Source of the DNA: Pyropia yezoensis
Lineage: Eukaryota; Rhodophyta; Bangiophyceae; Bangiales; Bangiaceae
NCBI GenBank assembly: GCA_009829735.1
Contig: CM020618.1
Span: 26,264,894 to 26,328,893 of the forward strand
Length of the DNA: 64,000 bases
Direction of reading: 5' to 3'
A program made the translations under genes and the position numbers. Below, one piece after another: positions 1-64,000 of the stretch. The notes beneath the pieces were generated by a model. That model saw nothing but the letters and a program-made list of their open reading frames with translations. It was not told where the DNA came from and did not search any database. How positions within the stretch are numbered: position 1 is the stretch's first letter; each line of letters starts with the position of its first letter.

Positions 1-2501
1 GCTCTTGGGCCAGTGGGGTGGGTGCTGCCTTTCCGCCGACTGTACCTGCCGTCGGGGGCGGAGGTGTGAGAGGTGGCGGCTTGGCCGAGGACTGTTTTTT
101 TTTGTGTGAAGGTGATTGCTGGGGGCAGCCACCGCGGGTAAGTTTCCCTGTTGCAGACGGCGTCAGGAGGCTGAGGCCCCAGGTGGAGCGCACTAGCAGA
201 GTAGGTGTGAGGGTTTTTTCCCTCATGAGTTGACTGGATCAGTTTTTTCTTCACGGTGTGTATACATGCATGCTTTCGTGACTTGATTTCCATTGTACGT
301 ACGACTCCCCCTTGCGCAGCAGCGACGTCTCCTCGGTGAGACTGGGCCGCCCCCCAGCCTCTCTTCCCACACGGCGCCCCCCCAGAGCACCAAATCGATC
401 AATGAAGCCGCCGGTTTCATTCAGCACCTCAGGGGCGGGGCGGCGAGTGTCGATTGTACAAAGCGCACAGGCGGGCAGGCAGCGGCGGTAGCTAAAGGTG
501 TATTCCATATAGCTAGGCCGGTTTGCACGTCCCATGTTTGACCCGCTATAGCTCCGAAGCTACTTCTTTTTCTTACTCTGCTCTTCTTTCAAAGAGAAGC
601 ACAACTCACAGGCTTTCCGAGTCTGCGCCGAGCTGGGGCATTCGCTGTATAAGGAAAGTGTGAGAAATATTTCTGCGCTACGGGCCTCACAAAATCGGGG
701 TATTTTTTGCACTGAAAGAGCCCGTGACAGTATACAAGCAACTCTCGACGAGTGGCATCTTTGCGAAACGTGTTAGGACGCGACTGGTCGCAAATTCTTG
801 GCACCAGTGGGTCGTCTCCCCAGTTCTGCGCTGCAGGAGAGGGCGAGGAAGAAGCGCCGTTAGATCAGGCAGACGAGAGGCTTCTGACCCGATTGCAACA
901 TCAAATCTGGTCCATGCAACCTATGACGGGGGCTACCTTACGTCCAAGTCCAACTTGGGCCTGCCCGCTCAGTCCAGAGATCCCACCTTGATCCACCCGC
1001 AGAGTGCCCGCCTTTTTTGATCCTTCAGCATCTCTGACCAGGTGCCCCACAGTGGGTCCCAGAGGCGCCTCGTCATGCACCCCGCCCCCGATTCCCGAGC
1101 ACTGCGCACCCTTGCCGCGGGCACGCGAGGCTCGGCACTATGCCTTCCCCTCGGCGTGTGACTGCGGCCGCGCGCACGAGGGACCGCGCGGTGGGGCGCC
1201 TGACCAAGGAGTGTGCGGTGATTATGGCTAATGTGCGCGCATTCTTTGAGCGGGAGCGCAGGGCGGGGCGCGCGTCTGGACTGCATCGTGTTGTCCAGCG
1301 GACGGTGGCGAAGAGGATGAGCGTACAGATGGGGGCTCAGAGGGTATGGACGATGAGGAGGAGGGCTGAGGGAGCCCTCAGCCGTTTGTTTGTCTATCTG
1401 TTGTCGTTGCATACAATGGCCGAAAGTCCCTGATAGACCACCTCCCGCCACCCGCCCTCCGCCACGCTGTTGCAATTAGCGACCTCCTGCCTCTGTCGTG
1501 CCATAGGGAGCCGCAGGCAATCCCCCCCCCTGCGCCACAGATTGATGCATGTGCACCGCCACCGCCCGCCCGCGCCCCCGCCGGGAGCCGCAATCGTCGC
1601 AAGATCCGACCCCGGCCCATCCCCTCCCCATCAAAGGACACAAGTCGTACAAGCCACTTATTTATTAGCCTCCCTGAAGAGATCTTGACCACTCCCATGT
1701 GATGCGACAAAAATCCGGAACATCGCATCGCGAGCAGCTGCAAGAAGAATAAAAGGACACAAAGCGCAATACGACTGCCATACGGACGCTTCACAGTGCT
1801 TTTGAGTGCATTCTTCGAAAGCACACTACCGAGGCACATCAAAGAGCAGTGTGGAACAGTTTCAGCTTGAAGCGATAATTAACGCCGTTCTTATGCCTTA
1901 TTCTTGACCGGCCTAGCTATATGGAATCTACCTCACCATTCTCGATGACATTCAAGGTGCTCGTGCACTTCAAAACATGCACGACATACGTGCTTGTAGA
2001 GAAGGCCGAGGGGAGTAAGAGGATGGCTTTTATTTTCTGAGCACGTCTGTTCTCGCGGAGCTACGAGCGACAGAAGCCAAGGTGACTGCCAGAAAAGTGC
2101 TGGCAATGTCGACCAGCTCATGGAGCCAATGGAAACACCTGGTCCGCGATCAGTCCGGCCCAGCGGTGCACCGTGAGCAAATCAATCATGCTGAGTGTTG
2201 GCCGACGACGAACATGGAGCCGCCTGGGTGCTGTTCATAGCAGAGAAAATGCACTCTCTGCAGTAGAGAAAAAAGCACAACGCAGAGGGATTCCAGGCCC
2301 AGATGTTGATGCTTGGCCAAAAAATGGACAACATCTATCTCCATCCTCTCGTAGTGGTTTTTATGTCCAGGTCATGTGTGCTTCTCTTGCTCTGGCGTTG
2401 GAAGTAGAGAAGGAAAATGCGTCCGTCATGAACCTGCCTTCCTGGGGCCGTGAGGCGAGGTCGACATTTCCGGGACTGGTGGACATTTGGCCCAGACTAC
2501 C
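1..2501. other. No recognisable gene
   Basis: Both strands hold only short open frames without family motifs, conserved residues or convincing splice structure. The 5' end is G-rich and the rest is mixed composition. I see no RNA gene or mobile-element end before the repeat that begins near 2502. Confidence 0.5.
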
Positions 2502-2871
2502 TATTGCATGTTCTCCCAATTTTGTCCCATGTGGACAAGAGCAAGAGCAAGCTGTGTTTGACCAATGATATGGCTCAGATGCTGCCTCTCTGGTCAATGA
2601 CTGCTCTGCATAAGGGTCCGCTGTTGTACGAACAGTGTGATCGGGGATTCTCTCGGGATTTCTGACCACTTTGAGGGCAGAACAAGCACCGGCTGAGCGC
2701 TTCGCACTGTTCTTGACAGAGATGATCTGAGATAAAGGGCCAACTGGCGAGATCCGATGAAGAAACAAGAGCGTTTCGACCAACCAGCGTTCGTTGCGAG
2801 AGCAGTTGTGGCCATAGCCAATCATCAGGTTCTTCCGACAGACGTGTTGCAGAACGCCATTGGTACTGCAA
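2502..2871. repeat. Short dispersed repeat, copy A
   Basis: This stretch matches 59707-60067 in the same orientation. I count about 21 mismatches over about 356 aligned bases, roughly 94% identity. The left end (TATTGCATGTTCTCCC) corresponds to the terminal inverted repeat of copy B. The match stops at GGTA near 2865 and is followed directly by CTGCAAG, which resembles the far right tip of copy B. About 85 bases carrying the right inverted arm are therefore missing here, as after an internal deletion. A minus-strand frame is open through both copies but shows no known domain, so I treat it as a MITE-like non-autonomous repeat. Confidence 0.75.
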
Positions 2872-3559
2872 GAATCGCCGATAGTTGCTAAGGGGGTGTC
2901 TAGACGGCCGTTCACTTGCGTGCTCAAGCACATATCTAACTCCGTGAATACACATGAGCGTGGTCGGGCCGTCTTGACGGCCGATCACTACACCAATGCT
3001 CCGCGACCGGCTTTCCTCAATGTTCATCTCCGTCGCCTGGGCTACTTTCCGTGCAATCGGGCGGAGGCAGTTGCCGCCACGCGCAACACACCGCGCGCGC
3101 AACGAACCGCGCGCTCAGCCGGCTGGCCAGCCGCCGACCCTCCCCACTTGTCTGCTTACCGCTCTACCGCTTCTTGTCTCGTGCATCGCTACGGGACATA
3201 CACAGTACCCGTTTCCCTGCCACCCAGCACACGCACGCGGCCGCCATCGCGGATGTGTACTGTTCCGATTACGTTATAGAATCTGCGTTCTTGCGGCTGC
3301 AGCGCTTCCCCGAAGAGGATCGGTCGACGCAATCTACACTATTTGTTCCTCTGCCGCTGGGCTCATTTTTTCTCGCATCGAGCTCTCGGTAGCTGACTGT
3401 TGCTTTTCGTTTAATGTTCTCGTCGTGTACGTCTGTTCTTTTTCGCTCGTGTGAATTATCGGTGTTGCTTTCGTACATGTACCTCTCCTTCTGGCCCACA
3501 GACCAGCACCCCCGCGGTACGCCACAGATTGAGCAGGTCCTTCTCTCATCAACACAAGC
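2872..3559. other. Unassigned flank of Harbinger relic
   Basis: No supported gene. It may include the 5' end of the Harbinger element that follows, but I could not define its terminal inverted repeat. Confidence 0.4.
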
Positions 3560-4941
3560 ATGCCAATGCGACCCAGAGGGAGGCGCTTTCTGAACGGCCC
3601 GCGTTCACCACCCGTCGGATGGAACAGGACGCGACCTCAGGCCGCTGTGCGACTTGCACTGCTCGTCGGGATGCTCGTCTCTTTTGCGGTCGTCAGTACC
3701 GCCGCGGTTGCTGCCGCTCGCCAGAGGCGCACCTCTCGGTCCGGGACGCGCTCTCGGCAGGACATGCCATTGACGCTGGCGACCCTGGCCGATGCCGACT
3801 TCCGGCTGCTGCTTCGGATGGACCGCGACACGTTTTGGGCCCTTTTTGACCTGGTGCGGTCAAGCCTTGAGACGAACGAGGAGATGGCCATCTTGTCGTC
3901 TGGCCAGCCCATCCCCCCCGAATGTCGACTGGCCCTGGCCTTGCGCGTGCTTGCCGGTGCATCGTACCTCGACTGCATGCTGGCGTTTGGAGCGGGACGG
4001 AGCACGGTCTTTACTCTGTTCAAGCCAGTACGTTTGATTCCTATCGTGTGTGTGCACCGGCCAATGTGGGGGGGGTGGGCGAGGTCCTTGGTGTTTGAAG
4101 CGATGCGAGGGCGCGCGTCGGATGCCTCCGGTGCAACTGTGTGTCTTGGCCTTGACATGCTTGTGTTGCAAGTTCTAGCGCTGCAGTCACTTCCCTTCTT
4201 CGCTTGCTTACAGGTGTTGGATGTGATATACCGAACAACTGTTCTGGAAAACATTGTGTTCCCCACATCCTTGCCAGCTTGTGCCCATCAGAGCGATTGG
4301 TTTCTCGCGTGGGGGACGGAACCAGCTACGCGGCTGCCTGTCGGCTATTGACGGCATCGCGGTGAAGATCCAGCGGCCGTCTGTACAAGCTGCGCCAAAC
4401 CCGATGTCGTACTACAATCGCAAAAGCTTTTTGGCACTCAACGCGCAGGTGGTTGTGGGTGCTGACTACAAGGTGCAGTTTTTGTCTGTTGTGGCGGCTG
4501 GGTCGTGCCACGACAGCATGGCCTTTGCAGTTTGCGGACTGGCGACGATGCTGGCGTCCGAGGACGATTTGCCGGCTGGGTTTTGGGCAGCAGCTGATGA
4601 CGCATTTGTCGCGGGCATGAGGGTTCTAACACCTTGGCCTGGTCGCAACCTCTTGTGGGAGAAGGACTCGTTTAACTTCTTCCAGTCGTCCAATCGCATC
4701 TTTGTGGAGCAGGTGTTTGGGCAGATGGTCGGCCGGTGGGGCGTTCTCTGGAAGCCCCTCCGCTTCACCCTTCCCACAGCAACCCTGGTGATTCGTGTGT
4801 GCCAAGCTGCACAATTTTTTGGTAGACCACAGCTGCCCTGTGCCGCCTATGCTTCTGGAGGGGGATGTAATTGGTGGGTCTAATGTTGTACACGTGCAGG
4901 ACTCCTGTGACACGGATGCCCGACTTCGCCATCGCCACTGA
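3560..4941 (+). pseudogene. PIF/Harbinger transposase (DDE_Tnp_4), frameshifted
   Basis: This is a PIF/Harbinger-type DDE transposase relic; the family cuts and pastes DNA at 3-bp targets. Exon 1 (3560-4027) ends at CCA before a canonical donor GTACGT, and the intron 4028-4213 ends TTACAG. The intron is 186 bp, a multiple of three, without an in-frame stop. All three acidic residues are visible: D in AIDGIAVKIQRP, D in GSCHDSMAF and E in RIFVEQVFGQM. Two frame breaks are clear. One near 4286-4296 separates ENIVFPTSLPACAHQ from RAIGFSRGG. The second, in a GT run near 4795-4800, puts the conserved KLHNF motif in another frame, which ends with TGA at 4939-4941. The breaks could be decay or assembly errors; decay is more likely among so many dead elements. 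No TIR was found. Confidence 0.82.
4028..4213 (+). other. Predicted GT-AG intron in Harbinger transposase
   Basis: The donor is GTACGT after codon CCA and the acceptor is CTTACAG before GTGTTGG. Removing it joins the helix-turn-helix-like segment ending STVFTLFKP to VLDVIYRTTV, the spacing expected in Harbinger transposases. It is a multiple of three and has no in-frame stop. Confidence 0.65.
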
Positions 4942-6025
4942 GATGCGGAGAGGTGTCCTTTGCGTATAGAGATGACGAGGACCTTGAAGTTGAACCAGCT
5001 ACGTCGTCCTCTGTAAATGCACAGTCTTTTCTCTGCCTGTGCGTCAACGGGAGTGGGTCGCAGACTTTGCCAGGGGACGGAGATGAGTGACCGTTCTGTG
5101 TGGGAAGAGAGGGCCCTATGACGCTGGGGGGCGCCATGGGCGGGCCGGGGTTAGGGGAGGGCTGAGCAGCGTGTAACACACGGTCCCTGTTAACAGAGGG
5201 ATGCCTGGAGGCGGAGGGCCAAGCCGCGAGAGGTGTGGGCACAAATTTGGCGTGCCTGCAGGCAGGCCCAGGTTGCCCGCATCAGATAGGGGCACAATGC
5301 CTCCATGATTATGACGCCCGCTACCCAATCACATCACCTCGCCGCTGTAGCACTCCTTTCCAAGCACCACCCGAGCGCTCTCAGCATTGCCGGCCGCACA
5401 ATGCCGCCCCCTTCCCAACCAGCGCCACGCTCCCACCGCCCCTTGATCCTCGCGCGCAACCCAGCGAGGCACGCAGCTAAGGTTCGCCGTGTCCCCCGCC
5501 TTTGCGGTTCCGCACATGCCACAACGCCTCTCCGTGGCCGTTTGGAAACGGGCGGGGCTTCTCTAAACTCCGTCCCAGGAGCGCGAAGAACGGAGGGGAG
5601 GGTTATCGTGTCCGATGAACCAGGGGGGCTGCTGCTGGGTGGCACGTGGAGGCCGAGAAAACTGGAACGTTGCTGGAGACAGGGGGGTCGCCCGTGCTGT
5701 GTGACGGCGCATGGAGTGATGTGCGGTGCGGCCGGGCGTGGGCGGCAGCGTGTGTGTATGAAAAAAGGAGTGGAGGCTGTCGGGAGCCAAGGTGGACAGA
5801 GGGAGGGGTGGAGGTGGGGATGAAGGTGGAAGTGGCCGAGGACGAAAGTACGTTGGTCACGACAGAGGGGCACCCGGCTCTCCATCCGGTGCGCTCCAGC
5901 TTTCTCAGTGTGCGGTGCGTAGAGTCATACAACATGTTTTATGTTTTCAATAATGTACAATCATCGCTGTGAGCGTGTCCTCACACATTTTACTTCATCA
6001 ATGCAGCCAGTTGCCGCTTCAGGTG
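4942..6025. other. Spacer between convergent ORFs
   Basis: No supported gene. The DNA lies between the plus-strand Harbinger relic and the minus-strand ORF cluster below. Open frames here are short and compositionally biased. Confidence 0.4.
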
Positions 6026-7419
6026 CTAAATGACCGAAGCGGTCGTCTCGTCGAACGGATCTGCTGCTAGGTCCTCCTTTGCGTCACGCAGCTGCTTGCG
6101 GACGGCACCAATGGCCTCGGCGTTGCCGAATATATTCGCCGCAGCAGTGCGCGGCGCGCTCCCCGCGCCCATGCCGTGCACCACGCTGGACAGCGCGCTC
6201 GTCAAGCCGCTCATGCCCTCGATAGAAACCTCGGCAGCTCGAGGGCGCTTGCGCCCTGATGATGAAGGGGCGCCAACCTGCTTGCTGCAGGAGAGGCCCA
6301 CCTCGCACTGGACAGCAGGGGTGACCGTCCGCAGCACAATGTCCGTGGCCGCGTTGCTCCTCAGCAGGCAGTGGATGTACAGTAAGCGATGGTCCCCGCG
6401 GACGCAGCGCTTAAAGATGGGCTCATTGTTGCCCGACCTGGTGTAGTTGGAGAGGGCCACGGTGTTCAGGGACTGCAGGGTGCAGAACTGCGCCTCCAGC
6501 TTTGAGGGGTCTCGCGGGTCAGAGTGCCGGTTCGGGCTTATACCGCGCAGGTTTACGTCCATGATGCCGTCAATGAGGTTTGGCGTCGTTGGGCAGTAGG
6601 AGGTATCATTGCAGGCGGGGGCAAGTGCAGAGGTCCACAGCCCAGTCGGCTCCTCGTCAAGCTCTGCGCGCGAGAGTGGTTGGCTGGCCCGCTCGAGCGC
6701 GGTCCGGTGCCGCGGGTCTGACACCACGTGGAAAAGCCTCGCCACGTCATTGGCTGAGAATGGCGGCTCCTTCCCCGCTCCGCTCGTGGGAGCTTGGGAA
6801 GGGACGCTCGGACCGCCCGCACGAGCCGCCCGGCCAGTTCAGAGTTGACCGCTCAAATCCGCTCCGTCGGCGGCGGGCCTCATGCCAGGCCCAGTTGCCG
6901 CGGTTGAGCCAGCTATCCTTGTCGCGGCCCCACTGATTGGAGGAAAGGAAGATCCGTTGCCAGTTGTGCGGTGTTGATTGGCGCAGCTTGACGTCGTCCG
7001 TCAATGCCAGTCGCCGCCGCCTCGTCCACCATTGCCTCCAGGATCTGGTCGTCCAAGTTCTGACGCTGCATCGCCGCCAACGCGGCGGAATGCTTGAGAT
7101 CGTTCTTCGCCTGCATCTTCCCTTGCACGCCGAGCACAATCAAAACGCGGCCCAGGTCGATGGTGGACATGTGCGCCAAGTACTGTGCCGTTTTCTCCCG
7201 CACAAAGCCCCCAGGGAAGCGCGCAGCAGCACCCCCGCGCTCTGCGTCCCCCGCCCCCGCCGGACTCGGTGCCGCCACCGGTGTCGCGGGGGCCCGTTGT
7301 GTTTCGGCAGGACCGTCGCACTCGGGCGCCTGTGCAGGCGTCTCGGGCGGCCCCTCATCCCGCGCAGGACCTCCGTCGACCGCTGCCCGCGCCGGCGGAG
7401 CGCCGGGGACAGCGTCATG
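6026..7419 (-). pseudogene. Accessory-type ORF cluster of unknown function, truncated by LTR
   Basis: Minus-strand frames at 7419-6913 and 6745-6026 read as plausible protein but in different frames, so there is an intron or frameshift between them. The upstream part has a Pro/Ala-rich stretch and then a helical block (STIDLGRVLIVLGVQGK and on to QILEAMVDEAAATG). The downstream part contains NYTRSGNNEPIFKRC, LLYIHCLLRSN and a Lys/Arg-rich tail ending ADPFDETTASVI. The SGNN and LLYIHCLL pattern resembles, from memory only, proteins that accompany Harbinger-type elements in protists. The convergent position 1.1 kb from the Harbinger relic would fit. The solo LTR at 7420 cuts into the 5' side. 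Function is not established. Confidence 0.4.
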
Positions 7420-7888
7420 TGTGGCAATAACCACTCGCACACACGGCACCCAAGTTGGGGCGGTGCACAAGGGCTACCTCCCGTGTCTGGGGAACCGGAA
7501 GAAGTGCCAGTCGCACACACTCTATCCCTGTTGTGGGGCAATCTCCCGCCTGACAAACAAGAAGATGGTGTGTGGGCCAACAGTTTCTTGGTCGGGACGG
7601 GGAAGCAAGGCCAAGCCCCGCTGTCCCTCCCCTTATCCCCCCAGGGTACCCTCAGAATCTCGCCACTCAGAATCTCCCACCCCAGCACCTGCCCACCGGG
7701 CCACACGAAAATTCAAGACGATAAATACAGAAAACCCTCAAATCCAAGTTGGATTTACTACTAAGCTAACTATCCCAAACTTAGGGAATATGGACCCAAA
7801 TGCAGGGGGAGGAACAGGTCAGGCTAGTGGCCTGCCGCCCCTTGCATGGGATGTGTTGCCCCCCTACCTGGGGGTCAATACTGCCACA
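7420..7888 (-). mobile_element. Solo LTR of the 11376 Ty3/gypsy family
   Basis: This is a 469-bp reverse-oriented copy of the LTR found at 11376 and 20271, with the same termini TGTGGCA and TGCCACA and the same length. It has visible base changes relative to those two LTRs. It is flanked by TCATG on the left and TCAGG on the right, a 5-bp target duplication with one mismatch. No internal retrotransposon sequence adjoins it, which is the expected product of LTR-LTR recombination. It interrupts the minus-strand ORF cluster. Confidence 0.9.
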
Positions 7889-9593
7889 TCAGGGACAATG
7901 TCCGTACTCTCTGCCACATCTGGCACCATGGTAGTTGAGGCTCCCGCAGCAGTGGACATCGTGCCCGGGCAGAAAAGGGGAGCTGGATGCTTGGCTTGCG
8001 AAGCTGGAGATGGGAGCGGGGGTGTGGGAAGCCGGGCAGGTGGGCCAGGGGACGGCACGTTCGCAGGGAAGAGCACTGCTCCTGGCGTGGGTGTTCAACA
8101 CATGGCACCGGGCTGTGGCCGCCGAAGGGTGGAGGGCAGAGGAGCTCGTCCCAGGATACAGCTTTGTGTGGAGGAAAGCAGCTACTGCATTGCGGATGAA
8201 TCGACGCCTGCAAAGCAAGAGCCCAATCAGAAGCTCCGAACCCACTCGGCTGCGCCCGACTCGCCAGCCCGATCGTGATTGGGAGTGTGCGGGAAGATCT
8301 GAAAAAACCCGCACACGACGAGGCGTGCTTCACAAGTTCAGTTTACTGGGGCTGTGCTTCGACGAACGCATGTGTGCGAGAAAGGTCAAGCCAACTCCCA
8401 TGCTGTGTTCCAGTCACGAAGCAACCCTTGCAGCTAATCATGGTGCTTCATTTCATGATTCCGTGCTTCAAGCACTGTCGTCTAGACAGACCCTCAGAGG
8501 AGCAGAGGCCGCGTCAAATCGAACAGTGCTTCCCGGGACAATGCCCGATACTAACTGTAAGCACACACTGTAATGACGGAGCAAATCACACATCCGGAAA
8601 CCGACGATCCCCGCAGTGTTGACAAACAAGATCTGAGAATCGACCGCCCGAATCGACCACTCTTGCAAACTTCAAGCTATCTTTCGGAAGCCAAGATGGC
8701 GACAACGCCACACACAGGACGCATGGCTAGACGCACATTATCAACAGCTTTCGTTGCGTGCCAAGAAAGTAGGGAACGCCCAACTGGTGCAGTCGATGCG
8801 CCGTGCGTAGCAGATTCGAGCTTGGACGCGGTGATGGTCAAATATCGATCAATTGCCGCCCTGATGACTCAGTTTGATTTGATCCGGGTCGCCTCCGACC
8901 ACTAGCCGAACAGGCCGTCATTTCCGACGCTTATCTCGTGTCCCGGCCGACTTTTAGTCGCTCTCCCCCCTTCCACATGCCCCTTTCCGGCACTCCGGAC
9001 CGCTCTTTCTCTGTCCATGGGTGGTTATACGCATTTCTAAAACCCGGCGCGCGGCTAGAGCCGCCAACGGAGGCGCAACGCGACTCCTCTGCCCCCAACA
9101 ATGACCGGGGGGGGGGGAGGGGGGAAGTGTGCGGCGGGGGAGGGGGGGTACGGAGCTGTCCAGCATGGGTCGATGTCTGGCAATGAAAGACACCACGCGG
9201 ATTCGAGTCTAGACAGGGGAAGAAAGACGGAAGGGGGGGGGCAGCTGAACGGGTGGGGAATCCTCCAAGGCGGGGGGGGGAGAGGAGAAGGCTATAGGTC
9301 GGTGGTCGACCAGGAGTGCTGCACACGTCGAGCGTTGAGGAAAGCGATAGTCGGGGTGGGCAGGAGCAATAGAGCGAGATGATGATGGGAAGGGGGGGGG
9401 AGAGGGGGGGCATTAAGTGCAAAGGTGGTGCGGTGGAGCAAGGTGTGCTACATGGATGTGAGCGAAGAGGACTAGCGAGGTTAATGGCTCTGTGCATCAT
9501 GCAGCGACCAATGGGAGCGCAATGTGCGCGACAAATACAAGAGTTTCGGGGCCGAGGAGGAAAACAGGCGGGCACCCGCTTGAAGTAGCCCCC
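7889..9593. other. No supported gene; purine-rich tract
   Basis: Frames are open on both strands but none shows a domain. From about 9105 to 9410 the plus strand is dominated by G runs, including about 12 consecutive G near 9107, with G-quadruplex potential. A gene fragment displaced by the solo LTR could lie just right of 7888, but I cannot define one. Confidence 0.45.
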
Positions 9594-10770
9594 GCCATGT
9601 ACCGCCAGAGGGGAAGGCGAGTCTTGTCCACCCGACGCCCACGGTACCGCGGGTAGCTCTTCAACCGCAGGGGGCACTCTCACGTCGGGGAGACTGACCA
9701 GCGGCCCACGTCGCGTAGCGACGCACCTGGGGATTACATGCGCCACCACCGTCGCCGATACGCCGGCCAGCCGGGGACCCGGACCACCTGGACCCGCCAT
9801 GACAGACGGGGAGTTGCCCCCGCCGACAACGGGTGCAAAACCCCCATCGCCGCTCGCAGGGCCGCCTTGAGAACCCCGCGCCGGCACCGATACTCGCTCC
9901 CGGCCGGGAAGCCGGCGGAGGAGGAAACGGCTCCGCCACCCGAGGTTGACCTCCCACCGTCGGCACCATGGTGCCGCAACACACCTGCATCAGCCCGCCC
10001 GACGGGACCGCCGTCGGAATACGGGTGGGTACACCCCGGCAAACGTTCCCGAGAGCCGAGTCCCCATCATAGGAGCTGGCACCCTCCAGGTAAAACACCC
10101 TGGCGGAAGGAGTATCGACGACCGCGTCGTCTTCCAGGTCCTACTCCTGTAGGAGGACGTGCACACCCCCGGAAGCTACAGATTCAGTCACATTGACAGG
10201 CAGTAGGGGCACTCCTCACCGTCGGACCGGTATCCCGTCCACCCGTGTCGGCGGGACAATCGAGAAAAAGTCACGGCAGCGCGGATACCCGTCCCTACTG
10301 GACTTGACCCACCTCCACCCTTGAGGCTACCTGACGACGGATGGAATCCGGGACGACCCGCACCCTAGTCCACACCACCCCCTTACGGCGTGAATCAGGG
10401 GGGTTACCCCCCTACAACCGCCCCCGCGTAACGCGGGCGCCCCCCAGCTTCTCTCACTCGAGACGGGCACGTTCACCACCAGACACCTGGTGGCGGATCC
10501 GCTTCCACCACACCCCGGCGGGGTCGTGATCCGAAGCCCGCATTGGGCAATTCAACGGTCCGAAAAAACGGATCGGCCGTGAGCCACGCAAGGGGGGCAC
10601 CCCCCTCAACACACCCCGGAGAGGGGTGCCTACAGTGAACTTGCGTGAAGGCCCGCCCGACTGATAAACGGTCGCGCGACATATTTTCATTCGGAACGCC
10701 GAATGTACATCGACCCGAGGACGGGCCGCATCCAAGGGGGGTGCACGTAGCAATATGGATGGCCGTATTG
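9594..10770. repeat. Hairpin-dense unclassified tract
   Basis: Short perfect inverted repeats are packed here. Examples are CGGCACCATGGTGCCG at 9961-9976; stem GACGAC with loop CGC at 10118-10132; stem TCCTAC with loop TCCT at 10140-10155; stem CCCGCG with loop TAA at 10423-10437; stem CCACCAG with loop ACAC at 10476-10493; and stem CATTCGG with loop AACG at 10688-10705. No coding family is recognisable. The loops are not the N-A-S-T-N type seen in the adjacent Ty3 element, so this may be a piece of another element. Confidence 0.5.
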
Positions 10771-11375
10771 CGACCCTAAATTAAGGAGACTACCTTTAAT
10801 CCTTACCGGTCCAGTTGGGAGTTCGTGTTGGTCACGGTATCTGCGAGTTTGGCATGACCAGAGGGACTTGCATCTTGGGGTGGAGGGTAGTTAAAAGTGT
10901 CCCAAAGAGTTTAAAACGAAGGGGCCGGCGGCGAATCCACCGCCGTTCATGGTAGAACAACAAAAACCTTCCCACTTGAGCTCCCATCTTGGTCCCGTGG
11001 CTTGCGCTTCAAGGACAGACACCCTGGTCTCCCGGTAACTTTGCTGCCGATCCCCCCTGGTGAGTGTTTTCTGAGAGTGGACAAGTAACGGTCCCCTATT
11101 GTGCTACGAAGACTGCAAACAGGCCAATACACAATCAACAAAGAGACAGGTGCGGAGCTGGCATGAGTTGAAGGCGACGGTGGAGATACGAGCGATCCAA
11201 ATCACGGACGAATGATGCAAGTGGGGATGGAGACGGGGCCACGCAGCAATCAAGCAGAGGCAAGGGCGTAATATGCAAATGAGAGGGACATTCTGCAGAG
11301 CCATAGGCGTAACGTGTCTCGGAGAAGCGGAGTGGCTGGAAGGAGCATATGGATTGTAAATTGGAAGATGGTTAG
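10771..11375. other. Unassigned DNA before Ty3 insertion
   Basis: No gene is supported. The last five bases, GTTAG at 11371-11375, are the left target duplication of the Ty3 element. Confidence 0.5.
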
Positions 11376-11844
11376 TGTGGCAGTATTGACCCCCAGGTGG
11401 GGGGGCAACACGTGCCATGCAAGGGGCGGCAGGCCACTAGCCTGATCCGTTCCTCCCCCTGCATTTGGGTCCATATTCCCTAAGTTTGGGATAGTTAGCT
11501 TAGTAGTAAATCCAACTTGGATTTGAGGGTTTTCTGCATTTATCGTCTTGAATTTTCGTGTGGCCCGGTGGGCAGGTGCTGGGGTGGGAGATTCTGAGTG
11601 GCGAGATTCTGAGTGGACCCTGGGGGGATAAGGGGAGGGACAGCGGGGCTTGGCCCTGCGTCCCCGTCCCGACCAAGAAACTGTTGGACCACACACCATC
11701 TTCTTGTTTGTCCGTGGGGGGTTTGCCCCACAACAGGGACAGAGTGTGTGCGACTTGCACTTCTTCCGGTTCCCCCGACACGGGAGGCAGCCCTGGCACA
11801 CCGCCCCAACTTGGGTGCCGTGTGTGCTTGTGGTTTTTGCCACA
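11376..11844 (+). repeat. 5' LTR
   Basis: 469 bp, with inverted termini TGTGGCA and TGCCACA. It contains a direct repeat of GAGATTCTGAGTGG near 11588-11616 and a 17-base palindrome at 11508-11524 (arms AAATCC, loop AACTT). Open frames across it are chance shadows repeated in all LTR copies. Confidence 0.95.
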
Positions 11845-11846
11845 TT

Positions 11847-11864
11847 TGGTGGAGCAGCAGGGGA
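11847..11864 (+). other. Primer-binding site
   Basis: TGGTGGAGCAGCAGGGGA begins two bases after the 5' LTR. It would pair with a tRNA 3' end reading CTGCTCC, discriminator A, CCA. The first 11 bases are identical in the old Ty3 element ending at 52511, supporting a conserved primer tRNA. I could not name the tRNA. Confidence 0.7.
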
Positions 11865-11963
11865 CAGAGGTAAACTTTACCTCCGGGTGCACCCGGGTGT
11901 AGGGGGCCCTCTGTCTCAGAGGAACGGTGGTCTTGGACCGTGTCATACGGATCGTCAGCCAAC

Positions 11964-13910
11964 ATGGCTAGCTCGGACCCCCCGTCGTCCGGGGAGTACA
12001 CGGGTGACGCACGTACTTCAGTGCCTTTGAATACTGGTGAGACACAGGTGGGTTTACCTGGGGTCGCAGAGGGACTAGAGGTCCCTCAAGCCAGCAGGAC
12101 TGGAAGTACGGGCGGGCAACAGGCCACCCCGACTCAGTCGGGAGTTCACTCGGGTGACACTTCTGATGTGGGTGGGCCGAAGTCTGGCCACCGCGTGGTA
12201 TACTCAACGGGAACGTCCCAAGGGGTGAGGACTGTCCCCGCGGGTTCCACTCGGGCTGGAGCCAACTTTGGCTTGGAGTCGTCGCCAACTAGGCTTTCGG
12301 AGGACGGTGGACCTCCGTTGGTCGGCGATGGGCTCGCGCCCATGCCCCCGGTTGAGACCCCTGAGGAACGTGGTTACCCCTCAGGTGGACTCCCGGAGGC
12401 GGACCGAGACTCAACTGGAGTCGTCAATCCACTCCTCGCGGAAACTGTCCGTCAGGAGGCGACCAATGTGTTGCGGCAGACTTTGCCGGACCTGGTGGTC
12501 ACGATGACGAATACTATTCTGAATCAGATTGTGGCGAGTTTGCCAGATGGCCTTAATGTCCAGACCGGATTGGGGCTTTCGAGCCCACAGGCGCAGGGGG
12601 AATCCCTCCCCACGCCTATCTCGGGTCGCCCCGAACTGGGGGCGACCCCTGTGACTCCCAACGAGGGAGCCACACCATACGCGGTGGGGCGTACGCCCTT
12701 CACGGGGGAGTTCCCCTCGGAAACGCCGGCGGCTACACCAAGCTCGCCGTACCAGACTACAGGCACTGAGGGTGGACTTACCCCAGTGCCACAGCGGCTG
12801 TTCCCTCAACGTGAGATGCCGCCCAAGATTCAGGTAGCCAACCCGGTCTACCAGCGGATCTTTGACTGTGAGACCTACGCTCTCCACAACAAGTCGGTGG
12901 CGTATGGTCCTGACCAGGCCCGAGCTATGGGCCGTGCCAAGAAGAATGCACTTCATTCTTTTGGGCACAGAGCGGAGTGGGATGGATCTCCCCCCCTCCG
13001 TGTCTTTGAGTTCCTACGTCGTTTCACAAAAGCCTGTGACGACAATGCCATAAGTGAAGGCATGGCTTTTTACATGCTACAGGAGTTTACGAAGGGCGAC
13101 CTACGGACAGAACTTATGTCCGTCATGCCCAGCTCCTCAAGTGGAGGCGCTGGGGAGGTGACGTCCTATTTGGAGCTCGTCAACTGGTTGTTGAGAGCCA
13201 TGGTTGATGAGGCAGCGTTGGCTTCTCAAGTCGAGGAGTTTACGCAAGCCCATCAGGAAGAGGCGGAGGACGAGTTGTCCTTTGCGGAGCGAGTCCGTAA
13301 GCTCAACAATCTTTGTGGGTTTCTTCATCCACAAGCTGTGGTGAAGAGTCGGTTTGTGGAGGGACTCCATTGGTCAGTCCGGATGGAGACCCGGGAGCAT
13401 AACACTGCCCGGGCGACCCTGGCCGAGTTGGCCAGGTTCGCCTATCGCAGAGGCGAGGCCTACCGCAAGTTGCGGGAGGAACAACGCCAGGAGCGCCAGG
13501 CCGAGTTCGCCAAGGAACGGGAGGAGGCGCGCCAGGCCAGAGAGTTGAGAGAGGCACGCCGAATCCGCAAGGAGAGGGTGGTAGCTGCCGTGGGAACTTC
13601 CCAGGGTACCTCTTCGTCTTCCCCAGTTGGGAAGACCCCTCCGGGAACTGACCATCGGTGTTGGAACTGCAACTCCGATGGACACTGGGCATATGACTGC
13701 CCCAAGTTGAGTAATCGCATCCAACAACTTGTTAGGAATGCGAGTAAGAAGTCGGCTACGAGCGAAGTACGTTCACGCCGCGAGGGTGGGTCTCGACCGG
13801 TCGTCTCGGTCGCCACACCCTCGGCGGAGGAGGCGGACACGTCGTCCTCGGACTCGTCGTCTTCCTCCCCGCCCTCAGATTTGGACGCCAAGTCGGCGGG
13901 AAACGAATGA
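11964..13910 (+). CDS. Gag polyprotein
   Basis: Structural protein that packages the retrotransposon RNA. The first ATG in frame is at 11964 and gives 648 residues; an open extension reaches a GTG at 11940. The first 290 residues are Ser/Thr/Gly/Pro-rich. A capsid-like region follows (MGRAKKNALHSFGHRAEWDG onward), then an Arg/Glu-rich helix (EEQRQERQAEFAKEREEA). One CCHC zinc knuckle, CWNCNSDGHWAYDC, lies at about residues 566-579. The tail is acidic and Ser-rich. The stop TGA overlaps the pol start as ATGA. Several perfect hairpins are embedded in the coding sequence, the longest at 12623-12648. Confidence 0.9.
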   Translation: MASSDPPSSGEYTGDARTSVPLNTGETQVGLPGVAEGLEVPQASRTGSTGGQQATPTQSGVHSGDTSDVGGPKSGHRVVYSTGTSQGVRTVPAGSTRAGANFGLESSPTRLSEDGGPPLVGDGLAPMPPVETPEERGYPSGGLPEADRDSTGVVNPLLAETVRQEATNVLRQTLPDLVVTMTNTILNQIVASLPDGLNVQTGLGLSSPQAQGESLPTPISGRPELGATPVTPNEGATPYAVGRTPFTGEFPSETPAATPSSPYQTTGTEGGLTPVPQRLFPQREMPPKIQVANPVYQRIFDCETYALHNKSVAYGPDQARAMGRAKKNALHSFGHRAEWDGSPPLRVFEFLRRFTKACDDNAISEGMAFYMLQEFTKGDLRTELMSVMPSSSSGGAGEVTSYLELVNWLLRAMVDEAALASQVEEFTQAHQEEAEDELSFAERVRKLNNLCGFLHPQAVVKSRFVEGLHWSVRMETREHNTARATLAELARFAYRRGEAYRKLREEQRQERQAEFAKEREEARQARELREARRIRKERVVAAVGTSQGTSSSSPVGKTPPGTDHRCWNCNSDGHWAYDCPKLSNRIQQLVRNASKKSATSEVRSRREGGSRPVVSVATPSAEEADTSSSDSSSSSPPSDLDAKSAGNE

Positions 13911-16417
13911 CCGTTGGGGCTGGTCGTCCGAAGCTCACAACGGCAGCCTCGGCCAAGTGGGCCAGGAGGACGAACCAACCGTGCCGGATACTGCGGCGAC
14001 CTAAGGGAGTCCGCCCACCTCGGGTAGGACTCCCCAAGAACGTAAACCCACGTCGGGTCATCGCGGTGCTGACGGGTGAGAACTTCCAGGTGGCTGGACG
14101 GGTGCAACTTGCCCCCGGCCGCGCCTGTTGTGCCCGTATCGTGCTTGATACCGGGTCAGGAGCCTCCTTGATACGCAAGTCGCTATTACCAAAGGAGGTA
14201 AAGCTCCAACGCTGGAGGTCCAAGGCTGACCATATGATTGACATCAATGGTGGGGTACTTCCCATCGTTGGTGCCGTGACCCTACCAACTAGGTTGGGGA
14301 CCCATGAGGTCGACGTGACCTATGGTGTAGTTGAGAATATATCGGTACCCCTGCTTCTGGGTACCCCTTATGTCGTAACACAAGTGCCTTTGATCTGTGG
14401 CCCCGAGTACTGGGTCAAGTTGATGAATGGGGAGACTATCCCCATCCTTGGTAAGGGAAAGTCTGTGGCTCCTGTGACAGTCTCACAGTCGAAGCCTGTT
14501 TGCTCTGTGAGGGAAGGGTTTACTGCTACCCTGCGTTTAGCCCGCAAAGTCACGTTGCCCCCCAACTCGGTGGCGCACGTTGACGTTGTAACTGATTTTT
14601 CGGGGAACGGGTTGGTGCACCCTAACCCCCGTCTTGCTCGCAAGCACCAAGTGCATGTTGCCCTTGGCACGATGGACTCCAAAGCCGGAGTCCCGTGGAG
14701 GATCCAGGTGATGAACCTGAGTCCGACGCCCAAGTACTTCAAGTCGGGAGCCAAGTTCGGCTATATCGACCAACATGAGGGACCGGTAGTAGCGGTCACC
14801 CTCAACGCGGGCGCAAGTAGCGACCCGAAGTCCGGAAAGGAGAAGCATCAAGCCAAGTCGGCCACCTCTCCTCGGCCCCATGTGAACATGGAGGGTGTTC
14901 CCCCCAGGTTGAGGGTTCAAGTTGAACGCCTCTTGGACCAATATCACAAGCTGTGGGATGGTCAATTGGGACTCATGAGAGCCACCCAACACCGGATCGA
15001 GTTGAAGCCCGGTGCACCCCCTATACGCCAACAACCGTATAGGGGAGGACCTCGTTCAAGGGCCCTCGTTAAGGAGCAAGTTGCTCGCATGGAGGCCCTC
15101 GATGTGATCGAGGCCAGCAACGCCGAGTGGGCGAGTCCGGTGGTTATCGTCCCCAAAGTTGATGGGACCCCCCGGTTTTGTATCGACTACCGTAAGCTCA
15201 ACGAGAGCACGGTGAAGGACAGTTATCCCCTACCTAGGATGGATGACTGTCTGGACTCTCTGGGGGAGGCAAACGTGTTCTCTACCCTGGACTGTAACGC
15301 GGGGTACTGGCAAATTCCCATTGCCCCGGAGGACAGGCATAAAACTACCTTTACCTGTCACTGTGGTACCTACCAGTGCAAGCGTCTACCCTTTGGTCTG
15401 TGTAACACGCCGGCAACTTTCCAGCGCGCTATGGACATGATTCTGGCCGGAGTACGGTGGCAGATCTGTCTTGTGTACCTAGACGATATCATTGTGTTCT
15501 CCCGAAGTCCGGAGGAACACATTGGCCATCTTGGCCAGGTGTTCAAGCTACTTGCTGACGCCGGTGTGTCACTGAAGGCGAGTAAGTGCCACCTCTTCAC
15601 TCAAGAGGTGGAGTACTTGGGACATGTTGTCCGTCCGGGGCGTCTCAGTGTTAACGAGAAGAACTTGAGGGCCATACGTAAGGCTCAGTACCCCCGGACC
15701 CAGACCCAGATGAGGAGCTTCCTCGGGATGTGTAACGTGTACCGACGTTTCACCAAGGGCTTCGCCAAGGTGGCGAAGCCGTTGAATGAGCTAGTGAGCT
15801 CAACGCTACCGAAGAACCTGCCTCCCCCAAGTCGGGTGGAGCAGGAATCCTTTGAGACTCTTCGGGACCTTCTGCTGAAGCCCCCCATCTTGGCAATTCC
15901 CAGGTTGGGAGGCCACTACATCCTGGATGTGGACGCTAGCTACGACCAACTTGGTTGTGTGTTGCTTCAGCAGCAGCCGGACAAGGAGTACTTGCCGGTG
16001 GGATACTTTAGTAAGGGGCTGAACTCGGCCGAGAAGAACTACGGAGTCACCGAGTTGGAAGGACTCGCAGTGGTGTGGGCGGTGACGTCACTTCGTCACT
16101 ACCTGGAGGGTGAGAAGTTCCTCATCCGCTGTGACCACCGCGCGTTGCAGTTCATCTTTAAGACGGACTGTACGAACACTCGTCTCAACCGGTGGAGGGT
16201 GCGACTGGCACCCTTCAACTTTGACATTGAGTACCGACCTGGCAGGCAACATGCCCTTGCCGACGGCCTCTCTCGGGTACCTACCGAGGGGCTGGACACT
16301 AACCCAGTCGATGAGGACATCCCCATTGTGGGGGTAGTCACGCGCTCGGGTCAGGCGTTAACCCCGAGGCGCCAGGGAACAAGAAGTACTTGCCCCTGTC
16401 CCTGGACGAGGTGGTGA
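13907..16417 (+). CDS. Pol: protease, reverse transcriptase, RNase H
   Basis: Copies the element RNA into DNA. The aspartic protease motif VLDTGSGASLI lies around residue 80. Reverse transcriptase has DYRKLNESTVKDSYPLPRMD, LDCNAGYWQI, LPFGLCNTPATFQRAMD and the catalytic YLDD at 15476-15487. RNase H has LDVDASYDQLGCVL and ends near RQHALADGLSRVP. The ORF starts at an ATG overlapping the gag stop (ATGA), so translation could be coupled by termination-reinitiation. After about 16330 the conserved frame moves by -1 into integrase, and the last residues of this ORF (about RRQGTRSTCPCPWTRW) are out-of-frame sequence. No inactivating change is seen in the catalytic motifs. Confidence 0.93.
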   Translation: MTVGAGRPKLTTAASAKWARRTNQPCRILRRPKGVRPPRVGLPKNVNPRRVIAVLTGENFQVAGRVQLAPGRACCARIVLDTGSGASLIRKSLLPKEVKLQRWRSKADHMIDINGGVLPIVGAVTLPTRLGTHEVDVTYGVVENISVPLLLGTPYVVTQVPLICGPEYWVKLMNGETIPILGKGKSVAPVTVSQSKPVCSVREGFTATLRLARKVTLPPNSVAHVDVVTDFSGNGLVHPNPRLARKHQVHVALGTMDSKAGVPWRIQVMNLSPTPKYFKSGAKFGYIDQHEGPVVAVTLNAGASSDPKSGKEKHQAKSATSPRPHVNMEGVPPRLRVQVERLLDQYHKLWDGQLGLMRATQHRIELKPGAPPIRQQPYRGGPRSRALVKEQVARMEALDVIEASNAEWASPVVIVPKVDGTPRFCIDYRKLNESTVKDSYPLPRMDDCLDSLGEANVFSTLDCNAGYWQIPIAPEDRHKTTFTCHCGTYQCKRLPFGLCNTPATFQRAMDMILAGVRWQICLVYLDDIIVFSRSPEEHIGHLGQVFKLLADAGVSLKASKCHLFTQEVEYLGHVVRPGRLSVNEKNLRAIRKAQYPRTQTQMRSFLGMCNVYRRFTKGFAKVAKPLNELVSSTLPKNLPPPSRVEQESFETLRDLLLKPPILAIPRLGGHYILDVDASYDQLGCVLLQQQPDKEYLPVGYFSKGLNSAEKNYGVTELEGLAVVWAVTSLRHYLEGEKFLIRCDHRALQFIFKTDCTNTRLNRWRVRLAPFNFDIEYRPGRQHALADGLSRVPTEGLDTNPVDEDIPIVGVVTRSGQALTPRRQGTRSTCPCPWTRW

Positions 16418-17889
16418 AGGCCCAGGCCGAGGATCCCTTCTGCAAGTCGCAGAGGGATATGCTGGATACGGTGGTTGAGACGCGCTTCTTTCTGGGAGAC
16501 GATGGCCTCCTCATGAGGAGGGGGGTATTCCAGGGGACCGAACAACTTGTCGTCCCCGCATCCCTCAAGGACAGTATCCTTGAGAGGGAGCACAACGCTC
16601 CCACGGGTGGACACCTGGGGTCTAGTAAACTGTACAAGACCCTGAGGACCAGGTACTACTGGCCGTCCATGGTGGTGGACATCTACAGTTGGGTGGCTGC
16701 CTGCACAAGTTGTGCACAGAATCGTCTGATGGAACGGCGGCCTAGTACGGCTATGCTATTGTTCCCGGCCAAGGAGCCCTTCGCCGCGTTGGCGATGGAC
16801 ATCCTTGGGCCACTGCCCGTGACCGAGGAGGGCAACCAGTACCTCCTGGTCATCTGTGACCGCTTCACGAAACTTACGCGAGCGATCCCACTGGCAGAGA
16901 TCACGGCCATGTCGGTCGTGTCAGCCTTCCTAGATCACTGGGTTGCCGCGTATGGCATCCCAGATAGTACACTATCGGACAATGGACCGCAATTTGCGTC
17001 TGTACTGTTTCAGGGAAAGCTGGATATGTTGGGGGTTAAGGCAAACTATGCCACCCCCTACCACCCACAAACTAATGGGCAGGTGGAGCGCTTCAACAAA
17101 ACTATTGTTAGGCAGCTGCGCCACTATGTGAGTGAGCACGTGAAGACGTGGGACCAATATATTTCTATCCTTACTACTGCCTACAATTCGCAGGTTCACT
17201 CATCTACAGGGGAAGTACCCCTCGCTTTTGTGACCCCCCGTCGCGTGCGGTCTATTGCCGTACGGCGGTCGCTCCCAACTAGGGAGGATGGTGGCAGCAC
17301 GCCTACTCCTACTGAGAGTAAGGCGGAGTTCGCCGCTAGGCTTGAAAACCTCATCCCTAAAGTCAGGGCTGAGATGGACAAAGCACAAAAGCGCTACAAG
17401 CGTACTTTTGACAAAAAGGTGCGCAATGCTAAACATGTCCCCGAGCAGGGTGACTGGGTGCTGGTACACTCGCACACCCCAACTGGGGGTAAGCTGGTAT
17501 TCCAGACGAAGGGACCGTACCAGGTTCTTCGTACTGATGGGCGGCGCTTCACCATCGAAAGTGACGATGGGGTCCGCACAGTGAACGGACAGGACGTGGT
17601 CAAAGTTGCACCACCGCCTGCAGGCGACCCAGCTTGGGCACGTGCGTTGGAGTCGTGGCGCCTCCCCTCACTGCCTGCGGCCAAACAGGGCCCGCAGGAG
17701 TACGTGTTCGATAAGTTCATCGACCACGGATGGAATGAAAACACTGACCGCCTCATGTTGAGGGTGCGTTGGTTTGGCTACAAAGCCAAGGACGATACAT
17801 GGGAGTATGTGGAGGACCTTCCTGCTGAGAAGGTCCGGGCGTACTGTGCCCGGAATGAGATAGACCCTAACAGCCCTCCCTCAACGTGA
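16330..17889 (+). CDS. Integrase with C-terminal chromodomain
   Basis: Inserts the cDNA into the genome. The HHCC zinc-binding N-terminus includes EHNAPTGGHLGSSK and CTSCAQ. The catalytic core has D in MAMDILGPLP, D in LSDNGPQFAS and E in TNGQVERFNK, the D,D-35-E arrangement. The chromodomain near the end reads EYVFDKFIDHGWNEN through RWFGYKAKDDTWEYVEDL and would guide insertion to marked chromatin. The reading frame is -1 relative to RT and is open from upstream of 16381 (KKYLPLSLDEVV). It could therefore be reached by a -1 shift at the G5 run 16330-16334, or the split could be a one-base mutation. Confidence 0.92.
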   Translation, partial: GGSHALGSGVNPEAPGNKKYLPLSLDEVVKAQAEDPFCKSQRDMLDTVVETRFFLGDDGLLMRRGVFQGTEQLVVPASLKDSILEREHNAPTGGHLGSSKLYKTLRTRYYWPSMVVDIYSWVAACTSCAQNRLMERRPSTAMLLFPAKEPFAALAMDILGPLPVTEEGNQYLLVICDRFTKLTRAIPLAEITAMSVVSAFLDHWVAAYGIPDSTLSDNGPQFASVLFQGKLDMLGVKANYATPYHPQTNGQVERFNKTIVRQLRHYVSEHVKTWDQYISILTTAYNSQVHSSTGEVPLAFVTPRRVRSIAVRRSLPTREDGGSTPTPTESKAEFAARLENLIPKVRAEMDKAQKRYKRTFDKKVRNAKHVPEQGDWVLVHSHTPTGGKLVFQTKGPYQVLRTDGRRFTIESDDGVRTVNGQDVVKVAPPPAGDPAWARALESWRLPSLPAAKQGPQEYVFDKFIDHGWNENTDRLMLRVRWFGYKAKDDTWEYVEDLPAEKVRAYCARNEIDPNSPPST

Positions 17890-18000
17890 GAGAAGGCCGA
17901 GCAACAGTGCCACGAGAGTGCTTCAAGTCGAAGTGGTACGCAGAGTGGCTTTTAACTACAGCCCTAACCCTCACACTCTCACAACAAAGGCAGCTGCCAA

Positions 18001-19932
18001 CTAGGCACGCATGCTAGACTTCCCCACTCCACGGCCCTCGCCCTCACGTGGAGGCGAGCGGCGAGACCCACGCCGATAACGGTCTCCACTCGTTGGAGGG
18101 GGCGGCGGCTCCAAGTCGGAACCGTCGCGCCCCTCACGGTCGCGCAAGTGGCGCCGACCGTGGCCACTCTTCTGCCTGGTCTTGCGCGCAAGTTTGCGAC
18201 GCAGACGCTGGACAGACTCCGTCTCCGACGGGGTAGAGGACTCCGAGACGGAGTAAGACAACTCGTCTTCCGACACGGAGGGAGAGCGCCGAGAGTGTCG
18301 GCGACGACGGCGAGGAGGCGAGTATGCCCGGCTCGCGCGACGTTTGCCACGCCCAAGTGGGGCTGGCTGGGGCATAATAGCCCCAATGCGAGCCAACTCG
18401 GCTGTCATAAACTCCGCCTCCGACTCGCAACTCGCGGTCGCCACTGCAGTACGAACGCGCTCCTCAAGTTGAGGAGTCTCGGAACTCTGTAGGGTTGCGG
18501 TCGACGCGGCCAACCAGGAAATGGTGCGCACCAACGTGGTGATCATCATCTCTGAGGTTAGAGGCGTGGGCGGCAACACCAACTTGGGGTATACCGTCAG
18601 GAGGGTGGCCCCCAAGTTGGGGGACACCGGGGTGGAAGACTCCACGGCCACGCTGATCGGGATGATTCCGTGAGGTTGGAAAGGAACAGGAGGAAGCGGA
18701 GGGGCCCGCCGAGGTGGCGGTACCCGGGTGTAACTGCGACCCCGACTTGGGGCCCCCGCAGTGGGTTGAGTCATATGGTCATCATAGGACGGCACGGCCA
18801 TAACTATGGGCTTGTCCGGGGGTGGCGCAGTGTGGCGATCCACCCCCGGGGCATACGGGTAGTCCCCGATGCCCAACCCCTCTCGTAGGACCACACGGCC
18901 GTCGTGAAGTTCACGAGCGACCCACACGAACTGGCGAAGTGCGCCATCGTCCTTGGGCCCACGAGTGGGGCGGCGCAACTTGTGCTCAATGCTCTCCCAC
19001 TCGATAAACTTATGGAGCCGGAGCATCTCCTCAAGTAGAGTGAGTTGTCCTGATGAGCACCGCTCAGCAACTAGCTGAGGGGTGAGCTGTTCCAAACCCT
19101 GGATGAGCCGGAGGGGGAGATGCCAGAGCATCCCCCGCCGCTGAACACAGGACACCCAGGTCGACATGACCTCGAGGAGCCACTGGGTGGCCAACATGGC
19201 CCACACCAGGTGATCAGGGGCAGCCGTCAACATGACGGAGCGGAAGTGGTCAAGCAACCGGGGCAACAACGCCGGGAACCCGTAGGGGACCTCAACTTGA
19301 GGCCACCACTCGGGCTTCTTCGGATAGTACTGCTCCTTACTGGCAGCAGACTGTTGAGGAAACTCAAGTTGAGCCGAGGTCACCAAGTAGGGACCTCGCC
19401 GGAAGTCTTTCTCCATCCGCACATCAAAGTGATGAGTGTGCGGATCGGCCTCGTGGAGGTACGGTGGGCGAGTTGCCACAGCGTCCCACGTGAAGGTCGG
19501 CAAGACGCCGGGACCCGGGATAGTTCCCCCGCGGTCCACCATAGCCTTGGCACGTTGGACGTCTTCAACCTCCTCGTCGTCCAGGAAGGCAAGCTGGTCC
19601 GTCCTGAAGCCGGCCGGGAACCCGACCCTACGGGGATACTTCTCCCGTAGGCGGTCCCATACCCGGCCCATCGCTGCGCCAAGTCGGCCACAGCGAAGAA
19701 CAGTCAACCCCTCCTCATAAAGAGGCCAAGCGGGGTAAAACCACCGCCCCAAGGCCTCACGCGGGACAACTTGTCCCGCCTCCGGGGGAGACCCCGCCGT
19801 CAACCCAAAGCCGGGTGACGCGGGAGTCCCATCCCCCGGAGCGATCGCGGAAGTCCCGGCGGGTGCTGCACCGTAGGAGGTGTCCTCCATGCGCTCGTCA
19901 AGAGAGTCCGTTTCCACTCCCGGAGTCGCCAT
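18001..19932 (-). CDS. Large antisense ORF, unknown function, Arg/Ser-rich tail
   Basis: An ORF of 643 residues from ATG at 19932; the frame stays open up to 20103. It lies opposite gag-pol between integrase and the 3' LTR, where some Ty3 elements carry an extra gene. The centre is ordered-looking and Trp/Leu-rich (FYPAWPLYEEGLTVLRCGRL, EWWPQVEVPYGFPALLPRLL, LVWAMLATQWLLEVM). The C-terminus is rich in Arg-Ser, Arg-Arg and acidic Ser runs (SPPRRRRRHSRRSPSVSEDE), resembling SR-type RNA-binding tails. I do not recognise the family. The 3' LTR in reverse could supply a promoter. Hairpins with N-A-S-T-N loops are especially dense here, about one per 50-150 bp. Length and lack of stops make chance openness unlikely. 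Confidence 0.7.
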   Translation of the reverse strand: MATPGVETDSLDERMEDTSYGAAPAGTSAIAPGDGTPASPGFGLTAGSPPEAGQVVPREALGRWFYPAWPLYEEGLTVLRCGRLGAAMGRVWDRLREKYPRRVGFPAGFRTDQLAFLDDEEVEDVQRAKAMVDRGGTIPGPGVLPTFTWDAVATRPPYLHEADPHTHHFDVRMEKDFRRGPYLVTSAQLEFPQQSAASKEQYYPKKPEWWPQVEVPYGFPALLPRLLDHFRSVMLTAAPDHLVWAMLATQWLLEVMSTWVSCVQRRGMLWHLPLRLIQGLEQLTPQLVAERCSSGQLTLLEEMLRLHKFIEWESIEHKLRRPTRGPKDDGALRQFVWVARELHDGRVVLREGLGIGDYPYAPGVDRHTAPPPDKPIVMAVPSYDDHMTQPTAGAPSRGRSYTRVPPPRRAPPLPPVPFQPHGIIPISVAVESSTPVSPNLGATLLTVYPKLVLPPTPLTSEMMITTLVRTISWLAASTATLQSSETPQLEERVRTAVATASCESEAEFMTAELARIGAIMPQPAPLGRGKRRASRAYSPPRRRRRHSRRSPSVSEDELSYSVSESSTPSETESVQRLRRKLARKTRQKSGHGRRHLRDREGRDGSDLEPPPPPTSGDRYRRGSRRSPPREGEGRGVGKSSMRA

Positions 19933-20257
19933 GGCTCTCCCCAAGTTGGGGGGAGACGCTCTGGCTATCGCAGCACGAGACCCGCCTCGAGTTGAGGGGG
20001 ACTCGGATCGTGGGTATACGGGTGGCCTCCCCAGCGTGGGGCGGCCCAGTGGAAGGTGAAGGGGAGGTGGTGGTGATGGTGAAGTGTGAACTGAGGAGAG
20101 CAAGCTGCCGAGTGGGCAAGCTTGAGGAGAGGGGCGGTCAACGTGACCGCCTCCACATCCGTGTTACGTACTCGATGGGGGACAGCAAGTCGCGCCCCCA
20201 ACGCCGAGACGTGCGTTTACGCACCCCCTCACAGGGCCGACAGGGTCGGTCGGAACT

Positions 20258-20270
20258 GAGGAGAGGGGAG
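20258..20270 (+). other. Polypurine tract
   Basis: GAGGAGAGGGGAG directly precedes the 3' LTR at the position of the plus-strand primer in LTR retrotransposons. Confidence 0.8.
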
Positions 20271-20739
20271 TGTGGCAGTATTGACCCCCAGGTAGGGGGG
20301 CAACACGTGCCATGCAAGGGGCGGCAGGCCACTAGCCTGATCCGTTCCTCCCCCTGCATTTGGGTCCATATTCCCTAAGTTTGGGATAGTTAGCTTAGTA
20401 GTAAATCCAACTTGGATTTGAGGGTTTTCTGCATTTATCGTCTTGAATTTTCGTGTGGCCCGGTGGGCAGGTGCTGGGGTGGGAGATTCTGAGTGGCGAG
20501 ATTCTGAGTGGACCCTGGGGGGATAAGGGGAGGGACAGCGGGGCTTGGCCCTGCGTCCCCGTCCCGACCAAGAAACTGTTGGACCACACACCATCTTCTT
20601 GTTTGTCCGTGGGGGGTTTGCCCCACAACAGGGACAGAGTGTGTGCGACTTGCACTTCTTCCGGTTCCCCCGACACGGGAGGCAGCCCTGGCACACCGCC
20701 CCAACTTGGGTGCCGTGTGTGCTTGTGGTTTTTGCCACA
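20271..20739 (+). repeat. 3' LTR
   Basis: 469 bp, matching the 5' LTR except for one visible substitution near its 24th base. It is followed by the target duplication GTTAG. Confidence 0.95.
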
Positions 20740-20744
20740 GTTAG

Positions 20745-23002
20745 CAGAGTGAAAAAGAAAGCAAAGCGGTCCGCAGAACGAGGCGTGCTCACAGTGGCCA
20801 CGCGTACAGATCGGTAGAGAGAAAGATGCCACTTGAGCGGGCGACGACGAACCCCACCACGTCAGGCTGCGGAACGAAGCATGGTAGTTATGAGTTTAAT
20901 GTATGCATTTATTTTTTAAAGAAAGCATCGATGAAAGCGTAGATTCATCAAACCCCGGAACCGACCGTTGCATTAACCATACAGCACTTATTGGCAGTAA
21001 GTATACCAAAACATTTTAAGAAAGTACTCTCATGTTAAAACGTACAGCTGCTGAGAACATACCACCGCCGATATGATTTGCAGCACCACCGTCGATCACT
21101 GTACTACGCTGGTGGCCGCCCAGGCCACCATCGCCCCGCGGCACGAGGCGACGTCGCGGGCGGGGGCGGCGTCGCTGGCGTCGCTGGTGGTCGTGCCGTC
21201 GGCGGTGTCGTTCGCGACGTTTGCGGTGGGGGGGAAGGGGGGGGCCGCGGCAGCGGCCAGCCTGGCCCTTCTTGCCACCGACGCTGACGCAGTCGTGGCG
21301 GGCGCCGATGGTGGGCATGGCCGTGGTGGGAGCGCCGTCGGTAGATGGCCGGGAGAAGCCAACGCCACGCGAGCCGCGAGCGCCGCCGCTTCGACCGACG
21401 CCGACTCGATGCCGGCACTGCGGCGGCCACAACGGCAGCCCTGCGGACGCTCACGATGGTGGTCGCCCCCCTTCCCCCCGTCGCGGATCGCGCCGTCGCC
21501 ACGGCCACGACCTGGAAGCCGGAATAGCTCGGGGTGGCGATGGCCAGCTTTTCTGTTGCGGGCACCATGGGCTTTGCGCTCGCTCACCGAGACGCGGCGG
21601 AGCGCCGAGGCGCCGCCTCGTCGACTGCCGCTGGCATGTCAGACTCACCCCCCAACGCGTAAGGTGCACCGGCGCCGGAAGAAGATCCTGCCCCACTCTG
21701 TCGACCTCAGTGGTAAACCGTCACGAGTGCTACCAGCCCACCCGACACCCGAAAACGGTATGCCCCCGAAGCTATTCTCGTGGCTCATTGGGAAAGAGAA
21801 GGGGTAGACGACGCGTAAAGAGGACGTCACTGGCGCTCTAACGTTGTACTGCGGCTGCTTGGTTGGCGCGCAAGCTCGCTTGTTCTTGGTAGCGCATTGT
21901 GCACGGCGTACAATTTCTCATGTATTGAGTCCACACTCAAAATGGTACAAAAAAAGGCACATCGGTGTTTAATGAAAAGTGTCTTAAACTAAAGCATGCT
22001 TTGACCAAAGGCGACTGAAAAAATGCGTGCATTTGGCCAACCGTGGTGTAAACCATTACAACAAGAGGCGTCACGGACAGGAAGAAGCTGATCACGCAGC
22101 CGTCGCTGTGATGGGGCGAGTGCCAACGCACGACGCCGCGACGAGGTGCGGCGAGGTAGGGGATGTATGACAGAAATCAGCGAGGTGGCCATTATAGAGT
22201 GTGGAGGGGGAGGGGTCAGCCGCTGCCGCGGGGAAGAGAAAAGAACGTTTCCGCGTGCGTGGAGCGGGATAGCACACGCTTGCTTGTGTTCCGCTCAACG
22301 TGTGGGCAGCGGTCAGAAGAGCACGGCGCGCTGCGTGACAGCAGGAGCAAAGTTGCGCACCGGGGCCGCCGTGGCTGGCCGCAGTCCTTCGAGCACGACC
22401 ACAAGGTGGCAATCCGTGTCTTGGTGAGGCTACACAGACGCGATAAGCTCGACGTCGACGTGGGACGTGTGGACCCTGCAAGTGGAGGGATGGCTCCGGT
22501 ACCATGCACACACGAGTTTTTTGTGCTGATTAGAAGAAATGCTGTCGATTACTGATTAGCGCTTTGCAGGCTACAAGAAAACTCAAAAGTGTTTGAATGT
22601 TTTTGCGCGCGGCCGTAGAGCGAGAGGAGTCCTCTCGCATGACTGCGGTCGTCGGACCTCCAGGAGCTGCACTGTTGTCGCTATTAATAGGGATGTATGA
22701 TGATGAAGAAGGACCGCCGGGGAAGGCGAGGAGAGGGCACCAGCTTGAACTGAATAAGGCTTGAGCGTGGCGGCGCGGCGCGGCGTCCTTGCGCATGTCT
22801 CTCAGGTGAGCGGGTGAGGACCAGCGCGAGAGAAGAGAGCGTGTGGGGAGGTGGAAAGGTCCCTTAAGATATACGAATGGGCGAGTCATTGAGAGGAGCG
22901 GGAGCGCGGGGTGCGGCAGAGAGGGTCGCCGCCGTCAAGAAGCCTACGCCCTCCGATCAACGCGGTGCGACCAAACAGAAGAAGGAGCACAGGGCTGCCC
23001 GA
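20745..23002. other. GC-rich region without a recognised gene
   Basis: Around 21070-21810 both strands carry long open frames (244 codons plus, 163 codons minus), both Ala/Gly/Arg-rich. I cannot decide which, if either, is coding, and neither has a known motif. The rest, to 23002, has short frames only. Confidence 0.4.
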
Positions 23003-23279
23003 AGCGTCGACGGCGATCCCTCCGCCACATCAACCGCGCCTGCGCGACGGAGGCTGATTGCGACTCGTGCCGCTGCCGAGCGGCCTGCGACACAGAGTGC
23101 GGCAGGGGCCCGGGCGTGAGCGCCGGTGTCTGTCACCGACAGCGTCGACGGCGATCCCTCCGCAGCTACAACCGCGCCTGCGCGACGGAGGCTGATTGCG
23201 AGTCGTGCCGCTGCCGACGGGCCTGCAACACAGGGTGCGGCAGGGGCCCGGGCGTGAGCGCCAGTGTCCGTCACCGACA
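23003..23279. repeat. 138-bp tandem duplication
   Basis: Two direct copies of a 138-bp unit start at about 23005 and 23143. The unit length is a multiple of three, so a plus-strand frame (22843-23337) reads through both and repeats RRRRSLR and NRACATEADC(D/E)SCRCR. Cys-rich repeats in that frame may be accidental. No known family. Confidence 0.75.
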
Positions 23280-24689
23280 GGAGTTGGAGGCCTTGACGCG
23301 GCCGGCGGGGCGACAGCGGCGCTCGCGGACGCGCTAAAATGCAGGAGCGGATGGCGGCGGCACCATGGGCGGTGACTAGTCCCTGTCCGCGGCAGTAACA
23401 CCTCCCCGTCCGCGGCGGTGACTGCGGCTGAGAGCCTGCCAGCCGGCGTTGCTGCCAGTCCCTTTGCCGACACGCACACCGCCGCCAGTGCGGGCGGCGC
23501 GGACCAGGTGGAGACTTACGTCGATACGGTGGCTGCGGCCGTGGTGGTCGCCGCTGCCGCGGTGGGGACTGGCCGCGGTCGCGGCGACGGTAGCGGCGGC
23601 GTCGTCCGCGGCTTTTCCGGTGACGACGGCCGTCAGCAGCGGTGGCTTCGCTGAGGGGGGGGGGGGGGGGGTGTCCCGGCATGATGCGGTGGGCGCCTGG
23701 TGATCGCCGTGAATGTGGAGGGGGAGCCTGGACATCGGACGGGACGAGACATGGGGGCAGCCCCGGGGACGGAAGGGGGAAGTGAGGGGCGCGGCAACCA
23801 CCAGAAACCTGCGCCTGGGCAAAAGAATATTTTCAAAATCGAGGCGTTGAGGATCTTTCAAATTGATCTTCGCATGCATCGTACAGTGCGTCCCGTGACA
23901 AGTGAAAGTGCACGTGTCGTGATCATGTCAAATAGAGGCCGCTGGACAAATCAAACCCACACTGCACGACCTGTGCATGTTCACGTTTTACGGGACGCAC
24001 AATATCGGGGCCCACGGGTGAGGATCTGTCAAATGAATCTTTGCTTGCACTGTGAAATATATTAATGCAGTGTTCCGAAAAGTCTATTGGCTGAAGGCAA
24101 AATGCCGCTGTAAGCCGGTCCATCCTGCATGCGGCTAGGAATCGTCGAGAGCGGTCGCTCCTGTCCATCATTTACTGAGTGAACCTTGGCCAGGTCGGAT
24201 TCTAATGGTTGGAAGAGTGTTAAAAAATATGGGAGCTCGTGTGTGCATGGTATCGGGGCCCAGGGGTTGAAGGCCGTTCCCGACGTGGCTGCAATCTGGG
24301 CTGGTGTCGGCGACATGTCGCCGCGAGGTGCTCGGGTGTTGAACATTCGATCAGCAGACTCTTTTTTTGTGGAAATGGTAGCCCGTGTAGTATTATGTAG
24401 AATAAAATATTTTGGTACAGGCATTGGTTAGCAGTGATATCACTCGCGATCCCTGTTCGTGGGTCAACCTAGTCTTAGTCACACCAATAGTCAACTGACT
24501 TGGGCGCTTCGTGATACGCGCGTCTGATTGGCTGAAGTGATCTTCAAGTTGTGAGGATTGGTAAGTAGGACTTGCATACCGGAAGCGAATATATGGCCTC
24601 GTTTTAGTCAATCCGTTAGTCCACTCGGACGGGGAGCATGTGTGACCGAAAGAACGACTTCTCCCCTGGGGTGGTGGACTGGGGATCAG
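23280..24689. other. No supported gene; G17 homopolymer
   Basis: It contains a run of 17 G at 23655-23671 and AT-richer DNA from 23830 to 24600, with no recognisable ORF or RNA gene. Confidence 0.45.
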
Positions 24690-24890
24690 GGTTCGGTTCC
24701 GATCGACACCAAGAGATTCGGTTCCGTTGTGTGGGCAGGACTTGCAGGATCCAATACCTAATTGAATCCCAGGGTAGCGCAAGTGTGCGCCTCTGGTGTG
24801 ATGCGTTGGGAAGCGGGTCCGTTGGGGTAGGGTTTCGTTCGTGATGGGCACAGCCGTCACGATTCTGACGCGTACGACCGCCTGGAAAGA
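24690..24890 (-). repeat. Diverged inverted copy of the 31040 repeat
   Basis: The reverse complement shares blocks with 31040-31240 in the same order: a GTGACG..GACCGCCTGG block, ACCCCAACGGA, CACACAACGGAACCGAA, and CTCTTGGTGTCGATCGGAAC. The spacing is similar. It is a low-copy dispersed repeat of unknown type. Confidence 0.6.
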
Positions 24891-27866
24891 GGCACGCACG
24901 CGCCACGCACGCCCCACGGGAGGTCCCCCACCACGCTCGCGCGCGCCACCACCCCAGTCGCCGTCCCGTCCACGGATGTCGCTCCGTCGCTCCCCCCCCC
25001 CCCGTGAAAGTCGCTCCCACCCCCCCCCACGGACATCGCTTCCACCCCTTCCCACGGACATCGCTTCACCCCTCCCCCACAATACAAAACGTCGCTTCCT
25101 CCTCCCCCCCACGGACGTCGTTTTCTCCCCCCCCTTCCCCGACCTCACAAGCGGCGCACCTGGACCCGTCCTCTGTCGCCGTCGGTCTCGGCCACCTCAC
25201 GCCTGTCACCCTATTGAACCTCGCCGTCGACCGCGGCCGGCTGCCAGACGTGCACACTTCCCCCGCGTCCCCGCCTTGGAGGCCTGGCCAACCCCGCCGT
25301 GACTTCCGCCGCCGCCGCCGCGCCCCCCTCCACGTGCTGGGGCACCCCACCCCGGCCTGGCCGCTGCTGCCACCGCTTCTCATTCCCTGCCCGGGCCAGC
25401 CATCGACGGCACGGCGGGGACCACTAGCTTCACCGCCTGTTGGTCCAGGCGGAGCGGCGGCACCGCTTCCCTCCCCCCCCCACCCGGCGTTTGGCGCGGC
25501 GGATGTGGTGATGGCGACGGCGGCGGCTCGCCACCCGTGCCCCCGGCCCCCTGCCGCGTCCCCGGCCCCCACAACGGTGTGACCCTCCCCCACGCACCAA
25601 CTTTCAACCACCAGCTTGTGCTGTCGTCCTCCCTCACTCCCCGCTTACCTATGCAGCCCGCATGCGTGCTCTGTGGTTTCGGCGGCGGGCGCGATGGCTG
25701 TTGGCTGCCAGGGAAAACGGTGACACGTGGGAAGAGGCGTGGCGCGGTCTGCGGCTACATGTCTGCCGAGGGCGGTGGCGGCGGCGGGGGACCCGAGGGT
25801 GCAGCCACTGAAGACGGGACAGACCGGGGCGGGGCCGGAAGAAGCAGTGAGGTTGGTACGAGGGACGTGGGGCGCGACGGTGGCTTCTGAGGGCGGTGGG
25901 GGTAGAACATTGCGCGGCGGGGGGTGGCCTGGGCTCAGGGACGGTGAGGAGCGGAGGACCGGCTGCAGGCGGAGAGGGCATGCGTGCGGCAGTTGGCGAC
26001 GGCTCCAATGATGGAAGAGAGTGCAGGATGACGCGGGGTGGAGTAGGTGTACGCGTGGCGCTGGAGTACAGTGGGTGGCGCTTTAGCGCGACGGGGGGCG
26101 GCGCAGAGTTGTGGCAGAGAGTGTGGGGTGCAGAGTGGCGTGTATGACGATGATGGATGGAGTGTACGCTCCTCACGTAGGGCGGCTGGTAGCAGTGCGG
26201 GGCGGGGGGTAGCGGTGTGTGCTGTGTGAGGCGTAAGCGCTTGGCTGCGCGCACGGGAGGCAAAATGCGGTGTATGCATGAAATACACGATTCACATGTG
26301 TGAAATTCTCCCCAGATATCACGCCGTTTAGATAGAGGAGCAACGCATGTGTATGTATCTATGTGCGGAAACAAGGGGCATGACCACCCCCGGACAGAAA
26401 CAGAGAAGAAAAAACATTCCAGGCGTGCAACGTAGCAGCGTCTGGAATCCACCACATGCGCCGCCTCTGCTGGGTGCATCAGCGCCCTTTGTAAGCCTCC
26501 AACAGACCGAGCGCCTATCGCCTCCTGACCAACTCGCCCTTTGACACGCTGCGCCGTACAGCTGCACCCAGTCCCAGTTGCCCGGGCAAGACCCACCGCT
26601 CCGTTATCCTACTTTAACCCGCCACTCCATAGGGTCCGCTCCGCGAGCTGCTCGCCCCCATCTGTTCACCCAGCCTCTCTTTCATATCGCCGGGCCCCAT
26701 CGCGCATTTCCTGCCCTCCACGATGCGTGGACGCATCGCTTGTTTGCTACACGTCTGCTTCCGCACCACCCCTCTCTCCGATGGCCGGGCTGCCCCATCA
26801 AGGTGTATCCTCGAGGCGCGTCGATATCGTTCCAGTCGCTGCAATAATGACGCGGCTTCCGCTGGTTTACCAGCGACAATACCTACGTACGTGCCACCTC
26901 CTCACTACCCCTCTAAATCCATTCTCTACGGAACCACGTTGCCCACACGTCACTGTAGTCGCCGCGATCCTGGTAACTTCTCACTGGTGCTCCCCCCCCC
27001 GCAACCTATCTCGCTGTGGCTACCGCCGCTCTGCTGACATCCTTAGCATCTGCCACCTTCTCTGCGGCACTGACGTATCAGGTCCCCCAGCGCCCGTTGC
27101 GGTAGCTCTGCCCTTGCTCGCACTTTTCATTCTCTCTCTCTGCTTTCGCTGTTGGGCCTCCACTCTTTTCTCACAAACAGCAAAGTGGCTGGCGGCTGAC
27201 AATCTCCAGCTCCACGTTGCAGCGCCAGGGGGAAGTGTTGGGCGCCGGCCGCACACGGGGACGGGAGCGCGAGGGCGACACTGCGGGGGGGCGGGCGGTT
27301 GGCGCTTTTGCGTCCGTCGCAAGGGGGCTCCTTCACTTCCCTGGCAAGACGGGGTGAGGGGGGGAATGGTGGGGGGGGGGGGCGGAAAGGGGGGGGGGGG
27401 GGGGAGGAGGGGGTTCATGCTTTTTGGAACTCTGCTCTCCTCCGCGCTCTACCTCCTCTCCTGGACACACTGAAGGGTAACGCAAGGCCTGCTCAGGACA
27501 TTGAGTCAACTAGGTGCCCATGTCCTCCTCTCCACCGCCGGTGTGAGACGACTGCCTGTCGACGCTGCTGTCCGTGTGTCGCTATTGTCGACGGGGAGCG
27601 GCGGGGTCCAGGGGTAGGTGGGGGGCCCAGCTTCCTGCATGCGGCGGACCCTATGGCTGTATGTCGAGGGACAGGGCATCTATCATTTCCGACTACCCTA
27701 CATCATCAATGAGCGCATTTGCTTTCCCGTGTCCTCCCACGCCATGCCACCCTACAAAAAGAAATGGTTACCGCGTGTCGCCGCCGCCTGCGCCAGAACC
27801 ACCAGCTTGTTGCTCAGTTCCACCGAAACTCGCTGCCAGCTCCTGTCTCCGAGCTTCCAAAAAGAC
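24891..27866. other. Low-complexity region without supported genes
   Basis: It is C-rich from 24960 to 25600 and G-rich from 25690 to 26230. Two G runs at 27371-27382 and 27389-27404 end a plus-strand open frame. Long frames (315 codons minus, 310 codons plus) are products of biased composition and overlap each other. No domain seen. Confidence 0.45.
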
Positions 27867-29956
27867 TTAAAAGGCAGCCAGTAACTCAGGGAACGCCTTC
27901 AGGAGGCTGGCAACGGCTCCAGCTGCGGGTCCTGCTGCGGCTGGCTCCCCCAAGTGTGCGCCTTCCCGCCGCTGCTTGGAAGACTTGGGGGGCTGACCGG
28001 CGCCCGGCACGATGTTATTCCGCTTCATCCGCTTCATCGCCTGCCGCATGCGCGCAGGCTGGCACGCCGAGCTAGGAGTCGACAGCCCGGGGGCCGATGG
28101 CCGCCATTATATGGCTGTCAAAGTCGGACAGCGCCGCGACGACCTCCAACAATGTTGACGCTTTCTGGTCCGAAACGACTCCCTTAATTGGCCTGTTTAG
28201 CGACTCGGAGGCGTTTGTGTTGTCAGGACTCACCAGAAGCTCATACATGTTGAGCTTCCCGCCACTCTTAGGGAAAGCCGCCAAAAGAGCGGCCTCATTG
28301 CTTAATAGCCACTTGATGATGTTCGCTTTTTTGCCGCCGCCCGCCTGCTTGTACTGGACCGCCAATGCGGACGGCTGCTGGCGCAAGGCTACCGCGCCGC
28401 CATCGGAAAAGGCATCGCGCAGCTGCACCATGGCCTTGAAGAACGGGTCGTTCAGGTTGTTCCCACAAGGGCCGTGAAGGAATCGCTTAAAGCGGACGGC
28501 GCAACCGCCCACCTGCCCGGCGTAGTCCGCCTGCGTCCCACCAAAAACGTGGCAGAGGCCCTGTGTAAAACCTAAGTGCTGGGCCGTCTCAAAGTCCATC
28601 GTCCCCGACACAAACGGGGTCTTCCTGCTGCTTGTCCCCCCTCCCGCCCGAATGGCCACCCGGCCACCAAGGCCCGCAAGCTCGTGGTCGGCTGCCGAAG
28701 AGAAGTAGAACTCGAAAATCTCCTCGTACATGGATGCGGTCTTTCCAATCATCATCGCTCGGAGAAGAGTCACAGCTGGGTTCAGCGACGGCACAAAGGA
28801 TCTGTGGGAAGAATTTGCACACAGTAACGGTCAGACACTGCATATGCCAAGGCCGCCAATCTTATATGCTCGTCGTAGCCAAACCATACGCCTGCCGAAG
28901 GCCACCGGCGCGAATGAACTCCTCGCTTTGTACAAGAAAACGTGCATGATACAAAAACGATGCCAATCGAAAGCATGCTTGCCCGCGTCACGGATGGCAT
29001 AGGCCTCGACGCCGTCCTTGGCCGAACCAGGGGTAACGACCCCAAAAGTTGAGTCGGCTTCAAAGAACCGCACTGTCCCCGACATCTCTGCGTGCTCTTT
29101 ATTCTGTAGCACCACGACCGTGTATTCCTGCTTCTGGATGATGGCACTGACGTAGTCGTGCTGGTAGCCGGCACGGTGGCAGAGGTCCGCGACGCCTACC
29201 AAATCTTGCCCAAAAGGATGAGCTGCCGAGCGTGTCGAATGCCGTAGCTTACAAACAAACGAGCTCCCGGCCTCTGAACCGCCGCTCGCGTCACTGATTG
29301 ATTCCTATGAAAAGAAACAACAGCATACAGCCGCTGTCGTGTCAGTGTCAGTGCGACTGCACGCCAGGGTCCCGATCACTGACTCTCCCCCGGCGTGCAA
29401 AAAAAAAAAAAAAGGGGGGGAAACGTCAATCATACCTGCAAGGCTCGAATGGACAGGGATGGATTACCTTGAACCACGTTGCGCACAAGGTCACCGGATG
29501 GCATGCAGACGGGAGCACGTCGGAGTGTGTACCACGAAGCACGATGATCACGCGTACTGTACTGTCAGGCGCCGCCACAGCTGGTGTTGAAAGCTTCTTA
29601 AGAACGGGACACGTCCCGCCCCCGGACCGTCGCAGGGGTGGCAACTTGCCCCCATGCCGCCGACACGGTTTCTCCTGATAGCGCTTGCCGGCGATGTAGC
29701 TGCACTTGTCAGATGACTCGAGCTTATCGGTGCCGTGCTCCATCCAGGACTGCACCCGGTCTGCGGCCACTGCTGGATATATGGCCATGGCCATGTGCCC
29801 ATTTTTTCTGGAGAGAGGCTCTCCTGGACGCCAGTTAGAGCAGCCCACAAAGGCCCGCCGAGCACCCGATGAAGGGACAAACACGGCGTGGCCGCCGCAA
29901 GGGCAGTCGTCCTCGCCAATGTACGAGCAGCCGCTGCCCATCTTTTGCACCGCCAC
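27867..29956 (-). pseudogene. Mutator-like (MULE) transposase, split
   Basis: Pieces of a MULE transposase lie in successive minus-strand frames. The 5' piece (29956-29426) has a Cys/His-rich zinc-finger-like segment (DDCPCGGHAVF, KPCRRHGG, TCPVLKKL, LRGTHSD) resembling the WRKY/GCM1 type used by MULEs. The next piece (29202-28831) contains FFEADSTFGVV, the first catalytic Asp. The third (28800-28072) contains TMDFETAQ with the second Asp, then GGCAVRFKRFL, where the usual His of the C-x2-H motif is Arg, and NTNASESLNRPIK with the likely Glu. A basic tail (MRQAMKRMKRNN, 28049-27867) is again in another frame. Introns explain some frame changes; the number of breaks and the lost His suggest a dead copy. 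Confidence 0.68.
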
Positions 29957-30020
29957 AAAGAAAGCCTGTCGCAGTCGTAGCTAAAACAATATAAAAATAA
30001 GACACGTACGGCCCAAAGTG

Positions 30021-30557
30021 TCAGAAATGCCCCTCGCGTTCCGGCGGTCGGATGCAGCTGGTGCGCCGCGCAGAAACAAGAATAAAAAACGGAGAAAATG
30101 CTGGGGTCAGTGTGTTTTCACGTACCAATGATGTCTTGTGTACTAGTCGCTCAGGGTCGTCGTTATCCTCGCACATCTGCATTGCTGCAATCCACGTCAG
30201 GTTGTCAAAGTCGACCGTTGTGTGCGCCAGATTGGCCACGGCAACTGGCATCAACGAGCACACCAGCGGGAGAATGCACGTCCGCTTTTGCACGGAGTAG
30301 CGCTTCCAGCGTTCAGAAATATTCACCATCGTAGACCCCGCACCCTTGGGCGCACACCACGTGTAGGGGCTGTCCTTAAACCAGTTTTCAGTGGCACCAG
30401 CCGTCAGATCGAGATCGTGGGCAACGCCGTCCTCGCTGGAGCATAGGTACCTGTCCGTGTTGTCTCCGTGAAGGACCACTCGTTCGACTGATTTTTTTTC
30501 GCTGACGTACGGAGAAAAAGACAAAAACAACCAGAACAAAAAGAAAACGTATGACAA
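30021..30557 (-). CDS. Possible exon upstream of the MULE, unknown function
   Basis: A 178-codon minus-strand frame with balanced composition, unlike the surrounding Ala/Arg-rich shadows (ENWFKDSPYTWCAPKGAG, LAHTTVDFDNLTWIAAM). No family recognised. It lies just upstream of, and in the same orientation as, the MULE pieces, so it may be a 5' exon of that element or a second transposon gene. Confidence 0.35.
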   Translation of the reverse strand: MSYVFFLFWLFLSFSPYVSEKKSVERVVLHGDNTDRYLCSSEDGVAHDLDLTAGATENWFKDSPYTWCAPKGAGSTMVNISERWKRYSVQKRTCILPLVCSLMPVAVANLAHTTVDFDNLTWIAAMQMCEDNDDPERLVHKTSLVRENTLTPAFSPFFILVSARRTSCIRPPEREGHF

Positions 30558-31039
30558 CGATGGCGGCGCGTCAGAAAATCAAGAAGGAGAGGTACGTGAA
30601 CACACATGGAGGGGTACAGCTGACGAGCACACCTGCGCGATGATCACCCAAACCATCCACATTCAGATACCCGGTACCGACCAGACTCCTCGCGTTGAAG
30701 CAAAATCACAGGCTCCGGCTCTGCTGTGTCCGGTCGCTGTGGCGCCTCGACCGTCGGTGCCACTGCCAGCGTGGCCGAATCGGCGGCATTTCAATTTATC
30801 ACAATGGTCACGACGCGGATGTGGGCGGGTGCAGGGTTGGGCAACGTGCCGGTGAACAACAGGGGCAGCACGAGGGAAAGCGACCACCGTCACCGCTGAG
30901 GAGGCGGTCGGACAGCACCTGACGTCGGTCGCTAGCTGGCACGATAGGGATGGGGGTGCGACCTGGGGTGGCACCGCCCCAGCGCGCGCGCTATTTTTTC
31001 GGCGCCACCCCGGTGGGCGCCCGCCCGTTTTGACTGGCT
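30558..31039. other. No supported gene
   Basis: Short frames only. It separates the MULE region from the repeat pair member below. Confidence 0.45.
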
Positions 31040-31240
31040 CCTGGCTTCATCGCAAGAATTGTGACGACCGCCTGGCGACGGAACCATACCCCAACGGAAC
31101 CGAACTCCATCTCACAGGCCGCGCAACCATGATCCACCCGCCACGCCATTGCCGGGTTCCTGCCACTGCATACTGACCAATACAATTCCCTGTCACACAA
31201 CGGAACCGAACCTCTTGGTGTCGATCGGAACCGAACCTTC
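31040..31240 (+). repeat. Partner of the 24690 inverted repeat
   Basis: It shares ordered blocks with the reverse complement of 24690-24890. ACGGAACCGAA occurs several times. It abuts the left end of the palindromic element at 31247. Confidence 0.6.
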
Positions 31241-31246
31241 AGCCCT

Positions 31247-32569
31247 AGTGTCTATTCTACTGCTCATCAGCCTCAAATGAGGCGGTCTCTAGCCTCAAAT
31301 GAGGCTCCGCCCGGATCACCCGAATTCGTCGATTTTGACCTGTCTGGCAAAGAAGAGGCAGTCGGTACCCTCCCCAGACGGCTTCCGCTCGGCCTGTGCC
31401 CCCCCCTGTACACCTCCCCCGGCTTCTCTCCCGCTGTGGGCGCTCCCTACCTCCCCCTCTTCCCTTTGTGCGGCTGGGGCTGGCTGCGGCGGCGGCGGCG
31501 GCGGCAGCGGCGACGGCGGCGACGGCGGCCACGACGGATCCAGCGTACCACCCGTCGACCCCATACGTTGGTGCTGGGTCGGTCGGCGGCGGTGGTGGCG
31601 GACGTGGCGGCGTGTCGGCATACTTGGCGGATGGCGGCGCCGGTGGGGTCGTGTCCGGCATGGAGGTGACGTCGTACCTGGGGGGGGCGTGGGGGATGAC
31701 GCACCAGTACGTCGGCGTGGGCGTCACGGGTGCGTTCCAAGCGGAGACGGTGAGTAGGGGGGATGGCAGCAGACCTGGACGACGGGTGTGGTGAGGGGTG
31801 TGCGCCGGCGCTTGTCGTCGCTGTGCGGGCGAGAGAGTGGAGAGGGGGAGACGGGTGGAGTAGGCGTACAATGGAAGGCCAGTGTGGCAAGTGCGGCGGT
31901 AGTGGTCATGTTGAGGGCGGCTGGCGGCTCTCGCCCACGGAGTGCGGGACGGGCAGAGGGACCACCCATGGTGCGTAAAGGAGGGGGAGGGGAGGGGGGA
32001 GGGGGGGAAGGTGAGGGGGGAGGGAAGAGCAGGGGGGGGGGGGGGGGGGGATGGGTAGGGGGGGAAGTAAGAGGGGGGGCAGAGCACACCGCGGCCGCAG
32101 CAAGGGGAAGGGATGCAGAGGGATGGGGAGCGCTGGTGGTGGGCGCCGGAGTGCAGAGGAAGGCAGTCCGGGGCAGGCGTGGGAGGTCGGGTACATGGCG
32201 CGGACGCTTGCTCCTCTGAGGAGCTCTGTGACGGACGCCGCTGTATAAGCACGGAGGAGCACGCGCGCGCCATTGGCCAAACGGCTGTTGGCCATACTGC
32301 AGCTCTTCTGGAAGTGCCCTGCGCTGCGACTGGGGCGGCTTCTGCGCCGCCGGAAGCAGTCGGTGGCGCGAAAAAGAGGGCGCCAACCGATGACAACCCG
32401 TCGTCTTCAGGCGCACTCCGGCTCCCCCACAGGCAAACAGACTGCGCTGAGTCCGTTTCTGGGGTCAGTTTCACTCTCAGATGAGTGGAAGACCTTGTAA
32501 ACGGCCGCTGAAAAACCGCCTCAATTGAGGCGAATCGCCTCAAATGAGGCGAGCAGTAGAATAGACACT
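31247..32569. mobile_element. Non-autonomous TIR element with subterminal palindromes
   Basis: The ends are exact 19-bp inverted repeats AGTGTCTATTCTACTGCTC (31247-31265) and its complement (32551-32569). Just inside each end are two palindromes built on GCCTCAAATGAGGC: 31270-31283 and 31291-31306 on the left, 32517-32532 and 32536-32551 on the right. The terminus matches that of the Tigger element at 40929-43828. The interior is GC-rich with a G run at 32032-32050 and a reasonable but unassigned plus-strand frame (31396-31794). No transposase is visible, so it is probably a deletion derivative or hitch-hiker mobilised in trans. Confidence 0.75.
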
Positions 32570-33174
32570 TTAGTTCCCCGGGGGTGGCGGCCAGGCACGC
32601 TGGCACAGAATTGGGGTCGTCACATAGTATTTCTTTGTTAATTGCAGCAGGTTCCAGCTGGCGGTCGTTCAACTGGTGGCGTTGGGACCAATCTCTCACC
32701 CCTTTTTCGAATCTCATCGCAACCCCGCTGCCACGGCCGCGCCAGCTCTCTCGGTGCGGGGGCCAGCCCGGCCGCCTCCCCCTGCCGAGCGCATGTGATC
32801 ACTCGCTCGGTCAACACTCCCCCCCCACGCGACGTGCTTGTTCTTTCCGAGGCTTCCGCTCTGCGCTGCCTGCGGGCGCGGTGCACCCGCGGCCTCTTGT
32901 GTCGCCGGCCGTGTCGTACTGTGGTGGTTGGAGTAGGTCCGCCTGTGCCAATCGTGCCTTCCTTCTGGGCGCAGTCGGTTTTCCCTCCTGCTGCTTCCTC
33001 GTCCCAGGTCGCTCGCCGTCGTCCGTTTGCGCGGGGTGGAATCTCATTCTCGCGCATTTTTATTGTGTTCCTTGTCTGTACGCTGGTCGCGGCTTGGCTG
33101 GGACGCGACGTAGTTGCTTCCTGCCGGGCTGCCGCCGCTGCCGCTGCCACGACCGGCCCTCGGTGGTCGTTCCC
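32570..33174 (+). other. Upstream region of the NUMOD3 gene
   Basis: The coding frame below is open back to a GTG at 32584, but no ATG occurs before 33175 and composition differs. I treat this as 5' untranslated/promoter DNA. No clear TATA box. Confidence 0.45.
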
Positions 33175-35544
33175 ATGGCGGCGTTTGTGCTCCCTGTGGT
33201 GCCGCCGCGCACGGGCGGCGGCGGCGGGGCGGCGGCGGCGGCGTCTTCCCCCCCGCGTCGCCGCCGCCACCGCTCCCGGCCACTGCCCGTCGTTGCGGTC
33301 GTGGTGCCCATTGTTCGGGCGGCGGCGGTGTTTGAGCCAGACCCCTCCGCGGGGGAGGACGGGGGTGGGGGGGGACGTGGCGCTACCGCCGGTGGCGTCG
33401 GCAGTGGCGTGTGCCGGGGGAAGGCTGGCGCTTCTGTTGTGGGGAGGGCCGCCTGGGGGAGCGGGCTTGCCGCGGCTGAGACTGAGACGGTGGGCACGTC
33501 CCGCCTGTCGGCGACTACCTCTGGGACTTCCACACAGCCGGTGCGGCAGTCGCGGGTGGGCGCTGGCGGTGGGACTGCCCAAGCGGCGGGAGCCACACGG
33601 GAGGATCTCCGAGAAGTGGTTAGCGGCGATGGTGACGGTGTTGCCGCGGCCGGTACCGCTGTGACCGACGGCGATGCCGCAACTCGCCAGGGGGATCATG
33701 ACGGTAAGGGCGGCGCCTCTGCGTGGTCGGGTCGCAAGCACACCGCCTCGGCGCGGGCCAAGATTTCCGCTGCCAACCGCGGACGGGTGCCTTGGAACAA
33801 GGGGCGCCAGCACTCGGAGGAGACCCGCGCGCGCATCGCGGCGGCGACGCGGGCGGCCATGAACCGCCCGGAAGTGCGCAACCGGATGGCAGACAAGAAG
33901 GAGGGACGCAAGCACACCCCCGAGACGCGCGCGAAAATCCGCGCGTCCTGTACTGCCCGCTTCATGTCGTCTCGCAAGGCCATGCAAGCTGCGGCGGCAG
34001 TGGCGGGGGCCGACGACGACGGCGTCGATAGGGAGACCGCCAGCGACGCACCTGTTGCCGCCCCGGTGAGCGCCAAGGTATTTCCTCCCCGCCCACTGGG
34101 GCGTTCTGCCACGACGAAAATGCAGCATGCTGGCGTCGCCCAGCCGCTTCCTTTTTCTTACGACAGTGCCGTCCTTGGGCCTCAAGTCTTGGCCGCGCTG
34201 CCGCGGCTGGCTTATAGGGAGGGCGACAATGCGGCCGCTGGGGACGCCACAGCCGGCGCGTGGGTGACTGACGGCGGCAGCGCCAATGGGGCTGACGGCA
34301 CCGGCGGCAGCTCTGCATCGTTTGCCTCCAAGAGGGGCCCCCTGTCGGCGGAGACGCGTGCCAAACTGTCCCGCCGCATCCGGGATATGTGGGCCAACGA
34401 CCCCGGTTACCGCGCGCGGGTGACGGCGGGCATTGCGTCAAGGGCGTCGGGCAAGGTGCGACAACTGTCAAAGGAGCACCGGGAGGCCATTAGGCAGAGC
34501 CTTCTCTCCCGCAACGCGGACCTCCGGGAGCGGGGGGTGGCCCACCCGTCGACCCGCTACGCGGATGGCCAGCCGTCGCCGCGGCGGCGACGGCGGCCGC
34601 GCGGGGACGACGGCAGGCCGCTGCGGACGCCCGAAGAGCAGGCGGCTCGCGCCGAGGCGAGGCGGCTCAAGCGGCAGGAACGGGAGGACCGCCGCGCGGC
34701 GCGGCGTGCAGCGCGGGCAGAGGAGGAGGCGGCACGGCGGCAGTCTCAGAAGGCACTTGTTTCGCAGCTGGTGAGTGCGGGCTCGCTGCCGCCGCTCGAG
34801 TCTCTTGCGCAGCTGGACTCTTGGTCGGGGGTGCCCGTCGAGGCGGGAAGCGACGACCCAGACGCTGCTGCGTCATACGGTGGGGACGGTGCTCATGGCA
34901 CTTGGGCCACTCCCGCCCACGACAGTGACGCGCCCGACTTTGACGCCATCCGCGCGGCGGGCGCCAGCCTACAGGGCCGCCTCCGCGGCGCGCCAGACGT
35001 CGACGGCGGAAAGACGGGCGGCCGTGAGGAGTTGTTCGGCTCGGCGGGGGCGACCCCGGCCGACGGTTCCGGGGTGTCTGGCCTGGCGGGCGGCGCCCCC
35101 GTTGATGTTCGCGGCGGGGATGCGCCGCTGCCGCCAGAGGTGGTGCTGGAGCGCATTGACTATGGGGATCAGCTGTCGTTTGACCTCGTCTCCTCCCCGT
35201 CCATGCCCGGCGCCGCCGACGTCCTCCACGCTGCCGCCGACGATCTCGCCGACGACCTTCTGCCGGTGGTGGCTGCTGACGCCACCGACGCAGAGGACGA
35301 GGACTTGGACGCGGACTCGGACGAAGAGTCGGACGATGACGGTGACGACTGGGACGATGAGGACGACTCTGACGATTCCGATGACTCGGACGGGGAGGAG
35401 GAGGAAGGGTTTGACTTTTCGTGGGAGTACGAAGTTGAGCCCGCCCCGCGCAGAGCGGCTAAGCCGGTCAACGACGCGCCGGTGCGGAAGCGGATTTTGA
35501 CCTATGTGGACGGCGCCGCCATCATGGTGGACAGCTCTGCGTAG
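33175..35544 (+). CDS. NUMOD3-repeat DNA-binding-like protein
   Basis: A 789-residue protein from the first in-frame ATG. The N-terminal 60 residues are Ala/Pro/Arg-rich and poor in acids, compatible with an organelle-targeting peptide (inference). At about residues 180-270 come NUMOD3-type motifs: SGRKHTASARAKISAANRG, then WNKGRQHSEETRARIAAATR, then EGRKHTPETRAKIRASC. A second cluster follows (GPLSAETRAKLSRRIRDMW, RQLSKEHREAIRQSLL). NUMOD3 is a small DNA-binding module known from homing endonucleases and found in plant and algal plastid-related proteins. No GIY-YIG or HNH nuclease motif is present. The middle is a Lys/Arg/Glu helix; the end is a long Asp/Glu/Ser run and WEYEVEPAPRR. The single uninterrupted frame and coherent motifs make this the best host gene in the window. 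Confidence 0.8.
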   Translation: MAAFVLPVVPPRTGGGGGAAAAASSPPRRRRHRSRPLPVVAVVVPIVRAAAVFEPDPSAGEDGGGGGRGATAGGVGSGVCRGKAGASVVGRAAWGSGLAAAETETVGTSRLSATTSGTSTQPVRQSRVGAGGGTAQAAGATREDLREVVSGDGDGVAAAGTAVTDGDAATRQGDHDGKGGASAWSGRKHTASARAKISAANRGRVPWNKGRQHSEETRARIAAATRAAMNRPEVRNRMADKKEGRKHTPETRAKIRASCTARFMSSRKAMQAAAAVAGADDDGVDRETASDAPVAAPVSAKVFPPRPLGRSATTKMQHAGVAQPLPFSYDSAVLGPQVLAALPRLAYREGDNAAAGDATAGAWVTDGGSANGADGTGGSSASFASKRGPLSAETRAKLSRRIRDMWANDPGYRARVTAGIASRASGKVRQLSKEHREAIRQSLLSRNADLRERGVAHPSTRYADGQPSPRRRRRPRGDDGRPLRTPEEQAARAEARRLKRQEREDRRAARRAARAEEEAARRQSQKALVSQLVSAGSLPPLESLAQLDSWSGVPVEAGSDDPDAAASYGGDGAHGTWATPAHDSDAPDFDAIRAAGASLQGRLRGAPDVDGGKTGGREELFGSAGATPADGSGVSGLAGGAPVDVRGGDAPLPPEVVLERIDYGDQLSFDLVSSPSMPGAADVLHAAADDLADDLLPVVAADATDAEDEDLDADSDEESDDDGDDWDDEDDSDDSDDSDGEEEEGFDFSWEYEVEPAPRRAAKPVNDAPVRKRILTYVDGAAIMVDSSA

Positions 35545-36997
35545 CGTGCTGCTCGGCGTTTTTCTGTCCTTGGCGTGGGCAAGGGGGGGGGGGGTGAGGG
35601 GGGGCGGGGGGGGGGGGGGGGGGGGGTGTTTCGATGTGTGGTGTTTCGTGCTGAAACAGATAACCCTGAAGCATCGCTCTTCAGTCTCGCGTCTTGGCGC
35701 GATCCCCGGCGGCGCTGCGGCCGCTGCCCCGTCGGTCGGTGAGGGCGCGCCCGCACAGGCCGACAGACGTGACGGTATCCCCGGGGAGGATACCCCCCAC
35801 AGCCGTCCCCATCCCGCGCCACGGGGACCGCTTGGTCGCGGGGCGGCTTTCCACGCGGGGCGCCCCCCCGACGAACGGCACCGGCGCGGGGGGGGACCTA
35901 CAAGAAATACCCCCACGCACGGCACACCGGCGCGGGGCCCCGGGCGCAGTCGCCGCTGTCGCCGCCGGGTGCCTCCCTCCCCCTTTTCCCGTCGCCCGGC
36001 GTCCGTATAGCAGTGTTGGCACACGGTGGACGCCGACTCCCGCACCGCCCTCGTGCCCATGGGGACGCGAGCAACCGTGGCCTCGTCCGCATCCGCACCG
36101 CGCCACGCAGGCCCGGGCATCACGGCCATGCCAACCACCGGCCCGGAGGATCTACACGGCGGTGCCAAGTCGCACGACAACGACTCATCCGAGAGCGTTC
36201 AAAGCGAAACGACGTCGGGAAGGGTGGGGGGGGGAAGGGAAAGGGTGGCTCCTGCCGCCCCCGCCGCCCGCCCACTGCCACCCGGGTACTCCACGGCGCG
36301 GGCCGTCACCGTGGATCCCCCGCCAGCGCTGCTCTGAGTCTCCCTGCGGCCGCCCCGGCTCTCCCCGCGGGCACATCTATCACGCGCCCCCTCCCCATCG
36401 ACGCGCCGCCTTCGCACCCTCATCCCCACCCCCCACCTTAACGAGATCAAATGACAATGGAGGAGAAGAAAAAAACGTACGACGGCACCGCCACGCACAA
36501 TGGGGGGCAAACAAAGGGACCCCTGCGGATTGCCGCGACCACCGCTCGCCGCCGCCACGCCCCCACCCCCCCTTCCTCACCACGCCGGCCGCGGGTGCGG
36601 CCGCCTACGGGCACTGCATCAAAGGCAGTGAGGACGGCGGTGCGGTCAAGGACAAAGCACGGCGGCGGCGGCGGCACCAGCGGTGGCTGCCGGGGGGCTG
36701 CCAACGGGGGCGCCGCCGACGACGCGGTCGCCGCCCCCGCCGCCGCCGCAGACACGGGTGCCGCCACGGTCGCAGCCGGCGCCGCCGACGGCGCTGCCGG
36801 GGCTGCCGACGCCCGCGGGTGGGTGTTGCCGCCCGCCGCCCCGCCGACTGGGCGCACCACCCCCCGTGGCGAGGCAGCGGTTGCGCCCGCCCGCAGGCCC
36901 ACCCCATGGCCACCTCTGGCCAGCGCAGCGGGCGTCCCCGCCGCGGGCTGACCCGTTGCCGCCGTTGCCGCCGCTGCCGCTGACGCCGTCGCCGCCA
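35545..36997. other. Post-gene G-tract and low-complexity DNA
   Basis: Long G runs begin 39 bases after the NUMOD3 stop (35583-35630). The rest is GC-rich with overlapping long frames on both strands (429 codons plus, others minus) typical of composition. No domain seen. Confidence 0.45.
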
Positions 36998-37329
36998 CCG
37001 TCGGTTGCTGCTGCTGCTGCCAACTGCGTGCCGCCCGGCGAGGCGGTCAAAGCGGTCACCCGCCGACAGGGGCGCCGCAACCACTGGGGGCGGCGTAGAG
37101 CGCGGCAGCAGGCGCCACCGAGCCCCGGTGGGCGGTCGCGGCCGCGCCACCGCCGGGGGCAGTGACCCCAGCCGGCCGCGGGGATGGCACCACGCCGTCG
37201 CGGCCGCGCTCCCCCGGCGTGGGCGGACCCCCCCCAACCGCGGGCTGGGGAGCCAGCACAACAGCATCCCCGCCCACGCCAGCAGGCGGGGCGCCGCCGA
37301 CGCCCGTCGCCGCCACTGTGGCGGCTGCC

Positions 37330-37993
37330 GCGGCCGCCCGCGCGGCGCTCGTTGGTCAGCCCGGCGAGGCGCGCAAACTCGCGCTTGGCGGGGGCGGGCC
37401 CGTCGCCCTCGGGCCCCCCCCGGTAGGCACTGCAGTAGAGCTCGCTCGCGGTTGCCACTCGCGAGCGGCCGTCGGCATGCAACGAGCGCATCACCCGGTC
37501 GTAGACGCCAAACAGGTGCTGCACGTCCACCACCGCGTACTCGAGGGCCTCCACGTCAGGTGGCTGCGCCGCCGACAGCGCAGGGTCGGCCACGAACCGC
37601 GCCTTGACTGCCGCCTTGAGCGCCACGTCCGCCACCGACGCGGGCGCGTACTTGCACAGCAGCGTCGACAGGGATGCGTCCGCGTCGCGTCGGCAGTCGT
37701 GGAGGAGCTTGGTGAGGGACGGGTCCTCGCGCAGCGCCCGCACCGGCGCCAGCACCCCCGCACACGTAACAGTGTCAAAGAGGTAGGCCCGCCTCGGCGA
37801 TGCAATCTGCACCAGGCAAAAGGCGGCCGCTGCGCGACAGCGCCACCCCCTCGCAGTCCACCGCCAGCGTACGAAACGTGGACAGGTACGCCGCCGCGGC
37901 CGTGACGGCGGCCACCGACGTGACCAGTCCCACCGCCACGCCGGTACGCAAAGAGGAGGCCGCCTCCGCGGGCGACGCGGGCGGCAGGGCCAT
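37330..37993 (-). pseudogene. DEDD 3'-5' exonuclease (RNase D/EXD1-like), one-base frameshift
   Basis: Start ATG at 37993 (MALPPASPAEA). A hydrophobic segment (GVAVGLVTSVAAVTAAAAYL) is followed by exonuclease motif I, LAVDCEGVALSRSGR. The frame then shifts: FCLVQIASPRRAYLFD and motif II, KLLHDCRRDADA, lie in another frame, as does motif III-like EYAVVDVQHLFGVYDRV. The shift falls in AAAA at 37818-37821 (TTTT on the coding strand); removing one base would rejoin the motifs. This is either an assembly or sequencing error or a recent inactivation. The family trims RNA or DNA 3' ends using two metal ions held by the Asp/Glu residues. The 3' end is unclear because Gly/Ala-rich sequence continues to about 36646. 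Confidence 0.65.
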
Positions 37994-38039
37994 GCCCTCC
38001 TCGCCCGCCGCCGCCGCCGCCGTCGCCGGGCCCGCCCGG

Positions 38040-38770
38040 ACCGCCCGCAGCGGCGGCCGCCGTCGGCTGGCCCCCACCCTCGCCGCCGCCAGCCGGCCGT
38101 TGCTCCCCCGGCGCTTCCACCGCCGCCACCGCCGGCTGCCCATCGCTCTCTCGCCGCGGCCACCGCGGCCGCCGGCTCTCTGGTAGCCCGTCCGCCGCTC
38201 GCTGTCGGCTGCCCCCCGGCAGCTGCCGCTGTCGCCGCCGCCGCCGGCTGGCCGCCCTCACCGCCGCTACCGACGCCCGGTCGCTGCCCCCCCCGCCACC
38301 GCCGGCTGGCAGCCACCCCCGCTGCCGCTGGCTATCTGCTGCCCCCCACCTCTGCCGTTACCGTCGCCGGCTGGCCTCTGCCTCCGTCACCGCCAGCTGG
38401 CCGCGTCTGCCGCCACTGCCGGCTGGCGGCCGCCCTTGCCGTCGCTGGCTGGCCGCCGCCCTCGCCGCCGCCGGCTGGCCGCCGCCTCCACCGCGGCCGG
38501 CAGGCTACCCTTCCCCCTACTCTCCCGCCACGGCCGCTACCGCTGCCGCTTGCTCACCGGCCTCCCGCCGCTGCCACCGCCGCTGCAGCCTGGCGGCCGC
38601 CACCACCGCCGCCCGCTGGCCGCTGCCTCACCCCTGCTGCCGCCGCCGCCGCCGGCCGGCTGCCACGGCTGCAGCCACCGCTGGCTGGCCGCCGCGGCCG
38701 CCGCCGCCGGCTGGCCGCCGGCCCCGCCGCTCCCATTTACTCGCTGCCCCCCCCCTGCCGCCGCCGCCGC
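38040..38770. repeat. GC-rich degenerate minisatellite
   Basis: The core GCCGGCTGGC(C/A)GCC recurs ten or more times at uneven 30-60 bp intervals, mixed with CCG triplets. Translations give GGQPAA- or AGWPP-like repeats in whatever frame is read, so long frames here are not evidence for genes. It sits immediately upstream of the exonuclease start. Confidence 0.65.
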
Positions 38771-40222
38771 CGCCGCCACCGCCCCCGCCGCGCCCTCCCG
38801 CGGCCGGTGTTGCTGTCGCTGCCGCCGCGCTCAGGTCGGCACCCCCCGCCGCCACCGCAGGCTTCCGTGGCAGCTGGTGAACGGCTACTCTTCCCCCGCC
38901 GCCGCTGGGCACCACCGCCGCTTCCCGGCCCCCCACCTCCGCCGCAATGTACCTTCACTTGACTGCGCATGAAGACTCCGTGGGATGTCTTTTTGGGCGC
39001 TTACATGTGCGCTCCCGAAGCGCCGGTTTGTGGCTATTTGCGACTGAGAATGCTTCAATCCACCGTCTATATCTGTCATATCGTGTTCATGACCACCAGG
39101 TGGGTCAAGCCTCGTTGCGCTGTCTGTTCAAACGGATGGCGGAAACTTGGTGCCTTTGAGGGCTTCATCGAGTCACTTCTGCTGACCTCCGCACACTTCT
39201 GACTTCACACGCGTTCTCAGTGACCCTGTTTTGGTCGCCCTGGATTGTTGCGTCGGTCTTCGGTGACACTTGGTTCTGCGGTACTGCAACAAGCCATCAC
39301 CACGCACACCCGCGCGAACTCAGGTAAAGACCACCTTTTGAACAGCGCCTGGACAGGCCAAAACCAGGTCGCTGAGAATGCTCCTGGCGTCAGAACCTTG
39401 AGCAGACGAGTAGAAGTACGTCTCTGAGGACCTCTTCAGCTTCCGCGTATGCGGTCATGGCCAGGCCGCCAATTGGCAAAAAGCTACGAATTTCTCGTTC
39501 TTGATTTGTTCCCAATGCAGTAATTGTGGACTCTGATGCATCTGCTGCCGAGGATACTGTGCTTCCGGTCAGAGGTGGATGTTGAAGGGACGTAAGGGGT
39601 GGGATCCATTGGTCCAGAAAGCGTTTTTCATATCCTTCACGTACCGGCAACATCCATTTTTATAGGAAGCCCTATTGCCGCAGAGTTGGTCTCGCAGACG
39701 AGGCTGTAGACACCATTTGCCTGTGATAAAGTTGCTTTTGTCAGTGACTTTGTGCCTCATGGCCATGTAAATGCCCTCGCAAGCTCGAAGGCAGAATGAC
39801 TTCCCTCAAGACGACCACCACTGACCAGGCCACCCCCCCGCGCCATCGGCTATGCTCCCCTGCCCAAACCACGCTGACCCTGGACCTACTTTTCGCCGTG
39901 CCGTCGCCGCAGCCTGCGCCTGCACTCTGCAGCGTGGGGGGATGGGGGGCGGCTCTCGGCGCACGGCCTCGAGGAGCGCGTCCACGGCCATGCAAAGCGC
40001 GGCCATACAATGGCCGAGCGCACATGCACTGAGCGGCCGTGCACCCGCCAACACAGCAGCGGCACCATCGTGGAGCAGCGGTAGGGACTTGGCGCGGTGA
40101 GCAAGCGAGGAGACAGCTGGAACACCCAGGATAAACAGCCCGCGCAGGGCCAAGTGTTCGCGCGCGCGCGGCGAAGCGCCCGCGCGCGACCCGCGCAGCC
40201 GCCAAACAGCACGGGAGGAACA
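38771..40222. other. No supported gene
   Basis: Minus-strand frames at 39766-39569 and 39653-39390 have fairly normal composition (KDMKNAFWTNG and FLDQWIPPLTSLQH) and could be fragments of one broken exon. No family is recognised. Confidence 0.4.
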
Positions 40223-40299
40223 CCCCCAACAAAAGCTGGGGGAACAACCACCCCAAAGTTGGGGGAACAACCACTACTGAGCACATCCTATTGGTAAAT

Positions 40300-40395
40300 C
40301 TGCCTTCGATATTCGGCCCCCTGCCTTCGATGTTCCGGGCCCGAACATCGAAGGCAGATGCGGAACATCGAAGGCAGATGCGGAACATCGAAGGC
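40300..40395. repeat. 37-bp palindrome plus 20-bp tandem array
   Basis: At 40321-40357, CTGCCTTCGATGTTC is followed by CGGGCCC and then the exact complement of the 15-base arm. The 20-base unit GAACATCGAAGGCAGATGCG then repeats from 40343, 40363 and partially 40383. An inverted variant lies at 40300-40316. No host-element ends are evident. Confidence 0.85.
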
Positions 40396-40609
40396 TGTGG
40401 TTTCCACCTCACACCCCGAAATTGACCCCTCCAGCAACGAGCTGTCGCTCATGGTCGCGGTACGTGCTGTAGTGGTCACCCGTTTGCGTTGTTCTCCCCC
40501 CATTGTACCACACATACCCTGCGCCCCGCACCGCCCCCCCCACCCAACAAGGTCGCCTACCCGTGGCGGAGCCGGCCACGTAGCTGGAACTTCCTCAGGA
40601 CCTGATGCA

Positions 40610-40887
40610 GCGCGGCAGCAGGCGGATTCTCCCAGCAAGGAGGGGGAGAATGCGTCGTCACCGGGGAGGGAGCTTCCCCCTGTGGACCCGTCTGCGCGGG
40701 CCTGTGAGCCTTATCCTACTCTATCTGGTAAAAAACTGGTTTCCCAGTTGATGTTGGCCATCCCCGGTGTGTCTCGCATGACTGAGGATGCTGATATGCT
40801 CGAGGAGGCGGCGCGCAAGGCGGCAGAGAAAAAGCAGCGCACGGATAATCGCGCTCGAGAAGCCCTCATCACCAGGGACAGGCGGGT
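40610..40887 (+). CDS. Possible exon, unknown function
   Basis: A plus-strand frame with normal composition contains a charged helical stretch (MTEDADMLEEAARKAAEKKQ). It ends at a plausible donor (GGCGG before GTGAGG). It lies only about 40 bases left of the Tigger terminus, so the transposon may have landed beside or within this gene. No family recognised. Confidence 0.3.
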
Positions 40888-40928
40888 GAGGGGACCAATC
40901 AAAACAGTGCAAAAAACAGCGTTTCCTT

Positions 40929-43828
40929 GTGTCCATTCTACTTAGAGGATGATATGATCCGATTCGGATCATACGATCCTCGTTTTTGGCCACGTTTTCT
41001 CGACGGCTGGGGTGTCTGCTGAGCTTTTTGACAGCAGAATCGGACTCAGCCCAGTCTCTTTACAGTGCGTACGCGATTATGTCCAGGAGTGTCCCCAAGA
41101 AGTAGCCCGCTTCTGTACCGCACCGTTCGGAGCCGGTACAGTACTGTTCCGACGTGATGTACAATCAAGTACTGCGACTTGGCATTTGGCGAGGAGAATC
41201 GTGATTGTAATGGTACAAAGTACAAGAACGTCTCTCATGACTTGGGCAGGAACAGTGCAGAGGGGGCGGCGGACAGAGGACGCGGACCGCGGCTGCGACA
41301 GGAAGGATAGCCGTGAGGGAGGAGAGTGAAGGAGAGAGGGGGGACGAAAGGTGCGGGGAACGGGAGGGCGGTGGATGAGGATGGTTGCAGACCAAACCTC
41401 TTTTGGGCAGACGGAGTGTACGGGGACCGCTGAGGTTCTGGTAGGCAGCTGGATGAAGCGACGCGGACGGGAGTGGCCAGGCCCGTGGAACATGTATCTG
41501 GAGATGTAAGTGCTGTCCCGGCAAGCGTACTAAAAGAGCAATAAAAGGGTATGGGAACGGCTCACTCGTCCTCCAGCTCCCCGTTCAGAACCATATCTTC
41601 TGTCTCGTCAATCGTACCCACGTCGTTCTCAGCATTCATCCACCGCTGTGCCGCGCGCACGCGGCCGGGCGCGTCCACTCCCACAAACTCGTCCGCCTGC
41701 GAGGCGTTGGCCATCATGGCTACAGTACCTGAGACGTCCATATGGGCGTTATCAAACGCAGTTACGATGCCGAGGACCAGCCGGCGTACTTCAGCCTCGG
41801 CCACGTCCGGCAGTACGTTGGCCTTAAGCCAGCAGTTGGCCAGCTGAGCCGCCGGCACAATTGCCCACTCTTACTTGGTAATCTTGGCTGCGTCGCCCGG
41901 GTGAGCCTGGACGCCAACATCTAGACCCCCGCGGCGTGGGACACGAGGCGGCGGAGCCCCCGAGGCCACCAACCCGTCGAAGATTTGTACCACGCGCTGC
42001 AGCAGCCTAAACTTGTACCGTCGCTTAACAGCACCAATCACACTTGCGTCTAGCCGCTGGTACACAGCTGTGGTGTAAGGTGAGAGCTCAATCAATGTCA
42101 CCTGGGGGTCGACAATGTAAGAATGACACGCCAGGTTGTCCATAATGAGGTAGACGTGAGAGCCCGTCCGAGTCCGTGTGGACGGCCGGAAAACTTCTTG
42201 AAACCAGCGCTTGAAGACTCTTGCATCTGTCCAAGCGAACTTCTGGCAGAAGTACGGCAATGGGCACTGGTTCGAAGCCCCGACGAAGCACATCGGCTGC
42301 ATCGCCTTGCCAATAATGGCTATTGGATGCATGTGCGACCCTGTAGCATTGCAGCACAGAGTTAAGGTGACCCTATCCTTACTATTCATGGCCTTGGAGC
42401 CCCTTGCCTCTCGACGGTCCTCCCCAGGAACGTAGGACCGCGAAGGCAATCCACGGCACAGGAGGCCCGTTTCATCTACATCGTAAATGAGGTCGGGGTC
42501 AACTCCCGCCAACTGCCTACGAATGTCTGCCATTCTTGCCGCCGCCTCTTCCACATTGGCCGAAGCTCCACACCCGTGGAGCGCCACGCTTGTCCAACCG
42601 TGCCGCCGAGCCCAGTTCTGCGAAAAACCACATGAAGCCGAGAAGTTTGTAACGCCTAGTGCTGACGCAATCTGAAGCGCCTTCGCCCGAAGAATGGCGA
42701 GCGAGAGAGGGACGCGCTTGTGACCCCGGGCCCGCACAGCAAAGGACCACGCGGCCAACCGGGCGTCGACCTCCGAGAACGCGCCGGTCCCAGACAACAC
42801 GGCGTCCAGTGATGAACCTGCGGCCGCTCGCGCGCGCAGGGCAGCGCCGCTTGCCGGCCGTCTTCCACTGGATGACCTGCAGATTAGTGTCCAGGCTCAT
42901 AGGCGTTCGCCTCCGTCGAGCACCGGCCACTCTTCTTGCGGGCGCCCGAGATGAGAAAGGTGACGAGAGCACAGCGTGGGCTGATACCGCCGCCGCCCGA
43001 GCTGCTGCCCGGATGCCCGATGACCATTCAGGACTGGCGTGAGGATGTGTCACGGAAATGGACGCCTCCGCAGCGGCGGCTGCTGCTTCCACGGCGGTCG
43101 CGATCCGTCGAGGCATGTCACCATCCGTGGTGGCCAGGGGCGGTGGCACAGCTCCCGCTGTGGCTGACGGCGAGGCAACTCCTCCGGGAAGACCATGAGA
43201 TTGCGGGCGATTGCCTGGGTGCGGGGGCAAATCGGGGCTTGGGTGAGGGTTTGGGTGGGGGGGCGAATCGGCAGGGGGGGGGGGGAGCGCGAAGCGGCGG
43301 GGGGGCGTGGGGGGGAGGGGGAAGTCATACCAACATCCACGAAAAGTGAAGCGCAAGCAGTGTAACAGCACCGACGTATTACACTACTAAAGTGAAGCGG
43401 CGTGGTCTTGGAAGGCAGTCGCGAGACGGTCAAGGACAACGCGGTACAGTTTCGCGCGAGAGAAGCGGTCCACGACGATGGCGCCCGGGTCGTCGCCGAC
43501 TTCTCGGCCGTGGCCCACCGCCGCCAGGCGATGCCTTGGTCGCTCTCCCAGGATGTCATGTAAGTGCTGCAACTTTTGTGCAATGCCTCAGAAGATGGTC
43601 AGAGAAGTACACTATTGGCAATTCGCGGTACAATGCTGAGGAGCTCTCTCGTGCGTTGTTCGGCTCGTTTATATCCAGGGGTGGATACAAACGAGCCCGA
43701 TCTGATCGCGTACGCTCTGTACCCTTACGATTTCGTATCAACGGATGCTGGAATTGACGATTCCGTGAAAGGATCCTATGAACCCTTTGGGAGGATCAGA
43801 TGATCCTCCGACGAAGTAGAATAGATAC
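40929..43828 (-). mobile_element. pogo/Tigger-like DNA transposon
   Basis: The ends are 15-bp imperfect inverted repeats, GTGTCCATTCTACTT on the left (40929-40943) and the complement of GTATCTATTCTACTT on the right (43814-43828); 13 of 15 bases agree. Subterminal palindromes built on GATCC lie at 40953-40973 and 43790-43809. A minus-strand DDE transposase occupies the middle. A G-rich tract (43275-43322) lies upstream of the transposase. One end abuts TA and the other TT, so the target duplication is not clean. Confidence 0.75.
41562..42900 (-). pseudogene. Tigger/pogo transposase (CENP-B HTH plus DDE_1)
   Basis: ATG at 42900 opens a psq-like helix (MSLDTNLQVIQWKTAGKRR). A frameshift near 42840-42855 leads into the main frame. 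It then shows a CENP-B-type helix-turn-helix (DARLAAWSFAVRARGHKRVP, NFSASCGFSQNWARRHGW) and the DDE_1 catalytic core: D in IYDVDETGLLC, VTLTLCCNATGSH, D in YLIMDNLACHS, and the third D in VYQRLDASVIGAVKRRY (usually QPLD). The frame ends with an in-frame TAA at 41873-41871. It continues without a shift to EDMVLNGELEDE at 41562. The TAA lies in AAGTAAGAG, which resembles a splice donor, but no convincing intron follows. Probably recently inactivated. Confidence 0.8.
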
Positions 43829-44997
43829 TAGCTTGAGCGCGTCGACAGCGGACGCGCTTGGGATTGGCTGTGCTTCCGTAGGGCAGAACGGTTCGACTAA
43901 GAGCAAAACCACCGGAGGACTCCCCAACGCTAATGGAGATGTGAAATGTAGGCGCTCTGATTGGTTCCCCAATGCGGGCACCGCGAGTGACGTGGACTTG
44001 TGAGCCGACACTCAGATGTCGGGACATGTCGGGACATGTCGGGACACGGAGGACCCATCGGTTGCGCGCGATTGATGCTGGACCAGGCACGTCACACCTC
44101 GGCCGAGGATGCATCCGTGGAGCCGCGTCCAGCGGGCCAGAACGGGGCACGCCCGGCAGCGGGGGTCCTTCCTGTGCCATGGGGCACTCTGTTCAAGACG
44201 CGAACAGGCGGGACACCGAATGCGAGATGCGTCGTGGTCAGCGAGCAGCAGCCGGCACACGGTTGGTGGGGAGGGGGATAAGAATACCACCTGGCCAATT
44301 GGCTGCTGTGGGCTGCCATGCCACGCGCAACATGATCTCCCCCTGTGCGGAAGGCGTCGAGCAGGCACACCTCCCCGCTCTGTTCGTGGCCAGCCAAGAG
44401 GGGGGCACAGAGGTCTCCACAGTCCAGACCGCTCCCAGATCGTCTATGTGGTCTGTGTGGCTGATAGTTCTTGAGACCGAGGGGGGGTCGAATACCGACA
44501 GCGGGGCTCTCGTCTACCTGCGTGGGTGCGCCATTTGCCGGAATTGCCCGAGGCAGCGGGTGTGTGGGTCAGCAACGGGTCAGTTGGTCGTGCACGGCAG
44601 CTTGTGGTCAGCAATATGATCGAAGGAGTACCCTCTGGAGCAAGGACCACGTGAATCACGTGATTCACGCGCACAGACTGCGGCGTTCTGGAGGACCGGA
44701 TGCCACATGGGGGCGCGCTGTTGACAGTGCCCGCTGTACGGATGGCCATCCCAGCCAATCAGCAGACATTTTTCCCTCGGTAGTGGGCGTCTCGGGGGGG
44801 AGATATAGGCATCTCCACAAGAGGGTGCTCCCCAAAGACTTTTACACGGCCACAGCACCCCCCCCGACCGTACTTGCCTTGCGCACTAGCGGGACGCAAT
44901 TTCTGGACCTAGCCCTTCGCGCCACGCCATGTTGTGTGCGCAGGCAGCCACCACCGCCGCTGCTGGTGGGTTGCTGCGTCCTGGCCATGGCCGCCTG
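43829..44997. other. Intergenic DNA with short palindromic motifs
   Basis: No gene. TGTCGGGACA, itself an inverted repeat, occurs three times in tandem at 44017-44046. A perfect 20-bp palindrome, CGTGAATCACGTGATTCACG, lies at 44650-44669 and contains CACGTG. Confidence 0.6.
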
Positions 44998-45404
44998 TGT
45001 GGAACAGGTGTTGATCAATAATGAGGAAATGGGACCGACCGGCCGCAAGAGCGGAAAGCGCCAACTGTTACCGTTAAGGCAAAGAAGACAGTCCTTTATC
45101 GCCTGGACGTTCGATGGGGAGCAAGCCAGCCCGATGGCGGCGGCAAGCCCCCACGTCGAGGATAAAGGCGAAACATCATGCCGGTCGAGCGACCGAGCGG
45201 TGGCGGAAAGGCCGATCACTACGAGCATGGCAAACAATACGAAAGATCCCTCCAAAGCAAGGACAGATAAACAATACAAAACAAGAGCAGTCCCCCAAAG
45301 GGAGAGCCACAAGCGATCCCAAACCAATAAGGCTGGGTCCACCAGTCAGGGGGGCTACAAGCCCGTAAATACCAGAATTCGGTATGAACGGCGGATAGGC
45401 TACA
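44998..45404 (-). repeat. 3' LTR of old Ty3 element
   Basis: About 407 bp, aligned over its length with 52104-52511 but visibly diverged. A polypurine-like GGAAGGGGGG lies just outside it on the minus strand (45405-45418). Confidence 0.82.
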
Positions 45405-47640
45405 TACCCCCCTTCCAAGCTTCGAGCCGTCCCAGCGAGGTCGGGCCAGGTGCCAAACGTGCACCAGTCGCGCCTCCACGGGTGGCCGTGTTGGCACGAG
45501 CGGGCTCGGTTGAGCCGGGCGGGTGTCGTGACCCACGTGGCGTGCGCAGAGTTCGTGGGGCCGATCTGGCCAGTTGTCGGGAGGTCGCCGGGTTCGCAGG
45601 GGGCGGGCGGCGCGGCTCCAGGGGGTTCCCTTTGCCACGTGTGGGTGCGCTGCACGTTGTTCTGCTGATTGTGCAGGTGCAGTGTCACCTGGTCGTTGAC
45701 CTCTTGCGTGCTGTGCACGTTGTCATCCTATGTGCTGTGCACACGTCCCCCTGTTCGGCCGAGTGGCTCGCGGCTCGGTGTTGACACCGTGCGTGTGTGC
45801 GTGGGTGGCTGGCCAGTTGGCCGTTGACCTACGCTTCCGCCATTGCGCACCTTGGGCCGGTTGGCCACGCACCCGGTTCTCTTCGGCGCGTTTGGCTTAC
45901 GCCTAGGCGACCCGTAAGGGCGCCCGACGGCGAGGGGGGGTGGAGGCTGGCCGGTTTGCTAGGCTGACGGCGGATCCGCCGGTTGCGGGTCGCGGTGTGG
46001 GTCGTTGACCAAATTCTCTTCTTGAGCATTGGAGCGGCACAAGGGCTGTCAAGAGAAAAGAGAGGCAAGGGACGGCGTCGGCGACAAGGGCGGCCAAGCG
46101 GTCAAGGGCGGTCAAGGACGGCTTCGGCCAAAAGGGCGGACAAGCGGTCAAGGGCGGCCAAGACGACGGTGTGACTGACCTTGTGGTCGTAATGCCAATA
46201 TGGCGGACGTGCCAAAGAGTGGCGGCGGGGACCAACCGGCTGTTAGCCTGGACCCGTATGTAGCATTATACATAATCACCGATCGGCAAACCTAAAAGGT
46301 AGGTACTCGTAATGAGATGGGGACAAAAGCCCAAATCTGGCCCGAGACGTCAGGGATTTCACCCGGTTGCCTAGTGGTTTGAGGGCGCCATTCCGCTTAC
46401 TTCTCAAGGGCTCGGGTTCGATTCTGACTCTCCGATATCTACTTTTTCGTTACTCCACCCCGTTGAGGGTGCCGTGGACCGTAGGTCACGAGCTGGTCAA
46501 AGGTCGGTGGACCAAGGCGACGGTAACAACGGTCAGCTGTGCGGGCGTTATCGACGTCGACGCGTCAGCTTTGCTCGCCCAGGTGCCCGTCACTGTTTGT
46601 CACATTGCCACGTCACCGATGGTGACGTGCTCACGACCGTCGTGTAGTGACCAAAGCGATACTTGCTCCACGACGCCAGTGTTAACGTTCTTTGCGGACC
46701 ATCGCTGTCCAACGACTCTGTCCGTAACCCTCAGGCAGGACGTTCCGCAAAAGTTGCGCCGACATCGGAGGCCCCCGGGATGACGCCGAGCTTGGCGTGT
46801 CTCCGGTGAATACCGACGTCGCGCGGTGGACGAGGGTCTTGACGACGATGAAGACGGTTCCCCAATGATCTTTAGGTCAAAATTCGGACGCTTTGCCATC
46901 TAGGCTACAGCGTCCATCTATAATGAGTGCATCATGCAGCCTTGACCCTGGGCCTCCATTACTCTTTGTGTTTTTGGCGTGTGAGGCGTGTTGGGTGTGC
47001 CTTCTTGTGGGTGGCTGTCCTCTGGAAGAGGAAGGCCGGCTTGGCCCGTTCTGTTGGCATAGTATCTCTATGCTGAGTTGGCTTGAGTACATGGTACTCT
47101 TGGCAGAGCCGTCGAGCTCTGAAGGACCAAGCATTGTGCTCCCAGAGGGGGGTGACAAGAAAACCGTCCTGAGGACATTCTTTTAGGTCTTCGACCACTT
47201 GGTGAAGTGTGTGGACCGTGAGGGTTAACAATAATAAAATAATCTTGATGATTGGGGGTTGCATTGCTGAGGGCAAGTAGCGTGGCTATGGCCGTCGATG
47301 TCGGGGCGCAACGGCCCATAGCGATGCACAAAATGTGCGTGTTCTGGTAACGGGTCCCACGTGGGATATGAGAAGTTGCGGCATGCCCTAGGTAGGGTGG
47401 ATTTCATGTAGTGCACGGGCACTTGCTCGACCATATAGCGGCCTTCGTTGTCCCATCGGACGCTAGCATGGACCCCCTCCATGGGTCGACGTAGACCGCT
47501 ACTACCTGAGGGGTGCACATGTCAGTGACGGGGGCGAGGGCTGGCTTGGTAGCAGTAGCCAGTGCTACGGTGGACTTCGGTTGTCGTCTTCTCGCCAAGT
47601 GTATTCAGGGAATTCAACCTTCTTGGATCGAATATGTCGA
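45405..47640. other. 3' noncoding part of old Ty3, with tandem repeat
   Basis: No conserved ORF. A 46-bp unit occurs twice at 46072-46163 (AAGGGCGG and AAGCGGTCAAGGGCGG blocks). At 46366-46446 a segment resembles a pol III gene, with TTGCCTAGTGG, GGTTCGATTC and a TTTTT run, but it does not fold as a normal tRNA. Confidence 0.5.
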
Positions 47641-49154
47641 ATGACTAAGTTACGTGGCCAGTTCTCGACCGGCTCCCACGTGTCATCTTTCGCTATATAA
47701 TCATACTATCGAACCGTGAATTCGTAAGAATCGCCGCACTTGCGGTGGCGCAAAAGTTTGTCAATGACGTATTCGTCCTGGGCGACGGGTTGCGGTCGTT
47801 GTTTGTCAAACCCATCAAGTACCGGGTGCGGGACGTTACCCTTGGCGTCAGCAGGTCTTGGTGCTGGTGTGGCGTGGTCGCTGTTGATGCGTTTCTCACT
47901 CCCGTCAATGTCAATGACAAAGGTAGATTCGTCGGCATCAACGACGATGAACGACCCAATGGCCTCACGATCCAGCTTGTTAGCTCGTTGATGGTTTGTC
48001 GTGTAGAAGTAGTCGCCAATGTTGATCTTGTCATTCCGTTTACCCAGGTTGGCGTCGAAGTTGCGTTTGTAACGTTGTTGCGTCATGCGCAAGGCCTCGA
48101 CAACGGCGGGGATCTGCACTCGCAGTCTGGCCATGAATTCGCGCTTGCGCGCGAGGGGGGAGCCATCGCTCAGTGTACCCCGAGGCTCAATATATGTGCC
48201 CGGTGGCAAGTTGCGAAGCGAAAGGTTGGGTACTCGTCGAGAAATGACGAGCTTGAATGTGGCAATGCCCGTTGACCGAAGGGGTTTGCTGTTATAAGCC
48301 AATGTGAGGATCGGCAGGAGCTCGTCCCAACGTGTGGGGTCTTCAGTCACATAGTGGCGTAGTTGAGTTGCAATGGTACGATTCCACCTTTCAACTTGAC
48401 TGTTGGTCTGTGGATGGTACGCCGTAGTACGGATCGTCTCGATCCCAAGTACCTTCATGACCGCGATGAAGATGTTCGACATGAACTGAGGCCCTTAGTG
48501 CGACAGAGTTTTGTCAGGCGGTCCGTTACAGGAAACCCAGTGGTCAATGACGGCTGAGGCTACTGAAATAGCCGTGATGGTCTTGAGTGCAATGCACTTG
48601 GTCAGCTTCGCGAATCTGTCGGTAATGACAAGTATGAAGCGGTTTCTGCTTTTGGTGGGCGGCAATGGCCCAAAAATATAAATCGATATGTCCGTCAACG
48701 GTTCCGTTGCGGGGAAGAGCGTCGGCGGCGTAGTGTGTCGCCGGAGTGCGAGTCGGATCTGCGCACAAGACGTGCATTTGGTAATAATACCGTGGATGTC
48801 CGTAATCATGGACGGCCTGTAGAACTTGGTTCTCATCGTGCAATACATCTTGTTCATGCCCGGGTAGGCAGACACTGTGGAGTGGTGTTGGAGAGCCAAG
48901 ATCTTGCCTTGTTGACTCTGGGGAATAACCAACTGATTTCCGGATTGAGTTCGGCGGTAGAGGGCGTGGTGGTCGTCGAGGAAGAACGACTTAACCGTCC
49001 CCTTGGCAATGTTATCCTTTGTGGATATACAGAAGTCATCTGACTGCTGTTCCTCAATAACGTTTTGGAAGTCAACGGGCGTGGGGTCTGCCGTCCCAGT
49101 GTACCGTTTTGTCATAACTCCTTGTGCTGTTTCGGCGATGACTAGACATGGCAT
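47640..49154 (-). pseudogene. Dead integrase and chromodomain
   Basis: The zinc region keeps CTSCAQ but its GGH histidine is lost (VSAYPGMNK). The first catalytic Asp of the DILGPLP motif is missing (IYIFGPLP). The second site reads LSH-stop-GPQF instead of LSDNGPQF: both the Asp and the following Asn codon are gone, at about 48495-48503. The third-Glu segment survives (TNSQVERWNRTI). The chromodomain is split between CGDSYEFTV and KDDTWEPVENW by a frameshift near 47700. Confidence 0.85.
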
Positions 49155-49244
49155 GTCATCTTTGATGACGTCTGACGATGCGTTGCTGTACGCACGTGAC
49201 AGGAAGTCTGGGAGGTGGTGACTGGCACCCGGCTTATACTTCAG

Positions 49245-50160
49245 TTAAAAGTCGAACTCGGCGAGTCGCATACGCCAACGCATGAGGCAGCCACTGGAGT
49301 CCGCGGTGCTGTAAATCCAGGTAAGGCTTTCATTATCCGATCCGATGATGAAGTATTGTCCTTCCAGGAAGTGTCTCAACTTAAGCACCGCACACACGAT
49401 GCCAAGGCATTCTCTTTCCGTAGTGGAGTAGTTGAGTTCGGCCGGGTCCAGAGCCCGGCTCCAATTACCAAGTAATTGAGGTTTACCTTGATCGTCGTTT
49501 TGCAAGAGTGTGCACCCAAGCTGATACGCGTTCGCGTCAACATCGACTGTTAACTCGCGGCCGGCTTTTGGTACAGCAAGGATGGGTGGGTGGATGAGCG
49601 CGTCGCGCAGGTCCTCAAATGCCGTTTGGGCTTCCTGCGTTGGGGGAGGGAGGTCGGGTGGGACCTTTTTCTTGCTCATTGCGTTGAGCGGTCACGCTCT
49701 CTTAGTGATGACGATGACAAATCGTCGATAGACATTGTACATTCTTGAAAAGCTTTTCATTTGCGTCTTTGTCTTAGGGAATGTGGCATTGCGCAGTGCT
49801 TCGGTGTTCTTGTTGAGAACGTGTACTTTACCAGGGGTAATCGTGTGTCCGAGGTTCACCTCGCTAGTGAATCACTTGCATTTCTCAAGGTTGAGAGTGA
49901 CGCCAACCTCTCGTAGGCGAGTGAGTACCTGGTCAACATCTTTGGTGTGTTGAGCGGCTGTTGCCGAGAAGATGATGACGTCGTCAAGGTACATAAGGCA
50001 GATTTGCCATTTAAATCCGGATAGGATGATATGGAGCGCACGCTGGAAGGTAGCGGGTGCGTTGGTCAGGCCGAAGTGAATTGTAGTCCAGTCGAAGATG
50101 CCGTAGTGCGTTGTGAAGGCAGTCCTCTCTTGATCCTCCTTCCTGAGGTCCTGGATTCGG
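49245..50160 (-). pseudogene. Truncated reverse transcriptase and RNase H
   Basis: RT starts abruptly near EDQERTAFTTHYG, then HFGLTNAPATFQRAL and the catalytic YLDD with VIIFS (about 49970-50000). There is a stop after LNLEKCK near 49870. RNase H survives in 49679-49245 (LTVDVDANAYQLGCTLLQ, ECLGIVCAVLKLRHFLEG). The protease and RT fingers are absent; gag runs straight into RT at about 50160. Confidence 0.85.
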
Positions 50161-51905
50161 TAGACTCATCCCTATTTGGGTCAAGTAGGACTCCTTTGTC
50201 GACATCAGCGATGACTTGCCTGCGTGCTTCCTCCTCGACGAGGGCCATGACGCGTGCTTGCCGGCGTTCCCGTCGTGTCTTACGGCAGCGCGAGGCAAAG
50301 TGCCCGGTCTTGTTACAGTTGTAACATATGTCGTTGGCCCGGGGGTTAGACGTTCCCGTTGTGTTGGGCGTGTCCGTGCGGACGGCCTTCACTGGGGCAT
50401 AGCGTCGATCGACCGTTCGAAGTGGCGCGGCCGGGGAGGAGTCAATTTGACCAACCTTAATGATGGGTGGTCGGCTGGCCTTGATAAATTGGCGCAGCCG
50501 ATTGGCCCCTTCCAATAACCCTTGGGCTGCTGCTACCGGGTCCGCCATTGGGCGATCCGGGAACTGGCTGTCCAGCACGCGGACATTAGGCTTGATAAAG
50601 TCAGATAGACCGTTGATGAATTCATCTTTAACATTTTGCGCGTTGAAAAGGCCGCACAGGCGATCGCATGCGGCCTTCACCCGGGTGTAAAACACCTGTA
50701 GGACCTCAGTGTCCAATTGGGACATAGTGATGATGTCATGGTAGGCTGTTGCCAATGCGGCATGCGTAGCGTACTTCTTGAGAATGAGAAACCAGTTGAC
50801 TGCGTCACCATAGGTGCTTAGCTCGTAGCTCTTGTCGCGCACCACCGTGTTGGCGGCACTTGCGAAAGATCGCTTGGCCGCTCCGGCAAGCCGGGAAGGC
50901 CATTAGCGGAAATGCTTGACAGTAGGTCACTCCGGCAGCGTCGCACGAACGACAAAAGGTCGTCAAACAAGGGGAATACACCGAGGGGATCGCCTCCATT
51001 GAAGGAGTCTTGACCTTGGAATGCGCCATCAAGGCGCTTGCTCATCTTGCTGGTGTCTTTGAGCAAAGAGTGGGTATACTTGACACAAAGGCGTAGTAGG
51101 AAGTACGTGCGGTAGTCCAGTAGTGACTTAAACCGACTGTTGCCTGGTCTAATGACCAACTTGCGTAAACCGATTTCCATCAGCCCGATCGCGGGACCGG
51201 GTTGGCGACGACGCCTGCTCATACGACGAAGTCGAGCGACAGAGCTCTCTGACGAGCTAGAATCCTTGCTCGATGATCTTTGGCTTGTAGGCGGGGACGG
51301 ATCCCCGTCTCAATCGCTACTTACGTCCGAAGACGAGGAAGACAAGGATGATGAGTCATCGGTTGATGTCTCATCATCAGCGGATGATGCGTCCCCCCCC
51401 GTTCAGTTGAACGCTTCGCCGCAGCCTCCGATCAGAGGGTCTTGAATCGGCGCTCAAGTGAGCGGATCCGACGGCTCTTCATATGAAGAATGCCGGTTGG
51501 CGGGCTGGAAGTAGATCGGGGCTGATTGCCCGTCTCGTCCTTGGCCACCGGCCGTCGGTTCGACGGCGTCCGTTGACGTACCGTCTCATTTGAGGGGGGC
51601 TTCCTCAGCTCCTCAAGATGAGTTGCCTGTAAGGCGTTGGCGTCTTGCAACGTCTGGTTAGCAACCTCATGGGCCTCAAGGCGGGAGCGAAGTGTCTCCA
51701 CCGCCACCGTCAGGCTCTCCGTTTCGGTGGTCATGTCCTCCGAAATGGAAGTGGAAGGGGTAACTCCCGGGGCCGGACGGCGCATAATTCCTCTCCCTCC
51801 GCCTGGAGGCGTATAGTCCGAAGTCAGGGCGACGCCCTTACCCTTGGGGAGACGAGCGCCGTCAGGTGCTCCCGTAGCAACATCGCGACCCGGCGTAAGC
51901 TCCAA
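50160..51905 (-). pseudogene. Gag relic
   Basis: The pieces are an N-terminal coiled coil (TVAVETLRSRLEAHEV, frame 51905-51432), a capsid-like region (51222-50818, MSKRLDGAFQG and VFPLFDDLLSFVRRC) and, after a frameshift near 50850-50900, the distal capsid with one CCHC knuckle, CYNCNKTGHFASRC. It has the same domain order as the young element's Gag. Confidence 0.8.
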
Positions 51906-52082
51906 TCGGCGCGCCCGGCGTCACCGATCTAAAGATCCCCGTGGCACGACGCCCGGCGTCGTCCAGCCACCACCAGTCGGCGTTGTCGCCCGGCGAAGCA
52001 CCTGATCTAGTAATCTTCAACTCAACTTGCACAAGGCAACGAGGAACACGTACGAGTGTACCGCGGCGCCGCACACAAGCAG

Positions 52083-52103
52083 TATCCCATTCTGCTCCAC
52101 CAA
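52083..52103 (-). other. Primer-binding site of old Ty3
   Basis: On the minus strand TTGGTGGAGCAGAATGGGA follows the LTR. TGGTGGAGCAG is identical to the young element's site, after which they diverge. Confidence 0.65.
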
Positions 52104-52511
52104 TGTGGAGTAAGTGTTGATCAGAAATGAGGAAATGGGACCGACCGGCTGCAAGAGCGGAAAGCGATAGCTAATACCGTGAAGGCAAAGAAGACAGTCC
52201 TTTATCGCCTGGACGCTCGATGGGGAGGAAAGCCAGCCCGATGGAGGTGGCGAGCCCCCACGTCGAAGATAAGGGCGAAACATCATCCCGGTCGCGCGAC
52301 CGAGCGGAGGCGTAAAGGCCGATCGCTAAGAGCACAGCAAACAATACGAAAGATCCCTCCAAAGCAAGGACAGATAAACAATACAAAACACGAGCAGTCC
52401 CCCGACGAGCGAGCCACAAGTGATCCCAAACCAATAAGGCTGGGGCCACCAGTCAGGGGGGCTACAAGCCCGTAAATACCGGAATTCGGGATGAACGGCG
52501 CATATGATACA
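52104..52511 (-). repeat. 5' LTR of old Ty3 element
   Basis: About 408 bp, direct partner of 44998-45404. It is followed on the right by GCCGG, the probable target duplication. Confidence 0.82.
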
Positions 52512-53920
52512 GCCGGCGCTTCTGGCCTGAAGCAATCGCTGAGTTGGCGAACCCCCCCCCCCACCCCAATTCTGTGCGCCGCCTCAGTTCCCCATTGAAC
52601 AACGGTGGGGCGTGTGCGACTGAAGAGCGACAAGAGGAGTGGCTGGCTTGGGGACGACCGACAGAGGTGCAACGCAGTTGGGGCGCGGTTGGCAGCAGCG
52701 CTGAGTTCGGGGCCGAGCTGTGGGCGCGGAGGACGCGACCAGTGCAAGAGATTCGATTGTCATGGGGTCGGGTAACGAGCGGGACCGTCCCAAGGAGAAG
52801 GATCAGCGTGCTCATCCGCGCCGGGAGCGTGGCCTGCGGCTGTGTGTTGTCTGCCGGCGGGCGCGCGAGGAGGGCGAAGATCACCCACGTTGCTCTCCCA
52901 CGTGCCCGTGTCCGTGGGCGGCCACTCCTGCAACTGTCTACAGGTCACGGTGGGCGCCCAAGTCAAGTGCCGCTTTTCGCGCAGCAGCACGGCGCCAGGC
53001 GGCTTCTCTGGCAGTTTTCGACGGTCGTGTCACCCGGCCGCGCCCGACGTCACCGAGCGAGTGTGCCAATCATCACCAAGTCGAGGAGCGCCGTCATCGC
53101 CCGGCGGCGTGGGGACTAGCGCACCCATGGACACATTCCGTTTTCCGCAAGGGTCTGGTGCGCCAGCGACGACCCCGGCGCGGGCCTGACCTGGTCAGGG
53201 GACGCTGCCAGCGCGCCAAGAGCCATCTTTACCGCCGCCACCCTGGCTGGACCTGCCGGGACCACAGCCACCCAGGCGGCGCAAGCAAGACGAGAAAGGG
53301 TACTTGGGAGGTCAAGGTCCGTTTGTGGGGTGGCGACAGGCTCGCACACCGAGCAACTGGCCGGACGGGAGGACACTGTCGACTCCGCGATCGCCCTCCT
53401 GGAATTGGGGACAGCAAGACCAGCTGCCGCAGCGAGCTCCATCTCCGTCGCGGAGGACCGAGTGGCAGCGGCAGGAGGGCGACCTTGGAAATCCCGAAGG
53501 TTGGGACCCCAAAGGCGGGACTTGGACGCGGCCGCGGCCAATCGACTCGAAGCCGCCCGACGCGCGCTACCTTCAGACGCCGACTGGGCGTCAGCATCCA
53601 CCCCTCTTCCCGCCTCCGCAGCACCAGGGGTGGCGACACCATCAAGACAGGGACTCCCGCCAGGAGTGGAGCGCCAGCGGGCAGCAGCAGGGGGGGCCCC
53701 CGCGGCCAGTTTGGAGCCCTCCGCGCCCGCAGCAGCAGCACTACTCCGAGGACAAGCGCCGGGGTGCACCGCATCAGCCGGAGCGCGGCGGTCCAGCCTT
53801 TGAACAGCACCGACCGGCCGGCGACGACGGCGGGCGGGCGACCATCCTCGCTACCACTACGGCTCTCCGCCTGACCCTCCCGACTCACACTAGAAGGGGA
53901 CAGGCGGTCCATCCCTGCAG
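52512..53920 (+). other. Ambiguous coding region before the Myb-like ORF
   Basis: Three overlapping plus frames (52720-53874, 53304-53972, 53330-53803) compete. The 53304 frame is Trp/Gln/Pro-rich and uniform (PSWNWGQQDQLPQR, GWRHHQDRDSRQEW); the 53330 frame is Ala-rich. CCCTGCAG at 53913-53920 is a plausible splice acceptor into the Myb-like sequence, so a 5' exon may lie here. I cannot choose. Confidence 0.35.
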
Positions 53921-55072
53921 TGAGTTACGGGCGTCCACCAGCACGAAAAGGGAAGCGTGGCAACAACGGTAAGGCGCGCAAGGACGCGACACCTGACGAC
54001 GGCATGGGGGCTGGGCGATCTTTGACGCAGGGAGAGGACGACGCTCTGGCTGACAGCGTCTTGGCTGTGCGGCAGAACAACATCGTGGGCACCGACCAGA
54101 GTGGGACCGACTTGTGGGAGAAGCTGATGGCCGCCTTTCGCACCATTCGGGAGCAGGCCGGGGCGGACTGGGCAAAGGTGAAGCGCTCCCTGTCGGAGTT
54201 GCATCACCGCTGGAAGCTGATGGCGAACGGCATCCACCAGTTCAACAATGCATACAGCCGCGTGTGCTCTGAAAGCCGCACGGGCAATGTTTTTGAGAAG
54301 AACATCTTCTCTCTGACGGTGGCGACGCGGGTAAGCGCGGACCTGTACATTGGGGTGCGTGCCGACCGCGCTCAGGATGTTAAGGTCGGCCGTACGCGCA
54401 AGCGCAAGGCTAAAGTGGCCAACTTTGAGTTTTGTCGGCGCGTGGCGGAAACTGCGCCACCTGGACCAGTTTAGTGGTTCTGCTTCAGCCGACGCTAAGC
54501 GTGCGGCCCACAAGCGTGCCATGGGCGCTGCGAGTGCCGCGACTGGGGAAGCAGAGGACAAAAAGAGTGTTGGGAACTAGCAGCCGCCCCCTGCCGGCGT
54601 GAAGAAGGCCGCGCTGGAGCGCGCCCGCGTGCTCGCCGCAAACCGCGAGAGCAAGTCGGCGGCGGCGGCCCTCAGCGATGTCGCGACTGACGCAAAGGCT
54701 CGCTCTGGCATCGCCTACTGTCTGCACCCCTCACTGGCAGACACGCGCGAGTCGCGGGCTTTTCGACGCATGCAGAACCAGTACCACCTCGGCCAGGACT
54801 ACATTGTGTTGAACAGCTCCAGTAGCAGCAAGACGGACACAGAGAGCGGAAAGACAACGAGGTCGTCGGCGGCTGTCCGCCGTGCTCAGCACAAGGAGCG
54901 AGCGCGTTTAACGCGCCACACTTCGCGCCGCGAGCTGAGCGACGTGTTGGCCGCGACTACCAGTTGTAGTCCGTCGTCGCCCCGCAAGGCAGGACCTCTC
55001 TCAGTGCTGATTAAGTGGCAATCAGCTGGGCCGGCGGCGCAGTCGCGCTCGTTGTCTCCTGCGGCTGTGTAG
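53921..55072 (+). pseudogene. Myb/SANT-like transposon ORF1 protein
   Basis: The SANT-like fold is suggested by SLTQGEDDALADSVLAV, DLWEKLMAAFRTIREQAG and KRSLSELHHRWKLMANGI, then FNNAYSRVCS. This resembles the Myb-like protein that PIF/Harbinger elements encode beside the transposase. The conserved continuation is in another frame: near 54430-54445 an extra base separates KVANFEF from AWRKLRHLDQF. A single in-frame TAG follows at 54578-54580, after which the frame continues in register to 55072 (MQNQYHLGQDYIVL). It lies 1.4 kb from, and points toward, the Harbinger transposase, matching a two-gene element. Confidence 0.6.
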
Positions 55073-56463
55073 CCGCCGCGACCGGCGTCACCGGCTTCTG
55101 AGGTCCGCCTGTGCGTCACTCCCTAGGACATGCGGGCGTCCATGGCGCGTGCGACACGTCCGCACAAACCCCCGCCGACTGTATCTGTGGACCCTCCCCG
55201 TCTTTCCAAGCTCTGTGCGCTGCCGTAGCCTCCCATCGTGGAGGATATTGCGCCCTCCAAGAACTTTGCCGTCACCCGTGGCGGGCACGTGACGCGTGTA
55301 CCGCGCCACCGTCGTCGCATTGCGCCCGCCAAGCTCCCGGTGGCGCCTTTCTCTCCTCTGCTGCGCGGCGCCGACGCGACAAGCGGCCTCTCTCTTCCAA
55401 TGCTGCCGGCGCCGCTATCTTTGCCCTCTACTCCTCCCCTCACACAGACGAAGGACGCGGACGGCGACGATGACGCAGCCTTTGCCGCGACCGGCGGCGC
55501 GACTCCACCCCCCTCCCCCCCCCCCATTTGATACGGTGTGTCCACGACGTGACGTTGTTGCCCTGGTTCCTGGCCTTGTTTTTTGTTCGCTGTTTTGTTT
55601 TGAGGTGGTGCTGGGCAGTGCAGGGCAATGCTGAGCGCCCTCCACATGTTTGTCTCTTGTCATGACGTCGTTGGCTGTCTGGCGCACTAGTGTCTCGTCT
55701 GCTATTTCTGTCTTTGTGCTCCTTCGTGCCCTTGTCTGATTGGTGAGGACCTTGGCGTTGGTGCGAGCGTGCCTGTACAGCGTGTGTACTTTGAGAACCT
55801 CTTGCTTCACAGCTTGTAGAAAGGCCAGGGGCTACATGCTCTTTTCCTGACCAGTACCTCCGCCCCTCGAGAAAAACACACCTAGGCACCTTCGACATTG
55901 CCCAGAGACGGTCGGCACCTTCCAATCTCCACCCGCACTGGCCCCACCTCCCCATCTACCTGCCGTTCGTGGTGGAAGCAACGCACGCGACGCCCCTCCC
56001 ACAACAAGTTCACCACCTGGACCACACACTGCAGTCGCCGATGTCCACCGCCACCCTGCCCAGCTATCCACCACCACGTCCCCAGCTACGGCGATGCGGC
56101 GCGCTGCGTCGCCCGGGCCGTCGGGTGCGTGGGCGCGCACCTGCGTCGCCGCCAACGACAACATGCTCCCCTCTATCGGGCGCGCGCGGTGGACCAGCTG
56201 CAAAAGGCCACGGCGGGTGCCGACCGCAAACGCGATGGGGATGGGGAAGCTCGTCGCGCCTTCTTCGTCGAGCGCCCAGTACATGACCGCAACGGCAAAC
56301 CACCACCGCACGCTTCTGCTCATGTATAGAGTTCTCTATTCGGGAGCTGCGGCTACACACTTCTCACCTCCCTCCATGTGTCGAGAAGGAGGAAAAAAAA
56401 ACGCACAGCGGAACGAATGCTATTGCAGCATCATCTGTCTATCCTCTAACCCACAAGCAGCAG
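55073..56463. other. Spacer between convergent Harbinger genes
   Basis: No supported gene. A poly-C-ending frame near 55500 and several overlapping frames are compositional. Confidence 0.45.
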
Positions 56464-58278
56464 CTAGCCCACGTATGGCATGAGTAGCGCAGCACGGTCT
56501 TGCCATATGTGCTCCGCTAGATCTTCTTTCAGTCGCTCATGCTCTCCCCCATCTGTCGTGCGCACCCAACGAAACACATCACGAAGGAATGTGCGCTCAG
56601 GTGGGTCGAGCACAGGCACCAGCACTGGCTGTGGCCCACCAAGGGGCGCAGGAGCGGGTGCAGCTCCCGCTGCGGGCTCACTGGTGGCGCAGTTGCCAGC
56701 GTCCTGCTCGTCGGCGCGCTCAGGCGCTCCCTCCATATCTCTGGAGGAAGATGGTACCTTCAGCTCTAAGCGTCCCACTCGCTGCCCAGATACGGCCTCG
56801 ACGTCGTCCACACCTTCTGCTCCCGCATCGCCACCAGAGGGAGCTGGCGCTGGCATCTCTAAGCGACCCTCTCGCTGCTTGGTTCCAGCTCCCCCTGCGG
56901 CATGTGATCCTGGAGCCCTCACCTCGTCGGTGGCGGGAGCTCGTGCGCGTTTCTCCAAGCGTCTCTCTCGCTGCCTAGGTGCAGCTACCTCTCCGGCAGA
57001 TGGTCGTCCAGCACCCACCTCGTCACTTGTGAGAGCTGGTGCCTGCGCTGCCGGAGGCTGTCCAGCCCCCCCCTCGTCAACAGGAAAGGCTGCAGCCGCG
57101 CGGCGACGTCCCAGATATCCATCACGACGCACCTCAACGATCATGTTATGTAGTATAGCAACGGCACGAGTGGTAGTGTTGAGCTGCGCAATGGAGCGGT
57201 ACCTCCCAGGATGTAGAGCAATGTGAAAGCGGCCAGTGAGAACGCCGAGCAGACGCTCCACGTCTTTGCGCAGGGCTTCTTGCAGTAGATTGAAGACCTT
57301 GTGGCGCTGCGTGGTCGGGACACGGAAAGGCGCCGCGAGGAAGGGGTCGTGAGGGTAAATGCCATCGGCGAGGTTGTACAGCATGTCCCGCTTCCGTCTA
57401 TGAGCGGTTAAAGGATGCTTCTCCGGCGGCCACGCGCCGGCCTGCACCGCGTCATACAAAGGCGACTCGCCAAGCACGTTCACGTCGTTGTAGCTTCCAG
57501 GTGCGCCGACAAACCAGTGCCAAATCCGGAGATCCTCGTCACAGACAGCCTCAATAACAATGCTGCGCCCCTTCTTGCGGCCGTGGAACTGACCGTGCAT
57601 GCCCTTAGGGCACGCCGTTCACTCCCAGTGTGAGCAGTCGATGGATCCCAAACACCCTGGCATACCGCGCTGCGCGTTGCGGGTCAAAATGGCTGTGACC
57701 TCCGCGTCCGTTGGGTTGCACAGGTACTTGGGACCAATCTGGCGCACAATGAACTCCATCAGGCTCTTGGTACACTTACCAATCGTAGAGCGCGACAGCC
57801 GCACGTACTCGTCTGGTCGATCATACGCTTCCCCATAGGCATTGACGCGAAATGCGGCCACCAACTTCTGCAGCGGATGAGCCTGCGTCTACCCAGTAGC
57901 GTTGCCGGACTGCTTACGCCCCGGCTCGTTCTTGACCGTGTCGTAAATGCTTAAAAAACCCGACCAGGACACACGGAAGCGGCGCTCGAAATCATACTCG
58001 TCGTACACTGGGGGGTTGCCGTCCACATCGAAGTAGTCGCGCTTGATGTTGTAAACGCCCATAGCAAAGTCACGCTGCTTGTTGGCCTGCCGGCCCTTGA
58101 CTGACCCGCGGTACATGACGACGCGGACACCGCTTTGCCCCTCCACCCCCCCAGCTCCCGTAAGTCGCCAGCGCGCCGCCGACCGTCGTGCCTTCACTAC
58201 CGACGCGAGCTCCATCGTGTCGCAGTCGTCAAGCGCGTCATCCGCGGCGTCAAAACTCGCTTCCAGCTCCAGGTCCAT
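56464..58278 (-). pseudogene. PIF/Harbinger transposase (plant transposase type) with two in-frame stops
   Basis: ATG at 58278. NKQRDFAMGVYNIKRDYF and FERRFRVSWSGFLSIYDTVK lead to an in-frame TAG at 57891-57889. The frame resumes without a shift through KLVAAFRVNAYGEAYDRPDE and GMPGCLGSIDCSHWE, where TGA (57621-57619) stands where the family usually has Trp. It then reads KGMHGQFHGRKKG, the catalytic Asp segment VGAPGSYNDVNVLGESPL, and NTTTRAVAILHNMIVEVRRD. The C-terminal 200 residues carry about four degenerate repeats with the core Q-R-x-x-R-L-E, then VFRWVRTTDGGEHERLKEDL. Two stops with no frameshift suggest fairly recent decay by substitution. Confidence 0.85.
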
Positions 58279-58429
58279 TGCGTGTGAGTCTCGTGGGTGG
58301 TCGCAACGACAGCGTCGGTGACGGATAGAAGATGGGATGACCAGGCACACACCGCACCTGCGCCGTCGTACGCGGATGAGGAGGTGCCCGCGAGGAGTCC
58401 ACGGCGCCGTCCAGAAAAGGGCGGCGGCG

Positions 58430-58815
58430 ACAGGGACGGGGGCGACGGCGGTGACGGCCATGGGGATGGCTATGGGGACGGCGACGGGGACGACCGCGTC
58501 CACCGCTGCGATGTGCCAGCGCCCGGCGTCACACCCCACCCCACGGCGCCCCTCCCGCTCAAAATAAAGGCCACCCGCAGCACACGATGGTGCGACGTGC
58601 CACCCGCCCGGTGACCCGGCGACGGCGGCGGCGACAGAGACGGCGGCGACGGCGGTGACGGCCACGGGGACGGCGATGGGGACGGCCACGGGGACGACCG
58701 CATCCACCGCTGCGATGTGCCAGCGCCCCGCGTCACACCGCAGCGCACAGCGCCCCCCCCACCCAGAGCACATGCCACCCGCAGCGCACGATGGTGCGAC
58801 GTGCCACCCGACCAG
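58430..58815. repeat. Tandem duplication of about 204 bp upstream of the transposase
   Basis: Two copies start near 58447 and 58651. Each has a GACGGGGATGGG-type hexamer array followed by a unique segment (CACCGCTGCGATGTGCCAGC). It lies 150-540 bp upstream of the transposase ATG and could be promoter or subterminal repeat DNA. Confidence 0.7.
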
Positions 58816-59706
58816 CGACCTTCGTGCCCGCATGCCTGTGCCACGCAGTGCCAGCGGGTCCCGACCCTTCTCTGGTCACGCCTGGATGGCCCCTTGTCGA
58901 GTCACATCAGGACCACCCCCACAATGTGCATGCAGCCAGCGTGGCCAGCGCGACCCCTGTGTTGCTGTTCGTTCAAGATTCGTGCTCTCGACACTGCAGA
59001 CGACCACGCGCCTCAAGCAAGCCCACTCCTGGGCACCCACCGGGGCTGGTACGGAGCCGCACTGCCAGCCGCTCTCTTTTGAGCGACAGGCGCATCGGGA
59101 CAGCTCTGGACGGCGAGGCCACCCCGCGTAGTGACGTGCGAGTTCCACTCATCCGGACGCCCGATAGACCAGATTTGCATCGGGCGGTCAGACTTCCAGT
59201 TGACACCTTGTGCCACACTAGCGACAAGAATACGGCAAAACCAACGATATCGTTCCTAAAAATGACGATAAGCACTCGAACATCTGCACGTATTCCTCGA
59301 ATCTTGTTAAGCTCCGCGATAGCACGACAGCCAATGGGAGGACAGCATTGATGGGGATTGGGACCGTGAGCTCCCCAAAGGAGCCCGATTTGGGGAGCAC
59401 TGGGCGCTATTCCCCAACAGCCAACACAATCCTTTCGGTATACGTTTCACAAGTGCATTGTACATTTCGGTTGTTTCGTACGCCTCTTGGAGCAGCTCGA
59501 GGTCAGTTCAGGTTGCTGGACAGGCCCGAACCGTCCGTTTGGCCTCAAACGAGCCGAATCACGCCGAATATGGCCTAGTAGCGCGACGTGGCGCCATAAC
59601 TGTACACGTGGCTAGTGCTGGGGAACGGGGAACTCATCGGTGGTTGTGCTCTTAGCGAGGGGAGAGTAAACACCGAGCCGCAATGGAGATTCGCTTGACA
59701 CGCATC
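58816..59706. other. No supported gene
   Basis: Short frames only; the right end of the Harbinger element may fall here but no TIR was identified. Confidence 0.45.
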
Positions 59707-60163
59707 GTATTGCAGTTCTCCCAATTTTGTCCCATGTGGACAAGAGCAAGAGCAAACTGTGTTTGACAAATGATAAGACTCAGATGCTGCCTCTCTGGCG
59801 AATGACAGCTCTGCATGAGGGTCCGTTGTTGTACGAACAGTGTGATCGGGGGTTCTCTCGGGATTTCTGACCACTTCGAGGGCAGAACAAGGACCGGCTG
59901 AGCGCTTCGCACTGTTCATGACAGAGATGACCTGAGATGAAGGGCCAACCGGCGAGATCCGATGAAAAAGCAAGAGTGTTTCGACCAACCAGCGTTCGTT
60001 GCGAGAGCAGTTGTGGCCATAGCCAATCATCAGGCTCTTCCGACAGACGTGTTGCAGCACGCCATTGGTAAGCCCTCTGCTGCCAGCATGCGATTGGCCC
60101 TTGCTCTTGTACACTTGCTCTTGCTCTTGTCCACATGGGACAAAATTCGGAAAACTGCAATAC
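59707..60163. mobile_element. MITE-like TIR repeat, copy B
   Basis: GTATTGCAGTT at the left and AACTGCAATAC at the right begin inverted arms of about 45 bp. These include TTTTGTCCCATGTGGACAAG and copies of GAGCAAGAGCAAG. The body matches 2502-2865 at about 94%. At 457 bp it is a typical MITE size, with no transposase. Confidence 0.8.
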
Positions 60164-60519
60164 TCGAGATAAACCTTGAAGGCCCATTGCAAAGCTGGTT
60201 GATTTAGGGGCACTACACGTGGCAGCCCCATATTGGCGGCCGCGCTACGAGATGCTCACTCACATAGGACAAAAAAACATAAAACATCATGGGACTGAGC
60301 TCACTCTTCTCTCTTCAGCGGTGTTTTTATTTCTTTGACGAGCCGTAGAGAACCACCTGGTCTGGTGAGGTGGCTACTTATTGGGGCAGACAGGCTAGTG
60401 GGCGGGGTCGTGCTGCGGGCGCAGCTGGCGGCGCAGGGTGACTGAAATGCGCGTCTGACCCAGTGTGACAAGAATAGATAGATTTGTGCAGGTAGAGATG
60501 GTGCCAGCAAGTCAGATTG
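60164..60519. other. No supported gene
   Basis: A short segment between the MITE-like repeat and the simple repeat, with no ORF of note. Confidence 0.45.
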
Positions 60520-60655
60520 TGCCAGTCAGTCAGTCAGTGCCAGTCAGTCAGTGCCAGTCAGATTGTGCCAGTCGTATTGTGCCAGTCGTATTGTGCCAGT
60601 CAGTCAGTGCCAGTCAGATTGTGCCAATCTGATTTTGTGCCAGTCAGATAGAATA
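60520..60655. repeat. GTGCCAGTCAG simple tandem array
   Basis: An irregular array of GTGCCAGTCAG, GTGCCAGTCAGATT and GTGCCAGTCGTATT units, about ten copies. No function evident. Confidence 0.85.
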
Positions 60656-60868
60656 GATTTAAGTTTGGCCGGTCGTGGAGCGGAGTCACCATCCATCCAA
60701 CTGTCCCCGCCCCGTCACCTCCCCCACCACCGCGCTGGCGGGGGGTGGGGTGTGGCCTCAAGGCGCGGCGAGACCCCACTGACAGCCAGCCGCCGCGTTG
60801 CTTTGCCGCGGCGCTGCCGCGTCTGCGCCCCTCCCGCTCCGTCCGCACGGTGCTTTCCGTCTCGCCCC

Positions 60869-60960
60869 CCTCCCCCTCCCGCTCCCCCTCCCCCTCCCGC
60901 TCCCCCTCCCCCTCCCGCTCCCCCTCCCCCTCCCGCTCCCCCTCCCCCTCCCCCTCCCCG
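60869..60960. repeat. 18-bp pyrimidine tandem repeat
   Basis: CCCTCCCGCTCCCCCTCC repeats about five times, strongly purine/pyrimidine asymmetric with triplex or G-quadruplex potential. The frames across it give Pro-Ser or Gly-Arg repeats. Confidence 0.85.
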
Positions 60961-62013
60961 TTCTCTGGAAGGCCTCCCCTCTCTGCAAGACCTCCGCTCC
61001 CCCGCTTTCCAGATTGACCCCACCGCCACCCACGCCCGTCCGGGTGCGTCTGCTGCCGCGCCCCGTCGCGCCCGTGCGCTGCACCGTTACCTATCCCGTG
61101 GGGGGGGGGGAGGGCCGCGTCCGGCCGTCGCGGGGGGGCGGGGGGGGGGGGGGGGGAGGGGAGAGAGGTGGTGGGGTTTCGAGTGTGCCACAGCTTCCCT
61201 CTCCGCCACCGCCCCCCCCCCTGGCCCCAGCCCGTCCCAGCTGGTTAGCCTGCTGCTACCCTCTTTTTTTCTTTTTGGTTTGCCCCCGCCCGCCCACCCG
61301 CGGGTGCGTTTCTCCCCCCCCCTTTTCTTTTTTTTTTATTGCCACGCTCCCCCCCCCCCCCGCCTTGCGGCCGCCCGCCGCTGCTCCTCTTCTCGCGCAT
61401 ACCCCCAGCCATCCCCCCCCCCCCCCCCCCCCCTCCTCCCCGTTTTTGGTTGGCTGGCTGGTTGGCTTCTTTTGTCTCCTCCTCGGCCCGCGGCTGGGTG
61501 GGTGTATCTCTGCGCCGACCACCCGGCGCGCGCAGCGTGGGTGGGGTACGTAGCGTGTCCCTCGCCCGCAGGGCCGGCCCTCCCTCCCTCCCTCCCTCCC
61601 TCTTCCGCCCCCCCGCTTCATCTTCTTCGTGCCAGCCAGCCCCTCTTCTCCCGTTTGGCACACTTCCTTTTCGGTTGGATTGGCGTGCCGCCGACTCTTG
61701 CGGGGGGCGGGGCGGGGCGGGGCGGGGGGGGGGGGGGGGGGGGGGGGGGGAGTACGGAACGCGCGTGTGCCACGCGCGCGGACGCGGCCGCCTGGTCTGC
61801 GGGGGGGTGGTGGCGCGCCAGCGGTGGGCGGCGCTCCCGTCCCCCGCCGCCACCGTCGTCGCCGCCGCCGCCGCCGCGTCGGCCGCGGCGGCCACTCGCG
61901 CTTGGGTAGGGCTCGCCCCTTCCGTGTCCCCCGCCCTTCCCCCCCCCCCATCCCCCCCCCCCCCCCCCCCCCCCGCCCCCCCCTCCCCCCCTCCCCCCCC
62001 CCCCCCCCCCCGC
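60961..62013. other. Homopolymer-rich leader DNA
   Basis: Long G runs (61724-61750, 27 G) and C runs (61412-61433 and 61936-62011) dominate. It precedes the ATG at 62014 by only a few bases. Long frames on both strands (452 codons plus; 726 codons minus, extending beyond) are compositional. Confidence 0.5.
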
Positions 62014-64000
62014 ATGGCCTCGCGCCCCACGGTCGTCGCGGACGGCGACGCCGCCGCAACGCCCTCCCCCCCCGGGGTATCCACCGGGCGGCGCGGCGCC
62101 CCCCGGCGGGCGCCCTCCTTTCTCGCGTCGGCCACCACTGCCGCCGCGCGGGCGGCGGTGCGGCTGCCACGGGCGGCGACCTTTTCGTTGGGCAAGGGCA
62201 AGCGCGCCAAGCGCCCGTCGACGGCAGGAGGGGGGGGCGCCGCCGACCAGACGCCGTCGTCGGCTGGCAGCGTCGACGGGGGGCGCCGCCGTCGGTCACG
62301 GCGGGGTGCTTCCACTGGGGGCAGCGGCGGCGGCGGTGGTGGCGTCGGGGACGTGGCGGTGCTGCTTCGCGACGACGACGACCTTCTCGAGGACGACGTG
62401 TGGCTGTCTGGTTTGGGGGGTGTCGGCAGCGGGCGGTCGGGGGGGGGTCGCGGGGGGACGGGCGACGACGACGGCGACGACGACGACGCGGCGGGGGTGG
62501 ACGCGCTGGTGCGGGGACACCTGGCCGCCGCGCGTGTGGCGGCCGCAGAGGAACACGCGGCAGCGATGGACACACTGGACGGGTTTGGGGGGGGGGACGT
62601 GGACGTCGTCGTGGGGGGGGGGGACCCCCTTATTGGGGACGATGACCTTGGGGGGGGGGGGGGGGGGGGGGGTGCTCGCGCCCTCGCCCCCGCAATTGCC
62701 CCGTCTGTGTTGACCCCTCCCGCGCGGGAGGGCAGCAGCAGCAGCAGCGGCGGCGACTTTTGCTCTCTTGACAGCGACGGCCCGCCACGACGGCCCGCGC
62801 CGCCGCTGCCGCCGCCGCTCTCCGCTGCGGCGCTGACACCGGCGTCGGCCACGTCGTCGACGACGCTGCTGTCCCCACCGTCGGACGGTGGGGTGGGGCC
62901 CCACCTCCTGCACCTGCTGTCCAGCAGCGACGGGCCAGACGGGGTGCTGCTGTCACGATCCGCCGGGGTTGGGGGGCGGACGCCCGCTGGCGGCGGCGGG
63001 GGGACGCCCGCCGCGCCCGCGTCATCGGCGCTGCTGCCGCTCCCACCGGAGCTGCAGGCAAAGGCGGAGGCAGAAGCCGCCGCGAGCGCTGCGGCCGCCG
63101 CCACCGCCGCCGCCGCTGCGGCGGCGGCTGAGGTCCGCTCGTCGCCAGCCGCCCCACCGCTGCCGCCATCGCCGTCGCCACCATCATCTCCCGTGGCGGG
63201 AGGCCGGCTGTTGCCGCTCCCGCTGGCAGCGTCACTGGTGGCGCCGCTGCCGCCCGCGCCAGCGCCGCCGCCTTCACCACCAACATCTCCTGCAGCGTCG
63301 CCGTCGTCCCGATCGGGGTCTCGCTCGTTGCAGACGCGTTGGAGCGGGTCGAGCCCAGTCCGCTCCTCTTCTTCCGCTGCTGCTGCGGACGATACCACGA
63401 CCGCCGACGGTGCCAACGACGACAATCGCTCCGTATCATCTACCTACAGCGTTCCGCGCGAGACGGCCTACTCGGCTTACATCCGGGAGGGACCACCCCC
63501 TCCTCTTGACGACGAGGCCGCGGCGGCCATGGTTGCTCTTGATGCCCTGCTTGATGAGGAGGACGCCGCGACCGCCGCCGAGGAAGCAGCAGCCGCCGAT
63601 GCAGCGAGTGAGGATGAGGACGTGACTTCGGAGAGTGAGGTAGAACCCGACGACAACGATGACGATGATGGCGGTGGCGCCGACGCGGCATCTCCATCGT
63701 CATCAAAAGCGTCGACGGTGATTGTTAGGCCCGTGGGGCGGGCCCGGCCGTCGGTGGCAGGGGCAGCAAAGAGTGGTGGGCGCCTTCGGCGCGGCGGCCG
63801 CTCGTCTGACTCGGACGAGCTGGAAGACGATGAGGTGGTGGTCGCCGATGAGGAGGACCTCATTGTGGAAGACGAAGAGCTGCTTGATGAGGACGACGGG
63901 TTGGAGCGTGTGGGGGGAGGGGGCTGGCGCGACGAAGTGCGCGAGCCGCTCGTGGCGGTTGACGGTGTGGGCGATATGCGAGCCCAACGGCGTGGCTCTC
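62014..64000 (+). CDS. Acidic low-complexity protein, partial at right edge
   Basis: From ATG 62014 the frame is open for 662 codons to the edge of the window. The protein has an Ala/Arg-rich start, Asp/Gly-rich blocks (LLRDDDDLLEDDVWLSG), a poly-Gly run from a 23-G homopolymer at 62650-62672, Ser/Pro/Ala-rich linkers, YSVPRETAYSAYIREG, then long Glu/Asp runs (SESEVEPDDNDDDD, DLIVEDEELLDEDDGL) and REPLVAVDGVGDMRAQRRG. No domain is recognised. The shift from homopolymers to coherent acidic sequence with varied codons supports coding. It may be a nuclear or chromatin-associated protein, but that is only a guess from acidity. Confidence 0.55.
   Translation, partial: MASRPTVVADGDAAATPSPPGVSTGRRGAPRRAPSFLASATTAAARAAVRLPRAATFSLGKGKRAKRPSTAGGGGAADQTPSSAGSVDGGRRRRSRRGASTGGSGGGGGGVGDVAVLLRDDDDLLEDDVWLSGLGGVGSGRSGGGRGGTGDDDGDDDDAAGVDALVRGHLAAARVAAAEEHAAAMDTLDGFGGGDVDVVVGGGDPLIGDDDLGGGGGGGGARALAPAIAPSVLTPPAREGSSSSSGGDFCSLDSDGPPRRPAPPLPPPLSAAALTPASATSSTTLLSPPSDGGVGPHLLHLLSSSDGPDGVLLSRSAGVGGRTPAGGGGGTPAAPASSALLPLPPELQAKAEAEAAASAAAAATAAAAAAAAEVRSSPAAPPLPPSPSPPSSPVAGGRLLPLPLAASLVAPLPPAPAPPPSPPTSPAASPSSRSGSRSLQTRWSGSSPVRSSSSAAAADDTTTADGANDDNRSVSSTYSVPRETAYSAYIREGPPPPLDDEAAAAMVALDALLDEEDAATAAEEAAAADAASEDEDVTSESEVEPDDNDDDDGGGADAASPSSSKASTVIVRPVGRARPSVAGAAKSGGRLRRGGRSSDSDELEDDEVVVADEEDLIVEDEELLDEDDGLERVGGGGWRDEVREPLVAVDGVGDMRAQRRGS

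Follow-up and report, generated by a model that had tools for sequence, protein, structure and literature searches.

Introduction

Packaging signals dispersed along a genome have been described in HBV, where many stem-loops with variable stems carry the loop motif RGAG (PMC7612645, in the part of its text available), and dispersed packaging stem-loops are also reported in the available sections on parechovirus (PMC5431903) and STNV (PMC3593212). In Ty1, according to the accessible portion of PMC5454406, the complementary RNA loops SL1a-SL3a can kiss. Among Ty3-type elements, Retand, Grande and RIRE2 carry an antisense ORF between pol and the 3' LTR, and a TRP28 domain is present in 97% of Retand clusters; the available text of that study (PMC11963269) makes no mention of the hairpin class described here. 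A literature search on the hairpin pattern itself found nothing on point among the matches listed.

We analyzed a window of 64,000 nucleotides from a red seaweed, which contains an LTR element carrying many short hairpins with a shared five-base loop centered on AGT or ACT (hereafter AST). A first-pass annotation had listed 14 of these hairpins, had estimated that fewer than one with a stem of at least 5 pairs would arise by chance, and had argued that coding alone does not explain them. We examined the excess of these hairpins, their distribution among related elements, and the evidence for selection upon them.

Results

The element and its coding frames

The hairpins lie in a Ty3-type LTR retrotransposon (11376..20739, + strand), recognized by its LTR pair, a flanking duplication, and RT, RNaseH and integrase domains. 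The 5' LTR (11376..11844) and 3' LTR (20271..20739), both on the + strand and 469 bp long, have 1 difference between them, start with TG and end with CA (TGTGG...CCACA), and are bordered by the 5-bp target duplication GTTAG. Both ends were located in 14 of 20 other copies tried, and 12 of those 14 had matching 5-bp flanks. The order RT-RH-INT and an integrase with an H2C2 zinc finger (Pfam) assign the element to the Ty3 type (Metaviridae). The integrase end is chromodomain-like, the feature of the chromovirus branch, with a PF00385 score of 20.1 bits that falls below the Pfam cut-off of 25.1. Three frames were read on the + strand: a gag frame with a zinc knuckle (11940..13910; PF00098), an RT-RNaseH frame (13907..16417; PF00078, PF17917, PF17919) in which a protease region without a Pfam match is assumed from position, and an integrase frame (16390..17889; PF17921, PF00665).

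A conserved ORF of 700 aa, counted from TTG, lies on the opposite strand (18001..20103, - strand), and the first ATG common to its relatives is at ~19932. Its frame is free of stops in 57 of the 64 best copies, its dN/dS is 0.23, a homologue is present in a sister Ty3 family, and the tail of the encoded protein is rich in arginine and serine. We found no Pfam match to this protein, and protein searches with it, each scoring ~8000 candidates, found only P0125. The best hit among solved structures had an E of only 0.45, and a structure prediction from 2 sequences was uninformative (mean pLDDT 32.6). The antisense protein was rejected as the sole determinant of the hairpins, since a hairpin-free family has a diverged antisense homologue.

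Hairpins exceed expectation in every frame

We scored a hairpin as strong if its A[G/C]T center was flanked by at least 4 of 5 Watson-Crick pairs at distances 3-7. With both LTRs counted, 81 of the element's 328 AST centers were strong; matching the left arm of one site with the right arm of another predicts ~6.5. Leaving out the second LTR gave 76 strong hairpins, a density of 8.5 per kb, and these occur in LTR, gag, pol and antisense gene alike; the 5' LTR holds 5 of them (centers 11437, 11484, 11516, 11744 and 11754), and the 3' LTR carries the same 5. Perfect NASTN hairpins with stems of at least 5 pairs numbered 30, or 28 without the second LTR, whereas 500 base shuffles gave a mean of 0.26 and a maximum of 3.

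To separate coding from hairpin content, the first-pass annotation had proposed codon-preserving shuffles. Across 1000 synonymous-codon shuffles per frame, the observed counts were never reached in gag (19 strong hairpins; shuffle mean 2.3, maximum 8), PR-RT-RH (17; mean 2.3, maximum 8), INT (13; mean 1.6, maximum 6) or the antisense ORF (18; mean 2.3, maximum 7). A coding artefact was therefore rejected, and the view that coding alone is insufficient survives in all four frames. Summed over these frames, hairpin centers fell in the three codon phases 22, 21 and 24 times.

Five-base loops closed by at least 5 pairs occurred 52 times, against a dinucleotide-shuffle mean of 11.5 and a length-scaled 19.0 in the rest of the window, and 30 of these 52 had an AGT or ACT center. 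With stems of the same minimum length, loops of 3 and 7 bases occurred 41 and 37 times, and loops of 4 and 6 bases 21 and 24 times, close to the 24.2 and 19.2 in the rest of the window. Within five-base loops, AST centers were strong in 24% of cases and non-AST centers together in 2.3%; AAT and ATT centers gave 3 of 75. Some longer loops were raised too: loop 14, for example, had 28 hairpins and loop 16 had 31, where shuffles averaged ~11.6 and the rest of the window had 15.8 and 17.6, respectively.

All 14 hairpins listed earlier are present base for base. Given on the + strand as stem/loop, they are CCTGGCC/GAGTT (13418..13436), GTCTTCCC/CAGTT (13616..13636), ATGGGGA/GACTA (14427..14445), which has a homologous hairpin in the sister family, CTGTGA/CAGTC (14472..14488), CCACCTCTT/CACTC (15589..15611), AGGGTGC/GACTG (16196..16214), TCTGC/AAGTC (16439..16453), TGCAC/AAGTT (16702..16716), ACCCC/AACTG (17476..17490), CGCCGA/GAGTG (18287..18303), CTCCTC/AAGTT (18460..18476), TGGCG/AAGTG (18932..18946), CTCAGC/AACTA (19063..19079) and GCGGGAC/AACTT (19761..19779). 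An additional hairpin, CTCAAGGA/CAGTA, lies at 16564..16584 (+ strand). Rfam gave no match up to E 1, and a known RNA family was accordingly rejected.

Hairpin anatomy and strand

Each hairpin consists of ~4-6 Watson-Crick pairs, of which four (d3-d6) are near-obligate and those further out are fewer, capped by five loop bases of class R-A-S-T-N. C-G closes the stem in 44 of 76 hairpins. The first loop base is A or G in 66/76 strong compared with 111/194 weak sites, and the fifth shows little matching bias toward pyrimidines (42/76 versus 94/194). Centers are used near-equally, AGT 43 times and ACT 33 times, as in the sister family (33 to 30). As the first-pass annotation had stated, the loop is its own complement class, which we regard as the main clue. 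AST outside hairpins is no more common in the element (26.5 per kb) than in the nearest hairpin-free Ty3 group (26.1), so the loop matters only on a stem.

In 141-nt context, AST hairpins had a mean fold probability of 0.71, compared with 0.42 for non-AST stems of at least 4 pairs. The minus strand folds the hairpins equally well, and fold probability was accordingly dropped as a strand test. Tolerance of G-U pairs was likewise rejected as proof of RNA: within this family's stems G-U was no better tolerated than A-C (8 versus 9), and stem changes comprised 7 G-U and 9 A-C among 25 copies, and 12 G-U and 4 A-C between the window copy and L080. The purine asymmetry at the first loop base hints that the loops are read on the + strand. 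Loop ends were RR in 29 and YY in 5 (background 52 and 35; Fisher P 0.009), an asymmetry that weakened when hairpins were defined otherwise (P 0.06 and 0.04), was background-like when counted as A/T (P 0.13), and was absent from the sister family (RR 14, YY 11).

Along the element, loops of the G type and the C type alternate: runs number 48, against an expected 38.3 (one-sided P 0.015). In the sister family they do not alternate and are instead clustered by region. Neighboring loops showed no better extra complementarity than distant ones.

Distribution among sampled elements

Five of six random 10-kb genome stretches showed little or no hairpin signal, and the sixth proved to be an older copy of the element's own family. 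Taken together, the random stretches held 21 strong hairpins where ~15 were expected, and there may be a faint genome background. No clear signal was found in the Copia loci L071-L078 or in a second Ty3 relic within the window. A search of viral and prokaryote contigs yielded no relatives. The nearest other Ty3 group sampled, comprising L087, L088 and L091, had no strong hairpins at sets of 47, 44 and 47 centers; L087 and L091, 99% identical, belong to one family, and L088 is 90% identical to both. The seven other Ty3 fragments represent fewer than seven families, as L085 and L090 are 99% identical and L086 is 83% identical to them. Given this lack of clear signal in five of six random stretches, Copia loci and other Ty3 groups, we rejected a host-wide or TE-wide process.

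The sister Ty3 family, with 59-63% protein identity, has hairpins with the same AST center (63 of 351 strong), mostly in other places, at 6.4 per kb. Where its two pieces, L093 and L094, overlap, they share a 246-bp LTR repeat, in which no strong hairpin lies. These data support confinement of the hairpins, among the families sampled, to the element family and one relative.

Selection and turnover of sites

We compared polymorphisms in 25 aligned copies, requiring the reference copy to carry the major allele and using all 25 copies as references; the numbers are small. Polymorphisms common to copies were depleted in stems (5 versus 13.1 expected, P 0.010), also at third codon positions (2 versus 8.7, P 0.008), while private ones were not (24 versus 24.7). 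With hairpins defined on the window copy, which may introduce bias, 5 shared polymorphisms were observed and 15.1 expected. Depletion of shared but not private variants suggests that selection acted during the element's active period, and indicates that hairpins were kept by selection at the nucleic-acid level during transposition.

Individual sites were not preserved in the same way. Only 4 of 24 mappable hairpins had a strong counterpart at the corresponding position of the sister family, whose homologues of the hairpins at 15600 and 16709 have exchanged G and C centers (loops TAGTA and GACTT, respectively). Of 28 pairs that differ between the window copy and an older copy at 94%, none differed on both sides, homologous sites of the element and the sister family had no excess of paired or compensatory changes, and the stem variants listed among copies were mostly single-base. 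The first-pass annotation had held that stems decaying without compensation would count against its reading. Compensation at single sites was indeed not seen; the sister family nevertheless reaches a similar density with AST hairpins of its own, so that density persists even as individual sites come and go. The earlier interpretation is partly supported: the excess lies far beyond chance and coding constraint, and our comparisons add its confinement, among what was sampled, to this family and one relative, and signs of selection. Among the roles it had proposed for the hairpins, RNA packaging, dimerisation or protein binding would appear to fit best.

Discussion

It is possible, though short of probable, that the hairpins form a multivalent assembly code in the full-length element RNA, working through loop-loop contacts alone or read by Gag. 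We favor this reading because AGU and ACU loops are complementary, so that each G-type loop would have every C-type loop as a potential partner, whether within one RNA or between two. The closed G/C degeneracy and near-equal use of the two types are what loop-loop pairing needs. Such contacts could compact or dimerise the element RNA and mark it for packaging. If the number of sites alone mattered, single hairpins could be lost and gained. In favor of this reading stand the excess over codon-preserving shuffles, the depletion of shared stem polymorphisms, the contrast between the sister family and the nearest hairpin-free group, the fold probability, the purine asymmetry, the alternation of loop types and the 12 G-U against 4 A-C changes relative to L080. 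Against it stand the missing G-U preference within stems and among the 25 copies, the equal folding of the minus strand, the fragility of the loop asymmetry, the regional grouping of loop types in the sister family, the ordinary complementarity of neighboring loops and the lack of excess compensatory change at single sites. A more specific and more doubtful version would make the element RNA a self-sticking polymer, its AGU/ACU pentaloops acting as one universal code for many exchangeable kissing contacts between sister RNAs, with families keeping the density of code words and not their sites.

The hairpins might instead be sites for one RNA-binding protein, Gag or the arginine-rich antisense protein, with no loop-loop pairing. 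A shared loop on variable stems, spread over the whole length and turning over, fits dispersed packaging signals, and Gag's zinc knuckle and the arginine/serine-rich antisense tail offer candidate readers. Dispersed loop motifs are known for HBV (PMC7612645, available text). A protein that takes either G or C at the loop center, yet hardly ever A or T, would be chemically odd as a reader of single strands, and the hairpin-free family with a diverged antisense homologue also speaks against this explanation, which we consider rather unlikely. Action in DNA, as single-stranded cDNA during reverse transcription or as extruded cruciforms, with both strands read by, for example, integrase, a host resolvase or a methylation system, would suit a loop class closed under reverse complement, stems without G-U tolerance, equal folding of both strands, and the exchange of centers at 15600 and 16709. 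However, duplex DNA is not expected to extrude stems as short as 4-6 pairs under five-base loops, and the weak purine asymmetry adds a further objection. None of the 12 copies with matching target duplications had an AST-centered insertion site, which argues against an action in DNA and led us to reject the element's own integration sites as an explanation; flanks of the 12 sites showed weak symmetry only (38/96 pairs at distances 2-9). Overall, we judge action in DNA improbable.

Correction of quasi-palindromes is a known process and template switching arises readily as retroelements replicate, so that imperfect palindromes could be perfected in this way. Such a mutational process would not pick AST loop centers, though, and the lack of a clear signal in Copia loci and other sampled Ty3 groups of the same genome, the depletion of shared but not private stem polymorphisms, and the mostly single-base stem variants leave it disfavored and very unlikely. 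We give equally little weight to the idea that genome-scale RNA structure protects the element against host RNA silencing and that its loop is shared only incidentally. Structure does run along the whole RNA, as in the GORS of RNA viruses (PMC7642675 and PMC3950689, in the portions available), and the raised long-loop hairpins would suit it, but the strong preference for one loop class over other centers is left unexplained. A statistical artefact of composition or coding is barely conceivable: base, dinucleotide and codon-preserving nulls all fall too low, the second family behaves alike, and we found no points in its favor.

If loop-loop pairing holds, the assembly-code reading would describe a retroelement that gathers and condenses its own RNA in an unfamiliar manner. 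The element presents a dense, distributed nucleic-acid code that can be read from the genome alone and is found in two related families and not in the nearest other group sampled. It also makes the idea of dispersed assembly signals directly testable, since the effect of silently removing loops should scale with how many are taken away.

Compared with described systems, the element's extra gene has the same place and orientation as that of Retand, Grande and RIRE2, but unlike the Retand protein its product has no Pfam match. Structure spread through coding sequence recalls GORS, which to our knowledge is not defined by any shared loop sequence, whereas the hairpin class here is defined by its loop. 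Genome-wide stem-loops with a short common loop motif most resemble the Stockley-Twarock signals of RNA viruses and HBV: loop-sharing stem-loops exceed chance and show selection within a replicating lineage, although conservation of sites between related genomes, as expected of packaging signals, is limited to the 4 of 24 noted above. The element differs from those signals in being an LTR retrotransposon with ~75 hairpins in 8.9 kb, no G-U tolerance, a loop class closed under reverse complement, sites that turn over between families, and a protein binding that is here hypothetical. As in retroviral and Ty1 kissing-loop dimerisation, its loops are complementary and could pair between RNAs; where Ty1 has two loops near the 5' end, the element offers ~43 G-type and ~33 C-type loops along the whole RNA.

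Hairpins with AGT or ACT loops in a Ty3 element

The LTR retrotransposon at 11376-20739 was assigned to the Ty3 type from its LTRs (11376-11844 and 20271-20739, two 469-bp copies with a single difference), a GTTAG duplication on either side and its protein domains, which comprise a zinc knuckle, RT, RNaseH, an H2C2 zinc finger and an integrase core. The first-pass annotation had claimed that mini-hairpins sharing an AGT or ACT loop occur throughout this element beyond chance; its 14 examples were exact (14/14), and its central finding was confirmed, more strongly than stated. We call these AST hairpins: short stems around a five-base NASTN loop with an AGT (G-type) or ACT (C-type) centre, termed strong when at least 4/5 positions at distances 3-7 form Watson-Crick pairs. 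When all 64 centre triplets were compared, 43/158 AGT and 33/156 ACT centres were strong, against 194/8566 for the remaining triplets pooled. At the 4/5 threshold, strong centres lie at 11437, 11484, 11516, 11744, 11754, 11875, 11996, 12182, 12415, 12445, 12481, 12710, 12951, 13054, 13113, 13141, 13230, 13274, 13427, 13469, 13597, 13626, 13728, 13767, 13892, 13957, 14108, 14289, 14436, 14480, 14566, 14789, 14817, 14921, 15080, 15127, 15600, 15831, 15950, 15988, 16205, 16386, 16446, 16574, 16630, 16709, 17046, 17102, 17215, 17279, 17312, 17328, 17483, 17561, 17844, 17927, 18001, 18115, 18148, 18262, 18295, 18357, 18397, 18468, 18583, 18616, 18746, 18862, 18909, 18939, 19071, 19296, 19770, 19945, 19991 and 20112, with five repeated in the second LTR within 20332-20649. 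Distances 3-6 were almost always paired, with less pairing further out, a profile to which the strong definition, itself set on d3-d7, contributes. N1 and N5 showed no excess of pairing (A-T, 19 seen vs 19 expected), and the loop is therefore five bases; N1 was A in 50/76 and G in 16/76. Stems of at least 5 around some longer loops (14, 16 bases) were also present in the element, at about 2.4-2.7x the shuffle mean.

The hairpins are specific to a family

Dinucleotide, base, arm-swapping and synonymous-codon controls, the last being the check proposed with the original claim, all gave counts far below those observed. Elsewhere in the window there was no AST excess (pairing fraction 0.25-0.27 at distances 3-8). 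Five random 10-kb genome stretches held 3-5 strong hairpins each (about 2-4 expected; sum 21 vs about 15), and a sixth, L080, held 67 (7.1 expected) and contains an older copy of the window family. Copia loci carried 0-3 per locus with about 1 expected, L071-L073 having nearly identical counts and looking like one element repeated. Seven Ty3 fragments of other families gave strong/AST counts of 2/47, 1/48, 0/47, 0/44, 2/41, 3/50 and 0/47. The three with none are nearest to the window element (56-58% protein identity over RT) and represent one family (L087 and L091, 99%) plus L088, a relative at 90%. Two distant fragments 99% identical to each other, L085 and L090, had 2/47 and 3/50 (about 0.9 expected each), a slight excess that may be chance. 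AST hairpins are a family-specific, distributed class. A second, decayed Ty3-like region at 47706-50845 (-) retains an integrase zinc finger and a zinc knuckle, and strong hairpins numbered 0/140 over 46.5-51.5 kb. DDE transposase fragments were found at 41871-42800 (-; DDE_1 and a weak Tc5-type HTH match) and 56464-57600 (-; Plant_tran/DDE_Tnp_4).

The pol frame of the window copy is broken into two overlapping ORFs; among the 54 best copies (54 of 6612 candidates scored), at 97-100% protein identity, 33/54 have a single open pol frame of 1380 aa. The family is large and young. The 94% identity of L080 to the window copy, together with 40 best places (of 1496 candidates) at 97-100% to a piece of L080, shows a second large subfamily in this genome, whose three large contigs measure 43.6, 34.3 and 29.4 Mb. 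A relic of LTR size at 7420-7892 (-), about 93-94% identical to the L080 LTRs, still shows three AST hairpins (7748, 7780, 7827). Adjacent, oppositely oriented copies L010 and L008 (C2, near 13365139 and 13366626) have swapped target duplications (ACGTC, GTGGC), which indicates that the pair has undergone recombination or inversion. A same-family LTR is inserted within two element copies (L026:4152-4620 and L027:4152-4620), with a 5-bp GTCCC duplication seen in L026.

A sister family shares the class

Through P0006, a relative in the protein collection, we reached a sister family that this genome also carries, with strong hairpins in pol (L092, 26/171), the 3' region (L093, 19/94) and the 5' region (L094, 18/86). 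In 1000 codon shuffles, its pol gave a mean of 2.9 and maximum of 9 (26 observed), and its antisense ORF a mean of 2.5 and maximum of 8 (13 observed). Window pol hairpins were mappable in 24/30 cases, of which 12 kept AST and 4 were strong; weak window sites mapped in the same way kept AST in 34/107, with 3 strong, and the 26 sister hairpins mapped in reverse gave 7 AST and 4 strong. At two of the four sites common to both families the G/C centre was swapped. Compensatory change, also proposed as a check, was not borne out between the families, paired changes not being in excess. The class is therefore common to both families, while individual sites turn over. By region, sister C-type to G-type counts were 19:7 in pol, and G-type predominated in the 3' region (12:7) and gag (14:4).

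Evidence for selection between copies

We compared 25 copies of the window family over 5.5 aligned kb, with expectation by codon position, taking private changes as mostly post-insertion and shared changes as passed on through transposition. Private changes hit stems at the same rate as outside (24 vs 24.7 expected), whereas shared changes were depleted (5 vs 13.1, P 0.010), also at third codon positions (2 vs 8.7, P 0.008). Core AST bases had 1 shared change vs 4.5 expected (P 0.06) and 10 private vs 8.5. With each copy as reference, averages agreed, at 4.1 vs 10.8 shared and 24.2 vs 25.0 private. Since numbers are small and shared sites only partly independent, we regard the case for selection as good, though short of final. 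The distributed class appears to be under selection.

RNA, DNA and loop pairing

The hairpins more likely work as RNA than as DNA. Hairpins this short are usual in RNA, and their extrusion from duplex DNA is unexpected. Non-AST stems of at least 4 pairs folded in context with a mean probability of 0.42, and AST hairpins reached 0.71; natural flanks folded the latter better than shuffled flanks on both strands. An RNA role is also favored by the asymmetry at the first loop base, but this weakens under other hairpin definitions and is absent from the sister family. When the window copy is compared with L080, 12 of the changes in stems give G-U and 4 give A-C; however, neither the stems themselves (8 G-U vs 9 A-C) nor changes among copies (7 vs 9) show G-U tolerance, and both strands fold equally.

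If loops pair mutually, this strand symmetry is simply explained. Were every loop able to meet every other, the code would have to be closed under reverse complement, as AGT/ACT is. Consistent with such pairing, G and C types alternate along the window element (P 0.015), although the sister family shows no alternation, its gag being G-rich (14:4 in L094) and its pol C-rich (7:19 in L092). Of three candidate mechanisms we consider loop-loop pairing the likeliest, followed by protein binding on RNA and lastly a DNA role.

An antisense gene downstream of integrase

A long minus-strand ORF (18001-20103) sits downstream of integrase and ahead of the 3' LTR; it has no stop in 57 of the best 64 of 15516 candidate copies, a sample biased to intact ones. 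Between the window copy and L080 its dN/dS was 0.23, with 0.30 for gag, 0.19 for PR-RT-RH and 0.16 for INT; it is a conserved orphan gene under purifying selection. Its protein had no Pfam match, and P0125 was its sole relative among the matches listed (about 8000 candidates scored, from 5.8 billion proteins). Two further Ty3 families in this genome carry homologues: that of the sister family matched at 36% over 288 aa (E 2.9e-43), and the other, diverged (23%, E 1.9e-8), lies downstream of L091 in a stretch (L095) with 2/49 strong hairpins. As the L091 family is hairpin-free, the antisense gene is by itself no predictor of hairpins. The plant elements Retand, Grande and RIRE2 likewise have an antisense ORF in this position (PMC11963269).
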